A DNA stretch of 47,710 nt from Sporichthya brevicatena (GCF_039525035.1 NZ_BAAAHE010000005.1:25930-73639), one strand, 5' to 3'. Shown: positions 1 to 47,710, counted from the stretch's first letter. Notes: generated by a model from the sequence alone, not told the origin. Translations and numbers: made by a program.

Positions 1-1368
1 CCGGGAGCGGTCGTCCCTGGCCCGGACGCGCCGGCGGCGGCGGGCGCAGGTCCCGCCACCGCCACCGACACCGCCGCCACCGGCGACAAGAACAAGCCGG
101 CGACGACCAACGGCACCGGCGCCACGGCCACCAAGCCGGCCGGCGGCACCGTCGCGTGCGGCGCGGCCGCACCGGCCGGCGGCAACGGCGGCGCCACCGA
201 CACCGGGGTCACCGAGACGACCATCAAGATCGGCGCCACGTTCTTCAACGGCGGCTTCCTGGACAAGTACAGCCAGGTGTCGCAGAACGCGGCCACCGCC
301 TACTTCAACTACATCAACAGCCAGGGCGGCATCTGCGGGCGCAAGATCGTCTACTCACCGTGCGACACCGGTGGGACCGCCGACGGCACGACTGGCTGCC
401 TGTCCAAGCTGGCCGCCCAGGACAAGGTCTTCATGATGGGCCCGTCCCTGGACTTCAACCTGGACATCGTTCAGAAGACCCTCGCCGACAACAAGCTGCC
501 GTGGGTCGGCTCCTCCGGTCTGTACGACCAGGAGTTCACCAGCCCGTGGATGTACCCGACGCAGATCCCCGGCGGTTCGGTCGGCGCTCTCATCACCACC
601 CACGCGGTGAAGGCGCTGGGCGTCAAGCGCATCGGCGTCTCGCAACTCCGTAACGGCGCCGGTCCGTCCTGCACCGGCAAGGTCAAGTCCACCGCCGAGG
701 CCCTCGGCGCCCAGATGGTGTCGGTCGCCCTCAACGCCGACGTGGAGACCAGCCTCGACAGCCAGGTCGCGGCGCTGAAGAACGCGAACGTCGACTCGGT
801 CCTGTTCTGCAACGACCCGGTGAACACGATCAAGTTCATCCAGGCCGCGCAGCGCACCGGTTGGAAGCCGATCTTCTTCGGCGGGTTCGTCGCCGCGGAC
901 GACGTGCCGCAGGCCGCCGGCGCGTACGGCAAGGGGATGTACGGCCTGACGATGTACGACTTCTACAAGTCGGACTCGCCGGGGCTGCGCGAGTACAAGA
1001 AGATCACCGAGTTCTACTACCCGAACACCTTCCACCACTTCTACGAGCAGGCCGCCTACGTCGGCGCCGCCGCGATCGTGGCCACGCTGAAGGCGATCGG
1101 CCCGAACGTGAACCGGACGGACTTCGTCAAGCAGCTCAAGACGATGCGCTCGTTCGACGTCGGTCTGGGCCTCAAGCTCGACTTCGCGAACCTGAAGAAC
1201 GCCGTGCCGAGCGGGATCATCCTCAAGGCCGACGACAACCTGCAGTGGCAGATCGAGTCCAAGCGGTTCTCGCCGTCCGGCGCGAAGTCCAGCGTCTCGG
1301 AGAGCGTGCGTCCGGACTTCGTCGCGGACCGGACGCGCAGCCGGATCGCCCCGGCGCGGACGTTCTGA
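1..1368 (+). CDS. Branched-chain-type ABC transporter substrate-binding protein (5' partial)
   Basis: The frame is open from the first base, so the true start and any signal peptide lie outside the window. The first ~60 residues are a Pro/Ala/Thr/Gly-rich linker, which probably follows a lipobox and tethers the domain to the membrane. The rest looks like a type-1 periplasmic-binding fold (Peripla_BP_6/LivK family): an early beta strand (TIKIGATF), then NYINSQGGICGRKI, where the ligand-binding lobe begins, and a FYEQAAYVGAAAIV helix late in the protein. It ends 3 bp before a LivH permease, so it is most likely the extracytoplasmic receptor of the transporter at 1372-4971. Liv-type receptors in actinobacterial catabolic loci often bind acids or steroid-like compounds rather than amino acids, so the ligand is unknown. 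Confidence 0.9.
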   Translation, partial: PGAVVPGPDAPAAAGAGPATATDTAATGDKNKPATTNGTGATATKPAGGTVACGAAAPAGGNGGATDTGVTETTIKIGATFFNGGFLDKYSQVSQNAATAYFNYINSQGGICGRKIVYSPCDTGGTADGTTGCLSKLAAQDKVFMMGPSLDFNLDIVQKTLADNKLPWVGSSGLYDQEFTSPWMYPTQIPGGSVGALITTHAVKALGVKRIGVSQLRNGAGPSCTGKVKSTAEALGAQMVSVALNADVETSLDSQVAALKNANVDSVLFCNDPVNTIKFIQAAQRTGWKPIFFGGFVAADDVPQAAGAYGKGMYGLTMYDFYKSDSPGLREYKKITEFYYPNTFHHFYEQAAYVGAAAIVATLKAIGPNVNRTDFVKQLKTMRSFDVGLGLKLDFANLKNAVPSGIILKADDNLQWQIESKRFSPSGAKSSVSESVRPDFVADRTRSRIAPARTF

Positions 1369-1371
1369 TCC

Positions 1372-2250
1372 ATGGAGAGGTTCTTCGGATATCTCGTCAC
1401 GGGGCTGGCCAACGGCGCGATCTTCGCCCTGGTCGCCCTCGGGGTGGTGGTGATCTACCGGGTCAGCCGGGTGATCAACCTCGCCCAGGGTGCGATCGGC
1501 GTCTTCTCGGCGTTCGTCTTCCACTACACGCTGATGGGTGACTTCGGCCTTCCGGTCGCGGTCGCCACGGCGGGGGCGATCCTCGTCGGAGCCGTGCTCG
1601 GCGCGGGCGTCGAGAAGTTCGTCGTCCGGCCCGTGCAGTCGCGCGGCGCCCTGGCCACCCTGACCGCGACCACGGGCGTCCTGCTGCTGCTCACCGAGCT
1701 GACCGTGCAGCTGTGGGGCCCGAACAACCCGGTCATCGCCTCGGTGTTCCCGGACACGCTCGTCCGTATCGGCAACACGGGTGTGACGGTCCACCAGATC
1801 GCCACGGCCGGGCTGGTCATCCTCCTGGCCGGCGGGCTGTACTGGATGCTCGCCAAGACCTGGGTGGGCGTGGGCATCACCGCCATCGCGCAGGACCCAG
1901 GTGCGGCCCGCATCGTCGGGCTGCCGGTCCGCTCCATCGTCACACTGACCTGGGCGATCGGTGGTGCGAGCGCCGCGCTGGCCGGCCTGATGTACATCCA
2001 CCTCAACAGCCTCGACCAGATCAGCCTGACGTTCGTGCTCATCTCCTCCCTGGTCGCGGCGGCCCTCGGCGGGTTCAACAGCCTGCCGCTGGCCGGCGCG
2101 GGTGGGGTCGCGGTCGGGCTGATCTTCAGCTTCGGCCAGGGGTACCAGCCGGTCGCGGGCATCGGTCAGCTGCTGGTCTTCATCGCGCTTCTGGGAGTGC
2201 TGCTGGTGCGGTCGAACAAGCCGACCCTCGACGTCGTTTCGGAGTTCTGA
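1372..2250 (+). CDS. Branched-chain-type ABC transporter permease, LivH family
   Basis: This 292-residue integral membrane protein has about eight hydrophobic helices. Its early NGAIFALVALGVVVIYRVSRVINLAQGAIG segment is shortened here to its key features: the GAIFALVALG helix and the INLAQG motif are characteristic of LivH. The conserved loop with IAQDPGAARIVGLPV before a central helix also fits. It would form half of the transmembrane channel with the LivM protein that follows. The ATG lies 3 bp after the binding-protein stop with no clear Shine-Dalgarno, which suggests translational coupling. Its TGA shares one base with the next ATG (TGATG). Confidence 0.93.
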   Translation: MERFFGYLVTGLANGAIFALVALGVVVIYRVSRVINLAQGAIGVFSAFVFHYTLMGDFGLPVAVATAGAILVGAVLGAGVEKFVVRPVQSRGALATLTATTGVLLLLTELTVQLWGPNNPVIASVFPDTLVRIGNTGVTVHQIATAGLVILLAGGLYWMLAKTWVGVGITAIAQDPGAARIVGLPVRSIVTLTWAIGGASAALAGLMYIHLNSLDQISLTFVLISSLVAAALGGFNSLPLAGAGGVAVGLIFSFGQGYQPVAGIGQLLVFIALLGVLLVRSNKPTLDVVSEF

Positions 2251-3416
2251 TGGCTCGGGGCGTGCAGGCGGGCGTGGACAGCGTCAGGGACGCCGCGGAT
2301 CGCGGCGTCCGGCTCACCGGCGGTCCGCTGATGAACGGCAAGGCCCTCGAAGTGGGCACGGTCGCGGCGATCGCGATCGGCCTGCTGGTCTGGCCGCTGC
2401 TGACTCCGCAGGTCGCGCACTTCTACGGGAGCCTGTCGGCGATCTACGCGTTGATCGGTCTCTCCCTGGTGATCCTCGTCGGGTGGACGGGCCAGATCAG
2501 TCTCGGGCACGCCGCCTTCGTCGGTGTCGGGTGTTACTTCGGCGCCAAGCTGCTGAACAACGACGTGCCCCTGGTTCTGACGGTCCCTCTGATCGGTCTC
2601 ATCGGTGCCGCCGTCAGCCTGATCCTCGGCATCCCGTCCCTGCGGCTTCGCGGCGTGTACTTCACGATCGCCACCCTGGCATTCGGCGCGGCGTGCCAGC
2701 AGTACTTCTTCACCCGGCCCGAGGTCCGGGGCATCGCCGCCGACCAGGTCCCGCGCGCGGACCTGGTGGGCATCCAGACGACCTCCGACCGCGGTCTGTA
2801 CTACGCGGTGCTGGTGGTCCTGGCGATCGCGCTGGTGCTGGCCTACAACACCCGGCGCACCGACGTGGGCCGCGTGCTGTTCGCCATCCGCGACTCCGAG
2901 CAGGCCGCTCAGGCCATGGCGATCAAGATCGCGCCGTACAAGATCGGCCTGTTCGCGGCGTCCGCCGCCCTGGCCTCGATCGCGGGTCTGTTCTACGGGA
3001 TGTTGTTCCAGGCGACGCCGGCCCCCGAGCAGTTCAGTGTCCTGCAGTCGCTGTTCTACCTGGCCATGCCGGTGCTCGGCGGCGCCGAGGCGCTGCTCGG
3101 TGCCCTGGTCGGCGGGACCTTCCTGGCGGTCGGTCAGCCACTGGTCAACATGTTCGACGTCCGACTGTTCCTGGTGACGTCGATCGCGCTGCTCCTCACC
3201 CTGCTCTCCGGCTACGACGGCGTCACGGGCGCCCTGAAGGCGGCGCGCAAGGCGGTGGCGGACGCGGTGCGCGGCGAACCGGTGCGCTACGGCTCGTTCG
3301 TCCCGCACGAGGAGGTCGACCACACCCCGCCGCGGGTGCACGCCACGGTCGCGGACAGCCCACCCCCGGTGGGCAGCGTGGTTCGGGTTCGGATCGTCCC
3401 GGGGGTGCGTTCATGA
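2250..3416 (+). CDS. Branched-chain-type ABC transporter permease, LivM family
   Basis: This 388-residue permease starts at the ATG overlapping the LivH stop by one base. An approximately 30-residue polar N-terminal extension precedes the first helix. The LivM hallmarks are the LSLVILVGWTGQISLGHAAFVGVG segment (given here by its key part, GWTGQISLGHAAF), SLRLRGVYFTIATLAFG, and a late ARxxDVGRVLFAIRDSEQAAQAMAI-type cytoplasmic loop that contacts the ATPase. About nine helices are visible, followed by a charged tail of ~50 residues. Its stop overlaps the start of the LivG ATPase (ATGA). It should pair with the LivH protein in a heterodimeric importer channel. Confidence 0.93.
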   Translation: MARGVQAGVDSVRDAADRGVRLTGGPLMNGKALEVGTVAAIAIGLLVWPLLTPQVAHFYGSLSAIYALIGLSLVILVGWTGQISLGHAAFVGVGCYFGAKLLNNDVPLVLTVPLIGLIGAAVSLILGIPSLRLRGVYFTIATLAFGAACQQYFFTRPEVRGIAADQVPRADLVGIQTTSDRGLYYAVLVVLAIALVLAYNTRRTDVGRVLFAIRDSEQAAQAMAIKIAPYKIGLFAASAALASIAGLFYGMLFQATPAPEQFSVLQSLFYLAMPVLGGAEALLGALVGGTFLAVGQPLVNMFDVRLFLVTSIALLLTLLSGYDGVTGALKAARKAVADAVRGEPVRYGSFVPHEEVDHTPPRVHATVADSPPPVGSVVRVRIVPGVRS

Positions 3417-4189
3417 GCGGCCATCTGATCGGCACCGGCCTGACGAAGCGTTACGCCGGCCTTGTCGCCAACGACAACGTCGACATCGAGGTCCGCCCCG
3501 GCGAGATCGTCGGGCTGATCGGCCCGAACGGCGCCGGCAAGACGACCTGCTTCAACTGCCTGACCGGGGCTCAGAAACTGACGTCGGGTTCGATCACGCT
3601 CGACGGCACGGACATCTCCTACATGCCCGCGAGCGAACGGGCGAAGATGGGCCTGGCCCGTACCTTCCAGCAGGCGCAGCTCTTCAAGCACCTGTCGGTG
3701 GAGGAGAACCTGCTGCTGGGGCGTCACCGGCACTACGGCGCCGGCGCGCTGCGCGCGGCGCTCGGCCTCGCCGGCGCCGCCGAGCGCAAGTCGCGCGGGA
3801 TCGTCCACTCGATCGCCGACCAGTGCGGGCTCACCGAGGTGCTCGACGCCCCCGTGGGCGACCTGCCCTTCGGCACGCAGCGCATGGTGGAGGTGGCACG
3901 GGCGATCGTGCTCGAACCCACGGTGCTGCTGGTCGACGAACCCGGCGCCGGGATGGACAGCACCGAATCGGCCTATTTCGGGGCACTTCTTGCCCGAATC
4001 AGCCGTGAACGGAACATGTCGGTGCTTATCATCGAGCACGATGTCGCGATGATCCTGTCGATCTGCGACCGAATCTACGTTCTGAATTTCGGCAAGTTGC
4101 TCGCCCAGGGCACCCCGGCCGACATCCGGGCCAACGCCGAGGTCCGCGCGGCGTACTTCGGGAGCACGGTCCAGGAGGCCGCCGTATGA
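3413..4189 (+). CDS. ABC transporter ATP-binding protein, LivG family
   Basis: This 258-residue ATPase has Walker [10 protein letters not shown] at about residues 37-45. The signature region is the atypical [14 protein letters not shown], where a canonical signature would read LSGGQ-like; this degenerate form is common in LivG. Walker B with its glutamate is LLVDEPGAG, followed by an H-loop histidine in IIEHDV. The family-specific GLARTFQQ Q-loop segment is also present. It hydrolyses ATP at the cytoplasmic face of the LivH/LivM channel. ATGA overlaps on both sides place it in the middle of the operon. Confidence 0.93.
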
Positions 4190-4971
4190 CCGTCACGTCG
4201 CACAGCGGTGCCGCCGGCTCCCCGGCTCCCGACGCGGTCAAGGCCGTGACCGGTGCGGCCAAGCCGATTCTCGCCACCCGCGCGCTCGATGTCGGGTACG
4301 GCAACGTGCTGGCCGTCCGCCGGCTCACCCTCCAGGTCAACCCCGGCGAGATCGTCGCCCTCCTCGGACCCAACGGCGCGGGGAAGACGTCCAGCCTTCG
4401 TGGCATCACCGGTCTGGTGCGGCCGCAGGCCGGGACCGTCAGCGTCAACGGCGTCCGGATCGACAACCGCGGCCCGGCCGTGGCGGTCCAGGCCGGTCTC
4501 GCCCACGTGCCCGAGGGCCGTCGGGTGTTCCCCGAGATGAGCGTGACGGACAACCTGCGCCTCGGTGCCTGGTCCGTCCGTCGCCGCTCGAAGGTCGTCG
4601 AGTCGCGCCTCGCCGACGCCTACGCGTTGTTCCCCCGGCTGGCCGAGCGCCGTGCGCAGCTCGCCGGGTCGATGTCCGGCGGCGAGCAGCAGATGCTCGC
4701 GATCGCCCGGGCGCTCATGAGTGACCCGAAGCTGCTGCTCATCGACGAGCTCAGCCTCGGTCTGTCCCCTCTCGTGGTCGACGAGATCCTGGCTCGGCTC
4801 CTGGAGCTGAACAAGGAAGGACTGTCCATCCTGCTCATCGAGCAGTTCGTGCACCGGGCCATGGACGTGTCGGACCGGGTGTACGTGTTGAAGAAGGGGC
4901 ACGTGGCGTTCAGCGGAACACCGGCGGCTGCCATCCGGATCGGCGCGGTCGAGGAGGCCTACCACCTATGA
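4186..4971 (+). CDS. ABC transporter ATP-binding protein, LivF family
   Basis: This 261-residue ATPase has Walker [10 protein letters not shown] at about residues 61-69, a canonical signature MSGGEQQ near residue 163, and Walker B LLIDELSLGL. The LSLGLSPLVVDEI stretch and the AHVPEGRRVFPEMSV segment mark LivF rather than LivG. A ~25-residue low-complexity N-terminal extension precedes the domain. It should form a heterodimer with the upstream LivG protein. The last four bases overlap the start of the surface-protein gene, which ties that protein to the transporter operon. Confidence 0.93.
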   Translation: MTVTSHSGAAGSPAPDAVKAVTGAAKPILATRALDVGYGNVLAVRRLTLQVNPGEIVALLGPNGAGKTSSLRGITGLVRPQAGTVSVNGVRIDNRGPAVAVQAGLAHVPEGRRVFPEMSVTDNLRLGAWSVRRRSKVVESRLADAYALFPRLAERRAQLAGSMSGGEQQMLAIARALMSDPKLLLIDELSLGLSPLVVDEILARLLELNKEGLSILLIEQFVHRAMDVSDRVYVLKKGHVAFSGTPAAAIRIGAVEEAYHL

Positions 4972-6317
4972 GCAACTCCAAGAGAGAGCTGCTGCGAAAG
5001 CGGGGAGTGCAGACCGCGGCGGGATCCACCGCCCTGCTGCTCACCGCCGGCGTGGCCTTCGTGTGGAACGCGCCCGCCCAGGCGGCGGCGCCGGACAACC
5101 TCGCGGTGTACTACGCCTCCAGCCACGCAACCCCGGCCAGCGTGGTCAGCCGCGTGCCGGTCGAGACGGCCGGCGGCTACCTCGTCTCGCAGAGCTCGGT
5201 CCAGATCGGCAAGTCCCAGGCCCTGGCCGCGGGCTTCACGTTGGGGCCGCTCGGCGACGCGTTCGTGGTGACCTCGGCGCCGCCCGGCACGATGACCCAG
5301 TTCCCGACCGTCGTCAACGCACAGGACCCGCCGTCGGAGACCGCCCCGCGGGAGAACTCGCTGTCCGCCGGCAACGGCGGCGGACCGAGCCTGGGCAGCG
5401 AGGTCCGCAACGCGGACCTGTCCGCGCGCGCCAGTGACAGCCCGAACGCGATCGCCAGTGCCTCCGGGCAGAGCATCACGACCCCGATCTACACCGCCGG
5501 CGCGGGCATCTCGCGCAGCGAGAGCGCGGTGCTGCCGGACGGCACCGTCCAGACCAAGGCGATCAGCTCGATCCAGAACCTGCTGATCGGCGGTCCGACC
5601 GGCCTGAAGATCGCGAACGTCGACAGCATCGCGACGATCACCATCGCGCCGGGCCAGAAGCCCGTCACGTCACTGCAGGTGCACACGTCCGGAGCGTCGT
5701 TGGCCGGCGTGCCGGTCATCCTCGACAAGAACGGCCTGCGGATCTCGGACCAGATTCCGCTCCCGGCCTCCAGCATCGCGGCCTTCAACGCGGGCGTGGC
5801 CGGACTGGCCGAGCAGGGCCTGACGTTCATCGCCTCGACCGAGACCGTGAAGGTGGGCGAGGGAGAGGCCGAGCTGTACGGGTCCGCCTTCACCTTCCGC
5901 TACAAGCTTCCGGACTCGGAGATCGAGCGGCCCAGTGACATCGGGTCGGACGAGACGTTCGAGTACGGCAAGGTCACCGCCAAGGTCACCTCGCGCGCCC
6001 TCGGTTCGCTCGGGGGTCCGGACCTGGCTCCGGCCGCGGGAACCGATGGTTCGGCGCTCCCGGGCGTCGACACCGCCACCGGTGCGGACCTGCCCGCCAC
6101 CGCCGATCTCGGCGCGCTGCCGTCGACGGTCGGCGCGCTGCCGACCGTGGGGATCGGTGCCACCGCCCCGGCCGCGGCGGCTCCGGCCGGCTTCACCCTC
6201 ACCCGGCCGAGCCTCGCCCCGGACCAGTTCAAGGACGGGTACCGCTACCTACTCCTGGCCGCCGCGCTGGGCATAGGCGGCCTGCTCGCCATCCTTCGCA
6301 AGCGCCCCATCGCATAG
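4968..6317 (+). CDS. Secreted, membrane-anchored surface protein (choice-of-anchor P-like)
   Basis: This 449-residue protein has a basic N-terminus and a hydrophobic signal segment ending in APAQA|A (about residues 1-40). A long Ser/Thr/Gly-rich, beta-type extracellular region follows, then an Ala/Pro-rich stretch and one C-terminal hydrophobic helix (~424-443) capped by RKRPIA. There is no LPXTG motif, so the anchor is a helix rather than sortase attachment. It resembles the choice-of-anchor P family and is a distant paralogue of the protein at 42637. Its ATG overlaps the LivF stop (ATGA), and a small two-helix protein follows. The pairing with a Liv importer at both window ends suggests a role in substrate capture or passage through the envelope. 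That role is inferred; no biochemical function is recognisable. Confidence 0.82.
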   Translation: MSNSKRELLRKRGVQTAAGSTALLLTAGVAFVWNAPAQAAAPDNLAVYYASSHATPASVVSRVPVETAGGYLVSQSSVQIGKSQALAAGFTLGPLGDAFVVTSAPPGTMTQFPTVVNAQDPPSETAPRENSLSAGNGGGPSLGSEVRNADLSARASDSPNAIASASGQSITTPIYTAGAGISRSESAVLPDGTVQTKAISSIQNLLIGGPTGLKIANVDSIATITIAPGQKPVTSLQVHTSGASLAGVPVILDKNGLRISDQIPLPASSIAAFNAGVAGLAEQGLTFIASTETVKVGEGEAELYGSAFTFRYKLPDSEIERPSDIGSDETFEYGKVTAKVTSRALGSLGGPDLAPAAGTDGSALPGVDTATGADLPATADLGALPSTVGALPTVGIGATAPAAAAPAGFTLTRPSLAPDQFKDGYRYLLLAAALGIGGLLAILRKRPIA

Positions 6318-6327
6318 AGGAGCACCG

Positions 6328-6711
6328 ATGAACGACCGCGTGAGAGATCTCCGACTGAAGGCACTCGCCGGTGCTCTGGTCCTGAGCGGCCTGGTCGGCG
6401 TGCTGCTCGGGTTCCTCGGTGTGCGCCGTAACGACGACATCGTGCTCCAGATGCCGTACCTCGCATCCGGTGGCCTGGTGGGGCTGGCGCTGATCGGCCT
6501 CGGCGCCATGGTGATGATCCAGCAGCAGATGCAGGAACAGAGCCGGCGGGCCGCGGCGGTGACCGAGTCGCTGGAGGAGTGGAAGGAGGCCGCGCTCGCG
6601 GAGCTGCGTGCCTTCCTCGAGAGTGCGACCCTCGAGCTCGAGGTCCGTAACCCGGCGCCCCCGCAGCGGCTGGAGAACAGCAGCGTCGGCGCCCCCCGGG
6701 ACCACGTCTAG
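6328..6711 (+). CDS. Small two-helix membrane protein, partner of the surface protein
   Basis: This 127-residue protein has two hydrophobic helices (roughly residues 12-32 and 44-66) joined by a short loop. A cytoplasmic, Glu/Gln-rich probable coiled coil (~68-110) and a polar tail follow. A GAGGAG ribosome-binding site overlaps the preceding stop and sits six bases before the ATG. The LLGFLGV...YLASGGLVGLALIG pattern recurs in the protein at 43988 (LGWIGV...VVSYGIGGLVLIIIG), which also directly follows a choice-of-anchor P protein. It is the last gene of the operon. The function is unknown; a scaffold or accessory subunit for the importer is a reasonable inference. Confidence 0.8.
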   Translation: MNDRVRDLRLKALAGALVLSGLVGVLLGFLGVRRNDDIVLQMPYLASGGLVGLALIGLGAMVMIQQQMQEQSRRAAAVTESLEEWKEAALAELRAFLESATLELEVRNPAPPQRLENSSVGAPRDHV

Positions 6712-6742
6712 CAGGTACCTCCGCCGAGTCCCGTAGCGCCGC

Positions 6743-8023
6743 TCAGACCGAGCGGACGCTGCGGGACTTCGGTGTGCTGGGGGCCGGTGCCGCGATCGCG
6801 CTGACGCGCTTCCACAGCAGATCGCACACCAGCAGGGCCACCTCCAGGTCGAGGCGGTCGTCGCCGAGGGGCCGGCCGCGCACCTCCTCGGCCTTGCGGA
6901 TCCGGTAGCTGACGGTGTTCTTGTGCAGGTGAAGCCGGGCGGCGGCCTCGGTGAAGCTGCCGTTGGCGTCGAGGAAACAGCGGACGGTGGCGCGCAGTCG
7001 CGCGGTGGAGTCGTCGGTGGCGGCGAGACCGCCGAGGACGCGCTCGGTCCAGTTCCACAGTTCGTCGGGGTGGTCGGTGAGCAACGCCGCGATCGCGACC
7101 TCGTCGAAACTGACGAGCTGGTCGTCGTCGCTCATCGTCTCGGCCACCTTGCGGGCCCGCTGGGCCTCGCGGAGCGTGCTCCGGAACCCGCTGAGTCGGG
7201 CCCCTGGCGAACCCAGCGCGATGCGCAGTCCGGGGTGGGCGATCAGGCGTTCCCGGAGCAGCGCCAGGTCGAGGAGCGGCTCGCTCGGTCCGCTGAGCCA
7301 GGCCCACATCGTGTGGTCGTCGGCCAGCAGCGTCAGGGGATTGCGGCCCGAGGCCTCGATCAGCAGGCGGTTCGCCGCCTGCAACGCCGCGTCCGGGTCG
7401 GGCGTCGCCGGCGCCACCCACACGATCGCGGCCTGGTGCCGACCCGAGAGCGGGGTGCCCAGCAGGTGCTCGGCGGAGCTGTCCGTGAGGTTCTCGTTCT
7501 CCAGGATCGTGCGCACCTGGGCGGTGCGGGCCGCACCCGTGCGGCTGTTCCAGCGCCGCAGCTCGGCCTCGTAGATGTCGATCAGCCCGGCGATGACCTG
7601 GTCGATGTAGCGGTTCACGCGCTGGGTGATCTCGGCGACGGCGGCGAGCGCACGGTCCGTCTCGAGGTCGGGCATCTCGCGCAGCAGCGCGAGGGACCAC
7701 TCGGTGAGCCGGTGCTGACCGAGACGGTAGGCGCGCAGCAGAGCCTCGAGAGAGAGCTCGTGCTGGGCGAACCGACGGGCGTACTCGGCGGCGGCGGCCG
7801 GGACCGTGATGCTGTCGACGGGGATCTTGTGCGCGAGCACGTCGACGATGGCCTCCAGGTTGGAGGAGGTGCTCGCGACCATCAGCTGCCGCACGGTCTC
7901 GTCGTGCTGGAACTCGGGGATGACCTCGACGAAGTAGTCCGTCAGTTCGGTGGTCAGCTCAGGCAGGTTGGTGTCGATGACGCGCGCGATCTCGGAGACG
8001 ACCGCGTCGACGTCGACTGGCAT
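6743..8023 (-). CDS. PucR/CdaR-type transcriptional regulator
   Basis: This 426-residue protein is made from an ATG whose complement is at 8021-8023. The N-terminal ~200 residues are helical (ITQRVNRYIDQVIAGLIDIYE). A central region of GGDEF-like/CdaR fold follows, and the C-terminus carries the PucR helix-turn-helix (NGSFTEAAARLHLHKNTVSYRIRKAEE, abbreviated here to its core TEAAARLHLHKNTVSYR). Proteins of this architecture usually sense a small metabolite and regulate adjacent catabolic or transport genes. It lies 38 bp downstream of the binding lipoprotein gene on the same strand, so it may belong to that operon or have its own promoter in the short AT-rich gap. The upstream frame continues open but has no family similarity. 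Confidence 0.88.
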   Translation of the reverse strand: MPVDVDAVVSEIARVIDTNLPELTTELTDYFVEVIPEFQHDETVRQLMVASTSSNLEAIVDVLAHKIPVDSITVPAAAAEYARRFAQHELSLEALLRAYRLGQHRLTEWSLALLREMPDLETDRALAAVAEITQRVNRYIDQVIAGLIDIYEAELRRWNSRTGAARTAQVRTILENENLTDSSAEHLLGTPLSGRHQAAIVWVAPATPDPDAALQAANRLLIEASGRNPLTLLADDHTMWAWLSGPSEPLLDLALLRERLIAHPGLRIALGSPGARLSGFRSTLREAQRARKVAETMSDDDQLVSFDEVAIAALLTDHPDELWNWTERVLGGLAATDDSTARLRATVRCFLDANGSFTEAAARLHLHKNTVSYRIRKAEEVRGRPLGDDRLDLEVALLVCDLLWKRVSAIAAPAPSTPKSRSVRSV

Positions 8024-8061
8024 GGCGCGAAATATACGCCCGGCCCCGTGCTGAGTCCGAT

Positions 8062-9519
8062 TCAAAAGCCCTTCGGGAGGCCTGTGAAGCAGGTGAACCG
8101 GCCTCGGTTGGGGGCGGTGTAACCGTCCGGGGTGAGGTGCAGCAGCCCGTAGCAGTCGTTGGCGCTCGGGGGAGCGGCGCGGTGGAAGGTGATGGGTGGG
8201 GCGAGCCCGTCGAGCGTCTCGTTGCGGACCAGCCACAACCCGTCGAGCAGCAGCGCGCGGGTGAGGGTGCCGGCCCGCGCGCGGTCGGCGACGAGCGCGA
8301 ACGCCCGCTCGAACAGACGGCCCGAGGCGTACTGGCTGATGGTGTTCTGGTCGATCGAGGTGCCCGGCGCGAACCGTTCGTAGGCGGCGCGGAACGCGCG
8401 GACGCCGCCGCCCTCGGTCGCGAGGAACGGGACGTTGCCGGCACCGAGGAACGCACCGAGCTTGCGGACGTTGGGGTCGAGCGCGGCCTCGGCGGTGACC
8501 GCGAGCGCCGAGGTCGCGACGGCGGGGGTGTACCCGAGCGAGAGGCAGGACCGCGCGAAGCGTGCGTTGCCGGAGCCTTCGAGCGCGACGAAGACCGCGT
8601 CGGCGCCGGCGGACCTCAGGGCCTGGCACTCCGCCGTGTAGTCGGGTGAGGTGATCGAGGAGATCTTGCGCAGCACGACCTGCAGGCCCGAGGCCTTGGC
8701 CATCGCCTCGAAGTTCGCGTTGATCTGACCGCAGATCGCGGCCTCGACGCAGTAGACCAGACCGATCCGGTCCGAGCTCGCGGCCCGGGCGGCCTCCTTC
8801 ATCGCCCCGGCGTACGCGGCGAGCGGACCGCCGCCCTGCGGGAAGAACCAGGGGCTGGAGAACCACGGCGCCTCGATCAGGTCGCCGCCGACGAACGGCA
8901 CCTCGTTCTGCTCGGCGAACCGCTTCGCGGCGGCGAAGGTCGTCGGCACCCCGGCGCCGACGATCGCGATCGCCTTCTTGTTGTTCACGAGCTCGTTGAG
9001 GTTCGACGTCACGCGCGCGGGGTCGGCGGCGTCGTCCATCTGGTAGAGCTGCACCGGGTGGCACTGCACCCCGCCGCGGGCGTTGACGTCGCGCAGCCAG
9101 AGCGCGAGCCCGGTGCGCATGTTGAAGTTCGAGGCGCCGATGATCCCCGAGCTCGGGGCGGTCTGGCCGATGACCACCGGCGCCAGCGCTTTCGCACACG
9201 TCGCCCGCACTGGAGATGACATCTCTTGTGCAGGTTCCTCGCGGCGGGTCGGCGGCGCCGCAGCGGTCGCCGGGCCCGCGGCGGTCGCGGTGGCCGCGGG
9301 CCGGTCGGTGGCCGGTGCGCCGCCGGTCGTCGCGGGGACCGCGACGTCCGGGTCGGCCGGCAGGGGCGCGCTCGCGTGCACCGGGGCCGCGGCCGCGGCG
9401 CGCATGGCGGCGGTCCCGTCGGCGGCCTCGATCGCGTCGGTGGACATCCGCGTCCCGCACGCCCCGAGTGTCAGGCTCAGGCTCAGAACACCGACAAGAG
9501 CGGAGATCTGACGCCTCAT
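8062..9519 (-). CDS. Orphan ABC-type substrate-binding lipoprotein
   Basis: This 485-residue protein has a signal peptide with lipobox LGAC (Cys21). A ~90-residue Ala/Pro/Thr-rich linker follows, then a type-1 periplasmic-binding domain beginning at PVVIGQTAPSSGI (Peripla_BP_6 family). A conserved DGLWLVRNETLDGL-like C-terminal segment is visible. Its ATG overlaps the stop of the DUF7064/7065-like gene (ATGA), so it is co-translated with that gene and the phosphotransferase rather than with a permease. It may serve one of the Liv importers in the window or act as a sensor for the PucR protein downstream. A dispersed 25-bp palindrome (9207-9231) lies in frame in the linker and encodes about AQEMSSPV. 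Confidence 0.9.
   Translation of the reverse strand: MRRQISALVGVLSLSLTLGACGTRMSTDAIEAADGTAAMRAAAAAPVHASAPLPADPDVAVPATTGGAPATDRPAATATAAGPATAAAPPTRREEPAQEMSSPVRATCAKALAPVVIGQTAPSSGIIGASNFNMRTGLALWLRDVNARGGVQCHPVQLYQMDDAADPARVTSNLNELVNNKKAIAIVGAGVPTTFAAAKRFAEQNEVPFVGGDLIEAPWFSSPWFFPQGGGPLAAYAGAMKEAARAASSDRIGLVYCVEAAICGQINANFEAMAKASGLQVVLRKISSITSPDYTAECQALRSAGADAVFVALEGSGNARFARSCLSLGYTPAVATSALAVTAEAALDPNVRKLGAFLGAGNVPFLATEGGGVRAFRAAYERFAPGTSIDQNTISQYASGRLFERAFALVADRARAGTLTRALLLDGLWLVRNETLDGLAPPITFHRAAPPSANDCYGLLHLTPDGYTAPNRGRFTCFTGLPKGF
9207..9231 (-). repeat. Dispersed 25-bp palindrome, copy 1 (inside a coding sequence)
   Basis: This copy is the reverse complement of three identical copies at 18404, 18440 and 26774. 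It has a GAGATG-T-CATCTC core flanked two bases out by GCAC and GTGC. It lies in frame in the linker of the binding lipoprotein, just before the folded domain. The adjacent CCT on one side is shared with the copies at 18404 and 18440. Confidence 0.85.
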
Positions 9520-10499
9520 CGGGAAGCGCGATCCTTCATCGCGTGCTGGTGCTCCTCGAACCAGATGCCCTGGCACGGGCCGAAGCCGACCCCGCCGTCG
9601 TCGGTCTCCCAGCGATAGACGCTGTCGTAGGTGAAGGCGTGCGGCCAGGAGACGATCGGGGACCCCGCGACGGCCCGTCCGGTCAGGCGCAGGACGCGAC
9701 CGGTCGCGTCCTCGGCCTCGATCTCCTGGGCGAGCGGGTAGTACAGCTGCGGGTGGATCGCGGTGACGGTGCGTTCGACGAGGACGAGTTCGCGGATCTC
9801 GTCGCCGCGGCCGAGGAAGGAGAACATCGCGTTCGGCCCCTCGAACCCGACCTGGTTGAAGTACCGCCCGTCGTCGAGGTAGACCGGCGTCCACGAGATC
9901 GGGGCGTCGAAGCGGCCGCGGCGGTCCTCGGTGCGGTCCTGGTTCCACGAGCGGTCGCGGATCGTGTTGCAGTCGATCTCGTACGTCCGCCCGTGCAGCG
10001 TCAGTTCACCGACGCAGTGCATGAACTGCTCGCTGCCGCCGGGCGTGATCGTGCCCGCGAGATTCTCGCCGGGGATGACGGCGGCGCGGCCGACGAGCGG
10101 GCTCAGGGCCGTCTGCTCGATCTCGAACGCGGCGCGGCCGTCCGCGCTGCGGTAGGTGATCCGGGCCTTGCGGCCGAGCTCGCCGAACTCGATGCGGTAA
10201 CCGCGGCTGGTCGTGATGACGTTGCCGTCGACCTCGGGCCACGGCAGCGTCATCGAGTAGTCGAGGTGCGCCATGTCGAGGACGCAGGAGTTGTCGAGCC
10301 CCTGGAAGATCTGGACGCTGCCCTGCATGAGCGGGAAGTACGGCTGGTAGCGGATGTAGCTGTAGCAGCCGATCTCCGCCTCGGGGATCTGAAAGCCGAA
10401 GTAGTGCGTGTGCGTGGTGTGCGGCGCGTACGCGCCGGCGTGCTCGCGGGGGTCGAGGCCGATCAGGTCGGTCTCGCCGGGCAGGACGGAATGACCCAT
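9516..10499 (-). CDS. DUF7064/DUF7065-like protein of unknown activity
   Basis: This 327-residue soluble protein is rich in aromatic residues and beta-strand-like segments (THYFGFQIPE, RYQPYFPLMQG, ISWTPVYLDDGRYFNQVGFEG) and has no signal peptide. The pattern resembles proteins annotated with DUF7064/DUF7065, some of which are thought to have a lipocalin- or hydratase-like (AttH/CrtC) fold. I recognise it by its general pattern and its phosphotransferase neighbour, not by a catalytic motif. The ATG (complement 10497-10499) overlaps the phosphotransferase stop by one base, and its stop overlaps the next start. A MGGAPLMGHS start a few codons upstream is possible. The tight coupling suggests it acts on the same substrate as the kinase. 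Confidence 0.8.
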   Translation of the reverse strand: MGHSVLPGETDLIGLDPREHAGAYAPHTTHTHYFGFQIPEAEIGCYSYIRYQPYFPLMQGSVQIFQGLDNSCVLDMAHLDYSMTLPWPEVDGNVITTSRGYRIEFGELGRKARITYRSADGRAAFEIEQTALSPLVGRAAVIPGENLAGTITPGGSEQFMHCVGELTLHGRTYEIDCNTIRDRSWNQDRTEDRRGRFDAPISWTPVYLDDGRYFNQVGFEGPNAMFSFLGRGDEIRELVLVERTVTAIHPQLYYPLAQEIEAEDATGRVLRLTGRAVAGSPIVSWPHAFTYDSVYRWETDDGGVGFGPCQGIWFEEHQHAMKDRASR

Positions 10500-11548
10500 C
10501 AGCGGTGCCCCGCCCATCCGGTGACCTCGCCGGCGGGGACGTCGACGCCGAGGTACCCGGCGAGCATGACGCTGGCCGGGTTGATCAGCCACATCGTCGA
10601 CTCCGGCGGCAGGATCCCGGCCTCGGTCATCAGGTGGCCCGCGCGCATCACGGCGAGCGCGCCGAACGTCGCGGCGAAGCGCTCGTAGTAGTCCAGGTGC
10701 CGGGGCGTGAGGCCGGACAGCTCGGTCCAGCGCGCCAGAATCTCGTCCCGGTCGGGGAATCCGGGCGGACTCGGGGCGCCGTAACCCTCGGACCACAGGC
10801 GCAGCGCGTAGAGGAAGTACGCGAGGTCGAGCTCGGGGCTGCCGATCGAGGCGAGCTCCCAGTCCAGTGCGCCGACGACGGTCAGGTCGTCGGCGAAGAG
10901 CATGTTGCCGATGCGGGCGTCGCCCCAGGAGAGCGTCATCGGCTCGTCCGTCGGTGCGTGCGTGCGCAGGTACTCGAGGCCGGCCTCGATGACCGGGTGC
11001 GGACGGTTCTGATGTCCCGTCACGTAGAGGTGTTCGAGGAAACCGATCTGCTCGCCGATCCCGACGCGGCTGAGGCGGAGGTCGAGCCCGGCCCAGTCGA
11101 CCTGCGCGACGGCGACGATCGTGGCGATCGCGTTGTCGATCAGGCGGTGCTGCTCGGCGGGGGAGAGGTCGAGGACCCACCCCGCGAGCGAGTACGGCGG
11201 GTCGTCCGGCGGCACCCGGCCGGCGATGTGGTCCATGACGAGGAACCGGTCGCCGAGAACGCGCGGGTCGAGTTCGACGCCCACGACGTGCGGCGTCGGC
11301 ACCGGCGTCGACTCCGCCAGCGTCCGCATGATCCGGGCCTCGTCCTCGAGCCAGTAGGTCGGGAACAGCCCGGTGCCGTCCGGCGGCGCGACGCGCGCGA
11401 CGTACGGCCGCTCGCCGGCGGTGAACAGGACGGTCTCGCAGGACAGGCCGCTGGCGGTGGGCACGGACAGGTCGCGGACCGGCTGCCCCATCCAGTGTTC
11501 GAGGGCCGCGGCGGCGCGCGCCGGGTCGATCCGATTCGCCAGGGCCAC
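10499..11548 (-). CDS. APH-type phosphotransferase family protein
   Basis: This 349-residue protein has the aminoglycoside-phosphotransferase/choline-kinase fold. The catalytic-loop segment reads LSWGDARIGNML, with Trp where the Brenner motif usually has His but with Asp and Asn kept. The metal-binding DWELASIGSPELDLAYF follows. Members of this subgroup in catabolic loci are not resistance enzymes. Related proteins in levulinate catabolism (LvaA) and in ACAD10/11 phosphorylate hydroxyacyl-CoAs. It is first in a four-gene minus-strand unit and diverges from a TetR gene, with a 64-bp promoter region between them. Confidence 0.88.
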   Translation of the reverse strand: MALANRIDPARAAAALEHWMGQPVRDLSVPTASGLSCETVLFTAGERPYVARVAPPDGTGLFPTYWLEDEARIMRTLAESTPVPTPHVVGVELDPRVLGDRFLVMDHIAGRVPPDDPPYSLAGWVLDLSPAEQHRLIDNAIATIVAVAQVDWAGLDLRLSRVGIGEQIGFLEHLYVTGHQNRPHPVIEAGLEYLRTHAPTDEPMTLSWGDARIGNMLFADDLTVVGALDWELASIGSPELDLAYFLYALRLWSEGYGAPSPPGFPDRDEILARWTELSGLTPRHLDYYERFAATFGALAVMRAGHLMTEAGILPPESTMWLINPASVMLAGYLGVDVPAGEVTGWAGHR

Positions 11549-11612
11549 GTCGACTCCAAGTCCGTTGTGTAGTGCCGCACCACATCGTGGACTTGTGTAG
11601 TGTCACTAGTCA
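11549..11612. promoter_or_regulatory. Divergent promoter region with TetR-type operator
   Basis: The 64-bp gap between the phosphotransferase and TetR genes holds a perfect 11-bp palindrome TAGTGTCACTA (11598-11608). Its first six bases fit a -10 box (TANNNT) about nine bases before the TetR ATG, so the TetR transcript would be nearly leaderless. A direct repeat of TTGTGTAGTG occurs at about 11568 and 11594. This suggests autoregulation and control of the divergent operon by the adjacent TetR protein. Confidence 0.5.
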
Positions 11613-12248
11613 ATGGCTGCGACGACGAAACGACCGCGCCGCGCGTCCGCCGACGTGCGGGAGCTCCTGCTGCGTGCCGCCCGGGACGAGTTCCTCGCCA
11701 AGGGCTACGCGGGCGCGACCACCAAGGCGATCGCCGCCCGGGCCGAGGTCTCGGAGACGGTGATCTTCAATCAGTTCGGCGACAAGACCGGGCTGTTCAC
11801 CGAGGCCTTCGTCAGCCCGTTCGGCGAGGTCGTGGCCGAGTACCTCGACGCGCGGAACAACCCGCAGAACTCCTCACCGGCCGAACGTGTGGAGCGGTTC
11901 GTCGAGCACCTGTCCGCGCTGGCCCGCGAGTACCGCCCGATCCTGATCGCCGCGATCAACCATCGCCTCGACGGCACCGGCCCGGCCGAGGACGACCTGC
12001 TCGACCGTCTCGCCGCGGAGCTGCAGAAGATTCTCGGGATCGGCGAGCTCACCGACATCCCCGGCTTCGGCCCCGTCGGCCCCGCCACCCGGGCGAGCGC
12101 CGCCGCGATGGTGCTCGGAATGGCGCTGCTCGACGACCTGATTTTCCCCCGGAGCGCCGAGCGCCCCTCCGACACCCGCCTCGAGGCCGAGATGACCGCC
12201 GCGATCCTCAGCCGCCTCCGCGACCCCGAGGCCCCGCTATCCCACTGA
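11613..12248 (+). CDS. TetR family transcriptional regulator
   Basis: This 211-residue protein has an N-terminal TetR helix-turn-helix (KAIAARAEVSETVIFNQFGDK, key part AEVSETVIFNQF) at about residues 35-60. A divergent ligand-binding domain follows. It is transcribed away from the phosphotransferase operon and is the obvious candidate to bind the palindrome at 11598-11608. Its 3' end faces another TetR gene across a perfect 44-bp palindrome. The ATG has almost no leader, so leaderless translation is likely. Confidence 0.92.
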   Translation: MAATTKRPRRASADVRELLLRAARDEFLAKGYAGATTKAIAARAEVSETVIFNQFGDKTGLFTEAFVSPFGEVVAEYLDARNNPQNSSPAERVERFVEHLSALAREYRPILIAAINHRLDGTGPAEDDLLDRLAAELQKILGIGELTDIPGFGPVGPATRASAAAMVLGMALLDDLIFPRSAERPSDTRLEAEMTAAILSRLRDPEAPLSH

Positions 12249-12281
12249 CCCGCTGACCCGCTGACCTGCATCGATGTCAAG

Positions 12282-12325
12282 AAAGGGTGACACCCCTTAC
12301 TGCGCAGTAAGGGGTGTCACCCTTT
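12282..12325. terminator. 44-bp perfect palindrome, bidirectional terminator (repeat B copy 1)
   Basis: The sequence is a perfect inverted repeat with 22-bp arms (AAAGGGTGACACCCC...GGGGTGTCACCCTTT). An A-run on the left and a T-run on the right provide a U-tract in both directions. It lies exactly between two convergent TetR genes (12248 and 12361), as expected for a shared terminator. The central 38 bp recur perfectly at 26834-26871, and the left half recurs at 18478. Confidence 0.8.
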
Positions 12326-12360
12326 TCAGGCCGCTCTCAGGTGACGCCGTCTCAAGCGGG

Positions 12361-12999
12361 TCAGACGGCGCCCTTGCAGGGGGCGTAGAGGGTGTTCCAG
12401 ACGATCGCGGTGTACGCGTCGATCAGGGCCTCGACGGTGGCGTCGGGGGCGCCGCGGACGAGCTGGTGGAGACCGCGTTCGGCCATCCAGGTCAGCCACT
12501 CGGCGACCTCGGCGGCGGGGAGGTTGGGGTCGACGAAGCCCTCGCGCTGGCCGACCTTGATGTGCTTGCGCAGGCCGGCGGTGTTGTGGGCGATCAGGCC
12601 CATCGCGGCCTCGCGGACGGCCGGGTCGTAGGCGGCCGCGTCGAAGGCGGCGGCCATCAGGTTCGTGTGCGGCCGGTAGGTCAGCACGATCGACGAGAGC
12701 GCCTTGCGCAGGTCGTCGCGGTCGGCGGTCGCGTCCAGGCCCCACCAGTCGGTCGCGGAGTCGTCGAGGGAGTCGGTGATGTCCTCGAGCCAGGCGCGGA
12801 GCAGTTCGCCCTTGTCCTCGAAGTAGACGTAGAAGGTGGAGCGGGCGACGCCGGCCTGGGCGACGAGGCGCTCGACGGAGAGCTCGGTGAAGCTCTCGCC
12901 CTCGGCCAGCATCTGCTCGACGGCGGTGAGCAGCTTCGCGCGGATGTCGTCGCGCCGCTGCGCCCGGCTGCTCTGGGCCTTGCGCGTGATCGAGGGCAT
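12361..12999 (-). CDS. TetR family transcriptional regulator
   Basis: This 212-residue protein starts at the ATG complementary to 12997-12999, encoding MPSITRKAQSS. An in-frame upstream start would run into the operator region and is less likely. The helix-turn-helix is VERLVAQAGVARSTFYVYFEDK (key part AGVARSTFYVYF). It diverges from the thiolase gene, with two similar palindromic sites between them, so it probably controls the thiolase/acyl-CoA dehydrogenase pair and itself. TetR proteins placed beside beta-oxidation genes commonly respond to acyl-CoAs. Confidence 0.9.
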   Translation of the reverse strand: MPSITRKAQSSRAQRRDDIRAKLLTAVEQMLAEGESFTELSVERLVAQAGVARSTFYVYFEDKGELLRAWLEDITDSLDDSATDWWGLDATADRDDLRKALSSIVLTYRPHTNLMAAAFDAAAYDPAVREAAMGLIAHNTAGLRKHIKVGQREGFVDPNLPAAEVAEWLTWMAERGLHQLVRGAPDATVEALIDAYTAIVWNTLYAPCKGAV

Positions 13000-13135
13000 G
13001 GCCGCATTGTGACCGAACGGACGGCGCGGATCCACTAGGTGTCTGGACGGGATGTCCGAGATTTTGGACACTGGTCGTAGGATGTGTCTGGACGGACCGT
13101 CCGATTTTTCAGCCCTGCTGTCGAGGAGATCTGCT
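13000..13135. promoter_or_regulatory. Divergent regulatory region with two TetR-type operator copies
   Basis: Two related sites occur. One is GGACGGGATGTCC (13045-13057) and the other the perfect palindrome GGACGGACCGTCC (13090-13102). Each is preceded by TGTCT and followed by GA and a T-rich stretch, so roughly 24 bp is duplicated with a 45-bp period. A TANNNT-type -10 candidate TAGGAT (13078-13083) sits between them, which would put the thiolase transcription start on the second site. A GAGGAG ribosome-binding site is at 13123-13128. Confidence 0.6.
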
Positions 13136-14293
13136 GTGCCCGAGGCCTACATCGTTGATGCCATCCGTACCCCGGTCGGGCGCCGCAAGGGCGGCTTCTC
13201 CGAGATCCACCCCGCGGACATGGGCGCGCACGTCATCGCCGCGGTCGTCGAGCGGACCGGCGTCGACCCCAACGCGATCGACGACGTCATCGTCGGCTGC
13301 CTGGACAACATCGGCTCGCAGGCGGGCAACATCGGCCGCACCGCGGCGCTCGCGGCCGGGCTGCCCGAGGCCGTGCCGGGCGTGACGATCGACCGCCAGT
13401 GCGGGTCCTCGCAGCAGGCGGTGCACTTCGCCGCGCAGGCCGTGATGAGCGGGACGAACGACCTGATCATCGCCGGCGGCATCCAGAACATGACGCAGTA
13501 CACGATCCTCTGCGCGTTCGCCGCCGGCGAGCACTACGGCCTCGGCCGCACCGACCCGTGGACCGGGTCGGAGAAGTGGGCCGCGCGCTACGGCACCGAC
13601 GTCCTCTCCCAGTTCGCCGGTGCCGAGGGCATCGCGGACAAGTGGAACATCACCCGCGAGGAGATGGAGCAGTTCGCGCTGACGTCGCATCAGCGCGCGC
13701 TCGACGCCCAGAAGAACGGTCACTTCGACCGCGAGATCCTCGCCTACGACACCATCACCGCCGACGAGGGTCCGCGAGCCGACACCAGCCTGGAGAAGCT
13801 CGCCGGCCTCAAGGAACTCGCGCCGGGCGGCAAGCTCACCGCGGGTGTCTCCTCGCAGATCTCCGACGGCGCGGCTGCGCTGCTCGTCGCGTCCGAGGCT
13901 GCGGTGAAGGCGCACGGACTCAAGCCCCGCGCCCGCATCCACCACATGTCGGTCATGGGCGCCGACCCGGTGCTCATGCTCACCGCGCCGATCCCCGCGA
14001 CCAAGCGCGCCCTCGAGCGCACCGGCCTGAGCGTCGACGACATCGACCTGTTCGAGTGCAACGAGGCCTTCGCCTGCGTGCCGATGGCGTGGGAGAAGGA
14101 ACTCGGCATCCCGCACGAGAAGGTCAACGTCAACGGCGGCGCGATCGCGATCGGCCACCCGGTCGGTGCGTCCGGCGCCCGCATCATGACGACGCTGCTC
14201 CACGAGCTCGAGCGCACCGGCGGCCGCTACGGCCTGCAGACGATGTGCGAGGGCGGCGGCGTCGCCAACGTGACCATCCTCGAGCGCCTGTAA
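13136..14293 (+). CDS. Acetyl-CoA C-acetyltransferase / 3-ketoacyl-CoA thiolase
   Basis: This 385-residue thiolase starts at a GTG seven bases after GAGGAG. The nucleophilic Cys89 is in DRQCGSS. The NEAF motif (CNEAFACVP), the GHPVGASGAR active-site histidine segment and the C-terminal CEGGGVAN cysteine loop are all present, so it should be a working Claisen-type thiolase of the FadA class. It is followed 44 bp later by a fused acyl-CoA dehydrogenase, giving two steps of a beta-oxidation cycle. The substrate could be a side-chain or ring-derived acyl-CoA. It is probably controlled by the divergent TetR protein. Confidence 0.94.
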   Translation: MPEAYIVDAIRTPVGRRKGGFSEIHPADMGAHVIAAVVERTGVDPNAIDDVIVGCLDNIGSQAGNIGRTAALAAGLPEAVPGVTIDRQCGSSQQAVHFAAQAVMSGTNDLIIAGGIQNMTQYTILCAFAAGEHYGLGRTDPWTGSEKWAARYGTDVLSQFAGAEGIADKWNITREEMEQFALTSHQRALDAQKNGHFDREILAYDTITADEGPRADTSLEKLAGLKELAPGGKLTAGVSSQISDGAAALLVASEAAVKAHGLKPRARIHHMSVMGADPVLMLTAPIPATKRALERTGLSVDDIDLFECNEAFACVPMAWEKELGIPHEKVNVNGGAIAIGHPVGASGARIMTTLLHELERTGGRYGLQTMCEGGGVANVTILERL

Positions 14294-14337
14294 CAGCGTC
14301 GGTAGATCCGCGACCCGTCGGTTAGAGAGGCACCACG

Positions 14338-16569
14338 ATGACCTGGCCCACCGAGGACGAGGCCGCACTCGCGACCGAGGTCGCGCGTCTGCTCGAGCGC
14401 ACCGCCTCCCGCGAGGACCTGAAGGCGGCCGTGCAGCCGACCGACATCCGGCACGACGTCGCCTGGAAGCAGCTGGCGACGCAGTTGGGTGCGGCCGGCC
14501 TGGCGGTCGCCGAGGAGCGCGGGGGCGCCGGCGCGGACGTCGGTGCGCTGGCGGCGGTCGCGGAGCAGATCGGCAAGGCGTGCGCGGCCGTCCCGTTCCT
14601 GTCCACCGCGATCGCCACCACGGCGCTCGCGGCGGTCGACGACACCGAGGTGCTGCCGGTCGTGGCGAGCGGCGAGCGCTCCGCGGTGCTCGCCGCGCCG
14701 CTCGACGGCTCGCCGGTGACGGTGACGGCGGTCGGCGGGACGCTGACCGGCTCGGTCGACGTCGTCGACGCGGCGACCGCGGACGTCCTCGTGGTCGTGG
14801 CCAAGGCCGCCGGCGGGCTCGCGCTGTTCGTGGTCGAGGCCTCGACGGTGCGCCGCACGCCGCTGCACACCCTCGACCTCGGTCGGCCGCAGGCCCGCGT
14901 CGAGTTCGACGGCACCCGCGCCCGTGAGCTGGCGGCCGACGCGAAGCCGGCGCTGCAGGCGGCCCGTCAGGTCGCGCGCCTGTTGCTCGCCGCGGAGAAC
15001 CTCGGCATCGCCGACTGGTGCGTCCAGACCGCGGTCGAGTACGCCAAGACCCGCGAGCAGTTCGGCGTGAAGATCGGCACCTTCCAGGCCGTGAAGCACC
15101 TGTGCGCGGAGATGTTCTTCGCGACCGAGGTTGCCCGCGCGCTGCTGGTCTCCGCGGTCGACCTGTGCCGCGGGGACGTTCGGGGCCCGGCCCGGACCGC
15201 GCTGAACGCGGCCGCGGTCGCGTGTGCCGAGGCCGCCGCGCAGGCCACCCAGGGGGCCGTGCAGGTCCTCGGCGGCATCGGCTTCACGTGGGAGCACGAC
15301 GCCCACCTGTACTTCCGGCGGGCCCGCGCCAACGCCGTCCTCACCGGGTCGACCGCCACCGTCAAGGACGCGCTGGCCGAGCTGCTGATCGCCGGCAAGG
15401 GCATCGCCGAGCCGGTGCGCGCGACCAGCGACGACGTCGCCGCGATCGCCGAGCGGGCCCGGGCGTTCTTCGCCACTCACGGCCACGCGCGCGGCCGGGA
15501 CGCCGACGAGGCGGCCCACGTCGCCGCGGCCCGGGCGTTCCGCGCCGCCCTCGCCGAGGCCGGCCTCGCGGGCGTCACCGTGCCGACGGAGTACGGCGGC
15601 CAGGGTTTGTCGATCGCGCACGACACCGCGGTCGCGCTGGCCGCCCGCGGCATGCACACCTTCGAGGACGTCTGCGGGATCGGGATCGGCATGTGCGTCC
15701 CGGTGTTGCTGACGCTGGGCACCGAGGAGCAGAAGCGCGCCTACATCGGGCCGCTGCTGCGCGGCGAGCAGATCTGGTGCCAGTTGTTCAGTGAGCCCGG
15801 CGCCGGTTCTGACGTCGCGTCACTGCGCACGAAGGCCGTTCGCGACGGCGACGACTGGGTTCTCACCGGCCAGAAGGTCTGGACCACCTACGCCCACCAC
15901 GCCGACTACGGCCTCGTGCTCGCACGCACGGACCCGGACGCCCCGAAGCACAAGGGCATCACGATGTTCGTGCTCGACATGAAGGCGCCGGGGATCACGG
16001 CCCGTCCGCTGCGTCAGATGACCGGCGACGCCGAGTTCAACGAAATCTTCCTCGACGAGGTCCGCGTCCCCAACAGCGCGATCGTCGGCGAGCTCAACGG
16101 TGGTTGGACCGCGGCCCTCGTCATGCTGATGAACGAGCGCGTGCAGATCGGGCGTGACCCGCTCTCGATGAGCCCGCCGGTCAATTTCGCGATGCTGCGG
16201 GACCTCATCGTCGAGCGCGGCCTGGGTGAGGACGCGACGGCGCGCACCAAGCTCGCCGAGGTGTTCGTCCTGGAGCGGGGTCTGCAGCTGCTCGGGCACA
16301 AGGTTGCGGCGTCCCTGAAGCCGGGTCAGGACCCCGGCCCGTTCGCCTCGATCTCGAAGATGGGTGCTGCCCAGCTCGCGCGGTTCACCACGCAGGCGGC
16401 CTTCGACCTCGGCGGCAACGCCGCGGCCGCGTGGTCCGGCGACGACCCGATGGCCGGGGTGTGGTCGTACTCGATGCTCGCGGCGCCCGCCCTCGGCATC
16501 GCCGGCGGCACCGACCAGATTCAGCGGTCGATCGTCGCCGAACGCGTCCTCGGACTGCCGAAGGGCTGA
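14338..16569 (+). CDS. Fused double acyl-CoA dehydrogenase (FadE34-like organisation)
   Basis: This 743-residue protein contains two acyl-CoA dehydrogenase units. The first (~1-350) is reduced in its middle domain but keeps the C-terminal helical part (REQFGVKIGTFQAVKHL, GGIGFTWEHDAHLYFRRA). The second (~360-743) is full, with FSEPGAGSDVASL, the WVLTGQKVWTTYA FAD-binding strand region and the GGTDQIQRSIVAERVLGLP terminus. FadE34-type fusions in mycobacteria correspond to the alpha2beta2 heterodimers used for steroid side chains and rings, where one half binds substrate and the other has lost activity. The pairing with a thiolase fits beta-oxidation of a bulky acyl-CoA. The FadE34 comparison is based on architecture only. 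Confidence 0.9.
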   Translation: MTWPTEDEAALATEVARLLERTASREDLKAAVQPTDIRHDVAWKQLATQLGAAGLAVAEERGGAGADVGALAAVAEQIGKACAAVPFLSTAIATTALAAVDDTEVLPVVASGERSAVLAAPLDGSPVTVTAVGGTLTGSVDVVDAATADVLVVVAKAAGGLALFVVEASTVRRTPLHTLDLGRPQARVEFDGTRARELAADAKPALQAARQVARLLLAAENLGIADWCVQTAVEYAKTREQFGVKIGTFQAVKHLCAEMFFATEVARALLVSAVDLCRGDVRGPARTALNAAAVACAEAAAQATQGAVQVLGGIGFTWEHDAHLYFRRARANAVLTGSTATVKDALAELLIAGKGIAEPVRATSDDVAAIAERARAFFATHGHARGRDADEAAHVAAARAFRAALAEAGLAGVTVPTEYGGQGLSIAHDTAVALAARGMHTFEDVCGIGIGMCVPVLLTLGTEEQKRAYIGPLLRGEQIWCQLFSEPGAGSDVASLRTKAVRDGDDWVLTGQKVWTTYAHHADYGLVLARTDPDAPKHKGITMFVLDMKAPGITARPLRQMTGDAEFNEIFLDEVRVPNSAIVGELNGGWTAALVMLMNERVQIGRDPLSMSPPVNFAMLRDLIVERGLGEDATARTKLAEVFVLERGLQLLGHKVAASLKPGQDPGPFASISKMGAAQLARFTTQAAFDLGGNAAAAWSGDDPMAGVWSYSMLAAPALGIAGGTDQIQRSIVAERVLGLPKG

Positions 16570-16574
16570 CCCAG

Positions 16575-16600
16575 CCCGGGGCGGCGTTGTCCGCCCCGGG
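16575..16600. terminator. Hairpin terminator between convergent genes
   Basis: The stem CCCGGGGCGG pairs perfectly with CCGCCCCGGG around a six-base loop (CGTTGT). It lies in the 35-bp gap between the acyl-CoA dehydrogenase stop and the HNH gene stop. There is no U-tract, which is common for actinobacterial hairpin terminators. It may serve both strands. Confidence 0.6.
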
Positions 16601-16604
16601 AGCC

Positions 16605-18284
16605 TCAGGCTGCTGGCTCGTCGGGTGCGGGGCGGGGGTGTTTTCGTTCACCGCGTTCTTGTGGTCTGTCGGGTTCGATCAGGGGTGGGATCTCGACGTC
16701 GTAGACGGCGCCGAGGCGGGTGATCCACCGGATCTTGCGGTCGGACAGGCGGATGAGTTGCCAGCCGCCTTTCGATTTGAGGTCGTGGTCGTGCTCGCAC
16801 AGGGGTCCGAGGTTCCCGGCCAGGGTGAGGCCGCCGCGGGCGTGGTCGAGGGTGTGGTCGATCTCCGCGCGGGTGGCGGGGAGGCGGCAGCCGGGGCCTT
16901 GGCAGGTGGTCATCCGCAGCTGGGTGTCCCGGCGTAGCCCTGGGCGGGGGAAACGGCGCCGGGCGTCCTCGGGGTCGGTTTCCTGGTCCTCGGTCGCCGG
17001 GGGCGCGGTGGCGGCCTGGTCGGCGATGTCCTCCAGTACCGGCCACCACGGCGTCAGTGCCGGGCTGGTGAGCGTGCCGTCCAGCAGAGCTGCCAGCAGG
17101 CCGGCGGGAATCAGGAGGTCGACGATGCCGTGGTCGTCCGCCCGGCGCCGCTGCCAGCCGGTGGGGCGGGCGCCGACGAGCCCGGAGCTGGTCGCGTAGC
17201 CGTCGGGGCCGGTGACCGCGAAGCGCCACTGCCCGGCCGAGAGCTGGCGGACCAGGTCGCGGGCGTACTCGGCGTGGACCGGTCCCTGCCCGGCGAGCCC
17301 GGCCGGGTCGCGGTCCAGCCCGAGCAGGGTGGAGACCTTCGCGGTCAGCTGCACCCCGTGGTGCGGGGACCGCGCCACCGGCGCCGGCGCCGGCGCCGGA
17401 TCCCGCTCTGCCTCCGGCTCGGGCTCCGGCACGTCGGTCTCACCCATCTCCGCGTCGGCGGGGCGGGTGGTGGCGAGGTGGGCCAGGATCTGGCCGTCGG
17501 TGAGGTCGGCGTAGGTGCCGTCGAGCAGGTTGAGCGCGATTTCCGAGCGCAGGTGATCCACCGGCCGCGGATCACCGTCCCGCTTCGCATCATCAGCCAG
17601 CTTGCGGACTCGGGCGATCGCACCGGCGACCCGGGCGGGGTCCTGGTTCTGCGCGGCCAGGGTGGCGGTGCCGTCCTCGTTGCGCCAGGAGATCACCCGC
17701 CGGTCCCGGTGGGCCTCGGCGAACCGTCGCTGGGCCCAGTCCGGGTCCAGCTGGATCCCGAGTGTGCGGCACCGGGCCCCGATCTGCTCACTGGTCCACG
17801 GGCGGTCGGCGTCGATCGAGCAGTGCTCGAGGACCTCGTCGATGACGGTGTGGGCGTGCTCGTCGCTCATGTCCCGGGTCCAGAAGTGGATCACCTTCGC
17901 GCGTTCGATGCTCAACTCGCCGGCGGCCATGGCGGCGTGCAGTTTCGGGAAGCGGTGGACGACGGCCCAGGCGAAGTCGAGCAGTTCGTTGCCCGAGTAC
18001 GCGGAGATCCGCAGCGCGGTGCGGACCTCGTCGGCGCCCCAGCGGTCCGGGGCCGCCAGGCGCACGATCTCGTCCTCGGAATCCAGGGCGCGGGACCCGA
18101 CCTCGGCCACCAGGCCCAACCAGACCGCGTGGGCGGCGTTGAGCTGCCGCTGGGCGGCGCGCAGCACCGCGACCGACTCGGCCCCGGTCATCGACGCGCA
18201 CTCGCCCTCGCCGGGCGCGATACCCAACGAGATGCCCCACGCACTCGGCGTGGGTAACCCTGCTGCTGTCGATGTCCCCGTCAT
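16605..18284 (-). CDS. HNH endonuclease-signature protein with DUF222 domain
   Basis: With the ATG at 18282-18284 the protein is 559 residues; an alternative ATG at 18189-18191 gives MTGAESV and is also plausible. The N-terminal two thirds look like DUF222 (LRAAQRQLNAAHAVWLGLVAE, ELSIERAKVIHFWTRDM), with an acidic/proline-rich linker at about 290-320. The C-terminus carries the HNH domain: CQGPGCRLPATRAEIDHT with GGLTLAGNLGPLCEHDHDLK. This family includes the 13E12-repeat proteins of mycobacteria, is highly multicopy in actinobacteria and often lies in variable regions. Here it is unrelated to its neighbours, and two copies of the 25-bp palindrome lie upstream of its start. The nuclease activity and role are not established. 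Confidence 0.85.
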   Translation of the reverse strand: MTGTSTAAGLPTPSAWGISLGIAPGEGECASMTGAESVAVLRAAQRQLNAAHAVWLGLVAEVGSRALDSEDEIVRLAAPDRWGADEVRTALRISAYSGNELLDFAWAVVHRFPKLHAAMAAGELSIERAKVIHFWTRDMSDEHAHTVIDEVLEHCSIDADRPWTSEQIGARCRTLGIQLDPDWAQRRFAEAHRDRRVISWRNEDGTATLAAQNQDPARVAGAIARVRKLADDAKRDGDPRPVDHLRSEIALNLLDGTYADLTDGQILAHLATTRPADAEMGETDVPEPEPEAERDPAPAPAPVARSPHHGVQLTAKVSTLLGLDRDPAGLAGQGPVHAEYARDLVRQLSAGQWRFAVTGPDGYATSSGLVGARPTGWQRRRADDHGIVDLLIPAGLLAALLDGTLTSPALTPWWPVLEDIADQAATAPPATEDQETDPEDARRRFPRPGLRRDTQLRMTTCQGPGCRLPATRAEIDHTLDHARGGLTLAGNLGPLCEHDHDLKSKGGWQLIRLSDRKIRWITRLGAVYDVEIPPLIEPDRPQERGERKHPRPAPDEPAA

Positions 18285-18403
18285 TACTGATGAACCTAGA
18301 CGGCACCACCGACAGTCCGTTTTCGTCGACGCCTGGGTCCGCCGCGGCCCTGGATCCCCGGCGACGCAACGTCTCTGACACCTCATCAGCACCACCGGCA
18401 CCT

Positions 18404-18464
18404 GCACAAGAGATGTCATCTCCAGTGCGCGTCGGGCCTGCACAAGAGATGTCATCTCCAGTGC
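18404..18464 (+). repeat. Dispersed 25-bp palindrome, copies 2 and 3 in tandem
   Basis: Two identical copies of the 25-bp element occur at 18404-18428 and 18440-18464, a 36-bp period. Each carries the GAGATG-T-CATCTC core with outer GCAC/GTGC and is preceded by CCT. They lie between the 3' end of the hydrolase gene and the 5' end of the HNH gene, both on the minus strand. They could belong to either untranslated region. Confidence 0.85.
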
Positions 18465-18477
18465 AGGTCGTGTGAAG

Positions 18478-18493
18478 AAAGGGTGACACCCCC
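18478..18493 (+). repeat. Left half of palindromic repeat B (partial copy)
   Basis: AAAGGGTGACACCCCC matches the left arm of the palindromes at 12282 and 26834, including the upstream GTGTGAA also seen at 26823. The right arm is replaced by AAGTTCGC followed by GGGGGG, so a different hairpin with a CCCCC/GGGGG stem forms. It may still terminate the hydrolase transcript, whose stop is at 18529. Confidence 0.6.
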
Positions 18494-18528
18494 AAGTTCG
18501 CGGGGGGCCGTGCGGGGGCGTTCGAGCG

Positions 18529-19584
18529 CTACTTGAGCCGGTTCTCCAGCCACTGATCGGTCGCGCCCAGCATCAGGTCGACGTGCTGCTCGAGGATCGG
18601 GAAGTGTGACGCGCCGGGGATGCCTGCGCGCGTCACCTCCGCGCTCCCGAAGGACCGCAGGTCCTGCTGGATGATCGCCGGCGGCGGGAAGACGGCGTCC
18701 GCCGTGCCGAAGACGAGCAGCACCGGCACGTCGATCTCGCCGAGGCGCAGGACGTCGTTGCCGATCCCGGCCATCACGGACTCGATCTGGCCGCACGGGT
18801 CCGGCGCCGGGGCCGGGACGTGCCGGCGCACCTCGGGCGACGCCGTGTTGAAGTAGAAGGTCTCGAGGGAGTCCTTCGCGAAGTGCACGTAGTCCTTGAG
18901 TGCTCCGGAGTCACCACCCTCGAAGCAGCTCGTCGAGGCCTTGAAGACCTCCTCGGCGGCGTAGGAGCTGGCCGCGAAGTCGCCGAAGCCCTGGTTGATG
19001 ACGCCGTCGACGTTGTGGAAGCTGTACGCCGCGATGTTGGCGATCATCCCGCCGACCGAGGACCCGCCGAGGAAGACCTTCTCGAAGGGTGCCGCGGTGC
19101 GTCCGGCGACCTGGTAGTCGCCGGCCCTGAGGGCGTCGACCATCTGGCCGGCCACGTCCGCCTCGGAGCCGAAGCACGTGCCGAGACCCGCGGGGTGGTC
19201 GCTCTTGCCGTAGCCGAGGCGGTCGACCGCGATCGAGACGTGGCCGAGTGCGGCGAGCGAGCGCGCGTAGTTGTGGCCCGGGATGTCGAGGTGGAAGTAC
19301 TCGGAGGTCCAGGTGACCGCGTGCAGGTACAGCGTCGCGGCCCGACCGCCGGCGACCGTCTCGCGGGGGCCGATGACCACGCCGCGGATCGTGTAGTCCT
19401 TCCCGTCGCTCGCGCACGGGACCGTGGTCCGATTGGTGTTCTTCACCGCGAAGCTGATCGGCACCTCGACGATGTCGAACGGGTTCTGGGTGGAGGCGGC
19501 GGAGGCGGCGGAGGTCCCGCCCGGCGCGCTGAGCAGGCCGGCGGTCAGGACGCCGGCGACGAGGCCGGACAGAAGGGGACGCAT
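18529..19584 (-). CDS. Secreted alpha/beta hydrolase
   Basis: The chosen ATG (complement 19582-19584) gives 351 residues beginning with a typical signal peptide (MRPLLSGLVAGVLTAG, cleavage near ASAAS). The nucleophile elbow GSSVG places the serine near residue 176, and the late histidine is in ASHFPILEQH. An acidic residue in LLVFGTADAVFPPP is in the right place for the triad. The export signal makes an extracellular esterase or lipase-type activity plausible, but the substrate is unknown. It diverges from the flavoprotein gene at 19706. Confidence 0.85.
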   Translation of the reverse strand: MRPLLSGLVAGVLTAGLLSAPGGTSAASAASTQNPFDIVEVPISFAVKNTNRTTVPCASDGKDYTIRGVVIGPRETVAGGRAATLYLHAVTWTSEYFHLDIPGHNYARSLAALGHVSIAVDRLGYGKSDHPAGLGTCFGSEADVAGQMVDALRAGDYQVAGRTAAPFEKVFLGGSSVGGMIANIAAYSFHNVDGVINQGFGDFAASSYAAEEVFKASTSCFEGGDSGALKDYVHFAKDSLETFYFNTASPEVRRHVPAPAPDPCGQIESVMAGIGNDVLRLGEIDVPVLLVFGTADAVFPPPAIIQQDLRSFGSAEVTRAGIPGASHFPILEQHVDLMLGATDQWLENRLK

Positions 19585-19705
19585 CGGGCGATCATCTGTG
19601 TTTTTCTCAGGAGATCGCAATGGTCAGATTTCGGCGGTACCCCGGACGACAATATCCGGACACGATGACTAGACACTGTGTCTGGCCTGGGCCAGAATTG
19701 CCCGC
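19585..19705. promoter_or_regulatory. Divergent promoter region with overlapping palindromes
   Basis: The perfect palindrome AGACACTGTGTCT (19671-19683) overlaps a second one, TCTGGCC-TG-GGCCAGA (19681-19696). The second ends nine bases before the flavoprotein ATG. A third inverted repeat, CCGGA-N8-TCCGG, lies at about 19643-19660. The gap separates divergent hydrolase and flavoprotein genes, so these are candidate operators for one or both. No regulator gene is adjacent. Confidence 0.45.
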
Positions 19706-21397
19706 ATGTCCTCTGCGAAGCGCACCGTCGACGTCCTCGTGGTCGGATCCGGGCACAACGGCCTGATCTCCGCCGCCTACCTCGCCAAGGCCGGCCTCGA
19801 GGTCCAGGTCCTGGAGGCGTACCAGTCCCCGGGCGGTATGACGTCCACGACCGAGGTCGAGGACTGCCCCGGCTACAAGGTCAACGACGCCTCGATCCAG
19901 CCGTCGCTGTTCCGGACGACGACGATCATGAAGGACCTCCAGCTCGAGGAGAAGTACGGGCTGAAGATGCGGGTCATCGACCCGGTCCACCTGCAGCTGA
20001 ACTACGACCACACCTCGCTCGGCCTGTGGCGGGACGCCCAGAAGACGGCCGACGAGCTGGCGTACTTCTCGAAGAAGGACGCCGCCGCGCTCAAGGACCT
20101 CTACTCGATCATCCACGCGGCCGTGGACATCGGTCTGCCGATGATGCAGACCTCGCCGACCCGGCCGGACCCCCGGGCGATCCTCGAGCTGGCCAAGCAG
20201 TCCCTCAAGCACCGCTCCGAGCTGCTCGCGGTCGGGCGGTGGATGCGGGCGACGGAGATCGAGGTCCTCGACGAGTCGTTCGAGTCCGACCCGATCAAGG
20301 CGTGCGTGCTGATCGGTCTGCCGTTCATGTCCTACGACTCGGACTTCTCCGGCTGGTCGCTGATCTACCTCGGCATCATCACCAAGTACGGCGTCGCGAT
20401 GTTCGAGGGCGGCACCGGTGAGCTCCCGCGCGCGCTGATCGACCTGATCACTGACCACGGCGGCAGCATCCGCTGCAACGCCGAGGTCGAGCAGATGGTC
20501 ATGCGCAACGGCCGCTGTGTCGGTGTCCGGCTGAAGAACGGCGAGGAGATCTACGCCCGCCGGGGCGTGCTGACCGCGTTCAGCCCGAAGCGCGTGCTGC
20601 GCGACATGCTCCCGCCCGGCACCCTGCCCCCGCACCTGGCGAACCGTGTCGCGAACATCCCGACCCGGTCGCGTGGGTTCGCCGACATGAAGCTCGACGT
20701 GCTGACCAAGGGTCAGATCCGCATGGACAAGATCAAGGCCAAGCGGAAGGACGACATCGACCCGCGGCTCCCGGCCAACGGCTACCACAACTACGAGCAG
20801 GTCAAGGCGGCGCAGATCGCCTGCAAGCGCGGCGAGATGCCGCAGCACATCCCGGGCCTGGCGCAGATCTCCACGGCGCTGCCGTCGAACGCGCACTTCG
20901 CCCCGCCCGGCTGCGACGTCTTCTGGTTCTGGTCGGGCCTGACCCCCAACGACCCGCACATGGGCTGGGAGGCGGCCCGCAAGCAGGCGGCCGAGACGAT
21001 CATCAGCCAGAGCGACCACTACTACGAGGGCATCGAAGAGCTGCAGATCTACAGCCGGGTCCGCATGCTGCCCGACATCGAGGAACGCTTCTTCGCGATG
21101 GACGGGTCGGTCTACCACACGGACCCGCTGATCACCCGGTTCGGCCCGAACAAGCCGGCCGTCGGCTTCGCCGGGTACTCGACGCCGATCCCGGGTCTGT
21201 TCCTCACCGGCTCCGGCACGCACCCGGTCGCGGGCATCAGCGGCATGCCCGGCCAGAACGCGGCGAAGACGATGCTCAAGGTCTTCCGCCGCGAGGACCG
21301 CAAGGGTCGGTCCGCCGCGGTCGAGGAGGCCCGGTTCTGGGAGGGCGTCGAGAGCGCCGACGCCTACACCGGCTCGACGCCGCCGGCGACGTCCTAG
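19706..21397 (+). CDS. Phytoene-desaturase-like FAD-dependent oxidoreductase
   Basis: This 563-residue flavoprotein has the N-terminal dinucleotide fold VDVLVVGSGHNGLISAAYLAKAG (key: GSGHNG with a following E in VLEAYQSPGG). It also has the C-terminal FAD-contacting FLTGSGTHPVAGISGMPGQ. This places it in the NAD(P)/FAD oxidoreductase group related to carotenoid desaturases and isomerases. No carotenoid synthesis genes are nearby. In this catabolic setting it more likely oxidises an alicyclic or steroid-like ring, which is inference. It is followed after 52 bp by a membrane protein on the same strand. Confidence 0.88.
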   Translation: MSSAKRTVDVLVVGSGHNGLISAAYLAKAGLEVQVLEAYQSPGGMTSTTEVEDCPGYKVNDASIQPSLFRTTTIMKDLQLEEKYGLKMRVIDPVHLQLNYDHTSLGLWRDAQKTADELAYFSKKDAAALKDLYSIIHAAVDIGLPMMQTSPTRPDPRAILELAKQSLKHRSELLAVGRWMRATEIEVLDESFESDPIKACVLIGLPFMSYDSDFSGWSLIYLGIITKYGVAMFEGGTGELPRALIDLITDHGGSIRCNAEVEQMVMRNGRCVGVRLKNGEEIYARRGVLTAFSPKRVLRDMLPPGTLPPHLANRVANIPTRSRGFADMKLDVLTKGQIRMDKIKAKRKDDIDPRLPANGYHNYEQVKAAQIACKRGEMPQHIPGLAQISTALPSNAHFAPPGCDVFWFWSGLTPNDPHMGWEAARKQAAETIISQSDHYYEGIEELQIYSRVRMLPDIEERFFAMDGSVYHTDPLITRFGPNKPAVGFAGYSTPIPGLFLTGSGTHPVAGISGMPGQNAAKTMLKVFRREDRKGRSAAVEEARFWEGVESADAYTGSTPPATS

Positions 21398-21449
21398 TCC
21401 ACGCAACAGCCGTCGGCATCTGTCCGGCGTCGTGAGAGAGGTACGAGAC

Positions 21450-22256
21450 ATGGCACCGGTCGACACCCTGGGGCAGGACCAGCCGGTCGGGGACTGGGGA
21501 CAGATCGTCGGGACGGGGCTCACCTTCGCCCTGGCGTTCCTGGCGGTCGGGTACGTCCTCACCGTCGCGCGGCGCGACCGGATCACCTGGCCGTTCTTCC
21601 TGCTGCTCTCCGGTGGTCTCACCTGCCTGATGGAGCCGCTGTACGACCACCTCTACGGGTTGTGGTTCCACGAGGAGAACCAGTGGAACCTGTACGAGAC
21701 GTTCGGTAGCTCGCAGCCGGTGTGGGTGCCGGCGGCCTACGTCGCCTTCTACGGCGGGGCGTCGGTGTTCGTCGCGCGGACCCTGATGCGCACCCCGAAC
21801 ATGCGCACGGTTTGGACGATGTACTTCGCGGTCGCCGCCATGGCCATCGCCGCCGAGATCGCCTACGTCAGCGTCTTCGAGCTCTACAGCTACCAGGACG
21901 ACCAGCCGTACAAGTTCTTCGGCTACCCGCTGTTCCTCGGGTTCACGAACGCGATGTCGGCGCTGGTGGCGGGCATCCTCGCCTTCCGGATCGCCCCGAT
22001 GCTGCCGCGGGCGCTGGACCAGGTCGCGCTGATCGCGATCGTGCCCGGCGCCTTCGCCTTCGGCCTGTTCGGCACGGGGATCCTGTACCTGTCGGTGCGT
22101 CACGGCTTCGAGGACCCGCCGATGCCGCTGGTCTACGTCGCCGCGTTGACGGTCCCGCTGGCGATCGCCTCGACCGTCCGGTTGCTCGGGATCTGCCTGG
22201 TGCGGACCGCAACCCCGACACCGGTGGAGTCGCGCCCGACGTCGGTGTCCGTCTAG
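21450..22256 (+). CDS. Multi-pass membrane protein, unrecognised (possibly AveC-like)
   Basis: This 268-residue protein starts at an ATG preceded by GAGAGAGG. About seven hydrophobic helices cover residues 20-255. Aromatic and acidic residues cluster in the first periplasmic or lumen-side loop (MEPLYDHLYGLWFHEENQWN), and VWVPAAYVAFYGG follows. The pattern loosely recalls the spirocyclase AveC-like family, but I cannot establish that from motifs. It lies between the flavoprotein and a phosphotransferase, probably in one operon. The function is unknown. Confidence 0.75.
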   Translation: MAPVDTLGQDQPVGDWGQIVGTGLTFALAFLAVGYVLTVARRDRITWPFFLLLSGGLTCLMEPLYDHLYGLWFHEENQWNLYETFGSSQPVWVPAAYVAFYGGASVFVARTLMRTPNMRTVWTMYFAVAAMAIAAEIAYVSVFELYSYQDDQPYKFFGYPLFLGFTNAMSALVAGILAFRIAPMLPRALDQVALIAIVPGAFAFGLFGTGILYLSVRHGFEDPPMPLVYVAALTVPLAIASTVRLLGICLVRTATPTPVESRPTSVSV

Positions 22257-22258
22257 CC

Positions 22259-23440
22259 GTGGGAGTGCGCGACCAGCTCACCCTGACCGGATCCGTCCTG
22301 CGGGTGGGGGCCACCGTCGCGTCCGAGCGGGCGCGGGGTCGTGGCCCCGTCACCGCGCCGGACGCCGTTCCTGCTCGCGTCGAGGACCTCACGCCGGAGT
22401 GGCTCACCGCGGCGCTGTGCCGGGAGCGGCCGGGCGCCCGCGTCGTCGGCGTCGAGCTCGGCGGTGGGTCCGAGGGGACGAGCTCGCGGCGGGCGCTGAC
22501 GGTGTCCTACAACCACGCAGGGGCCGGTCTGCCGACCGCGGTCTACGCGAAGTCGACTCCGCGCTTCGTCTCGCGTGTGCTCGTCGGCGTCACCGGCGCG
22601 GCCGGGGCAGAGGCGCTGTTCTACGACCGCATCCGGCAGCACCTCGACATCGGTGCGCCCGCGGGCTACGCCGGTGCCTGGGACCCGCGCAGCTGCCGGT
22701 CGATGGTGCTCGCGGAGGACGTCAGCGTCACCCGCGGCGCGACGTTCCCTGACGCCGCCGTGCAAATCGACCGCCTCGGCGCGGAGAGCATGGTGCGCGA
22801 GATGGCGCGCTACCACGGCGCGCTCTGGGAGGACCCGCGGCTGGACCGCGAGTGGACGACGCTGCGCGACGCCCTGACGTGGCAGCGGAAGTTCAACGCC
22901 TCCACCGGCATGGACGCCGGGGCGGTGTTCGCGTTCCGCTTCGCCAGCGAGGAGATCCCGGCCGCCCTGCACGCCCGACGCCGCGAGGTCCGGCCCGCGT
23001 TCGCCCGGTCACTGGAGGTCAACGTCCGGCTGCCGCGCACCCTGTTGCACCAGGACGTGCACCCGCGGAACTGGTTCCACCTGCCCGACGGGGCGCTCCA
23101 TCTCTACGACTGGCAGGGCATTGCGAAGGGCAACTGGGCGCTCGACGTCGCCTACGCGCTCAGCGCGGCGCTCGACGTCGAGGACCGGCGAGCCTGGGAG
23201 CGGGACCTGATCGCGCTCTACCTCGACGAGCTCGCCGCCGCCGGCGGAAAGCCGCCCTCGTTCGAGGACGGCTTCCTCGCCTACCGGCAGCAGATGCTGC
23301 ACGGTCTGGTCTTCTGGACCTACACCCTGCTCGTCGGCAAGATCTCCGAGCTCCAACCCGAGACCTACGTCCGCACCTTGATCCGGCGTACGTCTCAGGC
23401 GGTCGTCGACCTGGAGACGCTCGACCTGCTGCGGAACTGA
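22259..23440 (+). CDS. APH-type phosphotransferase family protein
   Basis: This protein is about 393 residues from the GTG at 22259, three bases after the upstream stop; a second GTG at 22265 is possible. The kinase fold is recognised by LLHQDVHPRNWF (Brenner-type catalytic loop with His, Asp and Asn) and the metal-binding DWQGIAKGNWALDVAYAL. It is the second of three such kinases in the window and groups with the one at 25690 by sharing the HxD motif. The substrate is unknown. In catabolic operons the family can phosphorylate hydroxyl groups of CoA esters or steroids. It ends two bases from a convergent gene. Confidence 0.85.
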   Translation: MGVRDQLTLTGSVLRVGATVASERARGRGPVTAPDAVPARVEDLTPEWLTAALCRERPGARVVGVELGGGSEGTSSRRALTVSYNHAGAGLPTAVYAKSTPRFVSRVLVGVTGAAGAEALFYDRIRQHLDIGAPAGYAGAWDPRSCRSMVLAEDVSVTRGATFPDAAVQIDRLGAESMVREMARYHGALWEDPRLDREWTTLRDALTWQRKFNASTGMDAGAVFAFRFASEEIPAALHARRREVRPAFARSLEVNVRLPRTLLHQDVHPRNWFHLPDGALHLYDWQGIAKGNWALDVAYALSAALDVEDRRAWERDLIALYLDELAAAGGKPPSFEDGFLAYRQQMLHGLVFWTYTLLVGKISELQPETYVRTLIRRTSQAVVDLETLDLLRN

Positions 23441-23442
23441 CG

Positions 23443-24201
23443 CTACGTCGCGGGCAGCGGCTGCTCGCTCTTCGGAAGCATCCGGAGCAGCAGCGGCACC
23501 ATGACGAGAAACCAGGCGCCGAAGACCACGACCGGGATGTAGAAGCCGAGCAGGCCGTTCCAGGCGAGCGGGCCGGACTCGAAGAGCGGGATGAAGCTCG
23601 GCGGCACGAGGCCGATCGCGACCCACAGGTTGAAGTACGCGACCCATCGCGGGACCAAGGGCTTCGGCATCTGCAGGATGATCATCGCGATCGCCGCGTA
23701 CTGCAGGAAGAACGGCGCGGCCGGGCTGAAGGTCAGAATGAAGCCCAGGTCGTGCAGGGTCTGGGTGGTCTCGTTCGGCCCGTCCGGGCGGAAGCCGGCG
23801 ACGGCGAGGATCAGGAAGTTGAAGCTGAAGTAGACCGTCCCGAAGACACCGATGACGGTCTGCGTGATCGGCATGACCGCATCCGGCGTGCACTTGCGCA
23901 GCATGACGCCGATCGCGAGTGTGAACGTCGCGTAGAGCGTGCCGCCCATGAAGCAGACGATCATCCCGGCCTGCTTGAGACGTTGGTGGTCGTTCCAGAC
24001 CTCGGCCACCTCGGCGCCCGTGAGTTCGGGGGAGGGCGGCGGGAAGAACCCGGCCATCACGAACAGGCCGAAGAAGACCATGAGGACGCAGATCGGCCCG
24101 GTCCACACGAGGATCCGGAGGTTCGTGATCGTCGCTCGCGGGAGCCCCGCGAACGGGTGGGCGGGCGCGGCGGTGCCCGCGGCGGACTGTTCGAGAACCA
24201 T
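23443..24201 (-). CDS. Multi-pass membrane protein of unknown function
   Basis: This 252-residue protein starts from an ATG with a strong GGAGG ribosome-binding site five bases upstream. About six hydrophobic helices are visible, with Pro- and Asn-rich segments between them (PPPSPELTGAEVAEVWNDHQ, RPDGPNETTQTLHDLGF). I do not recognise the family. It diverges from a TetR gene with one palindromic operator between them, so it is likely the regulated partner of that repressor. Similar TetR/membrane-protein pairs are common in lipid-metabolism loci of actinobacteria. Confidence 0.8.
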   Translation of the reverse strand: MVLEQSAAGTAAPAHPFAGLPRATITNLRILVWTGPICVLMVFFGLFVMAGFFPPPSPELTGAEVAEVWNDHQRLKQAGMIVCFMGGTLYATFTLAIGVMLRKCTPDAVMPITQTVIGVFGTVYFSFNFLILAVAGFRPDGPNETTQTLHDLGFILTFSPAAPFFLQYAAIAMIILQMPKPLVPRWVAYFNLWVAIGLVPPSFIPLFESGPLAWNGLLGFYIPVVVFGAWFLVMVPLLLRMLPKSEQPLPAT

Positions 24202-24240
24202 CGACGCCTCCACGGGCGATGACAAATCGCGCCAGATGTA

Positions 24241-24271
24241 AACAGAACCGCTCTGTTGTACGCTCCGAGCT
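24241..24271. promoter_or_regulatory. TetR operator and leaderless promoter
   Basis: The perfect inverted repeat AACAGA-ACCGC-TCTGTT (24241-24257) sits directly before a TANNNT -10 box, TACGCT (24259-24264). Seven bases then lead to the GTG at 24272, typical of a leaderless actinobacterial mRNA. The operator fills the space between the -35 and -10 regions, so binding would block the TetR gene. It could also control the divergent membrane protein. Confidence 0.65.
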
Positions 24272-24883
24272 GTGCCACCGTCAACCCGCACCGCGCACTC
24301 TGCGCGGGCTCAGGCGCGCGAGCAGGTCCTCGCCGCGGCCCGCGCGTGTTTCCGGCGCGACGGCGTGAAGGCGACGACGATGGAGCGCGTCGCCCGCGAG
24401 GCCGGCGTCAGTCGCCAGTTGGTCTACAAGCTCTTCCTCGGACGCCGGGAGCTCGTCGAGGCCGCGGTGTCCGCCCGGACCCGCGAGATCGCCGACGAGA
24501 TCGCGGCCGAGCATGCGACCGAGGGCCCGATCGCCGATGTCGCCGAGCTGTTCACGACGGTCTCGGTCGCGGTGATCGAGCGACTGCGGTGGGATTCGGA
24601 GCTCGCCGTCCTGCTCGCCCCCGGCGGCCCGATCACCTTGCACGAGGCCCTGTGGAGCGAGGAGCTCACCGAACGCGGCGAGCGGTTCTGGTTCCCGATG
24701 CTGGAACGGGCGCGGGCCGAGGGTCTGCTGCGTTCCGACCTCTCGACCCGCGACCTGTCCGACTGGCTGCGCACGGTCTACACGTCGATGATTCTCCGCC
24801 CGGACCTGCATCCGGACGACGAGCGCGAGATCATCCAGCGCTTCGTCCTGACCTCGCTCGCGATGGTCATGCGTCCGAGCTGA
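24272..24883 (+). CDS. TetR family transcriptional regulator
   Basis: This 203-residue protein has a TetR helix-turn-helix around residues 35-60 (MERVAREAGVSRQLVYKLF). The GTG start lies seven bases after a -10 box, so translation is probably leaderless. The palindrome at 24241-24257 is its likely autoregulatory site. The divergent membrane protein (23443-24201) is the probable target. A phosphatase-like gene follows 23 bp downstream. Confidence 0.92.
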   Translation: MPPSTRTAHSARAQAREQVLAAARACFRRDGVKATTMERVAREAGVSRQLVYKLFLGRRELVEAAVSARTREIADEIAAEHATEGPIADVAELFTTVSVAVIERLRWDSELAVLLAPGGPITLHEALWSEELTERGERFWFPMLERARAEGLLRSDLSTRDLSDWLRTVYTSMILRPDLHPDDEREIIQRFVLTSLAMVMRPS

Positions 24884-24906
24884 CCGGCCGATGAAATTCT
24901 GGCGTC

Positions 24907-25593
24907 GTGACTCTGCTTCCTCCTGAGCTCTTCAACTACCGCGATCTCGGCGGCCACCCCGTGCCCGGTGGGCGACTGCGGACGGGGCTGCTGTTCCGGT
25001 CCAACGCCGTCGTCGGGTTGCCGCACGACATCGCTGCCCGTCTCGGGCTGCGCACCGCGCTCGACCTACGGGAGCCGGGGGAGAAGTCGGCCGAACCGCC
25101 GACCGCCGGCTCGGCGCAGGTGCACGAGGTGGAACTGATCGCGGCCGACCCGGCCGCTCCGCACAATCTGCGGCCGTTCACCTTCTGGTTGGCCGAGAAC
25201 CGTGGTCACCTGCTGGCCGACGCGGTCCGCGTCCTCGCCCGCGAACCGCTGCCGACCGTCATGTTCTGCTCGTCGGGCAAGGACCGCACCGGGGTGCTCT
25301 CCGCTCTGGTGCAGTCGGCGCTCGGCGTCGCCGAGGACGCGGTGCTCGAGGACTACGCCCGGACCGAGAAGTTGATGCCGTCGGACTATCTCGCGCTCGC
25401 TCTCGAACGGTCCCGTCGCGCCGGCCTGCCCGCGGACCAGTCGCTCGACGACTTCGGATCCCCGCCCGATCTCCTCGCCGCCGTCCTCGCCGGGATCCGG
25501 GAGCGGCACGGCGACGTCGCCCAATACCTGGTCGACCACGGGTTCGCCCCGACCGACCTCGACCGGCTGCGGGAACACCTCGTCGAGTCGTGA
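24907..25593 (+). CDS. Protein tyrosine/serine phosphatase family protein
   Basis: This 228-residue protein has the N-terminal NYRDLGG motif and the CX5R phosphatase loop FCSSGKDRTG, with the nucleophile at Cys121 and Arg127. These mark the Y_phosphatase3/LipA-type family, which acts on phosphoproteins or phosphoinositides in different organisms. The usual His before the Cys is replaced by Phe (MFCSSG). The GTG start follows the TetR stop by 23 bp. Lying between three phosphotransferase genes and other catabolic genes, it could remove phosphate from a small-molecule intermediate, which is speculative. Confidence 0.85.
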   Translation: MTLLPPELFNYRDLGGHPVPGGRLRTGLLFRSNAVVGLPHDIAARLGLRTALDLREPGEKSAEPPTAGSAQVHEVELIAADPAAPHNLRPFTFWLAENRGHLLADAVRVLAREPLPTVMFCSSGKDRTGVLSALVQSALGVAEDAVLEDYARTEKLMPSDYLALALERSRRAGLPADQSLDDFGSPPDLLAAVLAGIRERHGDVAQYLVDHGFAPTDLDRLREHLVES

Positions 25594-25689
25594 CTGTCCC
25601 TCAGGTCAGTTTGTCGGCGCAGACCTTGTTTGCGCGGAGGTGGTGAGGAACAGTTCCGGGGCAGGATCGGTCGAGCTCAGGAGACGACG

Positions 25690-26757
25690 ATGTCCACCTC
25701 GGGTCCACTGCCCACCGCCCTCGACGGGATCACCGCCGACTGGCTGACTGCCGCCCTGAGTGTTCGTGCGCCGGGGACGGTGGTGCGCTCGGTCGAGGTG
25801 GAGTCCGTCATCTGGGGGACGGCGACGAAGGTGTTCCTCCGTGCCGAGTACGAGACCTGCCCGCCGGACGGGCCGCCGGCGGCGCTGTGTCTCAAGGGCG
25901 GGTTCGACGACACGATGCGGGCCGTCGCCGGGATCGGGTACCAGGTGGAGGCCCGGTTCTACCGCGACATCGCCGCCCTGCTCGGTGACGCCGTCCCGCG
26001 GTGCTGGTACGCCGCCGAGGACCCGGCGGGCAACCAGGGGCTGGTCATCGTCGACGACCTGCGCGACACCGGCGTGGTCTTCGGCGGGCCTTCGGTGCGC
26101 TTCGACGTCGACCAGGTCGCGCAGGGCCTTGCGACGCTCGCGTCCGTCCACGGGCGGACCTGGCAGCGCCGGGGCGTCGGGTCCCTCGACTGGCTGACCG
26201 TCGGCTCGATGCTGTTCCGTCCGGTGGTCGAGAGCTTCCTGACCCCCGCCCACTGGGACGCGTACCAGCAGCTACCGCAGACCGGCGCCTTCGACGACGC
26301 CCTGCGCGACCGCGATCGTGTCGACCGCGCCGTGCACCTGCTGTGGGCGTCCGACGACGCCGCGCCGCTCTCGGTCTCGCACGGCGACCCGCACGTCGGG
26401 AACACCTACGTGCCCGCTGACCGCGTCCCGCGCTTCCTCGACTGGCAGACCACCTGTCTCGCGCCGTGGTCCGACGACGTCGCCTACTTCCTCGTCGGCG
26501 CGCTGGAGGTCGAGGACCGCCGCAAGCACGAGGAGGACCTGCTCCGGCACTACCTCGACGCGCTCGCCTCCGCCGGTGGCGAGGCCCCGTCGCACTCCGA
26601 GGCCTGGGACGCCTACCGGCGCCACCACCTCCACGGCCTGATGTTCGCCCTCTGCCCGCCGGAGATGCAGCCCGCCGAGGTCTGCCGGCAGATGGGGGAC
26701 CGCTACGCCACCGCCGCCCTCGACCACGGCACCCTCGCCCTCGTCCTCGGCGACTGA
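25690..26757 (+). CDS. APH-type phosphotransferase family protein
   Basis: This 355-residue protein has an ATG six bases after AGGAG. The kinase fold is shown by VSHGDPHVGNTYV (catalytic His/Asp/Asn loop) and DWQTTCLAPWSDDVAYFL (metal-binding Asp). Like the protein at 22259, its N-terminus has the pattern xxxITADWLTAAL. The two are therefore probably paralogues. It is the last gene before a repeat-rich gap. The substrate is unknown; phosphorylation of a hydroxylated catabolic intermediate is one possibility. Confidence 0.85.
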   Translation: MSTSGPLPTALDGITADWLTAALSVRAPGTVVRSVEVESVIWGTATKVFLRAEYETCPPDGPPAALCLKGGFDDTMRAVAGIGYQVEARFYRDIAALLGDAVPRCWYAAEDPAGNQGLVIVDDLRDTGVVFGGPSVRFDVDQVAQGLATLASVHGRTWQRRGVGSLDWLTVGSMLFRPVVESFLTPAHWDAYQQLPQTGAFDDALRDRDRVDRAVHLLWASDDAAPLSVSHGDPHVGNTYVPADRVPRFLDWQTTCLAPWSDDVAYFLVGALEVEDRRKHEEDLLRHYLDALASAGGEAPSHSEAWDAYRRHHLHGLMFALCPPEMQPAEVCRQMGDRYATAALDHGTLALVLGD

Positions 26758-26773
26758 GCACGTCGACGGGAGT

Positions 26774-26798
26774 GCACAAGAGATGTCATCTCCAGTGC
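26774..26798 (+). repeat. Dispersed 25-bp palindrome, copy 4
   Basis: This is identical in all 25 positions to the copies at 9207 (reversed), 18404 and 18440. It lies 16 bp after the stop of the phosphotransferase gene. As at 18440, a repeat B element follows downstream with the shared GTGTGAA-AAAGGGTGACACCCC junction. It could form part of the 3' end of the phosphotransferase transcript. Confidence 0.85.
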
Positions 26799-26833
26799 AG
26801 GCGACGGCCCCAGCCGGCCTGCGTGTGAAAAAA

Positions 26834-26871
26834 GGGTGACACCCCTTACTGCGCAGTAAGGGGTGTCACCC
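26834..26871. terminator. 38-bp perfect palindrome (repeat B copy 2), probable terminator
   Basis: The 38-bp core with 19-bp arms is identical to that at 12285-12322. The left flank is A-rich, so the U-tract would favour termination on the minus strand, and the right flank is CTAGTG. For the plus-strand phosphotransferase the hairpin alone would have to act. It also lies 30 bp upstream of the oxidoreductase start and may insulate that gene. Confidence 0.65.
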
Positions 26872-26888
26872 CTAGTGCCTAATGGGTT

Positions 26889-26900
26889 TAGATTCGGCCT
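26889..26900 (+). promoter_or_regulatory. Probable leaderless promoter of the LLM oxidoreductase
   Basis: TAGATT (26889-26894) matches TANNNT and lies six bases before the GTG at 26901, the spacing of a leaderless transcript. No good -35 hexamer is visible, because that position falls in the end of the palindrome. No ribosome-binding site precedes the GTG, which supports leaderless translation. Confidence 0.45.
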
Positions 26901-27806
26901 GTGACTCGATCCGAGCCGGCGACCTTCGGCGTCGCGATGCCGTTCTACGACCACCAGGCGGACTACGAGTCCCTGCTGACGTTCGCGCGGCGGGCGCACG
27001 AGCTCGGGTTCGACGGGCTCTGGGTCTCGGACCACCTCGTGGTCGGGCCGCCGCCGGAGAACTCGCGGACCTGGTACGACGTGCCGACCCTCCTCGCGGG
27101 GCTGGCGGCGCACGTCCCCGGCATGACGCTCGGGACCGACGTGCTGATCGTTCCCTATCGGCACCCGTTCCTCGCCGCGAAGATGCTGGCCACGCTCGAC
27201 GTGATCAGCGGCGGCCGGCTGATCGTCGGGGTCGGGGCGGGGCACTCGCAGCACGAGTTCGACGTCCTCGACGCTCCGTTCGCCGGCCGCGGCGAGGTCA
27301 TCGACGAGTACCTCCAGCTCTGGAAGGCCGTCTGGACCGACGGGCCCGCCGTCTTCACCGGCAAGCACGTCCGGCTCGACGAACCCGAGCTCGGGCCGCG
27401 GCCGATCTCGAAGCCGCACCCGCCGATCTGGGTCGGTGGCAACGGCCCGGCCGCGATCCGCCGCGCAGCGACGCACGGCGACGGCTGGCACCCGCTCGCG
27501 CTCCCGCCCGAGGTCTACGCCGCCGGTGCCGCGCAGCTGGCCGAACTCGCCGACCGTGCGGGCCGGCCCACCCCGACTCTGTCGTACAGCGGCTACTTCG
27601 GCGAGATCACGCCGAAGCCCGTCGACACCGACCGCCGCGTCCCCCTGACCGGCGGCGTCCAGCAGGTGCTCGACGACATCGGCGCCTACCGCGACCTCGG
27701 CGTCACCAACGTCGTCTTCCGTCTCGCCGCACCGCACCTGACCAGCGATCAGATCCTCGACCAGCTCGAACTGGTCGCGACCGACGTCCTGCCCCACGCC
27801 CGATAG
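26901..27806 (+). CDS. LLM-class oxidoreductase, probably F420-dependent
   Basis: This 301-residue protein is a bacterial luciferase-like TIM-barrel monooxygenase/reductase. Motifs include FDGLWVSDHLVVGPP, the ISGGRLIVGVGAGH segment typical of LLM enzymes and PHPPIWVGGNGPAAIRRAA. Such proteins in actinobacteria mostly use F420H2, although FMN cannot be excluded from sequence. The GTG start appears leaderless. The P450 gene follows after 10 bp, with a GGAG ribosome-binding site overlapping this stop, so the two are probably co-transcribed. Confidence 0.9.
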   Translation: MTRSEPATFGVAMPFYDHQADYESLLTFARRAHELGFDGLWVSDHLVVGPPPENSRTWYDVPTLLAGLAAHVPGMTLGTDVLIVPYRHPFLAAKMLATLDVISGGRLIVGVGAGHSQHEFDVLDAPFAGRGEVIDEYLQLWKAVWTDGPAVFTGKHVRLDEPELGPRPISKPHPPIWVGGNGPAAIRRAATHGDGWHPLALPPEVYAAGAAQLAELADRAGRPTPTLSYSGYFGEITPKPVDTDRRVPLTGGVQQVLDDIGAYRDLGVTNVVFRLAAPHLTSDQILDQLELVATDVLPHAR

Positions 27807-27816
27807 GAGCCCCCTC

Positions 27817-29052
27817 GTGCCCACCGCCCTCGCCGACGTCCCGCCGGAGCTGCAGACCGACTTCGACATCTACGACCCGTCGCTCGCGGCGCCGGTCGAC
27901 CGCGTCCAGGAGGAGCTGGCGGCGCTGGCGAAGCGGGGCCCGATCCTGTACTCCAGCAAGCACGGCGGGCACTGGATCGTCCTCGGCTACGACGAGGTCC
28001 ACGAGGTTCTGCGCGACCCGGAGCGATTCTCCAGCTTCCCGAACAACATCATGCCCCACGGCGGCGAGAAGACCCTGCCGCTCGAACTCGATCCGCCGGA
28101 GCACACCGCCTACCGGCACGCGCTGCAGCCGCTCTTCAGTCCTTCCCGCATGCGCGCGCTCGAGGAGCAGATCCGCACCACCGTCACCGAACTGCTCGAC
28201 GGGTTCGCCGCGCGCGGCGAGGCGGAGTTCGTCTCCGAGTTCGCCCACGAGCTGCCCGCGCGGGTCTTCCTGTCGCTGATGGACCTGCCGCTCGAGGACG
28301 CTCCGCTGTTCACCGAGGCGACCAACACCTACATGCTCGGCAAGCCCGGGGCGTCGGAGGAGGAGTCCAACGCCGCCCGCGAGGACGCCATGTTCCGGAT
28401 GTGGAGCTACTTCGGCGCCCTCGTGGCGGAGCGGAAGTCGCGCGCGGTCCCGGGCGACGACGTCACCAGTCAGATCATCTTCGGCGACGTGACGATCGAC
28501 GGCGTTCCCCGCAAGTTCACCGACGCCGAGTTGCAGAACATGTTCTTCCTGCTCCTGATCGCTGGTCTGCACACCGTGCAGGGCTCGCTCGGCTGGGCGG
28601 TCCAGCACCTGACCGAGCACCCCGACCAGCACCGCAGCCTCACCGAGGACCCGGCGCGCATCCCGTCGGCCGTCGAGGAGATCCTCCGCATCGAGGCCGC
28701 CGTGCACCCGGGGCGCCGCGTCGTCACCGACACCACCCTCGGCGGGGTCGCGCTGCGCGCCGGTGACCAGCTCCTGCTCAGCCTCGCCGCCGCCAACCGC
28801 GACGGCCGGCAGTTCGACGCCCCGGAGAGCTTCGACGGCACCCGCGAACCGAACCGCCACCTCTCGTTCGGCTCCGGCCCGCACCGCTGCCTGGGCTCGC
28901 ACCTCGCCCGCGTCGAGCTGCGGATCGCACTGGAGGAGCTGCACCGCCGGATCCCCGACTACCGCCTGGCCCCCGACGCCGTGACGCTCTGGCACGCGAG
29001 CCAGGTGCGCGGCGTCCTGCAGTTGCCGATCGTGTTCACCCCCGAGGCCTGA
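27817..29052 (+). CDS. Cytochrome P450
   Basis: This 411-residue soluble P450 starts at a GTG after GGAG. The heme-thiolate Cys358 is in FGSGPHRCLGSHLA, and the ExxR is in EEILRIEA. The I-helix oxygen-activation motif reads AGLHT (249-253), with His where class I P450s usually have Asp or Glu, and is followed by VQG. The same change is found in the P450 at 34703. No ferredoxin gene is adjacent, so it may use the one at 34491. The substrate is unknown. It lies in an operon with an LLM oxidoreductase. Confidence 0.93.
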   Translation: MPTALADVPPELQTDFDIYDPSLAAPVDRVQEELAALAKRGPILYSSKHGGHWIVLGYDEVHEVLRDPERFSSFPNNIMPHGGEKTLPLELDPPEHTAYRHALQPLFSPSRMRALEEQIRTTVTELLDGFAARGEAEFVSEFAHELPARVFLSLMDLPLEDAPLFTEATNTYMLGKPGASEEESNAAREDAMFRMWSYFGALVAERKSRAVPGDDVTSQIIFGDVTIDGVPRKFTDAELQNMFFLLLIAGLHTVQGSLGWAVQHLTEHPDQHRSLTEDPARIPSAVEEILRIEAAVHPGRRVVTDTTLGGVALRAGDQLLLSLAAANRDGRQFDAPESFDGTREPNRHLSFGSGPHRCLGSHLARVELRIALEELHRRIPDYRLAPDAVTLWHASQVRGVLQLPIVFTPEA

Positions 29053-29078
29053 CGGCCGGTGTGACGCACTCGGGTTAG

Positions 29079-29091
29079 GTCCATTCTGGAC
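29079..29091. promoter_or_regulatory. Candidate operator before the nitronate-monooxygenase-like gene
   Basis: GTCCA-TTC-TGGAC is a perfect 13-bp inverted repeat in the 88-bp gap upstream of the flavoprotein at 29141. It is the only clear symmetry there. No -10/-35 pair could be assigned with confidence. Confidence 0.35.
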
Positions 29092-29140
29092 GGTTGTGGT
29101 TCGATCAGGGGTTACCAGCGAGTAGAAGCGAGGAGAGCCC

Positions 29141-30112
29141 GTGGCTTTGTCGACCCGGTTCACCGACCTGTTCGGGGTGGAGCACCCGATCGTGTGCGGG
29201 GGTATGACCCGCGTCGGGACGCCCGAACTCATCGCGGCGGTGGCGAACGCCGGCGCCCTCGGGTTCATGCCGGCCCACAACTCGCCCACCCCCGAGGACC
29301 TGGTCAAGGACATCGCGCGGGTGCGTGACCTCACCGACCAGCCGTTCGGCGTGAACTTCACGATCCTCCCGGCGCGGCAGCCACCGCCGTGGGAGGAGTA
29401 CATGCGCGCGACGGTCGAGAGCGGCGTTCAGGCGATCGAGACCGCGGGCCAGAACCCCGAGCCCTACCTCCCGCTGTTCAAGGAGGCCGGGGTCAAGGTG
29501 CTGCACAAGTGCACGAGCGTGCGGCACTCCCTCAAGGCCGAGCGCATCGGCGTCGACGCGGTGAGCATCGACGGCTTCGAGGCCGCGGGGCACCCGGGTG
29601 AGGACGACGTCCCCGGCCTGGTCCTGATCCCGGCCCTGGCCGACAAGATCGGTATCCCGTTCATCGCCTCCGGCGGCTTCGCCGACGGCCGTGGCCTGGC
29701 CGCCGCGCTCGCGCTCGGCGCGCAGGGCATCAGCATGGGCACGCGGTTCATGTGCACCGTCGAGGCGCCGATCCACGAGAACGTCAAGAACCAGATCGTC
29801 GCGAACGACGAGCGCAGCACGAACCTGATCTTCCGCCAGCTGCGCAACACCGGCCGCTACGCCAAGAACGGCGTCACCGACGAGATCGTCCGCATTCTCA
29901 ACGAGGGCGGCACGTTCGAGGACGTCGCGCACCTCGCCTCCGGCGAGAAGGGTGCGGTCGTGCTGCAGACCGGCGACCTGGAGGCCGGCGTGTGGTGCGC
30001 GGGGCAGACCCAGGGTCTGATCTCCGACATCCCGACGGTCGCCGACGTCGTCACGCGCATCGTCGCCGAGGCCGAGTCGGCGCTCGACCGGGTGGCGGCG
30101 CTGCGGCGGTAG
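29141..30112 (+). CDS. Nitronate monooxygenase-like NAD(P)H/flavin oxidoreductase
   Basis: This 323-residue TIM-barrel flavoprotein has a GTG start with GAGGAG a few bases upstream. NMO-family features include IVCGGMTRVGTPELIAAVANAGALGF (key: GGMTRVG), KVLHKCTSVRHSLKAE and ASGGFADGRGLAAALALGAQGISMGTRF for the FMN phosphate. The family includes nitronate monooxygenases, enoyl reductases and 2-nitropropane dioxygenases, and the exact activity cannot be told. In a steroid- or terpene-like locus an enone or enoyl-CoA reductase role is possible. A strong hairpin terminator follows at 30145. Confidence 0.88.
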   Translation: MALSTRFTDLFGVEHPIVCGGMTRVGTPELIAAVANAGALGFMPAHNSPTPEDLVKDIARVRDLTDQPFGVNFTILPARQPPPWEEYMRATVESGVQAIETAGQNPEPYLPLFKEAGVKVLHKCTSVRHSLKAERIGVDAVSIDGFEAAGHPGEDDVPGLVLIPALADKIGIPFIASGGFADGRGLAAALALGAQGISMGTRFMCTVEAPIHENVKNQIVANDERSTNLIFRQLRNTGRYAKNGVTDEIVRILNEGGTFEDVAHLASGEKGAVVLQTGDLEAGVWCAGQTQGLISDIPTVADVVTRIVAEAESALDRVAALRR

Positions 30113-30144
30113 TTGCCACCCGCCGCACGCGGTTCACACCGTGA

Positions 30145-30175
30145 GGGGCACAGCACCGGAGACGTGCTGTGCCCC
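30145..30175 (+). terminator. Hairpin terminator after the NMO-like gene
   Basis: A perfect 12-bp stem GGGGCACAGCAC pairs with GTGCTGTGCCCC around a seven-base loop. It is followed immediately by TTGACG, which serves as the -35 box of the next promoter. There is no long U-tract. Confidence 0.75.
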
Positions 30176-30209
30176 TTGACGATTCGCCTGAAATCTATAC
30201 CCTGTAGGT
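30176..30209 (+). promoter_or_regulatory. Promoter with operator CCTGTAGGT before the Rieske oxygenase
   Basis: A -35 hexamer TTGACG (30176-30181) is separated by 16 bases from TACCCT (30198-30203), a TANNNT -10. The operator-like CCTGTAGGT (30201-30209) overlaps the -10 and the start point. The same nonamer overlaps the start point of the promoter at 39778. Confidence 0.55.
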
Positions 30210-30248
30210 AACGCACACAGGTATGGACTGGTCAGTGGCTGTGTGCTT

Positions 30249-30268
30249 ACCTAAAGGAGTAAGGTTTT
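30249..30268 (+). promoter_or_regulatory. ACCT-N9-AGGTTT operator and second -10 box
   Basis: ACCT and AGGTTT are spaced nine bases apart, as in the site at 32933. In both, a TAAGGT -10 hexamer (30260-30265 here) lies within the right half-site. The element also contains AAAGGAG. A transcript starting about 30272 would need the ATG at 30297. Confidence 0.5.
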
Positions 30269-30296
30269 GTCCGAGGAGCTCGCTACAGGAGTCGGG

Positions 30297-31559
30297 ATGG
30301 ACGAGGTCGCTCTCGATCGGGAACGCCGCATCCGCCGGGCGCTGCAGTTGCTGCGTGAGAACACCACCGACAAGTTCGACGACACGCTCACCTTCACCGC
30401 CGGTGAGCACGTCGACCCCGTGGTGGCCGAGCGGGAGCGCGAGCTCATCTTCGGGCGTGTTCCGACGATCGTGGCGCACAGCAGCGAGATCCCGCAGCCC
30501 TACGACTTCGTGACGCTGCAGCTCCCGCGCAACAAGGTCATCGTCGCCCGCCAGCCCGACGGTGGCGTCAAGACCTTCGTGAACCTCTGCCGGCACCGCG
30601 GCGCCCTCCTCGAGGAGGAGAGCTTCACCGGCTGCGGCCGGGCGCGCCTGTTCTCCTGCCCGTACCACCGTTGGTCGTACAACATCGACGGCTCGCTGCG
30701 CACGATCACCCGCGGCACCACCTTCGGTGACATCGACAAGTCCAAGCAGGGCCTGATCGAGCTCCCGACCGAGGAGCGCCACGGCTTCATCTGGGTCGTC
30801 GACAACGCGAACGCCACGATCGACGTGCAGAACTGGCTCGGCCCGGACATGGACTCGATCCTCGAGGGCTACGGCCTGGCCGACCTGGTCGCCGTCCGCG
30901 CCGAGGGCTTCGACGAGCCCGTCAACTGGAAGATCATGCAGGACGCCTTCCTCGACGGGTACCACATCGCCTACGCGCACCCGAACACCGCGGCGAAGCA
31001 CATCCACACCAACGTCATGGCCTTCGAGGACTTCGGCCGGCACTGCCGGTTCATCGCTCCCCGTAAGACCATCGACAAGTGGATCGACGTCGACCCGCCG
31101 GAGGACGAGAGCCTGGTCCCGCACGTCACCGAGACGCAGTTCCTCGGTCCGTGCCACACGCTCCTCAAGCAGCCGGATCACTACCAGTTGCTGACGTTCC
31201 GCCCCGACCCGGTGCACCCGGACCGCTCCTACATGGAGATGCGTCTGATGGTGCCGCCGCAGGAGCGCACGTCGCTCACGCCGGAGAAGTGGCAGCGGCT
31301 GTGGGACAAGAACTGGGAGATCCTGCTCGCCGTCCTGCACGCCGAGGACTTCCCGCTGCTGCGCGCCTCGCAGACCGGGATGGGCAGCAAGGACGCCGGC
31401 ACGATGGTCATGGGTCGCAACGAGACCGCGAACCAGGTCTTCCACCGCGAGGTCCGGCGGATCATGGCCGCGGCGGACGACGAGATCGCCCCGCCCCTGC
31501 CGGCGATCTCGGCGGGCGTCGTGGCGCCGCCGGTCGTCGAGACCCCGGTCAAGTCCTGA
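30297..31559 (+). CDS. Rieske [2Fe-2S] aromatic ring-hydroxylating oxygenase, alpha subunit
   Basis: The protein is 420 residues from the ATG at 30297, which follows AGGAG by five bases. A TTG at 30267 after AAAGGAG would add ten residues. Rieske ligands are Cys98-x-His100 (CRH) and Cys121-x2-His124 (CPYH). The mononuclear iron site has His223-x4-His228 in DGYHIAYAH. This is the large subunit of a ring-hydroxylating or ring-modifying oxygenase that needs electron donors. No small subunit or reductase gene is adjacent, so it may be a homotrimeric type such as KshA-like or VanA-like. Its promoter has two copies of the shared TetR-like operator. Confidence 0.9.
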   Translation: MDEVALDRERRIRRALQLLRENTTDKFDDTLTFTAGEHVDPVVAERERELIFGRVPTIVAHSSEIPQPYDFVTLQLPRNKVIVARQPDGGVKTFVNLCRHRGALLEEESFTGCGRARLFSCPYHRWSYNIDGSLRTITRGTTFGDIDKSKQGLIELPTEERHGFIWVVDNANATIDVQNWLGPDMDSILEGYGLADLVAVRAEGFDEPVNWKIMQDAFLDGYHIAYAHPNTAAKHIHTNVMAFEDFGRHCRFIAPRKTIDKWIDVDPPEDESLVPHVTETQFLGPCHTLLKQPDHYQLLTFRPDPVHPDRSYMEMRLMVPPQERTSLTPEKWQRLWDKNWEILLAVLHAEDFPLLRASQTGMGSKDAGTMVMGRNETANQVFHREVRRIMAAADDEIAPPLPAISAGVVAPPVVETPVKS

Positions 31560-31602
31560 CCTGCCGACGCGACGTCAGAAACGTTGAGGTAGAACCACTT
31601 CG

Positions 31603-32190
31603 ATGATCACGGTCGAGGTACGCGACGAGCTGTCCGAGGAGGAGAGCGCCGAGCTGTCGGCGCTCATCTCCTCCTCCGCCGTCTACGACGAAGAGGCTGG
31701 TTTCTCGACGGTCGACCTGCAGGCCGACCTCGACGACAACCATGAGGTCTTCCAGGTCCTCGCGCGCTCCACGCCGGGGTTCCACGGGTCGGAGGAGACC
31801 CCGCTCGTCGCGTACTTCCGACTGTCCGTCGACCGGGCCGGTGGTGCCGTGGCCCAGATGCTCGTGAAGCCGGAGTTCCGGTCCCTCGGCATCGCCACGC
31901 TCATGATCGAGACGCTCGCCGACCGTCCCGGCGACGGCTTCGCCGGGACGGGAGCGGTGAGCATCAGTTGCTGGGCGCGCGGGAACCACCCCGCCGCCGA
32001 GCGCATGTCCCGCCGTTTCGGCGCCGAGGTCGAGGGCGCGACCTGGATCCTGTACCGCGGTTCGGAGCAGCTGACGGTCGATCCCGCTGACGAGGGCGCG
32101 GTTCTGAGGGCCCGTCACGACGGCTTCGTGCACGACCAGACGGACGTCCGCTACGTGTGGCGCGTCCCCGCGGTCCCGCTCGTCGGCTGA
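31603..32190 (+). CDS. GNAT-fold N-acetyltransferase, weakly MshD-like
   Basis: This 195-residue protein has the acetyl-CoA-binding GNAT motif A (AQMLVKPEFRSLGIATLMIETL, key VKPEFRSLGIA) near residues 87-105. ARGNHPAAERMSRRFG follows, which resembles the segment of mycothiol synthase and other actinobacterial GNATs. It lies 43 bp after the Rieske gene on the same strand. No ribosome-binding site stands out. The substrate is unknown, and a role in detoxification or modification of pathway products is only a guess. Confidence 0.75.
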   Translation: MITVEVRDELSEEESAELSALISSSAVYDEEAGFSTVDLQADLDDNHEVFQVLARSTPGFHGSEETPLVAYFRLSVDRAGGAVAQMLVKPEFRSLGIATLMIETLADRPGDGFAGTGAVSISCWARGNHPAAERMSRRFGAEVEGATWILYRGSEQLTVDPADEGAVLRARHDGFVHDQTDVRYVWRVPAVPLVG

Positions 32191-32214
32191 CGCCCGTTCG
32201 TCGAAGCGGTGCGG

Positions 32215-32850
32215 TCAGCCGACGCTGACGCCCGCCTGCGCCATCGCGCCGCGGAGCATCGCGCGGACGACCTCGGCGAAGAGTTCCTCCGTGGTGTTCC
32301 ACGGGTTCGCGGCGACCGCGCGTGCCAGGTTGGTGTCGGTCGCGGGGTTCAGCGCGGGAAACGGCGTGCTGCGGTTCTCGGCGCCCTTGGTCGCCGTGAT
32401 CAGCGCGGCGCCGACGGTCAGGGTCTCCAGGCCGTCGAGCACGAGCGCATGCACCTCGACCGGCACGCCGGCCTCGGCCAGCAGCTCGGCCGCAGCGTCG
32501 TAGAGCACGGAGAGCTGGTCACGCGGGAGGAACTCCAGCAGGATCGGCGCCACGTTCGGGTGCTTGAGGATCGTCCGGCGGAAGTTCACCGCCTGCTCGA
32601 CGAACCAGTCCATCCACCGGTCCGGGTCCCGCTCCTTGGGGAACGGCGTCTGCCTGACCACGAGGCGGGCGACCTCGGCCATGATGTCCGCCCGGTCCGC
32701 GAAGTGGTGGTAGAGCGAGGGCGCCCGGACCCCGAACTCCCTGGCCAGCCGCGGTGTGCTGCACGCCGCCAGGCCCTCGCTGTCGATGATCCGCAGGGCG
32801 GCAGCGACGACGGAATCACGGGTCAGCAACGGCTGGGACGGGCGTGCCAT
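32215..32850 (-). CDS. TetR family transcriptional regulator (probable regulator of the catabolic block)
   Basis: This 211-residue protein starts at the ATG complementary to 32848-32850 (MARPSQPLL). The helix-turn-helix is PRLAREFGVRAPSLYHHFADRAD (key FGVRAPSLYHHF). It diverges from the aldehyde dehydrogenase operon. The 132-bp gap contains a CCTGAAGGT site (32871-32879) next to its own start and an ACCT-N9-AGGTTT site (32933) on the divergent promoter. Matching sites occur before the Rieske and alcohol dehydrogenase genes, so it is the leading candidate for a regulon-wide repressor. A longer in-frame start at 32889 would run into the operator. Confidence 0.9.
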   Translation of the reverse strand: MARPSQPLLTRDSVVAAALRIIDSEGLAACSTPRLAREFGVRAPSLYHHFADRADIMAEVARLVVRQTPFPKERDPDRWMDWFVEQAVNFRRTILKHPNVAPILLEFLPRDQLSVLYDAAAELLAEAGVPVEVHALVLDGLETLTVGAALITATKGAENRSTPFPALNPATDTNLARAVAANPWNTTEELFAEVVRAMLRGAMAQAGVSVG

Positions 32851-32869
32851 GAGGGCAGTATGCCCTACT

Positions 32870-32881
32870 ACCTGAAGGTTT
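32870..32881. promoter_or_regulatory. TetR-type operator ACCTGAAGGTTT
   Basis: CCTGAAGGT flanked by A and TT sits 20 bp before the TetR ATG. It matches GCCTGTAGGTTT at 39810 at 10 of 12 positions and CCCTGTAGGTAA at 30200 at eight of 12. It is a probable autoregulatory site. Confidence 0.55.
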
Positions 32882-32920
32882 CTGACCAAACGAACGTGAT
32901 GTTTGCGCAGGTCGGAGCCC

Positions 32921-32952
32921 TTGGACGGAATAACCTACAGTGATAAGGTTTA
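32921..32952 (+). promoter_or_regulatory. Promoter and operator of the aldehyde dehydrogenase operon
   Basis: TTGGAC (32921-32926) and TAAGGT (32944-32949) form a -35/-10 pair with the ideal 17-base spacing. The operator ACCT-N9-AGGTTT (32933-32951) spans the spacer and the -10. It is identical at 15 of 18 aligned positions to the element at 30249. Binding here would exclude RNA polymerase. Confidence 0.65.
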
Positions 32953-32982
32953 GGCAGCCGAAGCGAAGGATGCTCTCCGCCC

Positions 32983-34485
32983 ATGCATCGCTATCTGAAC
33001 TTCGTCGACGGTGCCTGGAGCGACAGTGCTGCTCCGCGCCTCGACGTGGACAACCCGTCCACCGGTGAGGTCGTCGCGACCCTGCCGGACTCGACGACCG
33101 CGGATGTCGACGCCGCGGTCGCGGCCGCCCGCCGTGCCTTCGTCGACGGTCCCTGGGCACGGATGTCGCCGGCCGACCGCGCCGACGTCGTGCGCGCCCT
33201 CGCCGCTGCGCTCGAGGCCCGGTTCGACACCCTGGCCGACGGCCTGGTCGCCGACACCGGGACCACCGCCCGCCTGGCCCCGATGCTGCAGGCCGGCGCC
33301 CCGCTGGCGCACCTGCGGGACTTCGCCGAGATGGCTCCGCTGCTGAGCGAGCCGGTGCCGTTCCCGATCCAGACCACCCCCGGCCTCGGCCAGTGGGAGT
33401 TGCACCGGGAGCCGCTCGGCGTCGTCGCCGGCTTCACGGCCTACAACTTCCCGCTGTTCCTCGCGGTGTGGAAGGCCGCGCCGGCGATGCTCGCGGGCAA
33501 CACGGTCGTGCTCAAGCCGTCGCCGCTCACGCCGTTCGGCCTGAACGCGCTCGCCGAGGCCTGCCTCGAGGTCGGCCTCCCGCCGGGCGTGCTCAACATC
33601 GTCCACGGCGACCGCATCGCGGGGCAGGCGCTCGTCGCGCACCGCGACGTGGACCTCGTGACCTTCACCGGCAGCACCGAGGTCGGCAAGGCCGTCATGG
33701 CCGCGGCGGCCACGACCGCCAAGGAGGTCATGCTCGAGCTCGGGGGCAAGTCGCCCGGGATCGTGCTCCCCGACGCGAATGCGGAACTCGCGGTCCGGGG
33801 AACGCTGTTCAGCAGCATGATGAACAGCGGCCAGGCCTGCGTGGCCACCACCCGGATGCTCGTGCCGGACTCGCGCTACGACGAGTTCTGCGAGCTCCTG
33901 GCCGAGCGCGCCGGTGAGATGGTCCTCGGCCCCGCCGACGACCCGCTGACCGACGTCGGCCCGGTCATCAGCGCCCGCCAGCGCGAAAAGGTGGAGAAGT
34001 TCATCGCCACCGCCGTCGAGCAGGGCGCCCGCGTGCTCGTCGGCAACGATCGGCCCGACGGCCTCCCGGCCGGCGGGCACTACGTGAGCCCGACCGTGCT
34101 CGTCGACCTCGACAACGACAACGTCGCGGCCAAGGACGAGATCTTCGGCCCGGTGCTCTCGGTCATCCGGTACTCCGACGTCGAGGACGCGATCCGCATC
34201 GCCAACGACAGCGAGTACGGGCTGGCCGCCTCGGTCTGGGGCACGGACCTGGGGCGCGCCCGCGACGTTGCGAGCCGCGTCCAGTCGGGTCTTTGCTGGA
34301 TCAACGACGTCGCCCAGGCCGACGTGCGACGGACCCCGTTCGCGGGCAAGAAGCAGAGCGGTGTCGGCTCCGAACTGGGCACCGACGGTCTGTACGCGTA
34401 CACGAAGACGAAGAGCCTGTACACCGCGCTCGACGCGGACATCGACGCCCGGCCGTACTCCGCGGTGGGCGGTGAGTGGGAGTGA
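32983..34485 (+). CDS. NAD(P)-dependent aldehyde dehydrogenase
   Basis: This 500-residue enzyme has the catalytic Cys286 in NSGQACVATT and the general-base Glu252 in LELGGKSPG. The ETF-like FTGSTEVGK cofactor motif and FGPVLSV are also present, so it should oxidise an aldehyde to an acid. It leads an operon with ferredoxin, P450, SCP2, DUF35, thiolase-like and rhodanese genes. The substrate is probably the aldehyde formed by the alcohol dehydrogenase at 39899 or by P450 oxidation. Its stop is five bases before the ferredoxin ATG. Confidence 0.95.
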   Translation: MHRYLNFVDGAWSDSAAPRLDVDNPSTGEVVATLPDSTTADVDAAVAAARRAFVDGPWARMSPADRADVVRALAAALEARFDTLADGLVADTGTTARLAPMLQAGAPLAHLRDFAEMAPLLSEPVPFPIQTTPGLGQWELHREPLGVVAGFTAYNFPLFLAVWKAAPAMLAGNTVVLKPSPLTPFGLNALAEACLEVGLPPGVLNIVHGDRIAGQALVAHRDVDLVTFTGSTEVGKAVMAAAATTAKEVMLELGGKSPGIVLPDANAELAVRGTLFSSMMNSGQACVATTRMLVPDSRYDEFCELLAERAGEMVLGPADDPLTDVGPVISARQREKVEKFIATAVEQGARVLVGNDRPDGLPAGGHYVSPTVLVDLDNDNVAAKDEIFGPVLSVIRYSDVEDAIRIANDSEYGLAASVWGTDLGRARDVASRVQSGLCWINDVAQADVRRTPFAGKKQSGVGSELGTDGLYAYTKTKSLYTALDADIDARPYSAVGGEWE

Positions 34486-34490
34486 CACAG

Positions 34491-34703
34491 ATGAAGGTCG
34501 ACATCGACCGCGAGAAGTGCGCCGGCCACGGCCGTTGCTACGTCTTCGCCCCGGACGTGTTCGAGCCGGACGACGAGGGCTACGCCGTCGCCATCAACAA
34601 GACCCCCGGCGAGCGCGACCGCGACGCCGTGCTGAAGGCTCAGCGCAACTGTCCCGAGCAGGCTGTCATCGTGGACGAGACCACGAAGAGCGAGGTGGCG
34701 TGA
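34491..34703 (+). CDS. 3Fe-4S-type ferredoxin
   Basis: This 70-residue protein has CxxHxxC (Cys10, His13, Cys16) and a later Cys54-Pro. This is the ligand pattern of the small 3Fe-4S ferredoxins that feed P450s in actinobacteria. The ATG at 34491 is preferred to the GTG at 34476, which lies inside the aldehyde dehydrogenase gene. Its stop overlaps the P450 ATG (TGATG), so it is the electron donor for that P450. No ferredoxin reductase gene is in the window. Confidence 0.93.
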   Translation: MKVDIDREKCAGHGRCYVFAPDVFEPDDEGYAVAINKTPGERDRDAVLKAQRNCPEQAVIVDETTKSEVA

Positions 34704-35983
34704 TGACCGACGTGATCGCGGAGCCGCAGGCGGGCGGCTGCCCGTTCAAGACGGCGGACTCCCCGGAGATCCAGACCGACTTCGACATTCACGACCCCAA
34801 CCGGGTCGAGACGGTGCACAGCGACTACGCCGAGCTGCGCGAGCGCTGCCCCGTCGCCCGTTCCACGAAGTGGGGCGGCCACTGGGTGATGACCCGTTAC
34901 GAGGACATCATGGAGGTCATGCGCAAGCCGGAGATCTTCTCCAGCGAGTGCGTGAACATCCCGCCGACCATCGGCCAGGACGGGCCGATGATCCCGCTCG
35001 AGATCGACCCGCCGGACCACACCACGTACCGGCAGATCATGACCCCGCTGTTCTCGCCGACGCGTATGCGCAAGCTCGAGCCGGAGATCCGCGCGCTGGT
35101 CCTCGAGCTCCTCGACCAGATCGGCGACGCGACCGAGATCGACTTCATCGACGCCTTCGCCAAGGAGCTCCCGACCCGGGTGTTCCTCAAGCTCATGGGC
35201 TGGCCGGAGACCGACGCCGAGCGCATGAACGACTGGGTCGACCGCATCGTGCTCGGTCTGCCCGGCGCGTCCGAGGAGGAGAACACCGCCTTCCGCATGG
35301 AGGCCGCGCTCGAGACCTACGGGTACTTCGCGGAGATGATCGACGACCGCATCGAGCAGCGCGACAACGAGGGTCAGCGCGAGATCGACGCGGACACCGC
35401 CGACGTCACCGACGTCCTCGTCAACGCGAAGTTCGGCGACCGTGAGCTCACGCAGTTCGAGATGCTGAACATCTTCTTCCTGATGATGATCGGCGGCCTG
35501 CACACCGTGCAGGGTCAGCTCGCGCACAGCTGGATCCACCTCGCGCAGAACCCGGCCAAGCGCAAGGAGCTCGTCGATCACCCCGAGCTCGTCTCCGCGG
35601 CCGTCGAGGAGATGCTCCGCCTCGAGGCCGCCGTCGCCGGCGCCCGCGTGGTCAAGGAGGACGTCGTCGTCGGCGGCGTGCAGCTCAAGGCCGGCGACCG
35701 CGTCCTGATCCCGCTCGCGGCCGCGAACCGCGACCCGGAGAAGTTCGAGAACCCGGACGACATCGACTTCACCCGCGAGCCGAACCCGCACGTCACGTTC
35801 GGCGGCGGCCGACACCGTTGCCTCGGTTCGCACCTCGCGCGCATCGAGCTCAACATCGCTTTCGAGGAGTGGCACAAGCGGTACCCGGACTACCGGCTGC
35901 ACCCCGAGAAGCCGTACAAGAAGCACCTGAGCCAGGTCCGCGGCGTCGAGAGTCTGCCGCTCCTGCTCAACCAGTCCATCTGA
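34703..35983 (+). CDS. Cytochrome P450
   Basis: This 426-residue P450 has heme Cys373 in FGGGRHRCLGSHLA and the ExxR in EEMLRLEA. The I-helix motif reads GGLHT (264-268), again with His in place of the usual acidic residue. It is clearly related to the P450 at 27817 (both share QTDFDIxDP, WGGHWVxxxY-type and PGASEEE segments). The ferredoxin gene overlaps its start. The substrate is unknown. The operon context suggests oxidation of a methyl or hydroxymethyl group to an acid before CoA activation, which is inferred. Confidence 0.94.
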   Translation: MTDVIAEPQAGGCPFKTADSPEIQTDFDIHDPNRVETVHSDYAELRERCPVARSTKWGGHWVMTRYEDIMEVMRKPEIFSSECVNIPPTIGQDGPMIPLEIDPPDHTTYRQIMTPLFSPTRMRKLEPEIRALVLELLDQIGDATEIDFIDAFAKELPTRVFLKLMGWPETDAERMNDWVDRIVLGLPGASEEENTAFRMEAALETYGYFAEMIDDRIEQRDNEGQREIDADTADVTDVLVNAKFGDRELTQFEMLNIFFLMMIGGLHTVQGQLAHSWIHLAQNPAKRKELVDHPELVSAAVEEMLRLEAAVAGARVVKEDVVVGGVQLKAGDRVLIPLAAANRDPEKFENPDDIDFTREPNPHVTFGGGRHRCLGSHLARIELNIAFEEWHKRYPDYRLHPEKPYKKHLSQVRGVESLPLLLNQSI

Positions 35984-36017
35984 CCGGCCCCCTGCCACAC
36001 ACACACGGGAGAACCCA

Positions 36018-36407
36018 ATGGCAGTCAAGCTCGGAACCGTCGACTTCTACCAGGCCATGGCCGATGCGCTGAACAGCGATCCGGAGTGGGCCGACAAGGG
36101 CAAGAACCTCAACTACCGCATGGTCTACAACTACGAGGCCCCGATCGAGGGCTCGTTCCACGCGAAGTTCGAGAACGGCAAGGTCATCGAGGTCCGCGAC
36201 GCGTCGCCGCAGGACGCCGAGGAGGCGGACTTCGTCATCTCCGGCTCGTCCGACACCTGGGCCGGCGTCTTCAAGAAGGAGATCAACCCGACGGTCGCCC
36301 TGACCCGGGGTCAGCTCCGCGTCCGCGGCAAGATGTCGCAGCTGCTGAAGAACATGTCGGCGTTCCAGTACGTGATCACCGCCATGACCCAGGTCGAGTT
36401 CGAGTAG
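36018..36407 (+). CDS. SCP2 sterol-transfer-like domain protein
   Basis: This 129-residue protein fits a stand-alone SCP2 domain. FVISGSSDTWAGVFKKEINPTVALTRGQLRVRG (key DTWAGVFKKEINP and the RGQLRVRGKM segment) is the family signature. SCP2 domains bind lipids, sterols or acyl-CoAs in a hydrophobic tunnel. GGGAG lies seven bases before the ATG. Its place between a P450 and a thiolase-like protein supports handling of a hydrophobic CoA ester. Confidence 0.88.
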   Translation: MAVKLGTVDFYQAMADALNSDPEWADKGKNLNYRMVYNYEAPIEGSFHAKFENGKVIEVRDASPQDAEEADFVISGSSDTWAGVFKKEINPTVALTRGQLRVRGKMSQLLKNMSAFQYVITAMTQVEFE

Positions 36408-36417
36408 GTCTGCAACC

Positions 36418-36834
36418 TTGACGACGCTCCAGCGCTTCGGGCTCGAGGGCCCTTCCCACAACCGGCACGACGAAGGCCACTGGGACGGCCTGCGAGCGGG
36501 TGAGCTCCGGATCCAGCGCTGCACCTCGTGTGCGCGCTGGATCTGGATCGCGCAGCCGCTGTGCCCGTCCTGCCACACCTTCGACCCGGGGTGGGAGGCC
36601 GTCGAGCCCGTGGGCGTCGTCTACGCCTGGACCCGCACGCACCGCGCGTTCCACCCGACCGCCGAGGTGCCGTACACGACGGTCCTGGTCGAACTGCCCC
36701 AGGCCGGCAACACCCGGATCCTCGGTCTCTACACGGGGACCGAGGACCCGGTGATCGGCTCCCGGGTGGTGGGGACCTTCGAACCCGCCCCGGACGAGCA
36801 GAGCTGGCCCCTGATCCGCTGGAGTGCGGTATGA
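36418..36834 (+). CDS. DUF35 (Zn-ribbon/OB-fold) protein
   Basis: This 138-residue protein starts at a TTG because no other start codon fits. It has a rubredoxin-like zinc ribbon with Cys35-x2-Cys38 and Cys49-x2-Cys52 (CTSC, CPSC). An OB-fold with VYAWTRTHRAFHP and VPYTTVLVEL follows. DUF35 proteins bind acyl-CoA and pair with thiolase-fold partners, as in ChsH2-Ltp2 of steroid degradation. The thiolase-like gene starts inside its stop codon (ATGA), which matches that pairing. Confidence 0.87.
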   Translation: MTTLQRFGLEGPSHNRHDEGHWDGLRAGELRIQRCTSCARWIWIAQPLCPSCHTFDPGWEAVEPVGVVYAWTRTHRAFHPTAEVPYTTVLVELPQAGNTRILGLYTGTEDPVIGSRVVGTFEPAPDEQSWPLIRWSAV

Positions 36835-37997
36835 GCATCCGCGGAGCAGCCGCCGTCGTCGGCGTCGGGCAGACCCCGTACTACAAGCGCAACACCGCGC
36901 CCCGCAGCACGCGGGGTCTGGTCGCGGAAGCCGTGCTCGACGCCGCGCGCGACGCCGGCATCGACCCCCGCGACATCGACGGCTTCGCCTCGTGGGGCGA
37001 CGACCCCACCGAGGGCACCCACCTCGCGACCGCCCTCGGCGTGCGCGAGCTGCGCTGGTCCTCGCTCGCCTGGGGCGGCGGTGGCGGCGGGCAGGTCCCG
37101 TCGATCCTCCAGGCCGTCGCGGCGATCGCGACCGGCATGGCGAACTGCGTCGTCGTCTACCGCGGCATGAACCAGGCCGAGGAAGGCCGGCTGCCCTACG
37201 CCAAGGGCCACTTCGACACCCAGTACTCCGCGCACGGGATTCTCACGCCGGTCCAGACCTGCGCGCTGCGCACGCAGCGGATGCTCGAGATCGACAAGGT
37301 CCCGCCGTCGGCGCTCGAGGCCCTCGCGCTCGCCGGCTACCACCACGCGCAGAACAACCCGGGCGCCGTGGCCTACGGCCAGCCGCTGGACGCCGAGGCC
37401 TACCGCGCCTCGCGCCTGATCTCCGAGCCGCTGCGCCTCAACGACTGCTCCCGCGAGAACGACGGCGCCGGCGCGATCCTGCTGGTGTCCGCCGACCGTG
37501 CGAAGGACACCCGCGGCAAGCCGGCCTACGTCCTCGGCGGTGTCCAGGGGTTCGTCGCCGGCTGGGGCGAACTGACGGAGAACCACAATCCGTACACCTC
37601 CAACGGCCTGCTCCCGCCGATGGTCGAGCGGCTGTGGCGCGAGTCCGGGGTCGGGGTCGACGACGTCGACGTCACCCAGGTCTACGAGAACTTCACCGGG
37701 CCCGCGGTGGCCGCGCTCATCGACGTCGGTCTCGTGCCGGCTGGCCCCGCCGCCGGCGAGGTCATGACGCTGGAGAACCTGACGGTGGAGAAGGGTCGCC
37801 TGCCGATGAACACCGCCGGCGGCAACCTTGCCGACGGGTTCGTCCACGGCATCGGCGTCGTCCTCGAAGCGGTCCGCCAGATCCGCGGCGACTCCCCGAA
37901 CCCGGTCGCCGACGCGAAGGTCTCGCTGCTCCTCGGCGGCCCGATGGCCCCGCAGGTCGGCGCGATGTTGTTCGGTTCCGCCGACGCGCTCGCCTGA
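36831..37997 (+). CDS. Thiolase-fold protein lacking the nucleophilic Cys (Ltp2-like, possible aldolase)
   Basis: This 388-residue thiolase-superfamily protein has VGVGQTPYYKRN at the N-terminus. At the site where thiolases carry the nucleophilic Cys, this protein has LAWGGGGGGQVPS with no Cys. A conserved VTQVYENFTGPAV with Tyr285 follows. Ltp2-type lipid-transfer proteins have this character and act as retro-aldolases with a DUF35 partner, releasing propionyl-CoA from steroid side chains. The Ltp2 comparison is by family knowledge and gene pairing; the reaction here is inferred. Confidence 0.85.
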   Translation: MSIRGAAAVVGVGQTPYYKRNTAPRSTRGLVAEAVLDAARDAGIDPRDIDGFASWGDDPTEGTHLATALGVRELRWSSLAWGGGGGGQVPSILQAVAAIATGMANCVVVYRGMNQAEEGRLPYAKGHFDTQYSAHGILTPVQTCALRTQRMLEIDKVPPSALEALALAGYHHAQNNPGAVAYGQPLDAEAYRASRLISEPLRLNDCSRENDGAGAILLVSADRAKDTRGKPAYVLGGVQGFVAGWGELTENHNPYTSNGLLPPMVERLWRESGVGVDDVDVTQVYENFTGPAVAALIDVGLVPAGPAAGEVMTLENLTVEKGRLPMNTAGGNLADGFVHGIGVVLEAVRQIRGDSPNPVADAKVSLLLGGPMAPQVGAMLFGSADALA

Positions 37998-38048
37998 GGC
38001 CGTCCGCCGCATTCCCCTTCTCTCTGTTCTTCGTCTCCGGAGGCATTG

Positions 38049-38909
38049 GTGTCGGATCTGCTCGTCGACGGTGCGTGGCTCGCGAGCCGGCTCGGTTCGG
38101 ACGACCTCGTCGTCCTGGACTGCTCCGTCACGAACGTGATCCACGAGGGCGGCGGTTTCGAGCTCCGCAGCGGGCGTGAGGTGTGGGAGCAGGGGCACAT
38201 CCCCGGCTCGCAGCACGTCGACCTGCTCGCCGACCTGTCGGACCGGAACTCGCCGATCCCGCTGATGGCGCCGCCGGTCGACCAACTGCGCGCGGCGCTC
38301 GTGGCGGCCGGTGTGGCGGACGGCCGGCAGGTCGTCCTCTACGACAACAACCTCAACCTGTGGTCCACGCGGGTCTGGTTCATGCTGCGCGCGGTGTCGG
38401 TCGACGCGGTGGTGCTCGACGGCGGCTGGCAGTCCTGGACGGCCCAGGACCGGCCGGTCGAGACCGGCGCGGGGGCTCCGGTGGTGCCCGGCACGCTCAC
38501 GCTCACCCCGCGGCCGACGCTGTTCGTCGGCAAGGACGACGTGCGCGCGAGCCTCGACGACTCCTCGACCTGCCTGATCGACGCGCTCCAGGCGGAGGTC
38601 TTCCGCGGCGAGCGGCAGGACTACGCCCGCCCCGGCCACATCCCGGGCGCGCGGAACGTCCCGTACCCCGACCTCGTCGACCACGAGACGCACCGCTTCC
38701 TGCCGCTGGAGGAGCTGTGGGCGAAGTTCGCGCACGCGCAGGCGGACTCGGCCGAGCGTGTGATCACCTACTGCGGCGGGGGAGTGGCCGCCTCGGCCGC
38801 GGCCTTCGTGCTGCAGCGACTCGGCGTCGAGAACGTCTCGGTCTACGACGGCTCGATGATGGAGTGGAGCTCCGACCCCGAGCTCCCGCTGGTGACCGGC
38901 GAGAGCTGA
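38049..38909 (+). CDS. Two-domain sulfurtransferase (rhodanese / MPST type)
   Basis: This 286-residue protein uses the GTG at 38049, five bases after GGAGG; a TTG three bases earlier is less likely. It has two rhodanese folds. The first is inactive-like, and the second has the catalytic Cys242 in YCGGGVAAS. The CGGGVAAS loop is nearer to thiosulfate sulfurtransferases than to the CGSGVT loop of MPST. It closes the operon and may supply sulfur for iron-sulfur or detoxification needs. It faces a TetR gene convergently. Confidence 0.88.
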   Translation: MSDLLVDGAWLASRLGSDDLVVLDCSVTNVIHEGGGFELRSGREVWEQGHIPGSQHVDLLADLSDRNSPIPLMAPPVDQLRAALVAAGVADGRQVVLYDNNLNLWSTRVWFMLRAVSVDAVVLDGGWQSWTAQDRPVETGAGAPVVPGTLTLTPRPTLFVGKDDVRASLDDSSTCLIDALQAEVFRGERQDYARPGHIPGARNVPYPDLVDHETHRFLPLEELWAKFAHAQADSAERVITYCGGGVAASAAAFVLQRLGVENVSVYDGSMMEWSSDPELPLVTGES

Positions 38910-38952
38910 CAGCCCGTCAGCCCGCGGGTCGGGCAGCGGGTCAGTCAGTCGG

Positions 38953-39570
38953 TCAGCCGGCCGGCTGCCGCAGGGCGGCGATGACGTAGGTCGACATCCA
39001 GTCGCGGATGCGGTCGTCGTCGAGGCCGAAGCCGGCGGCGTTCTCCACCAGGGCGAACTGGGCGAACATGATCCACTGGATCAGCTCGTCCAGCGGGCGG
39101 TCGGTGCGCAGGCCGTGGTGCTCCTGTGCGTCGGTGAGCAGGGGGGTCCAGAACTCGCCGAGAATCGCGAGCACCCGCTCGGACTCCAGGAACATCGGCG
39201 TCAGTTGCGCGAATTCGGCGTCGACGAGCAGCCGCACGTACGGATTGGCGAGGGACTCCGCCACCGTCAGGTACGCGGCGTGGGCGATCCGGTCCAGGCC
39301 GCGGCCGCGCAGCCGGCGGCGGGTGCTGTCGAGGATCTGCTGCACCTGCCGGGCGACGACCTCGAGGATGAGGTCGTCCTTCGACGCGAAGTAGTAGTAG
39401 ACCGTCGGGCGCGAGACGCCGAGCGCGTTCGCGACGTCGTCCATGTTGGTCGCGCGGATGCCCTGCTTCTCGAAGCAGGCGAGCGCGGCGTCGTGGATGC
39501 GCGTCCGCGGGTCGTTGCCAAGGGCCGACTTCGGACCGCGCTTGCGGCCCCCGCTCCCGTCGTCCCCCAT
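38953..39570 (-). CDS. TetR family transcriptional regulator
   Basis: This 205-residue protein has a helix-turn-helix MDDVANALGVSRPTVYYYFASK (key ALGVSRPTVYYYF) at about residues 38-58. It is divergent from the alcohol dehydrogenase gene with a long 328-bp gap, in which the palindrome at 39702-39718 is a candidate site. The 43-bp space to the rhodanese gene has no clear hairpin. It is a second local regulator of the alcohol dehydrogenase/ligase operon. Confidence 0.9.
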   Translation of the reverse strand: MGDDGSGGRKRGPKSALGNDPRTRIHDAALACFEKQGIRATNMDDVANALGVSRPTVYYYFASKDDLILEVVARQVQQILDSTRRRLRGRGLDRIAHAAYLTVAESLANPYVRLLVDAEFAQLTPMFLESERVLAILGEFWTPLLTDAQEHHGLRTDRPLDELIQWIMFAQFALVENAAGFGLDDDRIRDWMSTYVIAALRQPAG

Positions 39571-39622
39571 GGCGGTGAGTTTAGGGCTGCCCGCCGGCGC
39601 CGACGGCAGCCGAATCGAAATA

Positions 39623-39652
39623 TTGACAGTCGCACCTATAAGTCAGTATTTA
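39623..39652 (+). promoter_or_regulatory. Promoter TTGACA-N18-TATTTA
   Basis: A consensus -35 TTGACA (39623-39628) is followed 18 bases later by TATTTA (39647-39652). The inverted pair TGAC...GTCA lies across the -35 and spacer. It faces the alcohol dehydrogenase gene about 240 bp away. Confidence 0.45.
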
Positions 39653-39701
39653 TGGAGCACAACGAAACCCACGTCACGTAACGTCCCAGGTCAGGCGCGA
39701 G

Positions 39702-39718
39702 TTACCTACGCGTAGTAA
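39702..39718. promoter_or_regulatory. Near-palindrome TTACCTACGCGTAGTAA
   Basis: The central ten bases CTACGCGTAG are a perfect palindrome; with one base gap the symmetry extends to TTAC and GTAA. It lies between the TetR start and the second promoter. It may be the operator of the adjacent TetR protein. Confidence 0.4.
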
Positions 39719-39777
39719 GTGCCCGCTCGCTTCGGGTGAAGATGTCCGGAACGTGTCCGGCGTTCCCGGTTCGCCCG

Positions 39778-39821
39778 TTGACGACGTGGACATGTCTCCT
39801 TAGACTAAAGCCTGTAGGTTT
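39778..39821 (+). promoter_or_regulatory. Alcohol dehydrogenase promoter with shared operator
   Basis: TTGACG (39778-39783), 17 bases and TAGACT (39801-39806) make a good -35/-10 pair. GCCTGTAGGTTT (39810-39821) covers the start point. The CCTGTAGGT nonamer is identical at 30201-30209. The position over the start point fits repression. Confidence 0.65.
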
Positions 39822-39898
39822 CATCGGCGTTGCTGCGGACGCCATCCCGACGATCACCCGTTCGGGGGCACCGCGGCCAGCAGTGAGGGGTCACCAGG

Positions 39899-41014
39899 GT
39901 GACGATCACGTCGAGGGCAGCTGTCCTCTTCGAAGCACCGGGGGAATGGGAGATCGTCGAGGTTCAGGTCGACGAACCCAAGGAGCACGAGGTGCTCGTC
40001 CGCTACGTGACCGCGGGTCTCTGCCACTCCGACGACCACGTCGCCAAGGGTGACGTGCCGATGGCGCACCTGCCGATGTGCGGTGGCCACGAGGGCGCCG
40101 GCATCGTCGAGGCCGTCGGCCCCGGTGTCCGCAACCTGCAGCCCGGTGACCACATCATCGCGGCGTTCATCCCGAGCTGTGGCCACTGTCGCTGGTGTGC
40201 GAGCGGGATGCAGAACCTCTGCGACAACGGCGCCTTCATGATGATGGGCACCCAGCTCGACGGCACGTTCCGCATGCACCACAAGGGTCAGGACGTCGCG
40301 CAGACCTCCCTGGTCTCCACGTTCTCCGAGTACGCCGTCATCCCCGAGTGGGGGGCGCTGAAGATCGACAAGGACCTGCCGCTGCAGTCCGTCGCGCTCC
40401 TCGGCTGCGGTGTCCCCACCGGGTGGGGTTCGGCCGTCAACGCCGCGCAGGTCCGCCCCGGTGACGTCGTCATCGTCATGGGCACCGGCGGCATCGGCAT
40501 CAACGCCGTCCAGGGTGCGAAGCACGCGGGTGCGGCGCGAATCATCGCCGTCGACCCGGTGCAGTTCAAGCGCGAGAGCGCACTGAAGCTCGGCGCCACC
40601 GACGCGGTCGAGAACATGACTCAGGCGACCGACCTCGCGCAGTCCCTGACGAACGGTCAGGGCGCTGACTCGGCCATCGTCACCGTCGGTGTCGCCAAGG
40701 GCGAGCACGTCGGCCAGGCCTTCGCCTCGGTCCGCAAGGCCGGCACCGTCGTGCTCACCGCGGTCTCGAACATCGACGAGTCGAACATCCCGGTCAATCT
40801 CTTCGAGATGGCCATGTTCCAGAAGCGGATCCAGGGCGCGCTGTTCGGGATGATGTCGCCGCAGGCCGCGATTCCGCACTTCTTGAACCTGTACAAGCAG
40901 GGCCAGCTGCACCTCGACGAGCTCGTCTCGAAGCGGTACCCGCTGGAGCAGATCAACACTGCGTACGCCGACATGCACGCGGGCACCAACATCCGTGGAG
41001 TGGTGGACTTCTGA
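39899..41014 (+). CDS. Zinc-dependent alcohol dehydrogenase, NDMA-dependent type
   Basis: This 371-residue enzyme uses a GTG start. The catalytic-zinc segment is GLCHSDDH with GGHEGAG, and the structural-zinc loop has CGHCRWCASGMQNLC. CGVPTGWGSAVNAA and VMGTGGIGINAVQGAKHAGA form the nucleotide-binding part. The length and these segments match the NDMA-dependent alcohol dehydrogenases (Rxyl_3153/TIGR03989 family), which are linked to mycofactocin as redox carrier. It ends by sharing one base with the ligase start. An alcohol from P450 or Rieske oxidation is a likely substrate. Confidence 0.93.
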   Translation: MTITSRAAVLFEAPGEWEIVEVQVDEPKEHEVLVRYVTAGLCHSDDHVAKGDVPMAHLPMCGGHEGAGIVEAVGPGVRNLQPGDHIIAAFIPSCGHCRWCASGMQNLCDNGAFMMMGTQLDGTFRMHHKGQDVAQTSLVSTFSEYAVIPEWGALKIDKDLPLQSVALLGCGVPTGWGSAVNAAQVRPGDVVIVMGTGGIGINAVQGAKHAGAARIIAVDPVQFKRESALKLGATDAVENMTQATDLAQSLTNGQGADSAIVTVGVAKGEHVGQAFASVRKAGTVVLTAVSNIDESNIPVNLFEMAMFQKRIQGALFGMMSPQAAIPHFLNLYKQGQLHLDELVSKRYPLEQINTAYADMHAGTNIRGVVDF

Positions 41015-42540
41015 TGGCAGCGACCCTGGTCTCGGCGCTCCGGTGGTGGGCGCGTACCCGCGGCGACGACGCGGCGTGGATCCTCGAGGACGACACGGTC
41101 TCCTTCCGTACCGCGCAGGACTGGACCTCCCGCATCGGTGAGGACCTCGTCGCCCGCGGCGTGCAGCCGGGCGACCGCGTCGGCGTCCTCGGCGGCAACT
41201 CGCTCGAGTGGGCCGCGGCCGCTCTCGGCGTCCTCAAGGCCGGCGGCGTCGTGGTTCCGCTCAACCCGCGTCTGGTCGGGCCGGAGCTGCACAAGATCCT
41301 CTCGACCGCCGGCGCCACGGCCGTGATCCACGAGCCCGCCTTCGAGCCGGTGCTCAAGGAGGTCGTCGGGATGGGGCTGGAGCTCCAGACCATCGCCCTC
41401 GACGCCGTCGCTGACGTCCGCCCCGAGGCGGGCGCGGACCCGAACGACTTCGTCGTCGACGTCGACCCCGAGGCCCCGGCCATGGTGATCTTCACCAGCG
41501 GCTCGACCGGCCTGTCCAAGGGCGTCATCTGCACGAACCGTCAGCTGCTCTCGATCGCCTTCGAGGCCAGCCTGACCGAGGAGGGCATGCGGCCGGGCGG
41601 TACGACCCTGCTCGTCCTCCCGCTCGCCTTCACGCCGGGTCTCGTCTGGGGCCTGTCGCTCTCGGCGATCCTCGGCACCACGCTCGTCGTGGAGAAGACG
41701 CTCGACCCGACCCGCGCCGTCGACCTGATCGAGAAGCACAAGGTCGGCGCCCTGTTCGGTGTCCCGCTCATCTTCGGCGCCATCGCCTCGGCCCCGAACT
41801 TCGCGAGCGCCGACCTCTCCTCGCTGACGTCCGCGTTCACCGGCGGCGCCCCCGTGCCCGTGCCGCTGCTCCAGGCCTGGGGCAGCAAGGGTGTGAAGCT
41901 CCGTCAGATCTACGGCATGACCGAGGCCGGCGGCGTCGCGACCGCCACCCTCGTCAAGGACGCCGACCAGCACCCCGACTCGTGCGGCCACGGCTCGGTC
42001 TTCACCGAGTTCCGCATCGTCGACGCCGAGGGCAACCCGTGTGCGCCCGGCGAGAACGGCGAGATCCTGCTCCGCGGCCCGGGCATGACGCCGGGCTACT
42101 GGGGCGACGAGGAGACCACCGCGCAGGCCATCCGCGACGGCTGGATCCACAGCGGCGACCTCGGCACCACGACCGAGGACGGTCGGCTCAAGTTCGTCGA
42201 CCGGCTCAAGGACCTGATCATCACCGGCGGCATCAACGTCTCCCCGGTGGAGATCGAGCAGGTCATCGCGGCGATCCCCGGTGTGACCGAGGTCGCGGTG
42301 ATCAGTGCGCCGGACGAGAAGTTCGGTGAGACGCCGGCTGCGATCCTCTTCGCGGACGGTTCGGTGACCGTGGAAGCGGTCGTCGAGCGGTGCAACGAGC
42401 AGCTGTCCAGCTACAAGGTCCCGCGGTACGTCGTGCTCTCCGAGGAGCCGCTCGCCAAGCTCCCCAACGGGAAGCTCGCCAAGGTCGCCATCCGCGAGCA
42501 GTACGCGGATGTCGCAACGACGCATCCAAAGGTTCGCTAA
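41014..42540 (+). CDS. AMP-forming acyl-CoA synthetase (class I adenylate-forming)
   Basis: This 508-residue ligase has the P-loop VIFTSGSTGLSKG, the YGMTEAGG adenylate motif, GWIHSGDLGT and the C-terminal hinge region DRLKDLIITGGINVSPVEIE. The C-terminal LPNGKLAKVAIRE lysine, which is needed for adenylation, is present. It should convert a carboxylic acid, probably the product of the aldehyde dehydrogenase, to its CoA thioester. It is co-translated with the alcohol dehydrogenase (TGATG). Confidence 0.94.
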   Translation: MAATLVSALRWWARTRGDDAAWILEDDTVSFRTAQDWTSRIGEDLVARGVQPGDRVGVLGGNSLEWAAAALGVLKAGGVVVPLNPRLVGPELHKILSTAGATAVIHEPAFEPVLKEVVGMGLELQTIALDAVADVRPEAGADPNDFVVDVDPEAPAMVIFTSGSTGLSKGVICTNRQLLSIAFEASLTEEGMRPGGTTLLVLPLAFTPGLVWGLSLSAILGTTLVVEKTLDPTRAVDLIEKHKVGALFGVPLIFGAIASAPNFASADLSSLTSAFTGGAPVPVPLLQAWGSKGVKLRQIYGMTEAGGVATATLVKDADQHPDSCGHGSVFTEFRIVDAEGNPCAPGENGEILLRGPGMTPGYWGDEETTAQAIRDGWIHSGDLGTTTEDGRLKFVDRLKDLIITGGINVSPVEIEQVIAAIPGVTEVAVISAPDEKFGETPAAILFADGSVTVEAVVERCNEQLSSYKVPRYVVLSEEPLAKLPNGKLAKVAIREQYADVATTHPKVR

Positions 42541-42569
42541 ACCCGCACGCTCTCGGTTCCCTCGACGGA

Positions 42570-42594
42570 TTATCTGTCGAATACCTTTAGATAA
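42570..42594. promoter_or_regulatory. Candidate operator upstream of the second surface-protein gene
   Basis: TTATCT and AGATAA form an inverted repeat with a 13-base spacer. The element contains ACCTTTAGAT, similar to the ACCTnnAGg half-type seen elsewhere. A TANNNT match (TACCTT, 42582-42587) lies within it but without a good -35. Confidence 0.35.
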
Positions 42595-42636
42595 ACCCCC
42601 CGATCTTCACCGCACGGCACGAAGGGACCCCCACCC

Positions 42637-43923
42637 ATGAGCGGTAAGCACAAGCGAGCCAAGTTCGCCGGAAGCCGGCGGCGGGTCGCGGCGACGGCGA
42701 TTGCCACGGTGCTCACCCCGGCGGCTGCCACGTTCGGCGCCCCGGCCGCCTCCGCCGCCCCGGCGGAGGAGGACCCGTTCGGTGCGGTATCGGACTTCGG
42801 TTCGGGCACGTACGCCGGCAAGGCGTCCGCGGACGGTGTCCGTGCGACGGTCGCGCTGCGTGACTACCTGATCATCGAGGACTTCGTCGACGGCGGCGGT
42901 CCGACCGCTCAGGCGGCGCTGGACAGCCTCGGGGAGAGCACGGCGTACTCCTCGCTCCCGTACCCGGGTGCGACCGGTGTGGCCCTGCCCGGTCTGGTCT
43001 CGACGCTGTCGGGCAAGTCGGTTCCCTCGTACCCGTTCTACGTGTCGAGCCAGAACCCCTCGAACCCGACCGAGACGGTCCGTCAGCCCGGCTACCTGAT
43101 GCACGCCGAGTCGGCGGCCGAGCGGTCCGCCGCGCAGACCCAGCTGGGCTCGTCGACGAACACCGGTGAGGAGCTGGGCACCTTCGCCAACGCGAGCGTG
43201 GACTTCGTCGGGGGGACGATCACCTCGCTCGGTGAGGCGCGCACCCGCCTGGCGGTCGGGCCGGTGCAGCTCAACGGTGCCTTCTCCCGCGCGGTCGTGA
43301 CGGTCGCCCCGGGCGGCAAGATCACCAAGTCCTCGACGTTCGAGACCGCGCTGCGCATCGGCAACACCGTCATCGGCGTGACCGACAAGGGTCTGGTCGT
43401 CGGCGACCAGAACGCTCCGCTGGACCCGGCCCGCCAGGTCGAGCAGGCCGTCACCCAGGCCGGCGTGACGGTCAAGTTCCTCCCGGCGGTCGAGACCGCG
43501 GACTCGATCCTGTCCTCCGGGCTGGAGATCAGCCTGGTCCAGGCGATCCCGAACGTCGGCACCGCCAAGGGCGTCGTCAGCTACATCATCGGCCGCACGT
43601 TCGCGCAGGCGACCGCGTCCGGCTTCACCTCGGGTGCGACCGGGACCGGCACGCCGCTCCCGGCGAACGAGACCCCCGCGGCCCCGGCCGCTCCGGTGGC
43701 GGGTGTGCCGTCGCTCGGTGACGTCGACGCGGGTGCCCTCCCGGAGGCCCTGCCCGGCGCGCTCCCCGGCGCCGTCGCCGGCGGTGCTCCGGTGCCGACC
43801 GCGAACTTCGTGAACGCCGGCATCGCCCAGCCCAAGCTGACCGAGCTGGAGTTCTACCCGATCCTCGCCGCGATCGTTCCGATCCTGCTGCTGGCGGCCG
43901 TCGGTGCCCGCCGCTTCGTGTAG
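42637..43923 (+). CDS. Secreted, membrane-anchored surface protein (choice-of-anchor P-like)
   Basis: This 428-residue protein has a basic start and signal peptide (cleavage near ASA|AP, about residue 40). A Ser/Thr/Gly-rich beta-type domain follows, then an Ala/Pro-rich region and a C-terminal helix (about 408-424) ending in ARRFV. It shares layout and segments (VLPDG-like/VDFVGG..., KITKSSTFET versus KPVTSLQVHT, GLRI/GLVV strands) with the protein at 4968. It is followed by two small membrane proteins and a Liv importer, the mirror of the first cluster. Its partners suggest a surface component of the uptake system. Confidence 0.82.
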   Translation: MSGKHKRAKFAGSRRRVAATAIATVLTPAAATFGAPAASAAPAEEDPFGAVSDFGSGTYAGKASADGVRATVALRDYLIIEDFVDGGGPTAQAALDSLGESTAYSSLPYPGATGVALPGLVSTLSGKSVPSYPFYVSSQNPSNPTETVRQPGYLMHAESAAERSAAQTQLGSSTNTGEELGTFANASVDFVGGTITSLGEARTRLAVGPVQLNGAFSRAVVTVAPGGKITKSSTFETALRIGNTVIGVTDKGLVVGDQNAPLDPARQVEQAVTQAGVTVKFLPAVETADSILSSGLEISLVQAIPNVGTAKGVVSYIIGRTFAQATASGFTSGATGTGTPLPANETPAAPAAPVAGVPSLGDVDAGALPEALPGALPGAVAGGAPVPTANFVNAGIAQPKLTELEFYPILAAIVPILLLAAVGARRFV

Positions 43924-43987
43924 CCGGCACTGCGTGTGATCGCCGGCCCTTTAGACCTCCGAACCGAACCGATCTGAGGACCCGAAG

Positions 43988-44347
43988 ATGGAATTCGTGA
44001 AGTGGTGCCGCCTGCAGTGGGACCGGGCCTTGTCCGTGGCGGCGATCCTCGCCGGTGTTGTTCTCGTCATCCTGGGCTGGATCGGCGTCTCTGACACCCC
44101 GTACATCGCCAAGCAGGTGCCGTTCGTCGTCTCGTACGGCATCGGTGGCCTCGTGCTGATCATCATCGGCTCGACGCTGTGGCTGTCGGCGGACATGAAC
44201 GACGAGTGGCGCACGCTCGACCGCCTCGAAGAGGCGCAGCGGGCCAACATCGTCGACCGTTCTGAGCTGACGGCTCTTCAGGACCGTCTGCGCGCGCTGG
44301 AGAGCCGCGCGGACGCCCGGGCGTCCGAGCTCAGCCGTTCCCACTGA
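43988..44347 (+). CDS. Small two-helix membrane protein
   Basis: This 119-residue protein has helices at about residues 15-35 and 43-65, and a polar, probable coiled-coil tail (EWRTLDRLEEAQRAN, LQDRLRALESRADARA). It is a paralogue of the protein at 6328. TGAGGA lies nine bases before the ATG. Its stop overlaps the next start (TGATG). Confidence 0.8.
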   Translation: MEFVKWCRLQWDRALSVAAILAGVVLVILGWIGVSDTPYIAKQVPFVVSYGIGGLVLIIIGSTLWLSADMNDEWRTLDRLEEAQRANIVDRSELTALQDRLRALESRADARASELSRSH

Positions 44348-44664
44348 TGGCTGGGAGCACGGTTCTGTCGCGTAGCGCGGGAGCCGGAAGCCGGGCCGCC
44401 GGACGGCGCCGGCCGGGTTCACCGCCCAGCCTGATCGCCGCGGCGATCCCGGGTGCGCTCGGTGTGCTGCTTCTGATCCTGGGCTGGATCTCGGTCAGCG
44501 GTGAAGCCGCGTTCGACGATCAGCAGTCCGGCCTGAACATCGCGATCCTCGGCGCGCTCGTCGTGCTGATCGGGTGCGGGTTCTACCTGTTCATGTTCCG
44601 CCGTCGCATCCAGCGCCGCATGCGTGCGGTGCGGAGCTCGGTCTTCGGGGAGGAGGAGGACTGA
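44347..44664 (+). CDS. Small two-helix membrane protein
   Basis: This 105-residue protein has an Arg/Gly-rich N-terminus, helices at about 29-49 and 60-82 and a basic tail (RRRIQRRMRAVR). The LLLILGWISVSGE segment resembles the LGWIGVSD of its neighbour, so the two probably arose by duplication. Its stop overlaps the permease ATG (TGATG), which ties the pair to the transporter. Confidence 0.8.
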   Translation: MAGSTVLSRSAGAGSRAAGRRRPGSPPSLIAAAIPGALGVLLLILGWISVSGEAAFDDQQSGLNIAILGALVVLIGCGFYLFMFRRRIQRRMRAVRSSVFGEEED

Positions 44665-46676
44665 TGGACACCTGGTTGCCCTTCGTCGTCATCGGCATCA
44701 CTGCCGGTGCGATCTACGGTCTGGCCGGCGTCGGCCTCGTCCTCACCTACCGGACCTCCGGCGTCTTCAACTTCGCCCACGGTGCGCTCGCGACCGCCGG
44801 CGTGTACCTGTTCTACGAGCTCTCGGTTCAGCGCTCCTGGCCATGGTGGCTGGCCGCGATCGTCTGTGTGGCAGTTTTCGGTGTGCTGATGGGCCTGGCG
44901 CTCGAACAGGTCGCGCGCCGGTTGGCCAAGGCACCCGCGTCGGTCATCGTCGTCGCGACCGTCGGCATCCTGCTGATCATTCAGGGCGCCGCCGCCGAGC
45001 GGTACGGCTCGCAGACGATCACCATCGACCAGTTCCTGCCGACGGACACCTTCGACATCTCCGTCTCGGTCGGTTACGACCAGCTGATCACCACGCTCGT
45101 GGGTGTCGCGATCGCCGCCGGCCTCGCGATCCTGCTCGGCCGGACCCGCATCGGTATCGCGATGCGCGGTGTGGTCGACGACTCGGACCTGATGGAGCTG
45201 ACCGGTCTGTCCGGCCCGGCGATCCGCCGGTTCGCCTGGATGATCGGTGGTTCGGTCGCGGTCGTCTCGGGCATCCTGCTCGCTCCGACCATCGGTCTGG
45301 ACCCGGTCCGTCTGACCTACCTGGTCGTCCAGGCCTTCGGTGCCGCGGCCATCGGTCGCTTCCGCAGCCTGCCGTGGACGTTCATCGGCGGTCTGATGAT
45401 CGGCGTCGCCGCCGCGATCGGGCAGAAGCTCGAGGCGGAGAACTCCGCGCTGCTGGGTCTGCCGGCCTCGGTGCCGTTCATCGCCCTGTTCGTGATGCTG
45501 ATCGTCGCCGGCAAGCGCGGTCTGCCCACCCCGGCGCCGGTGCGCCGTCAGCAGCCGGAGACCTTCACCCCGCTCCCGCTGGGTGTCCGTGCGGGCTTCG
45601 GCCTGGCGCTCGGCGTGCTGGTGATCGCCCTGCCGGGCCTGGTGGACGCCCGTCTGCCGGTCTTCACCCAGGCCGTCGGTCTGGCGATCATGTTCATGTC
45701 GCTGTCACTGCTGGTGAAGATGTCGGCGCAGGTTTCGCTGTGTCAGGCCGCCTTCGTCGCCGTCGGTGCGGTCGCGTTCTCCCGCCTGTCGACCGAGGCG
45801 CACCTGCCCTGGCTGCTGGCGCTGATCGGCGCGGGTCTGATCACGGTCCCGCTCGGCATCATCGTCGCGCTGCCGGCGGTTCGGCTGGCCGGTATCTACC
45901 TGGCGCTGGCGACGTTCGCGTTCGGCCTGCTGATGGAGAACCTGATCTACCGCAAGGGGATCATGTTCCCCCAGGGTGGTGTGCGCGAGGCTCCGCGGCC
46001 GAACATCCCCGGGTCGGGGGAGGCCAGCGACAAGGAGTTCTTCTACATCGCGGTCGCGATCCTGGTTGCGGTCATCGTCGCCGTCATCGTGCTGCAGCGC
46101 TCGCGTCTGGGTCGCCTGCTCCGCGCCATGGCGGACTCGCCGCTGGCGCTGTCGACCTACGGCACCGGCACCACGACCACGCTCATGCTGCTGTTCGCGA
46201 TTTCGGCGTTCTTCGCCGGCATCGCCGGTGGCGTGCTCGCGGTCGGCACCGGCGCCGCCGGTCCGGGTGGTCTCGGGTCGCTGCAGTCGCTGCTGTGGGT
46301 CGCGATCATCTCGATCACCGGGTCGAACCTGATCCGGTCCTCGATCATCGCGGCGCTGCTGCTGGCGGTCATGCCCTCCTACGTGACCGAGCTGAACCCG
46401 AACTACCAGTCGATCATGTTCGGCGTCGCCGCCGTCCTGGTCGCGCTGCTCGCCGCCAAGGAGTTCGACCCGGTCGCGTGGATCCGCGAGAACCTCGCCA
46501 CCTCCGCCCGCATCGGCACCCGGGGCCCGATCCCGAGCCGGGCCGCGGACGGCGGTTGGCGCCGGGCCGCGAGCTCGCGCCAGCCCGTTGCGGCGGCGGC
46601 CGCGCGGCGGGCTGCCGGTGAGGGCGAGGACGACGACCAGCCGATCGAGCTCGCATCGACGGGAGGCTCCCGATGA
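44664..46676 (+). CDS. Fused LivH-LivM branched-chain-type ABC permease
   Basis: This 670-residue membrane protein joins a LivH half (about 1-290, GAIYGLAGVGLVLTYRTSGVFNFAHGALA, key FNFAHG) to a LivM half (about 305-610, SAQVSLCQAAFVAVG and VRLAGIYLALATFAFG). An Arg/Ala-rich cytoplasmic tail follows. The cluster at 1372-3416 keeps the two as separate genes. Two ATPases follow, but no binding-protein gene lies within the window part of this cluster. The N-terminal methionine is the ATG overlapping the upstream stop. Confidence 0.93.
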   Translation: MDTWLPFVVIGITAGAIYGLAGVGLVLTYRTSGVFNFAHGALATAGVYLFYELSVQRSWPWWLAAIVCVAVFGVLMGLALEQVARRLAKAPASVIVVATVGILLIIQGAAAERYGSQTITIDQFLPTDTFDISVSVGYDQLITTLVGVAIAAGLAILLGRTRIGIAMRGVVDDSDLMELTGLSGPAIRRFAWMIGGSVAVVSGILLAPTIGLDPVRLTYLVVQAFGAAAIGRFRSLPWTFIGGLMIGVAAAIGQKLEAENSALLGLPASVPFIALFVMLIVAGKRGLPTPAPVRRQQPETFTPLPLGVRAGFGLALGVLVIALPGLVDARLPVFTQAVGLAIMFMSLSLLVKMSAQVSLCQAAFVAVGAVAFSRLSTEAHLPWLLALIGAGLITVPLGIIVALPAVRLAGIYLALATFAFGLLMENLIYRKGIMFPQGGVREAPRPNIPGSGEASDKEFFYIAVAILVAVIVAVIVLQRSRLGRLLRAMADSPLALSTYGTGTTTTLMLLFAISAFFAGIAGGVLAVGTGAAGPGGLGSLQSLLWVAIISITGSNLIRSSIIAALLLAVMPSYVTELNPNYQSIMFGVAAVLVALLAAKEFDPVAWIRENLATSARIGTRGPIPSRAADGGWRRAASSRQPVAAAAARRAAGEGEDDDQPIELASTGGSR

Positions 46677-47572
46677 GCTCACCGAGCGCCGACACCACGG
46701 CAACCCTGCAGATCCGTGAGCGCAAGGATCTGCCCGGGCTGAACATCGACGGTCTGACGATCCGGTTCGGTGGCCACACCGCGGTGAACCACCTGACGAT
46801 GAGCGCCCCGATCGGTCAGGTCACCGGCCTGATCGGACCGAACGGCGCCGGCAAGTCGACGACGTTCAACGCCTGCTCGGGTTCGCTCACCCCGGCGGAG
46901 GGTTCGATCACCTTCGACGGCGTCGACCTGACGAAGGCTCCGGAGTCCAAGCGGGCGCACCTGGGCATCGGGCGCACCTTCCAGCGGATCGAGCTCTTCG
47001 ACTCCCTGACGGTGCGTGAGAACGTCCAGCTCGGCCGGGAGGCCCGGCTCGCCGGCACCTCGCCGATCACCCAGCTCCTGCCCCGCAAGGGCGAGCGGGC
47101 GATGGTCGCGGAGGCGGCCGAGCGTGCCATGGAGCAGTGCGGGATCCTCGACGTCGCCGGTGCCCGCGCCGGTCGGCTCTCGACCGGTCAGCGCCGCCTC
47201 GTCGAGCTCGCCCGCGCGCTGGCCGGGGACTTCCGGCTGCTGCTCCTGGACGAGCCGTCCTCGGGTCTGGACCACTCCGAGAGTGATGCGTTCACCGCGC
47301 TGCTCCGTCAGGTGGTCGCCGAGAACGGGATCGGCATCCTCATCGTCGAGCACGACATGAACGTCATCTCGGGGCTCTGCGACTACGCCTACGTCCTCGA
47401 CTTCGGCCAGCTGATCTTCGAGGGTCTGCCTCGCGAGGTCCTGAGCTCCGAGATCGTCCGCAAGGCCTACCTCGGTACGGAGGATCTCGGCATCTCCGAC
47501 GCCGACGAGACGGACCCGCCCGCCGATCCGGGCAACCTCAACGGAACGGGGCCGCACCGTGACCACGCCTGA
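46673..47572 (+). CDS. ABC transporter ATP-binding protein, LivG family
   Basis: This 299-residue ATPase has Walker A GPNGAGKST at about 55-63, signature LSTGQRRLVELARA and Walker B LLLLDEPSSGLD. The H-loop is in IVEHDM, and the LivG-type GIGRTFQRIELF Q-loop is present. It starts within the permease stop (ATGA). A ~30-residue N-terminal extension and a ~30-residue tail extend it beyond the usual LivG length. It should pair with the LivF protein that follows. Confidence 0.93.
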   Translation: MSSPSADTTATLQIRERKDLPGLNIDGLTIRFGGHTAVNHLTMSAPIGQVTGLIGPNGAGKSTTFNACSGSLTPAEGSITFDGVDLTKAPESKRAHLGIGRTFQRIELFDSLTVRENVQLGREARLAGTSPITQLLPRKGERAMVAEAAERAMEQCGILDVAGARAGRLSTGQRRLVELARALAGDFRLLLLDEPSSGLDHSESDAFTALLRQVVAENGIGILIVEHDMNVISGLCDYAYVLDFGQLIFEGLPREVLSSEIVRKAYLGTEDLGISDADETDPPADPGNLNGTGPHRDHA

Positions 47573-47710
47573 CGCGAACTCCACCGCGCGCCCCATCCTC
47601 GAGGCGCGCGGGGTGACCTCCGGCTACGGCGAGAAGACCGTCGTCCGCAACATGAGCCTGACGCTGCCGGCCGGCGCGTCGATGGCGATCCTGGGCCCGA
47701 ACGGCGCGGG
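47559..47710 (+). CDS. ABC transporter ATP-binding protein, LivF family (3' partial)
   Basis: The GTG at 47559 overlaps the LivG stop by 14 bases. About 50 residues are visible, ending in LGPNGAG, the start of Walker A. The GYGEKTVVRNMSLTL strand before it fits LivF. The rest lies beyond the window. Confidence 0.85.
   Translation, partial: MTTPDANSTARPILEARGVTSGYGEKTVVRNMSLTLPAGASMAILGPNGA

Follow-up and report, generated by a model that had tools for sequence, protein, structure and literature searches.

Surface proteins and small two-helix membrane proteins linked to Liv-type importer genes in Sporichthya and other actinobacteria

Introduction

Liv-type (HAAT) importers, such as LivFGHMJ, UrtABCDE and CouPSTU of Rhodopseudomonas palustris, are built from permeases of the family PF02653, ATPases and a Peripla_BP_6 binding protein. 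Mce4 and the related Mce systems are many-component actinobacterial ABC importers for hydrophobic substrates, which comprise extracytoplasmic and membrane accessory proteins as well. Small membrane subunits whose genes accompany those of a large permease and its binding protein also occur in the TRAP transporters (DctQ) and the tripartite tricarboxylate transporters (TctB). Within the Liv type, CouP is a LivK-family protein for hydrophobic aromatic acids and is encoded beside its own catabolic genes (PMC3610893). Mce4 is restricted to mycolic-acid bacteria, and other steroid uptake systems are unidentified (PMC4810484).

Here we describe gene cassettes of the actinobacterium Sporichthya brevicatena, two of which lie in a window of 47,710 nucleotides (the whole stretch of DNA that was analysed). 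They share the PF02653 permease, the ATPases and the Peripla_BP_6 protein with the Liv/HAAT importers. In contrast to these, the permease halves are mostly fused, a surface protein on a tether is added together with one or two hairpin proteins, and about 32 copies are present in one genome. The nearest functional analogue is Mce4; however, the cassettes are not members of the Mce group, as their permease and binding protein are Liv-type and they do not contain an MCE domain (MlaD, PF02470), for which all six matches in the genome are on contig C19. The six MCE-domain proteins encoded there (G000:C19:2009-7508) form the sole Mce cluster of the genome, apart from the Liv cassettes. Like DctQ and TctB, the small membrane proteins are encoded beside the permease, but the core is that of an ABC transporter. 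No earlier description of a Liv accessory module was found in the open-access literature, to which the search was confined, subscription papers being outside its scope.

Results

Two Liv-type operons in the window

The features of both operons and the nearest catabolic neighbours of operon 2 are listed in Table 1. Operon 1 (1-6711) has the gene order binding protein, LivH, LivM, LivG, LivF, surface protein and small protein. LivF is coupled to the surface protein gene by an ATGA overlap, and a gap of 10 nt precedes the small protein gene. In operon 2, which runs from 42637 to the window end, the surface protein gene comes first and is followed by the genes for the small proteins SM1 and SM2, the fused LivHM permease, LivG and LivF; TGATG overlaps connect SM1 to SM2 and SM2 to the permease. 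For both operons the initial annotation had described the places of the surface and small proteins, including the overlaps, and its coordinates were confirmed (4968-6711 following LivF in operon 1). Contig C5 ends where the window does.

Table 1. Features of the two Liv-type operons and catabolic neighbours of operon 2 (window coordinates)
Feature	Position	Strand	Evidence
Liv-type substrate-binding protein (SBP), operon 1	1..1368	+	PF13458 Peripla_BP_6, E 2.9e-44; start upstream of window
LivH-type permease, operon 1	1372..2250	+	PF02653; UrtB/LivH models under cut-off
LivM-type permease, operon 1	2250..3416	+	PF02653 at C5:28362-29129, E 2.3e-37
LivG ATPase, operon 1	3413..4189	+	HMM made from window LivG
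LivF ATPase, operon 1	4186..4971	+	NCBIfam LivF 206 bits, equivalog cut-off 441
Surface protein, operon 1	4968..6317	+	translation; orthologues; profile-level homology to other surface proteins
Small two-helix membrane protein, operon 1	6328..6711	+	without zinc-like tail
NDMA-dependent alcohol dehydrogenase (Rxyl_3153 family)	39899..41014	+	TIGR03989, 547 bits, over cut-off
Acyl-CoA ligase (fatty-acid--CoA ligase type)	41014..42540	+	catabolic neighbour of operon 2
Surface protein, operon 2	42637..43923	+	AlphaFold2 models
Small two-helix membrane protein A (SM1)	43988..44347	+	QWDR ... SADxxDEW family; alignment
Small two-helix membrane protein B (SM2)	44347..44664	+	without HxxxC...CxxC tail in this copy
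Fused LivH-LivM permease	44664..46676	+	two PF02653 domains; translation
LivG ATPase, operon 2	46673..47572	+	window-LivG HMM; ATGA overlap with permease
LivF ATPase, operon 2	47559..47710	+	HMM; cut off by contig end

Judged by their sequences, both operons can be assigned to the Liv/HAAT-type ABC importers. Each encodes two PF02653 permease domains scoring over the cut-off together with LivG and LivF ATPases, and the Peripla_BP_6 binding protein is found in operon 1 and, for operon 2, after LivF at the orthologous locus (L134) of the congener G398. In operon 1, LivF (Table 1) and LivH (47 vs 379 bits) stay under the NCBIfam equivalog cut-offs of the canonical branched-chain amino acid transporter LivFGHMJ. 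Operon 1 is kept across the family with unfused permeases, and its surface protein has orthologues with identical neighbours in 4/4 other family genomes. Its convergent neighbours on the minus strand (8062-11548) encode an orphan binding protein of the Peripla_BP_6 family, an APH/ecdysteroid-kinase-like protein and a DUF7064 protein, relatives of which recur close to other cassettes.

The surface proteins

According to its translation, the surface protein of operon 1 consists of a signal peptide, an ectodomain, a Pro/Ala-rich linker, a C-terminal membrane helix and a KRP tail. In that of operon 2 the signal peptide (about 1-41) is followed by a beta domain (55-330), a linker (about 335-403) and a membrane helix (407-427). 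AlphaFold2 gave a pLDDT of 74.8 for the full-length protein and a confident fold for the beta domain alone (pLDDT 87.9, pTM 0.86), which is rich in Ala, Gly and Ser. The Pro/Ala/Gly-rich linker of approximately 70 residues is disordered in the model. The two window proteins were previously called paralogous, which is correct in the sense of remote homology: BLASTP fails to give a convincing match (E 0.49), whereas the profile comparison by hhalign aligns about 180-200 residues with 97.5-97.6% probability (E 3e-12 to 8e-12).

No convincing PDB fold match was found for the ectodomain, which is not proof of a new fold, and sequence searches gave no solved relative. In structure comparison by VIA the best match has a Z of 7.0. 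The best Foldseek matches are exclusively outer-membrane beta-barrels with an rmsd of about 17-23 A and a TM of about 0.2, values that indicate a generic beta-hairpin resemblance and not homology to porins. Over 66 members of the surface protein family Pfam yielded scattered single matches only, and over the same 66 in aligned form the only NCBIfam family to appear was choice-of-anchor P (3/66). In the genome the model of that family (NF040603) gives weak matches to six surface proteins, located in their ectodomains, one of which is just above the cut-off (27.9 vs 27 bits); it matches neither of the window pair even at E 1. The one clear choice-of-anchor P protein of the genome is encoded amid housekeeping genes, without Liv genes. 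The surface protein is thus a likely, though at most remote, relative of this family. Sortase anchoring was considered as well and rejected, as neither window translation contains an LPXTG motif and the LPXTG models match neither of them.

The small membrane proteins

The small proteins had been described as related to each other, and sequence comparison bears this out, both across the operons (6328-6711 against 43988-44347, E 2e-12) and between A and B of operon 2 (E 3e-4). By its alignment SM1 is a hairpin of two helices that begins with a conserved QWDR and has a SADxxDEW motif past helix 2. Searches for a known domain in the small proteins gave weak scattered matches only (PhaG/MnhG, TctB, holin, SLATT), the one to TctB being found in 2/26 SM1 members below the threshold (E 0.015).

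The SM2 proteins of the genome mostly end in a zinc-like H-x3-C...C-x2-C tail, which is present in 26/30 (25 recognised by pattern, the L033 copy by eye) and lacking in both window operons. Since the single small proteins at distant loci themselves bear this tail, SM1 and SM2 probably arose by a duplication after which the motif was retained on SM2. The same type of C-terminus was also seen on the small Liv-associated proteins of L100, L109, L114, L115 and L117.

Expansion in the Sporichthya genome

The genome has a size of 5.2 Mb and belongs to a small order; genes were called by a codon-score caller applied to genome segments. It encodes 88 PF02653 permease domains and 32 cassettes with a fused LivHM permease. 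The surface protein is present in all 32 and SM1 in 31 of these, two SM1 genes being taken from the SM1 search after the gene caller had overlooked them. Operon 1 of the window is an unfused cassette beyond the 32. With the operon 2 surface protein as query 26 places were found, and the search for SM1 revealed 31 strong copies, the one of operon 2 included, plus the small protein of operon 1. A chance pairing of the module with Liv genes is ruled out by these numbers of cassettes. Two cassettes at the ends of contigs C8 and C20 are almost identical; they may stem from a recent duplication or from a split in the assembly. The module is lacking at six Liv-type loci (L043, L044, L045, L046, L047 and L049), which have neither surface protein nor SM1, and a further fused permease (L053) is accompanied by a divergent surface protein only. 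The L017 cassette contains four binding-protein genes in succession.

Distribution and linkage to Liv genes

SM1 was found in 31/396 genomes of a phylum-wide sample. A GTDB-wide scan led to 43 loci, which belong to Frankiales, Acidimicrobiia and other MAGs, Streptomyces, Haloechinothrix, Nocardioides and Actinophytocola, and the closest cassettes among named relatives include those of a Sporichthya MAG. The number of SM1 matches is 32 in the congener and 14-19 in other family members.

In and outside the genome the module is almost invariably linked to Liv genes. The initial annotation proposed the co-occurrence check, in which the pair might have turned up mostly apart from Liv genes; instead, besides the 32 cassettes of the genome itself, the small protein has Liv genes no more than 3 kb away at 78/83 outside loci found by SM1. 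Four of the five unlinked loci (L074, L080, L083 and L088) end at a contig end beside the module. The fifth (L130, G398:C1:314723), which SM1 matches weakly, lies in the congener; 18 kb of sequence there contain no Liv gene, and it is the one apparent exception. The linkage spans distant actinobacterial groups and at least three gene orders, with the permease fused in some operons and unfused in others. Distant Liv operons share the order of operon 1, in which LivF is followed by a protein of 440-530 aa with a C-terminal membrane helix and by the small protein. Streptomyces genomes with a single cassette are represented by L065, L067 and L087. These three cassettes contain an extra gene immediately after that of the binding protein, whose product has an N-terminal hydrophobic stretch and 327-374 aa as called.

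Coupling and evolution of the cassettes

The genes of the module are tightly coupled to each other and to the permease. The spacing between surface protein and SM1 is 5 nt or less in 18/21 cases, and SM2 overlaps the permease in 25/27. In a tree built from the permeases of 77 cassettes, those that begin with the surface gene are perfectly separated from those that end with it (100% SH-aLRT), so that the position changed only once on the tree, compared with 13 changes in shuffles. Eight cassettes sampled from the congener each pair with a cassette of the genome on short branches, while the paralogues are far apart. The cassettes are thus old and have been kept one to one between the congeners, which suggests separate substrates; being old and retained, they are presumably distinct in function. 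Distances of the permease correlate with those of the surface protein (Mantel r 0.89) and the binding protein (0.85), as do those of the latter two with each other (0.82). The surface protein thus diverges in step with the other two as closely as these do with each other; correlations of this kind are in part expected because operon genes are co-inherited. The correlations of LivF are lower (0.59-0.69), and the short SM1 scarcely correlates with permease and surface protein (0.11-0.13).

Catabolic context

Non-transport genes were counted in segments of 20 kb around the cassettes for families such as acyl-CoA dehydrogenases, enoyl-CoA hydratases, acyl-CoA ligases, P450s, thiolases, SDRs and luciferase-like proteins. 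Catabolic genes make up 103/340 cassette neighbours (30%) and 9/304 genes of random segments (3%), an enrichment (odds ratio 14, p 1.6e-22) that is somewhat inflated because the catabolic HMMs were made from cassette neighbours. At Liv loci without the module the share is 9/74 (12%; p 0.0013 against the cassettes). Upstream of operon 2 (27817-39394) two P450s, a ferredoxin, a Rieske oxygenase, an SCP2 protein, a ChsH2-like protein and a lipid-transfer thiolase are encoded, and by its gene content this region is a dense catabolic island predicted to act on hydrophobic compounds. The hydrophobic substrate proposed beforehand thus gains indirect support from the genes around the cassettes. A classical steroid as substrate is unsupported: FadA5 models gave a match in the genome under the cut-off and none above it, and HsaC was not found, which is a weak test as the control genomes gave no HsaC match either.

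Discussion

On balance, and with modest confidence, we consider the surface protein and the hairpins to be dedicated accessory subunits of a distinct actinobacterial class of Liv-type (HAAT) importers, which is not of the Mce type and would deliver hydrophobic carbon sources to CoA-dependent catabolism. In such a complex the beta-rich ectodomain, held on its disordered tether of about 70 residues, would sit within the thick cell wall or outside it, while the single C-terminal helix would fix the protein next to the permease. There it could catch a poorly soluble substrate or present it to the Liv-type binding protein; a lipid-binding precedent is missing for the surface protein because its fold has no confident match. 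The SM1 and SM2 hairpins would form a bridge in the membrane between the helix of the surface protein and the LivHM permease, with the putative zinc-binding tail, which belongs to SM2 or, in distant relatives, to their only small protein, on the cytoplasmic side. LivHM, LivG and LivF would import the substrate, which the adjoining ligases, dehydrogenases and P450s would then process.

The distant kinship to choice-of-anchor P, whose family name refers to anchoring, the long disordered tether with a single membrane anchor and a beta domain that is rich in Ala, Gly and Ser and has no recognised binding fold would also suit an adhesion or wall-structural factor, which is co-expressed with the importer and passes no substrate. 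Such a factor might hold the cells to an insoluble substrate or keep the wall open around the transporter, the small proteins serving only to stabilise or assemble the permease. We regard either form as unlikely. A divergent paralogue beside nearly every permease, which tracks the divergence of permease and binding protein, better suits a substrate-linked role, and 32 matched copies would be superfluous for a general adhesin. The tail on most SM2 proteins and on the distant single small proteins, predicted to be cytoplasmic, may in turn point to a regulatory module, in which the surface protein would sense the substrate and the hairpin bearing the zinc-like tail would pass a signal to the ATPases or a regulator and so gate transport. 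However, the tail is missing from some copies, those of both window operons among them, no signalling domain was found and no dedicated regulator was seen conserved beside all cassettes; we therefore hold regulation to be somewhat less probable still than adhesion. That the genes are passengers, travelling with the Liv operons by shared duplication and having no common function, would account through co-inheritance for part of the distance correlation. It is very improbable in view of the overlapping stop and start codons and of a linkage that holds across distant groups, both permease forms and the different gene orders.

The present annotation of the core as a 'branched-chain amino acid transporter' is probably misleading for this class of cassettes. 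A wider reading, which we put forward only tentatively, is that non-mycolic actinobacteria possess a general and so far unnamed importer for hydrophobic nutrients, the counterpart of the Mce systems of mycolic-acid bacteria. It would combine a Liv core with a wall-spanning receptor, made of a tethered beta domain, and hairpin adaptors with a cytoplasmic zinc knuckle, and would exist in about 32 substrate-specific copies in Sporichthya. Encoded among genes for the breakdown of fat-like or ring-shaped compounds, the surface and small proteins may be the parts that had been missing for their uptake. Should they prove to be importer subunits, the approximately 32 transporters, many of them encoded beside their own catabolic genes, would offer ready predictions of their substrates.
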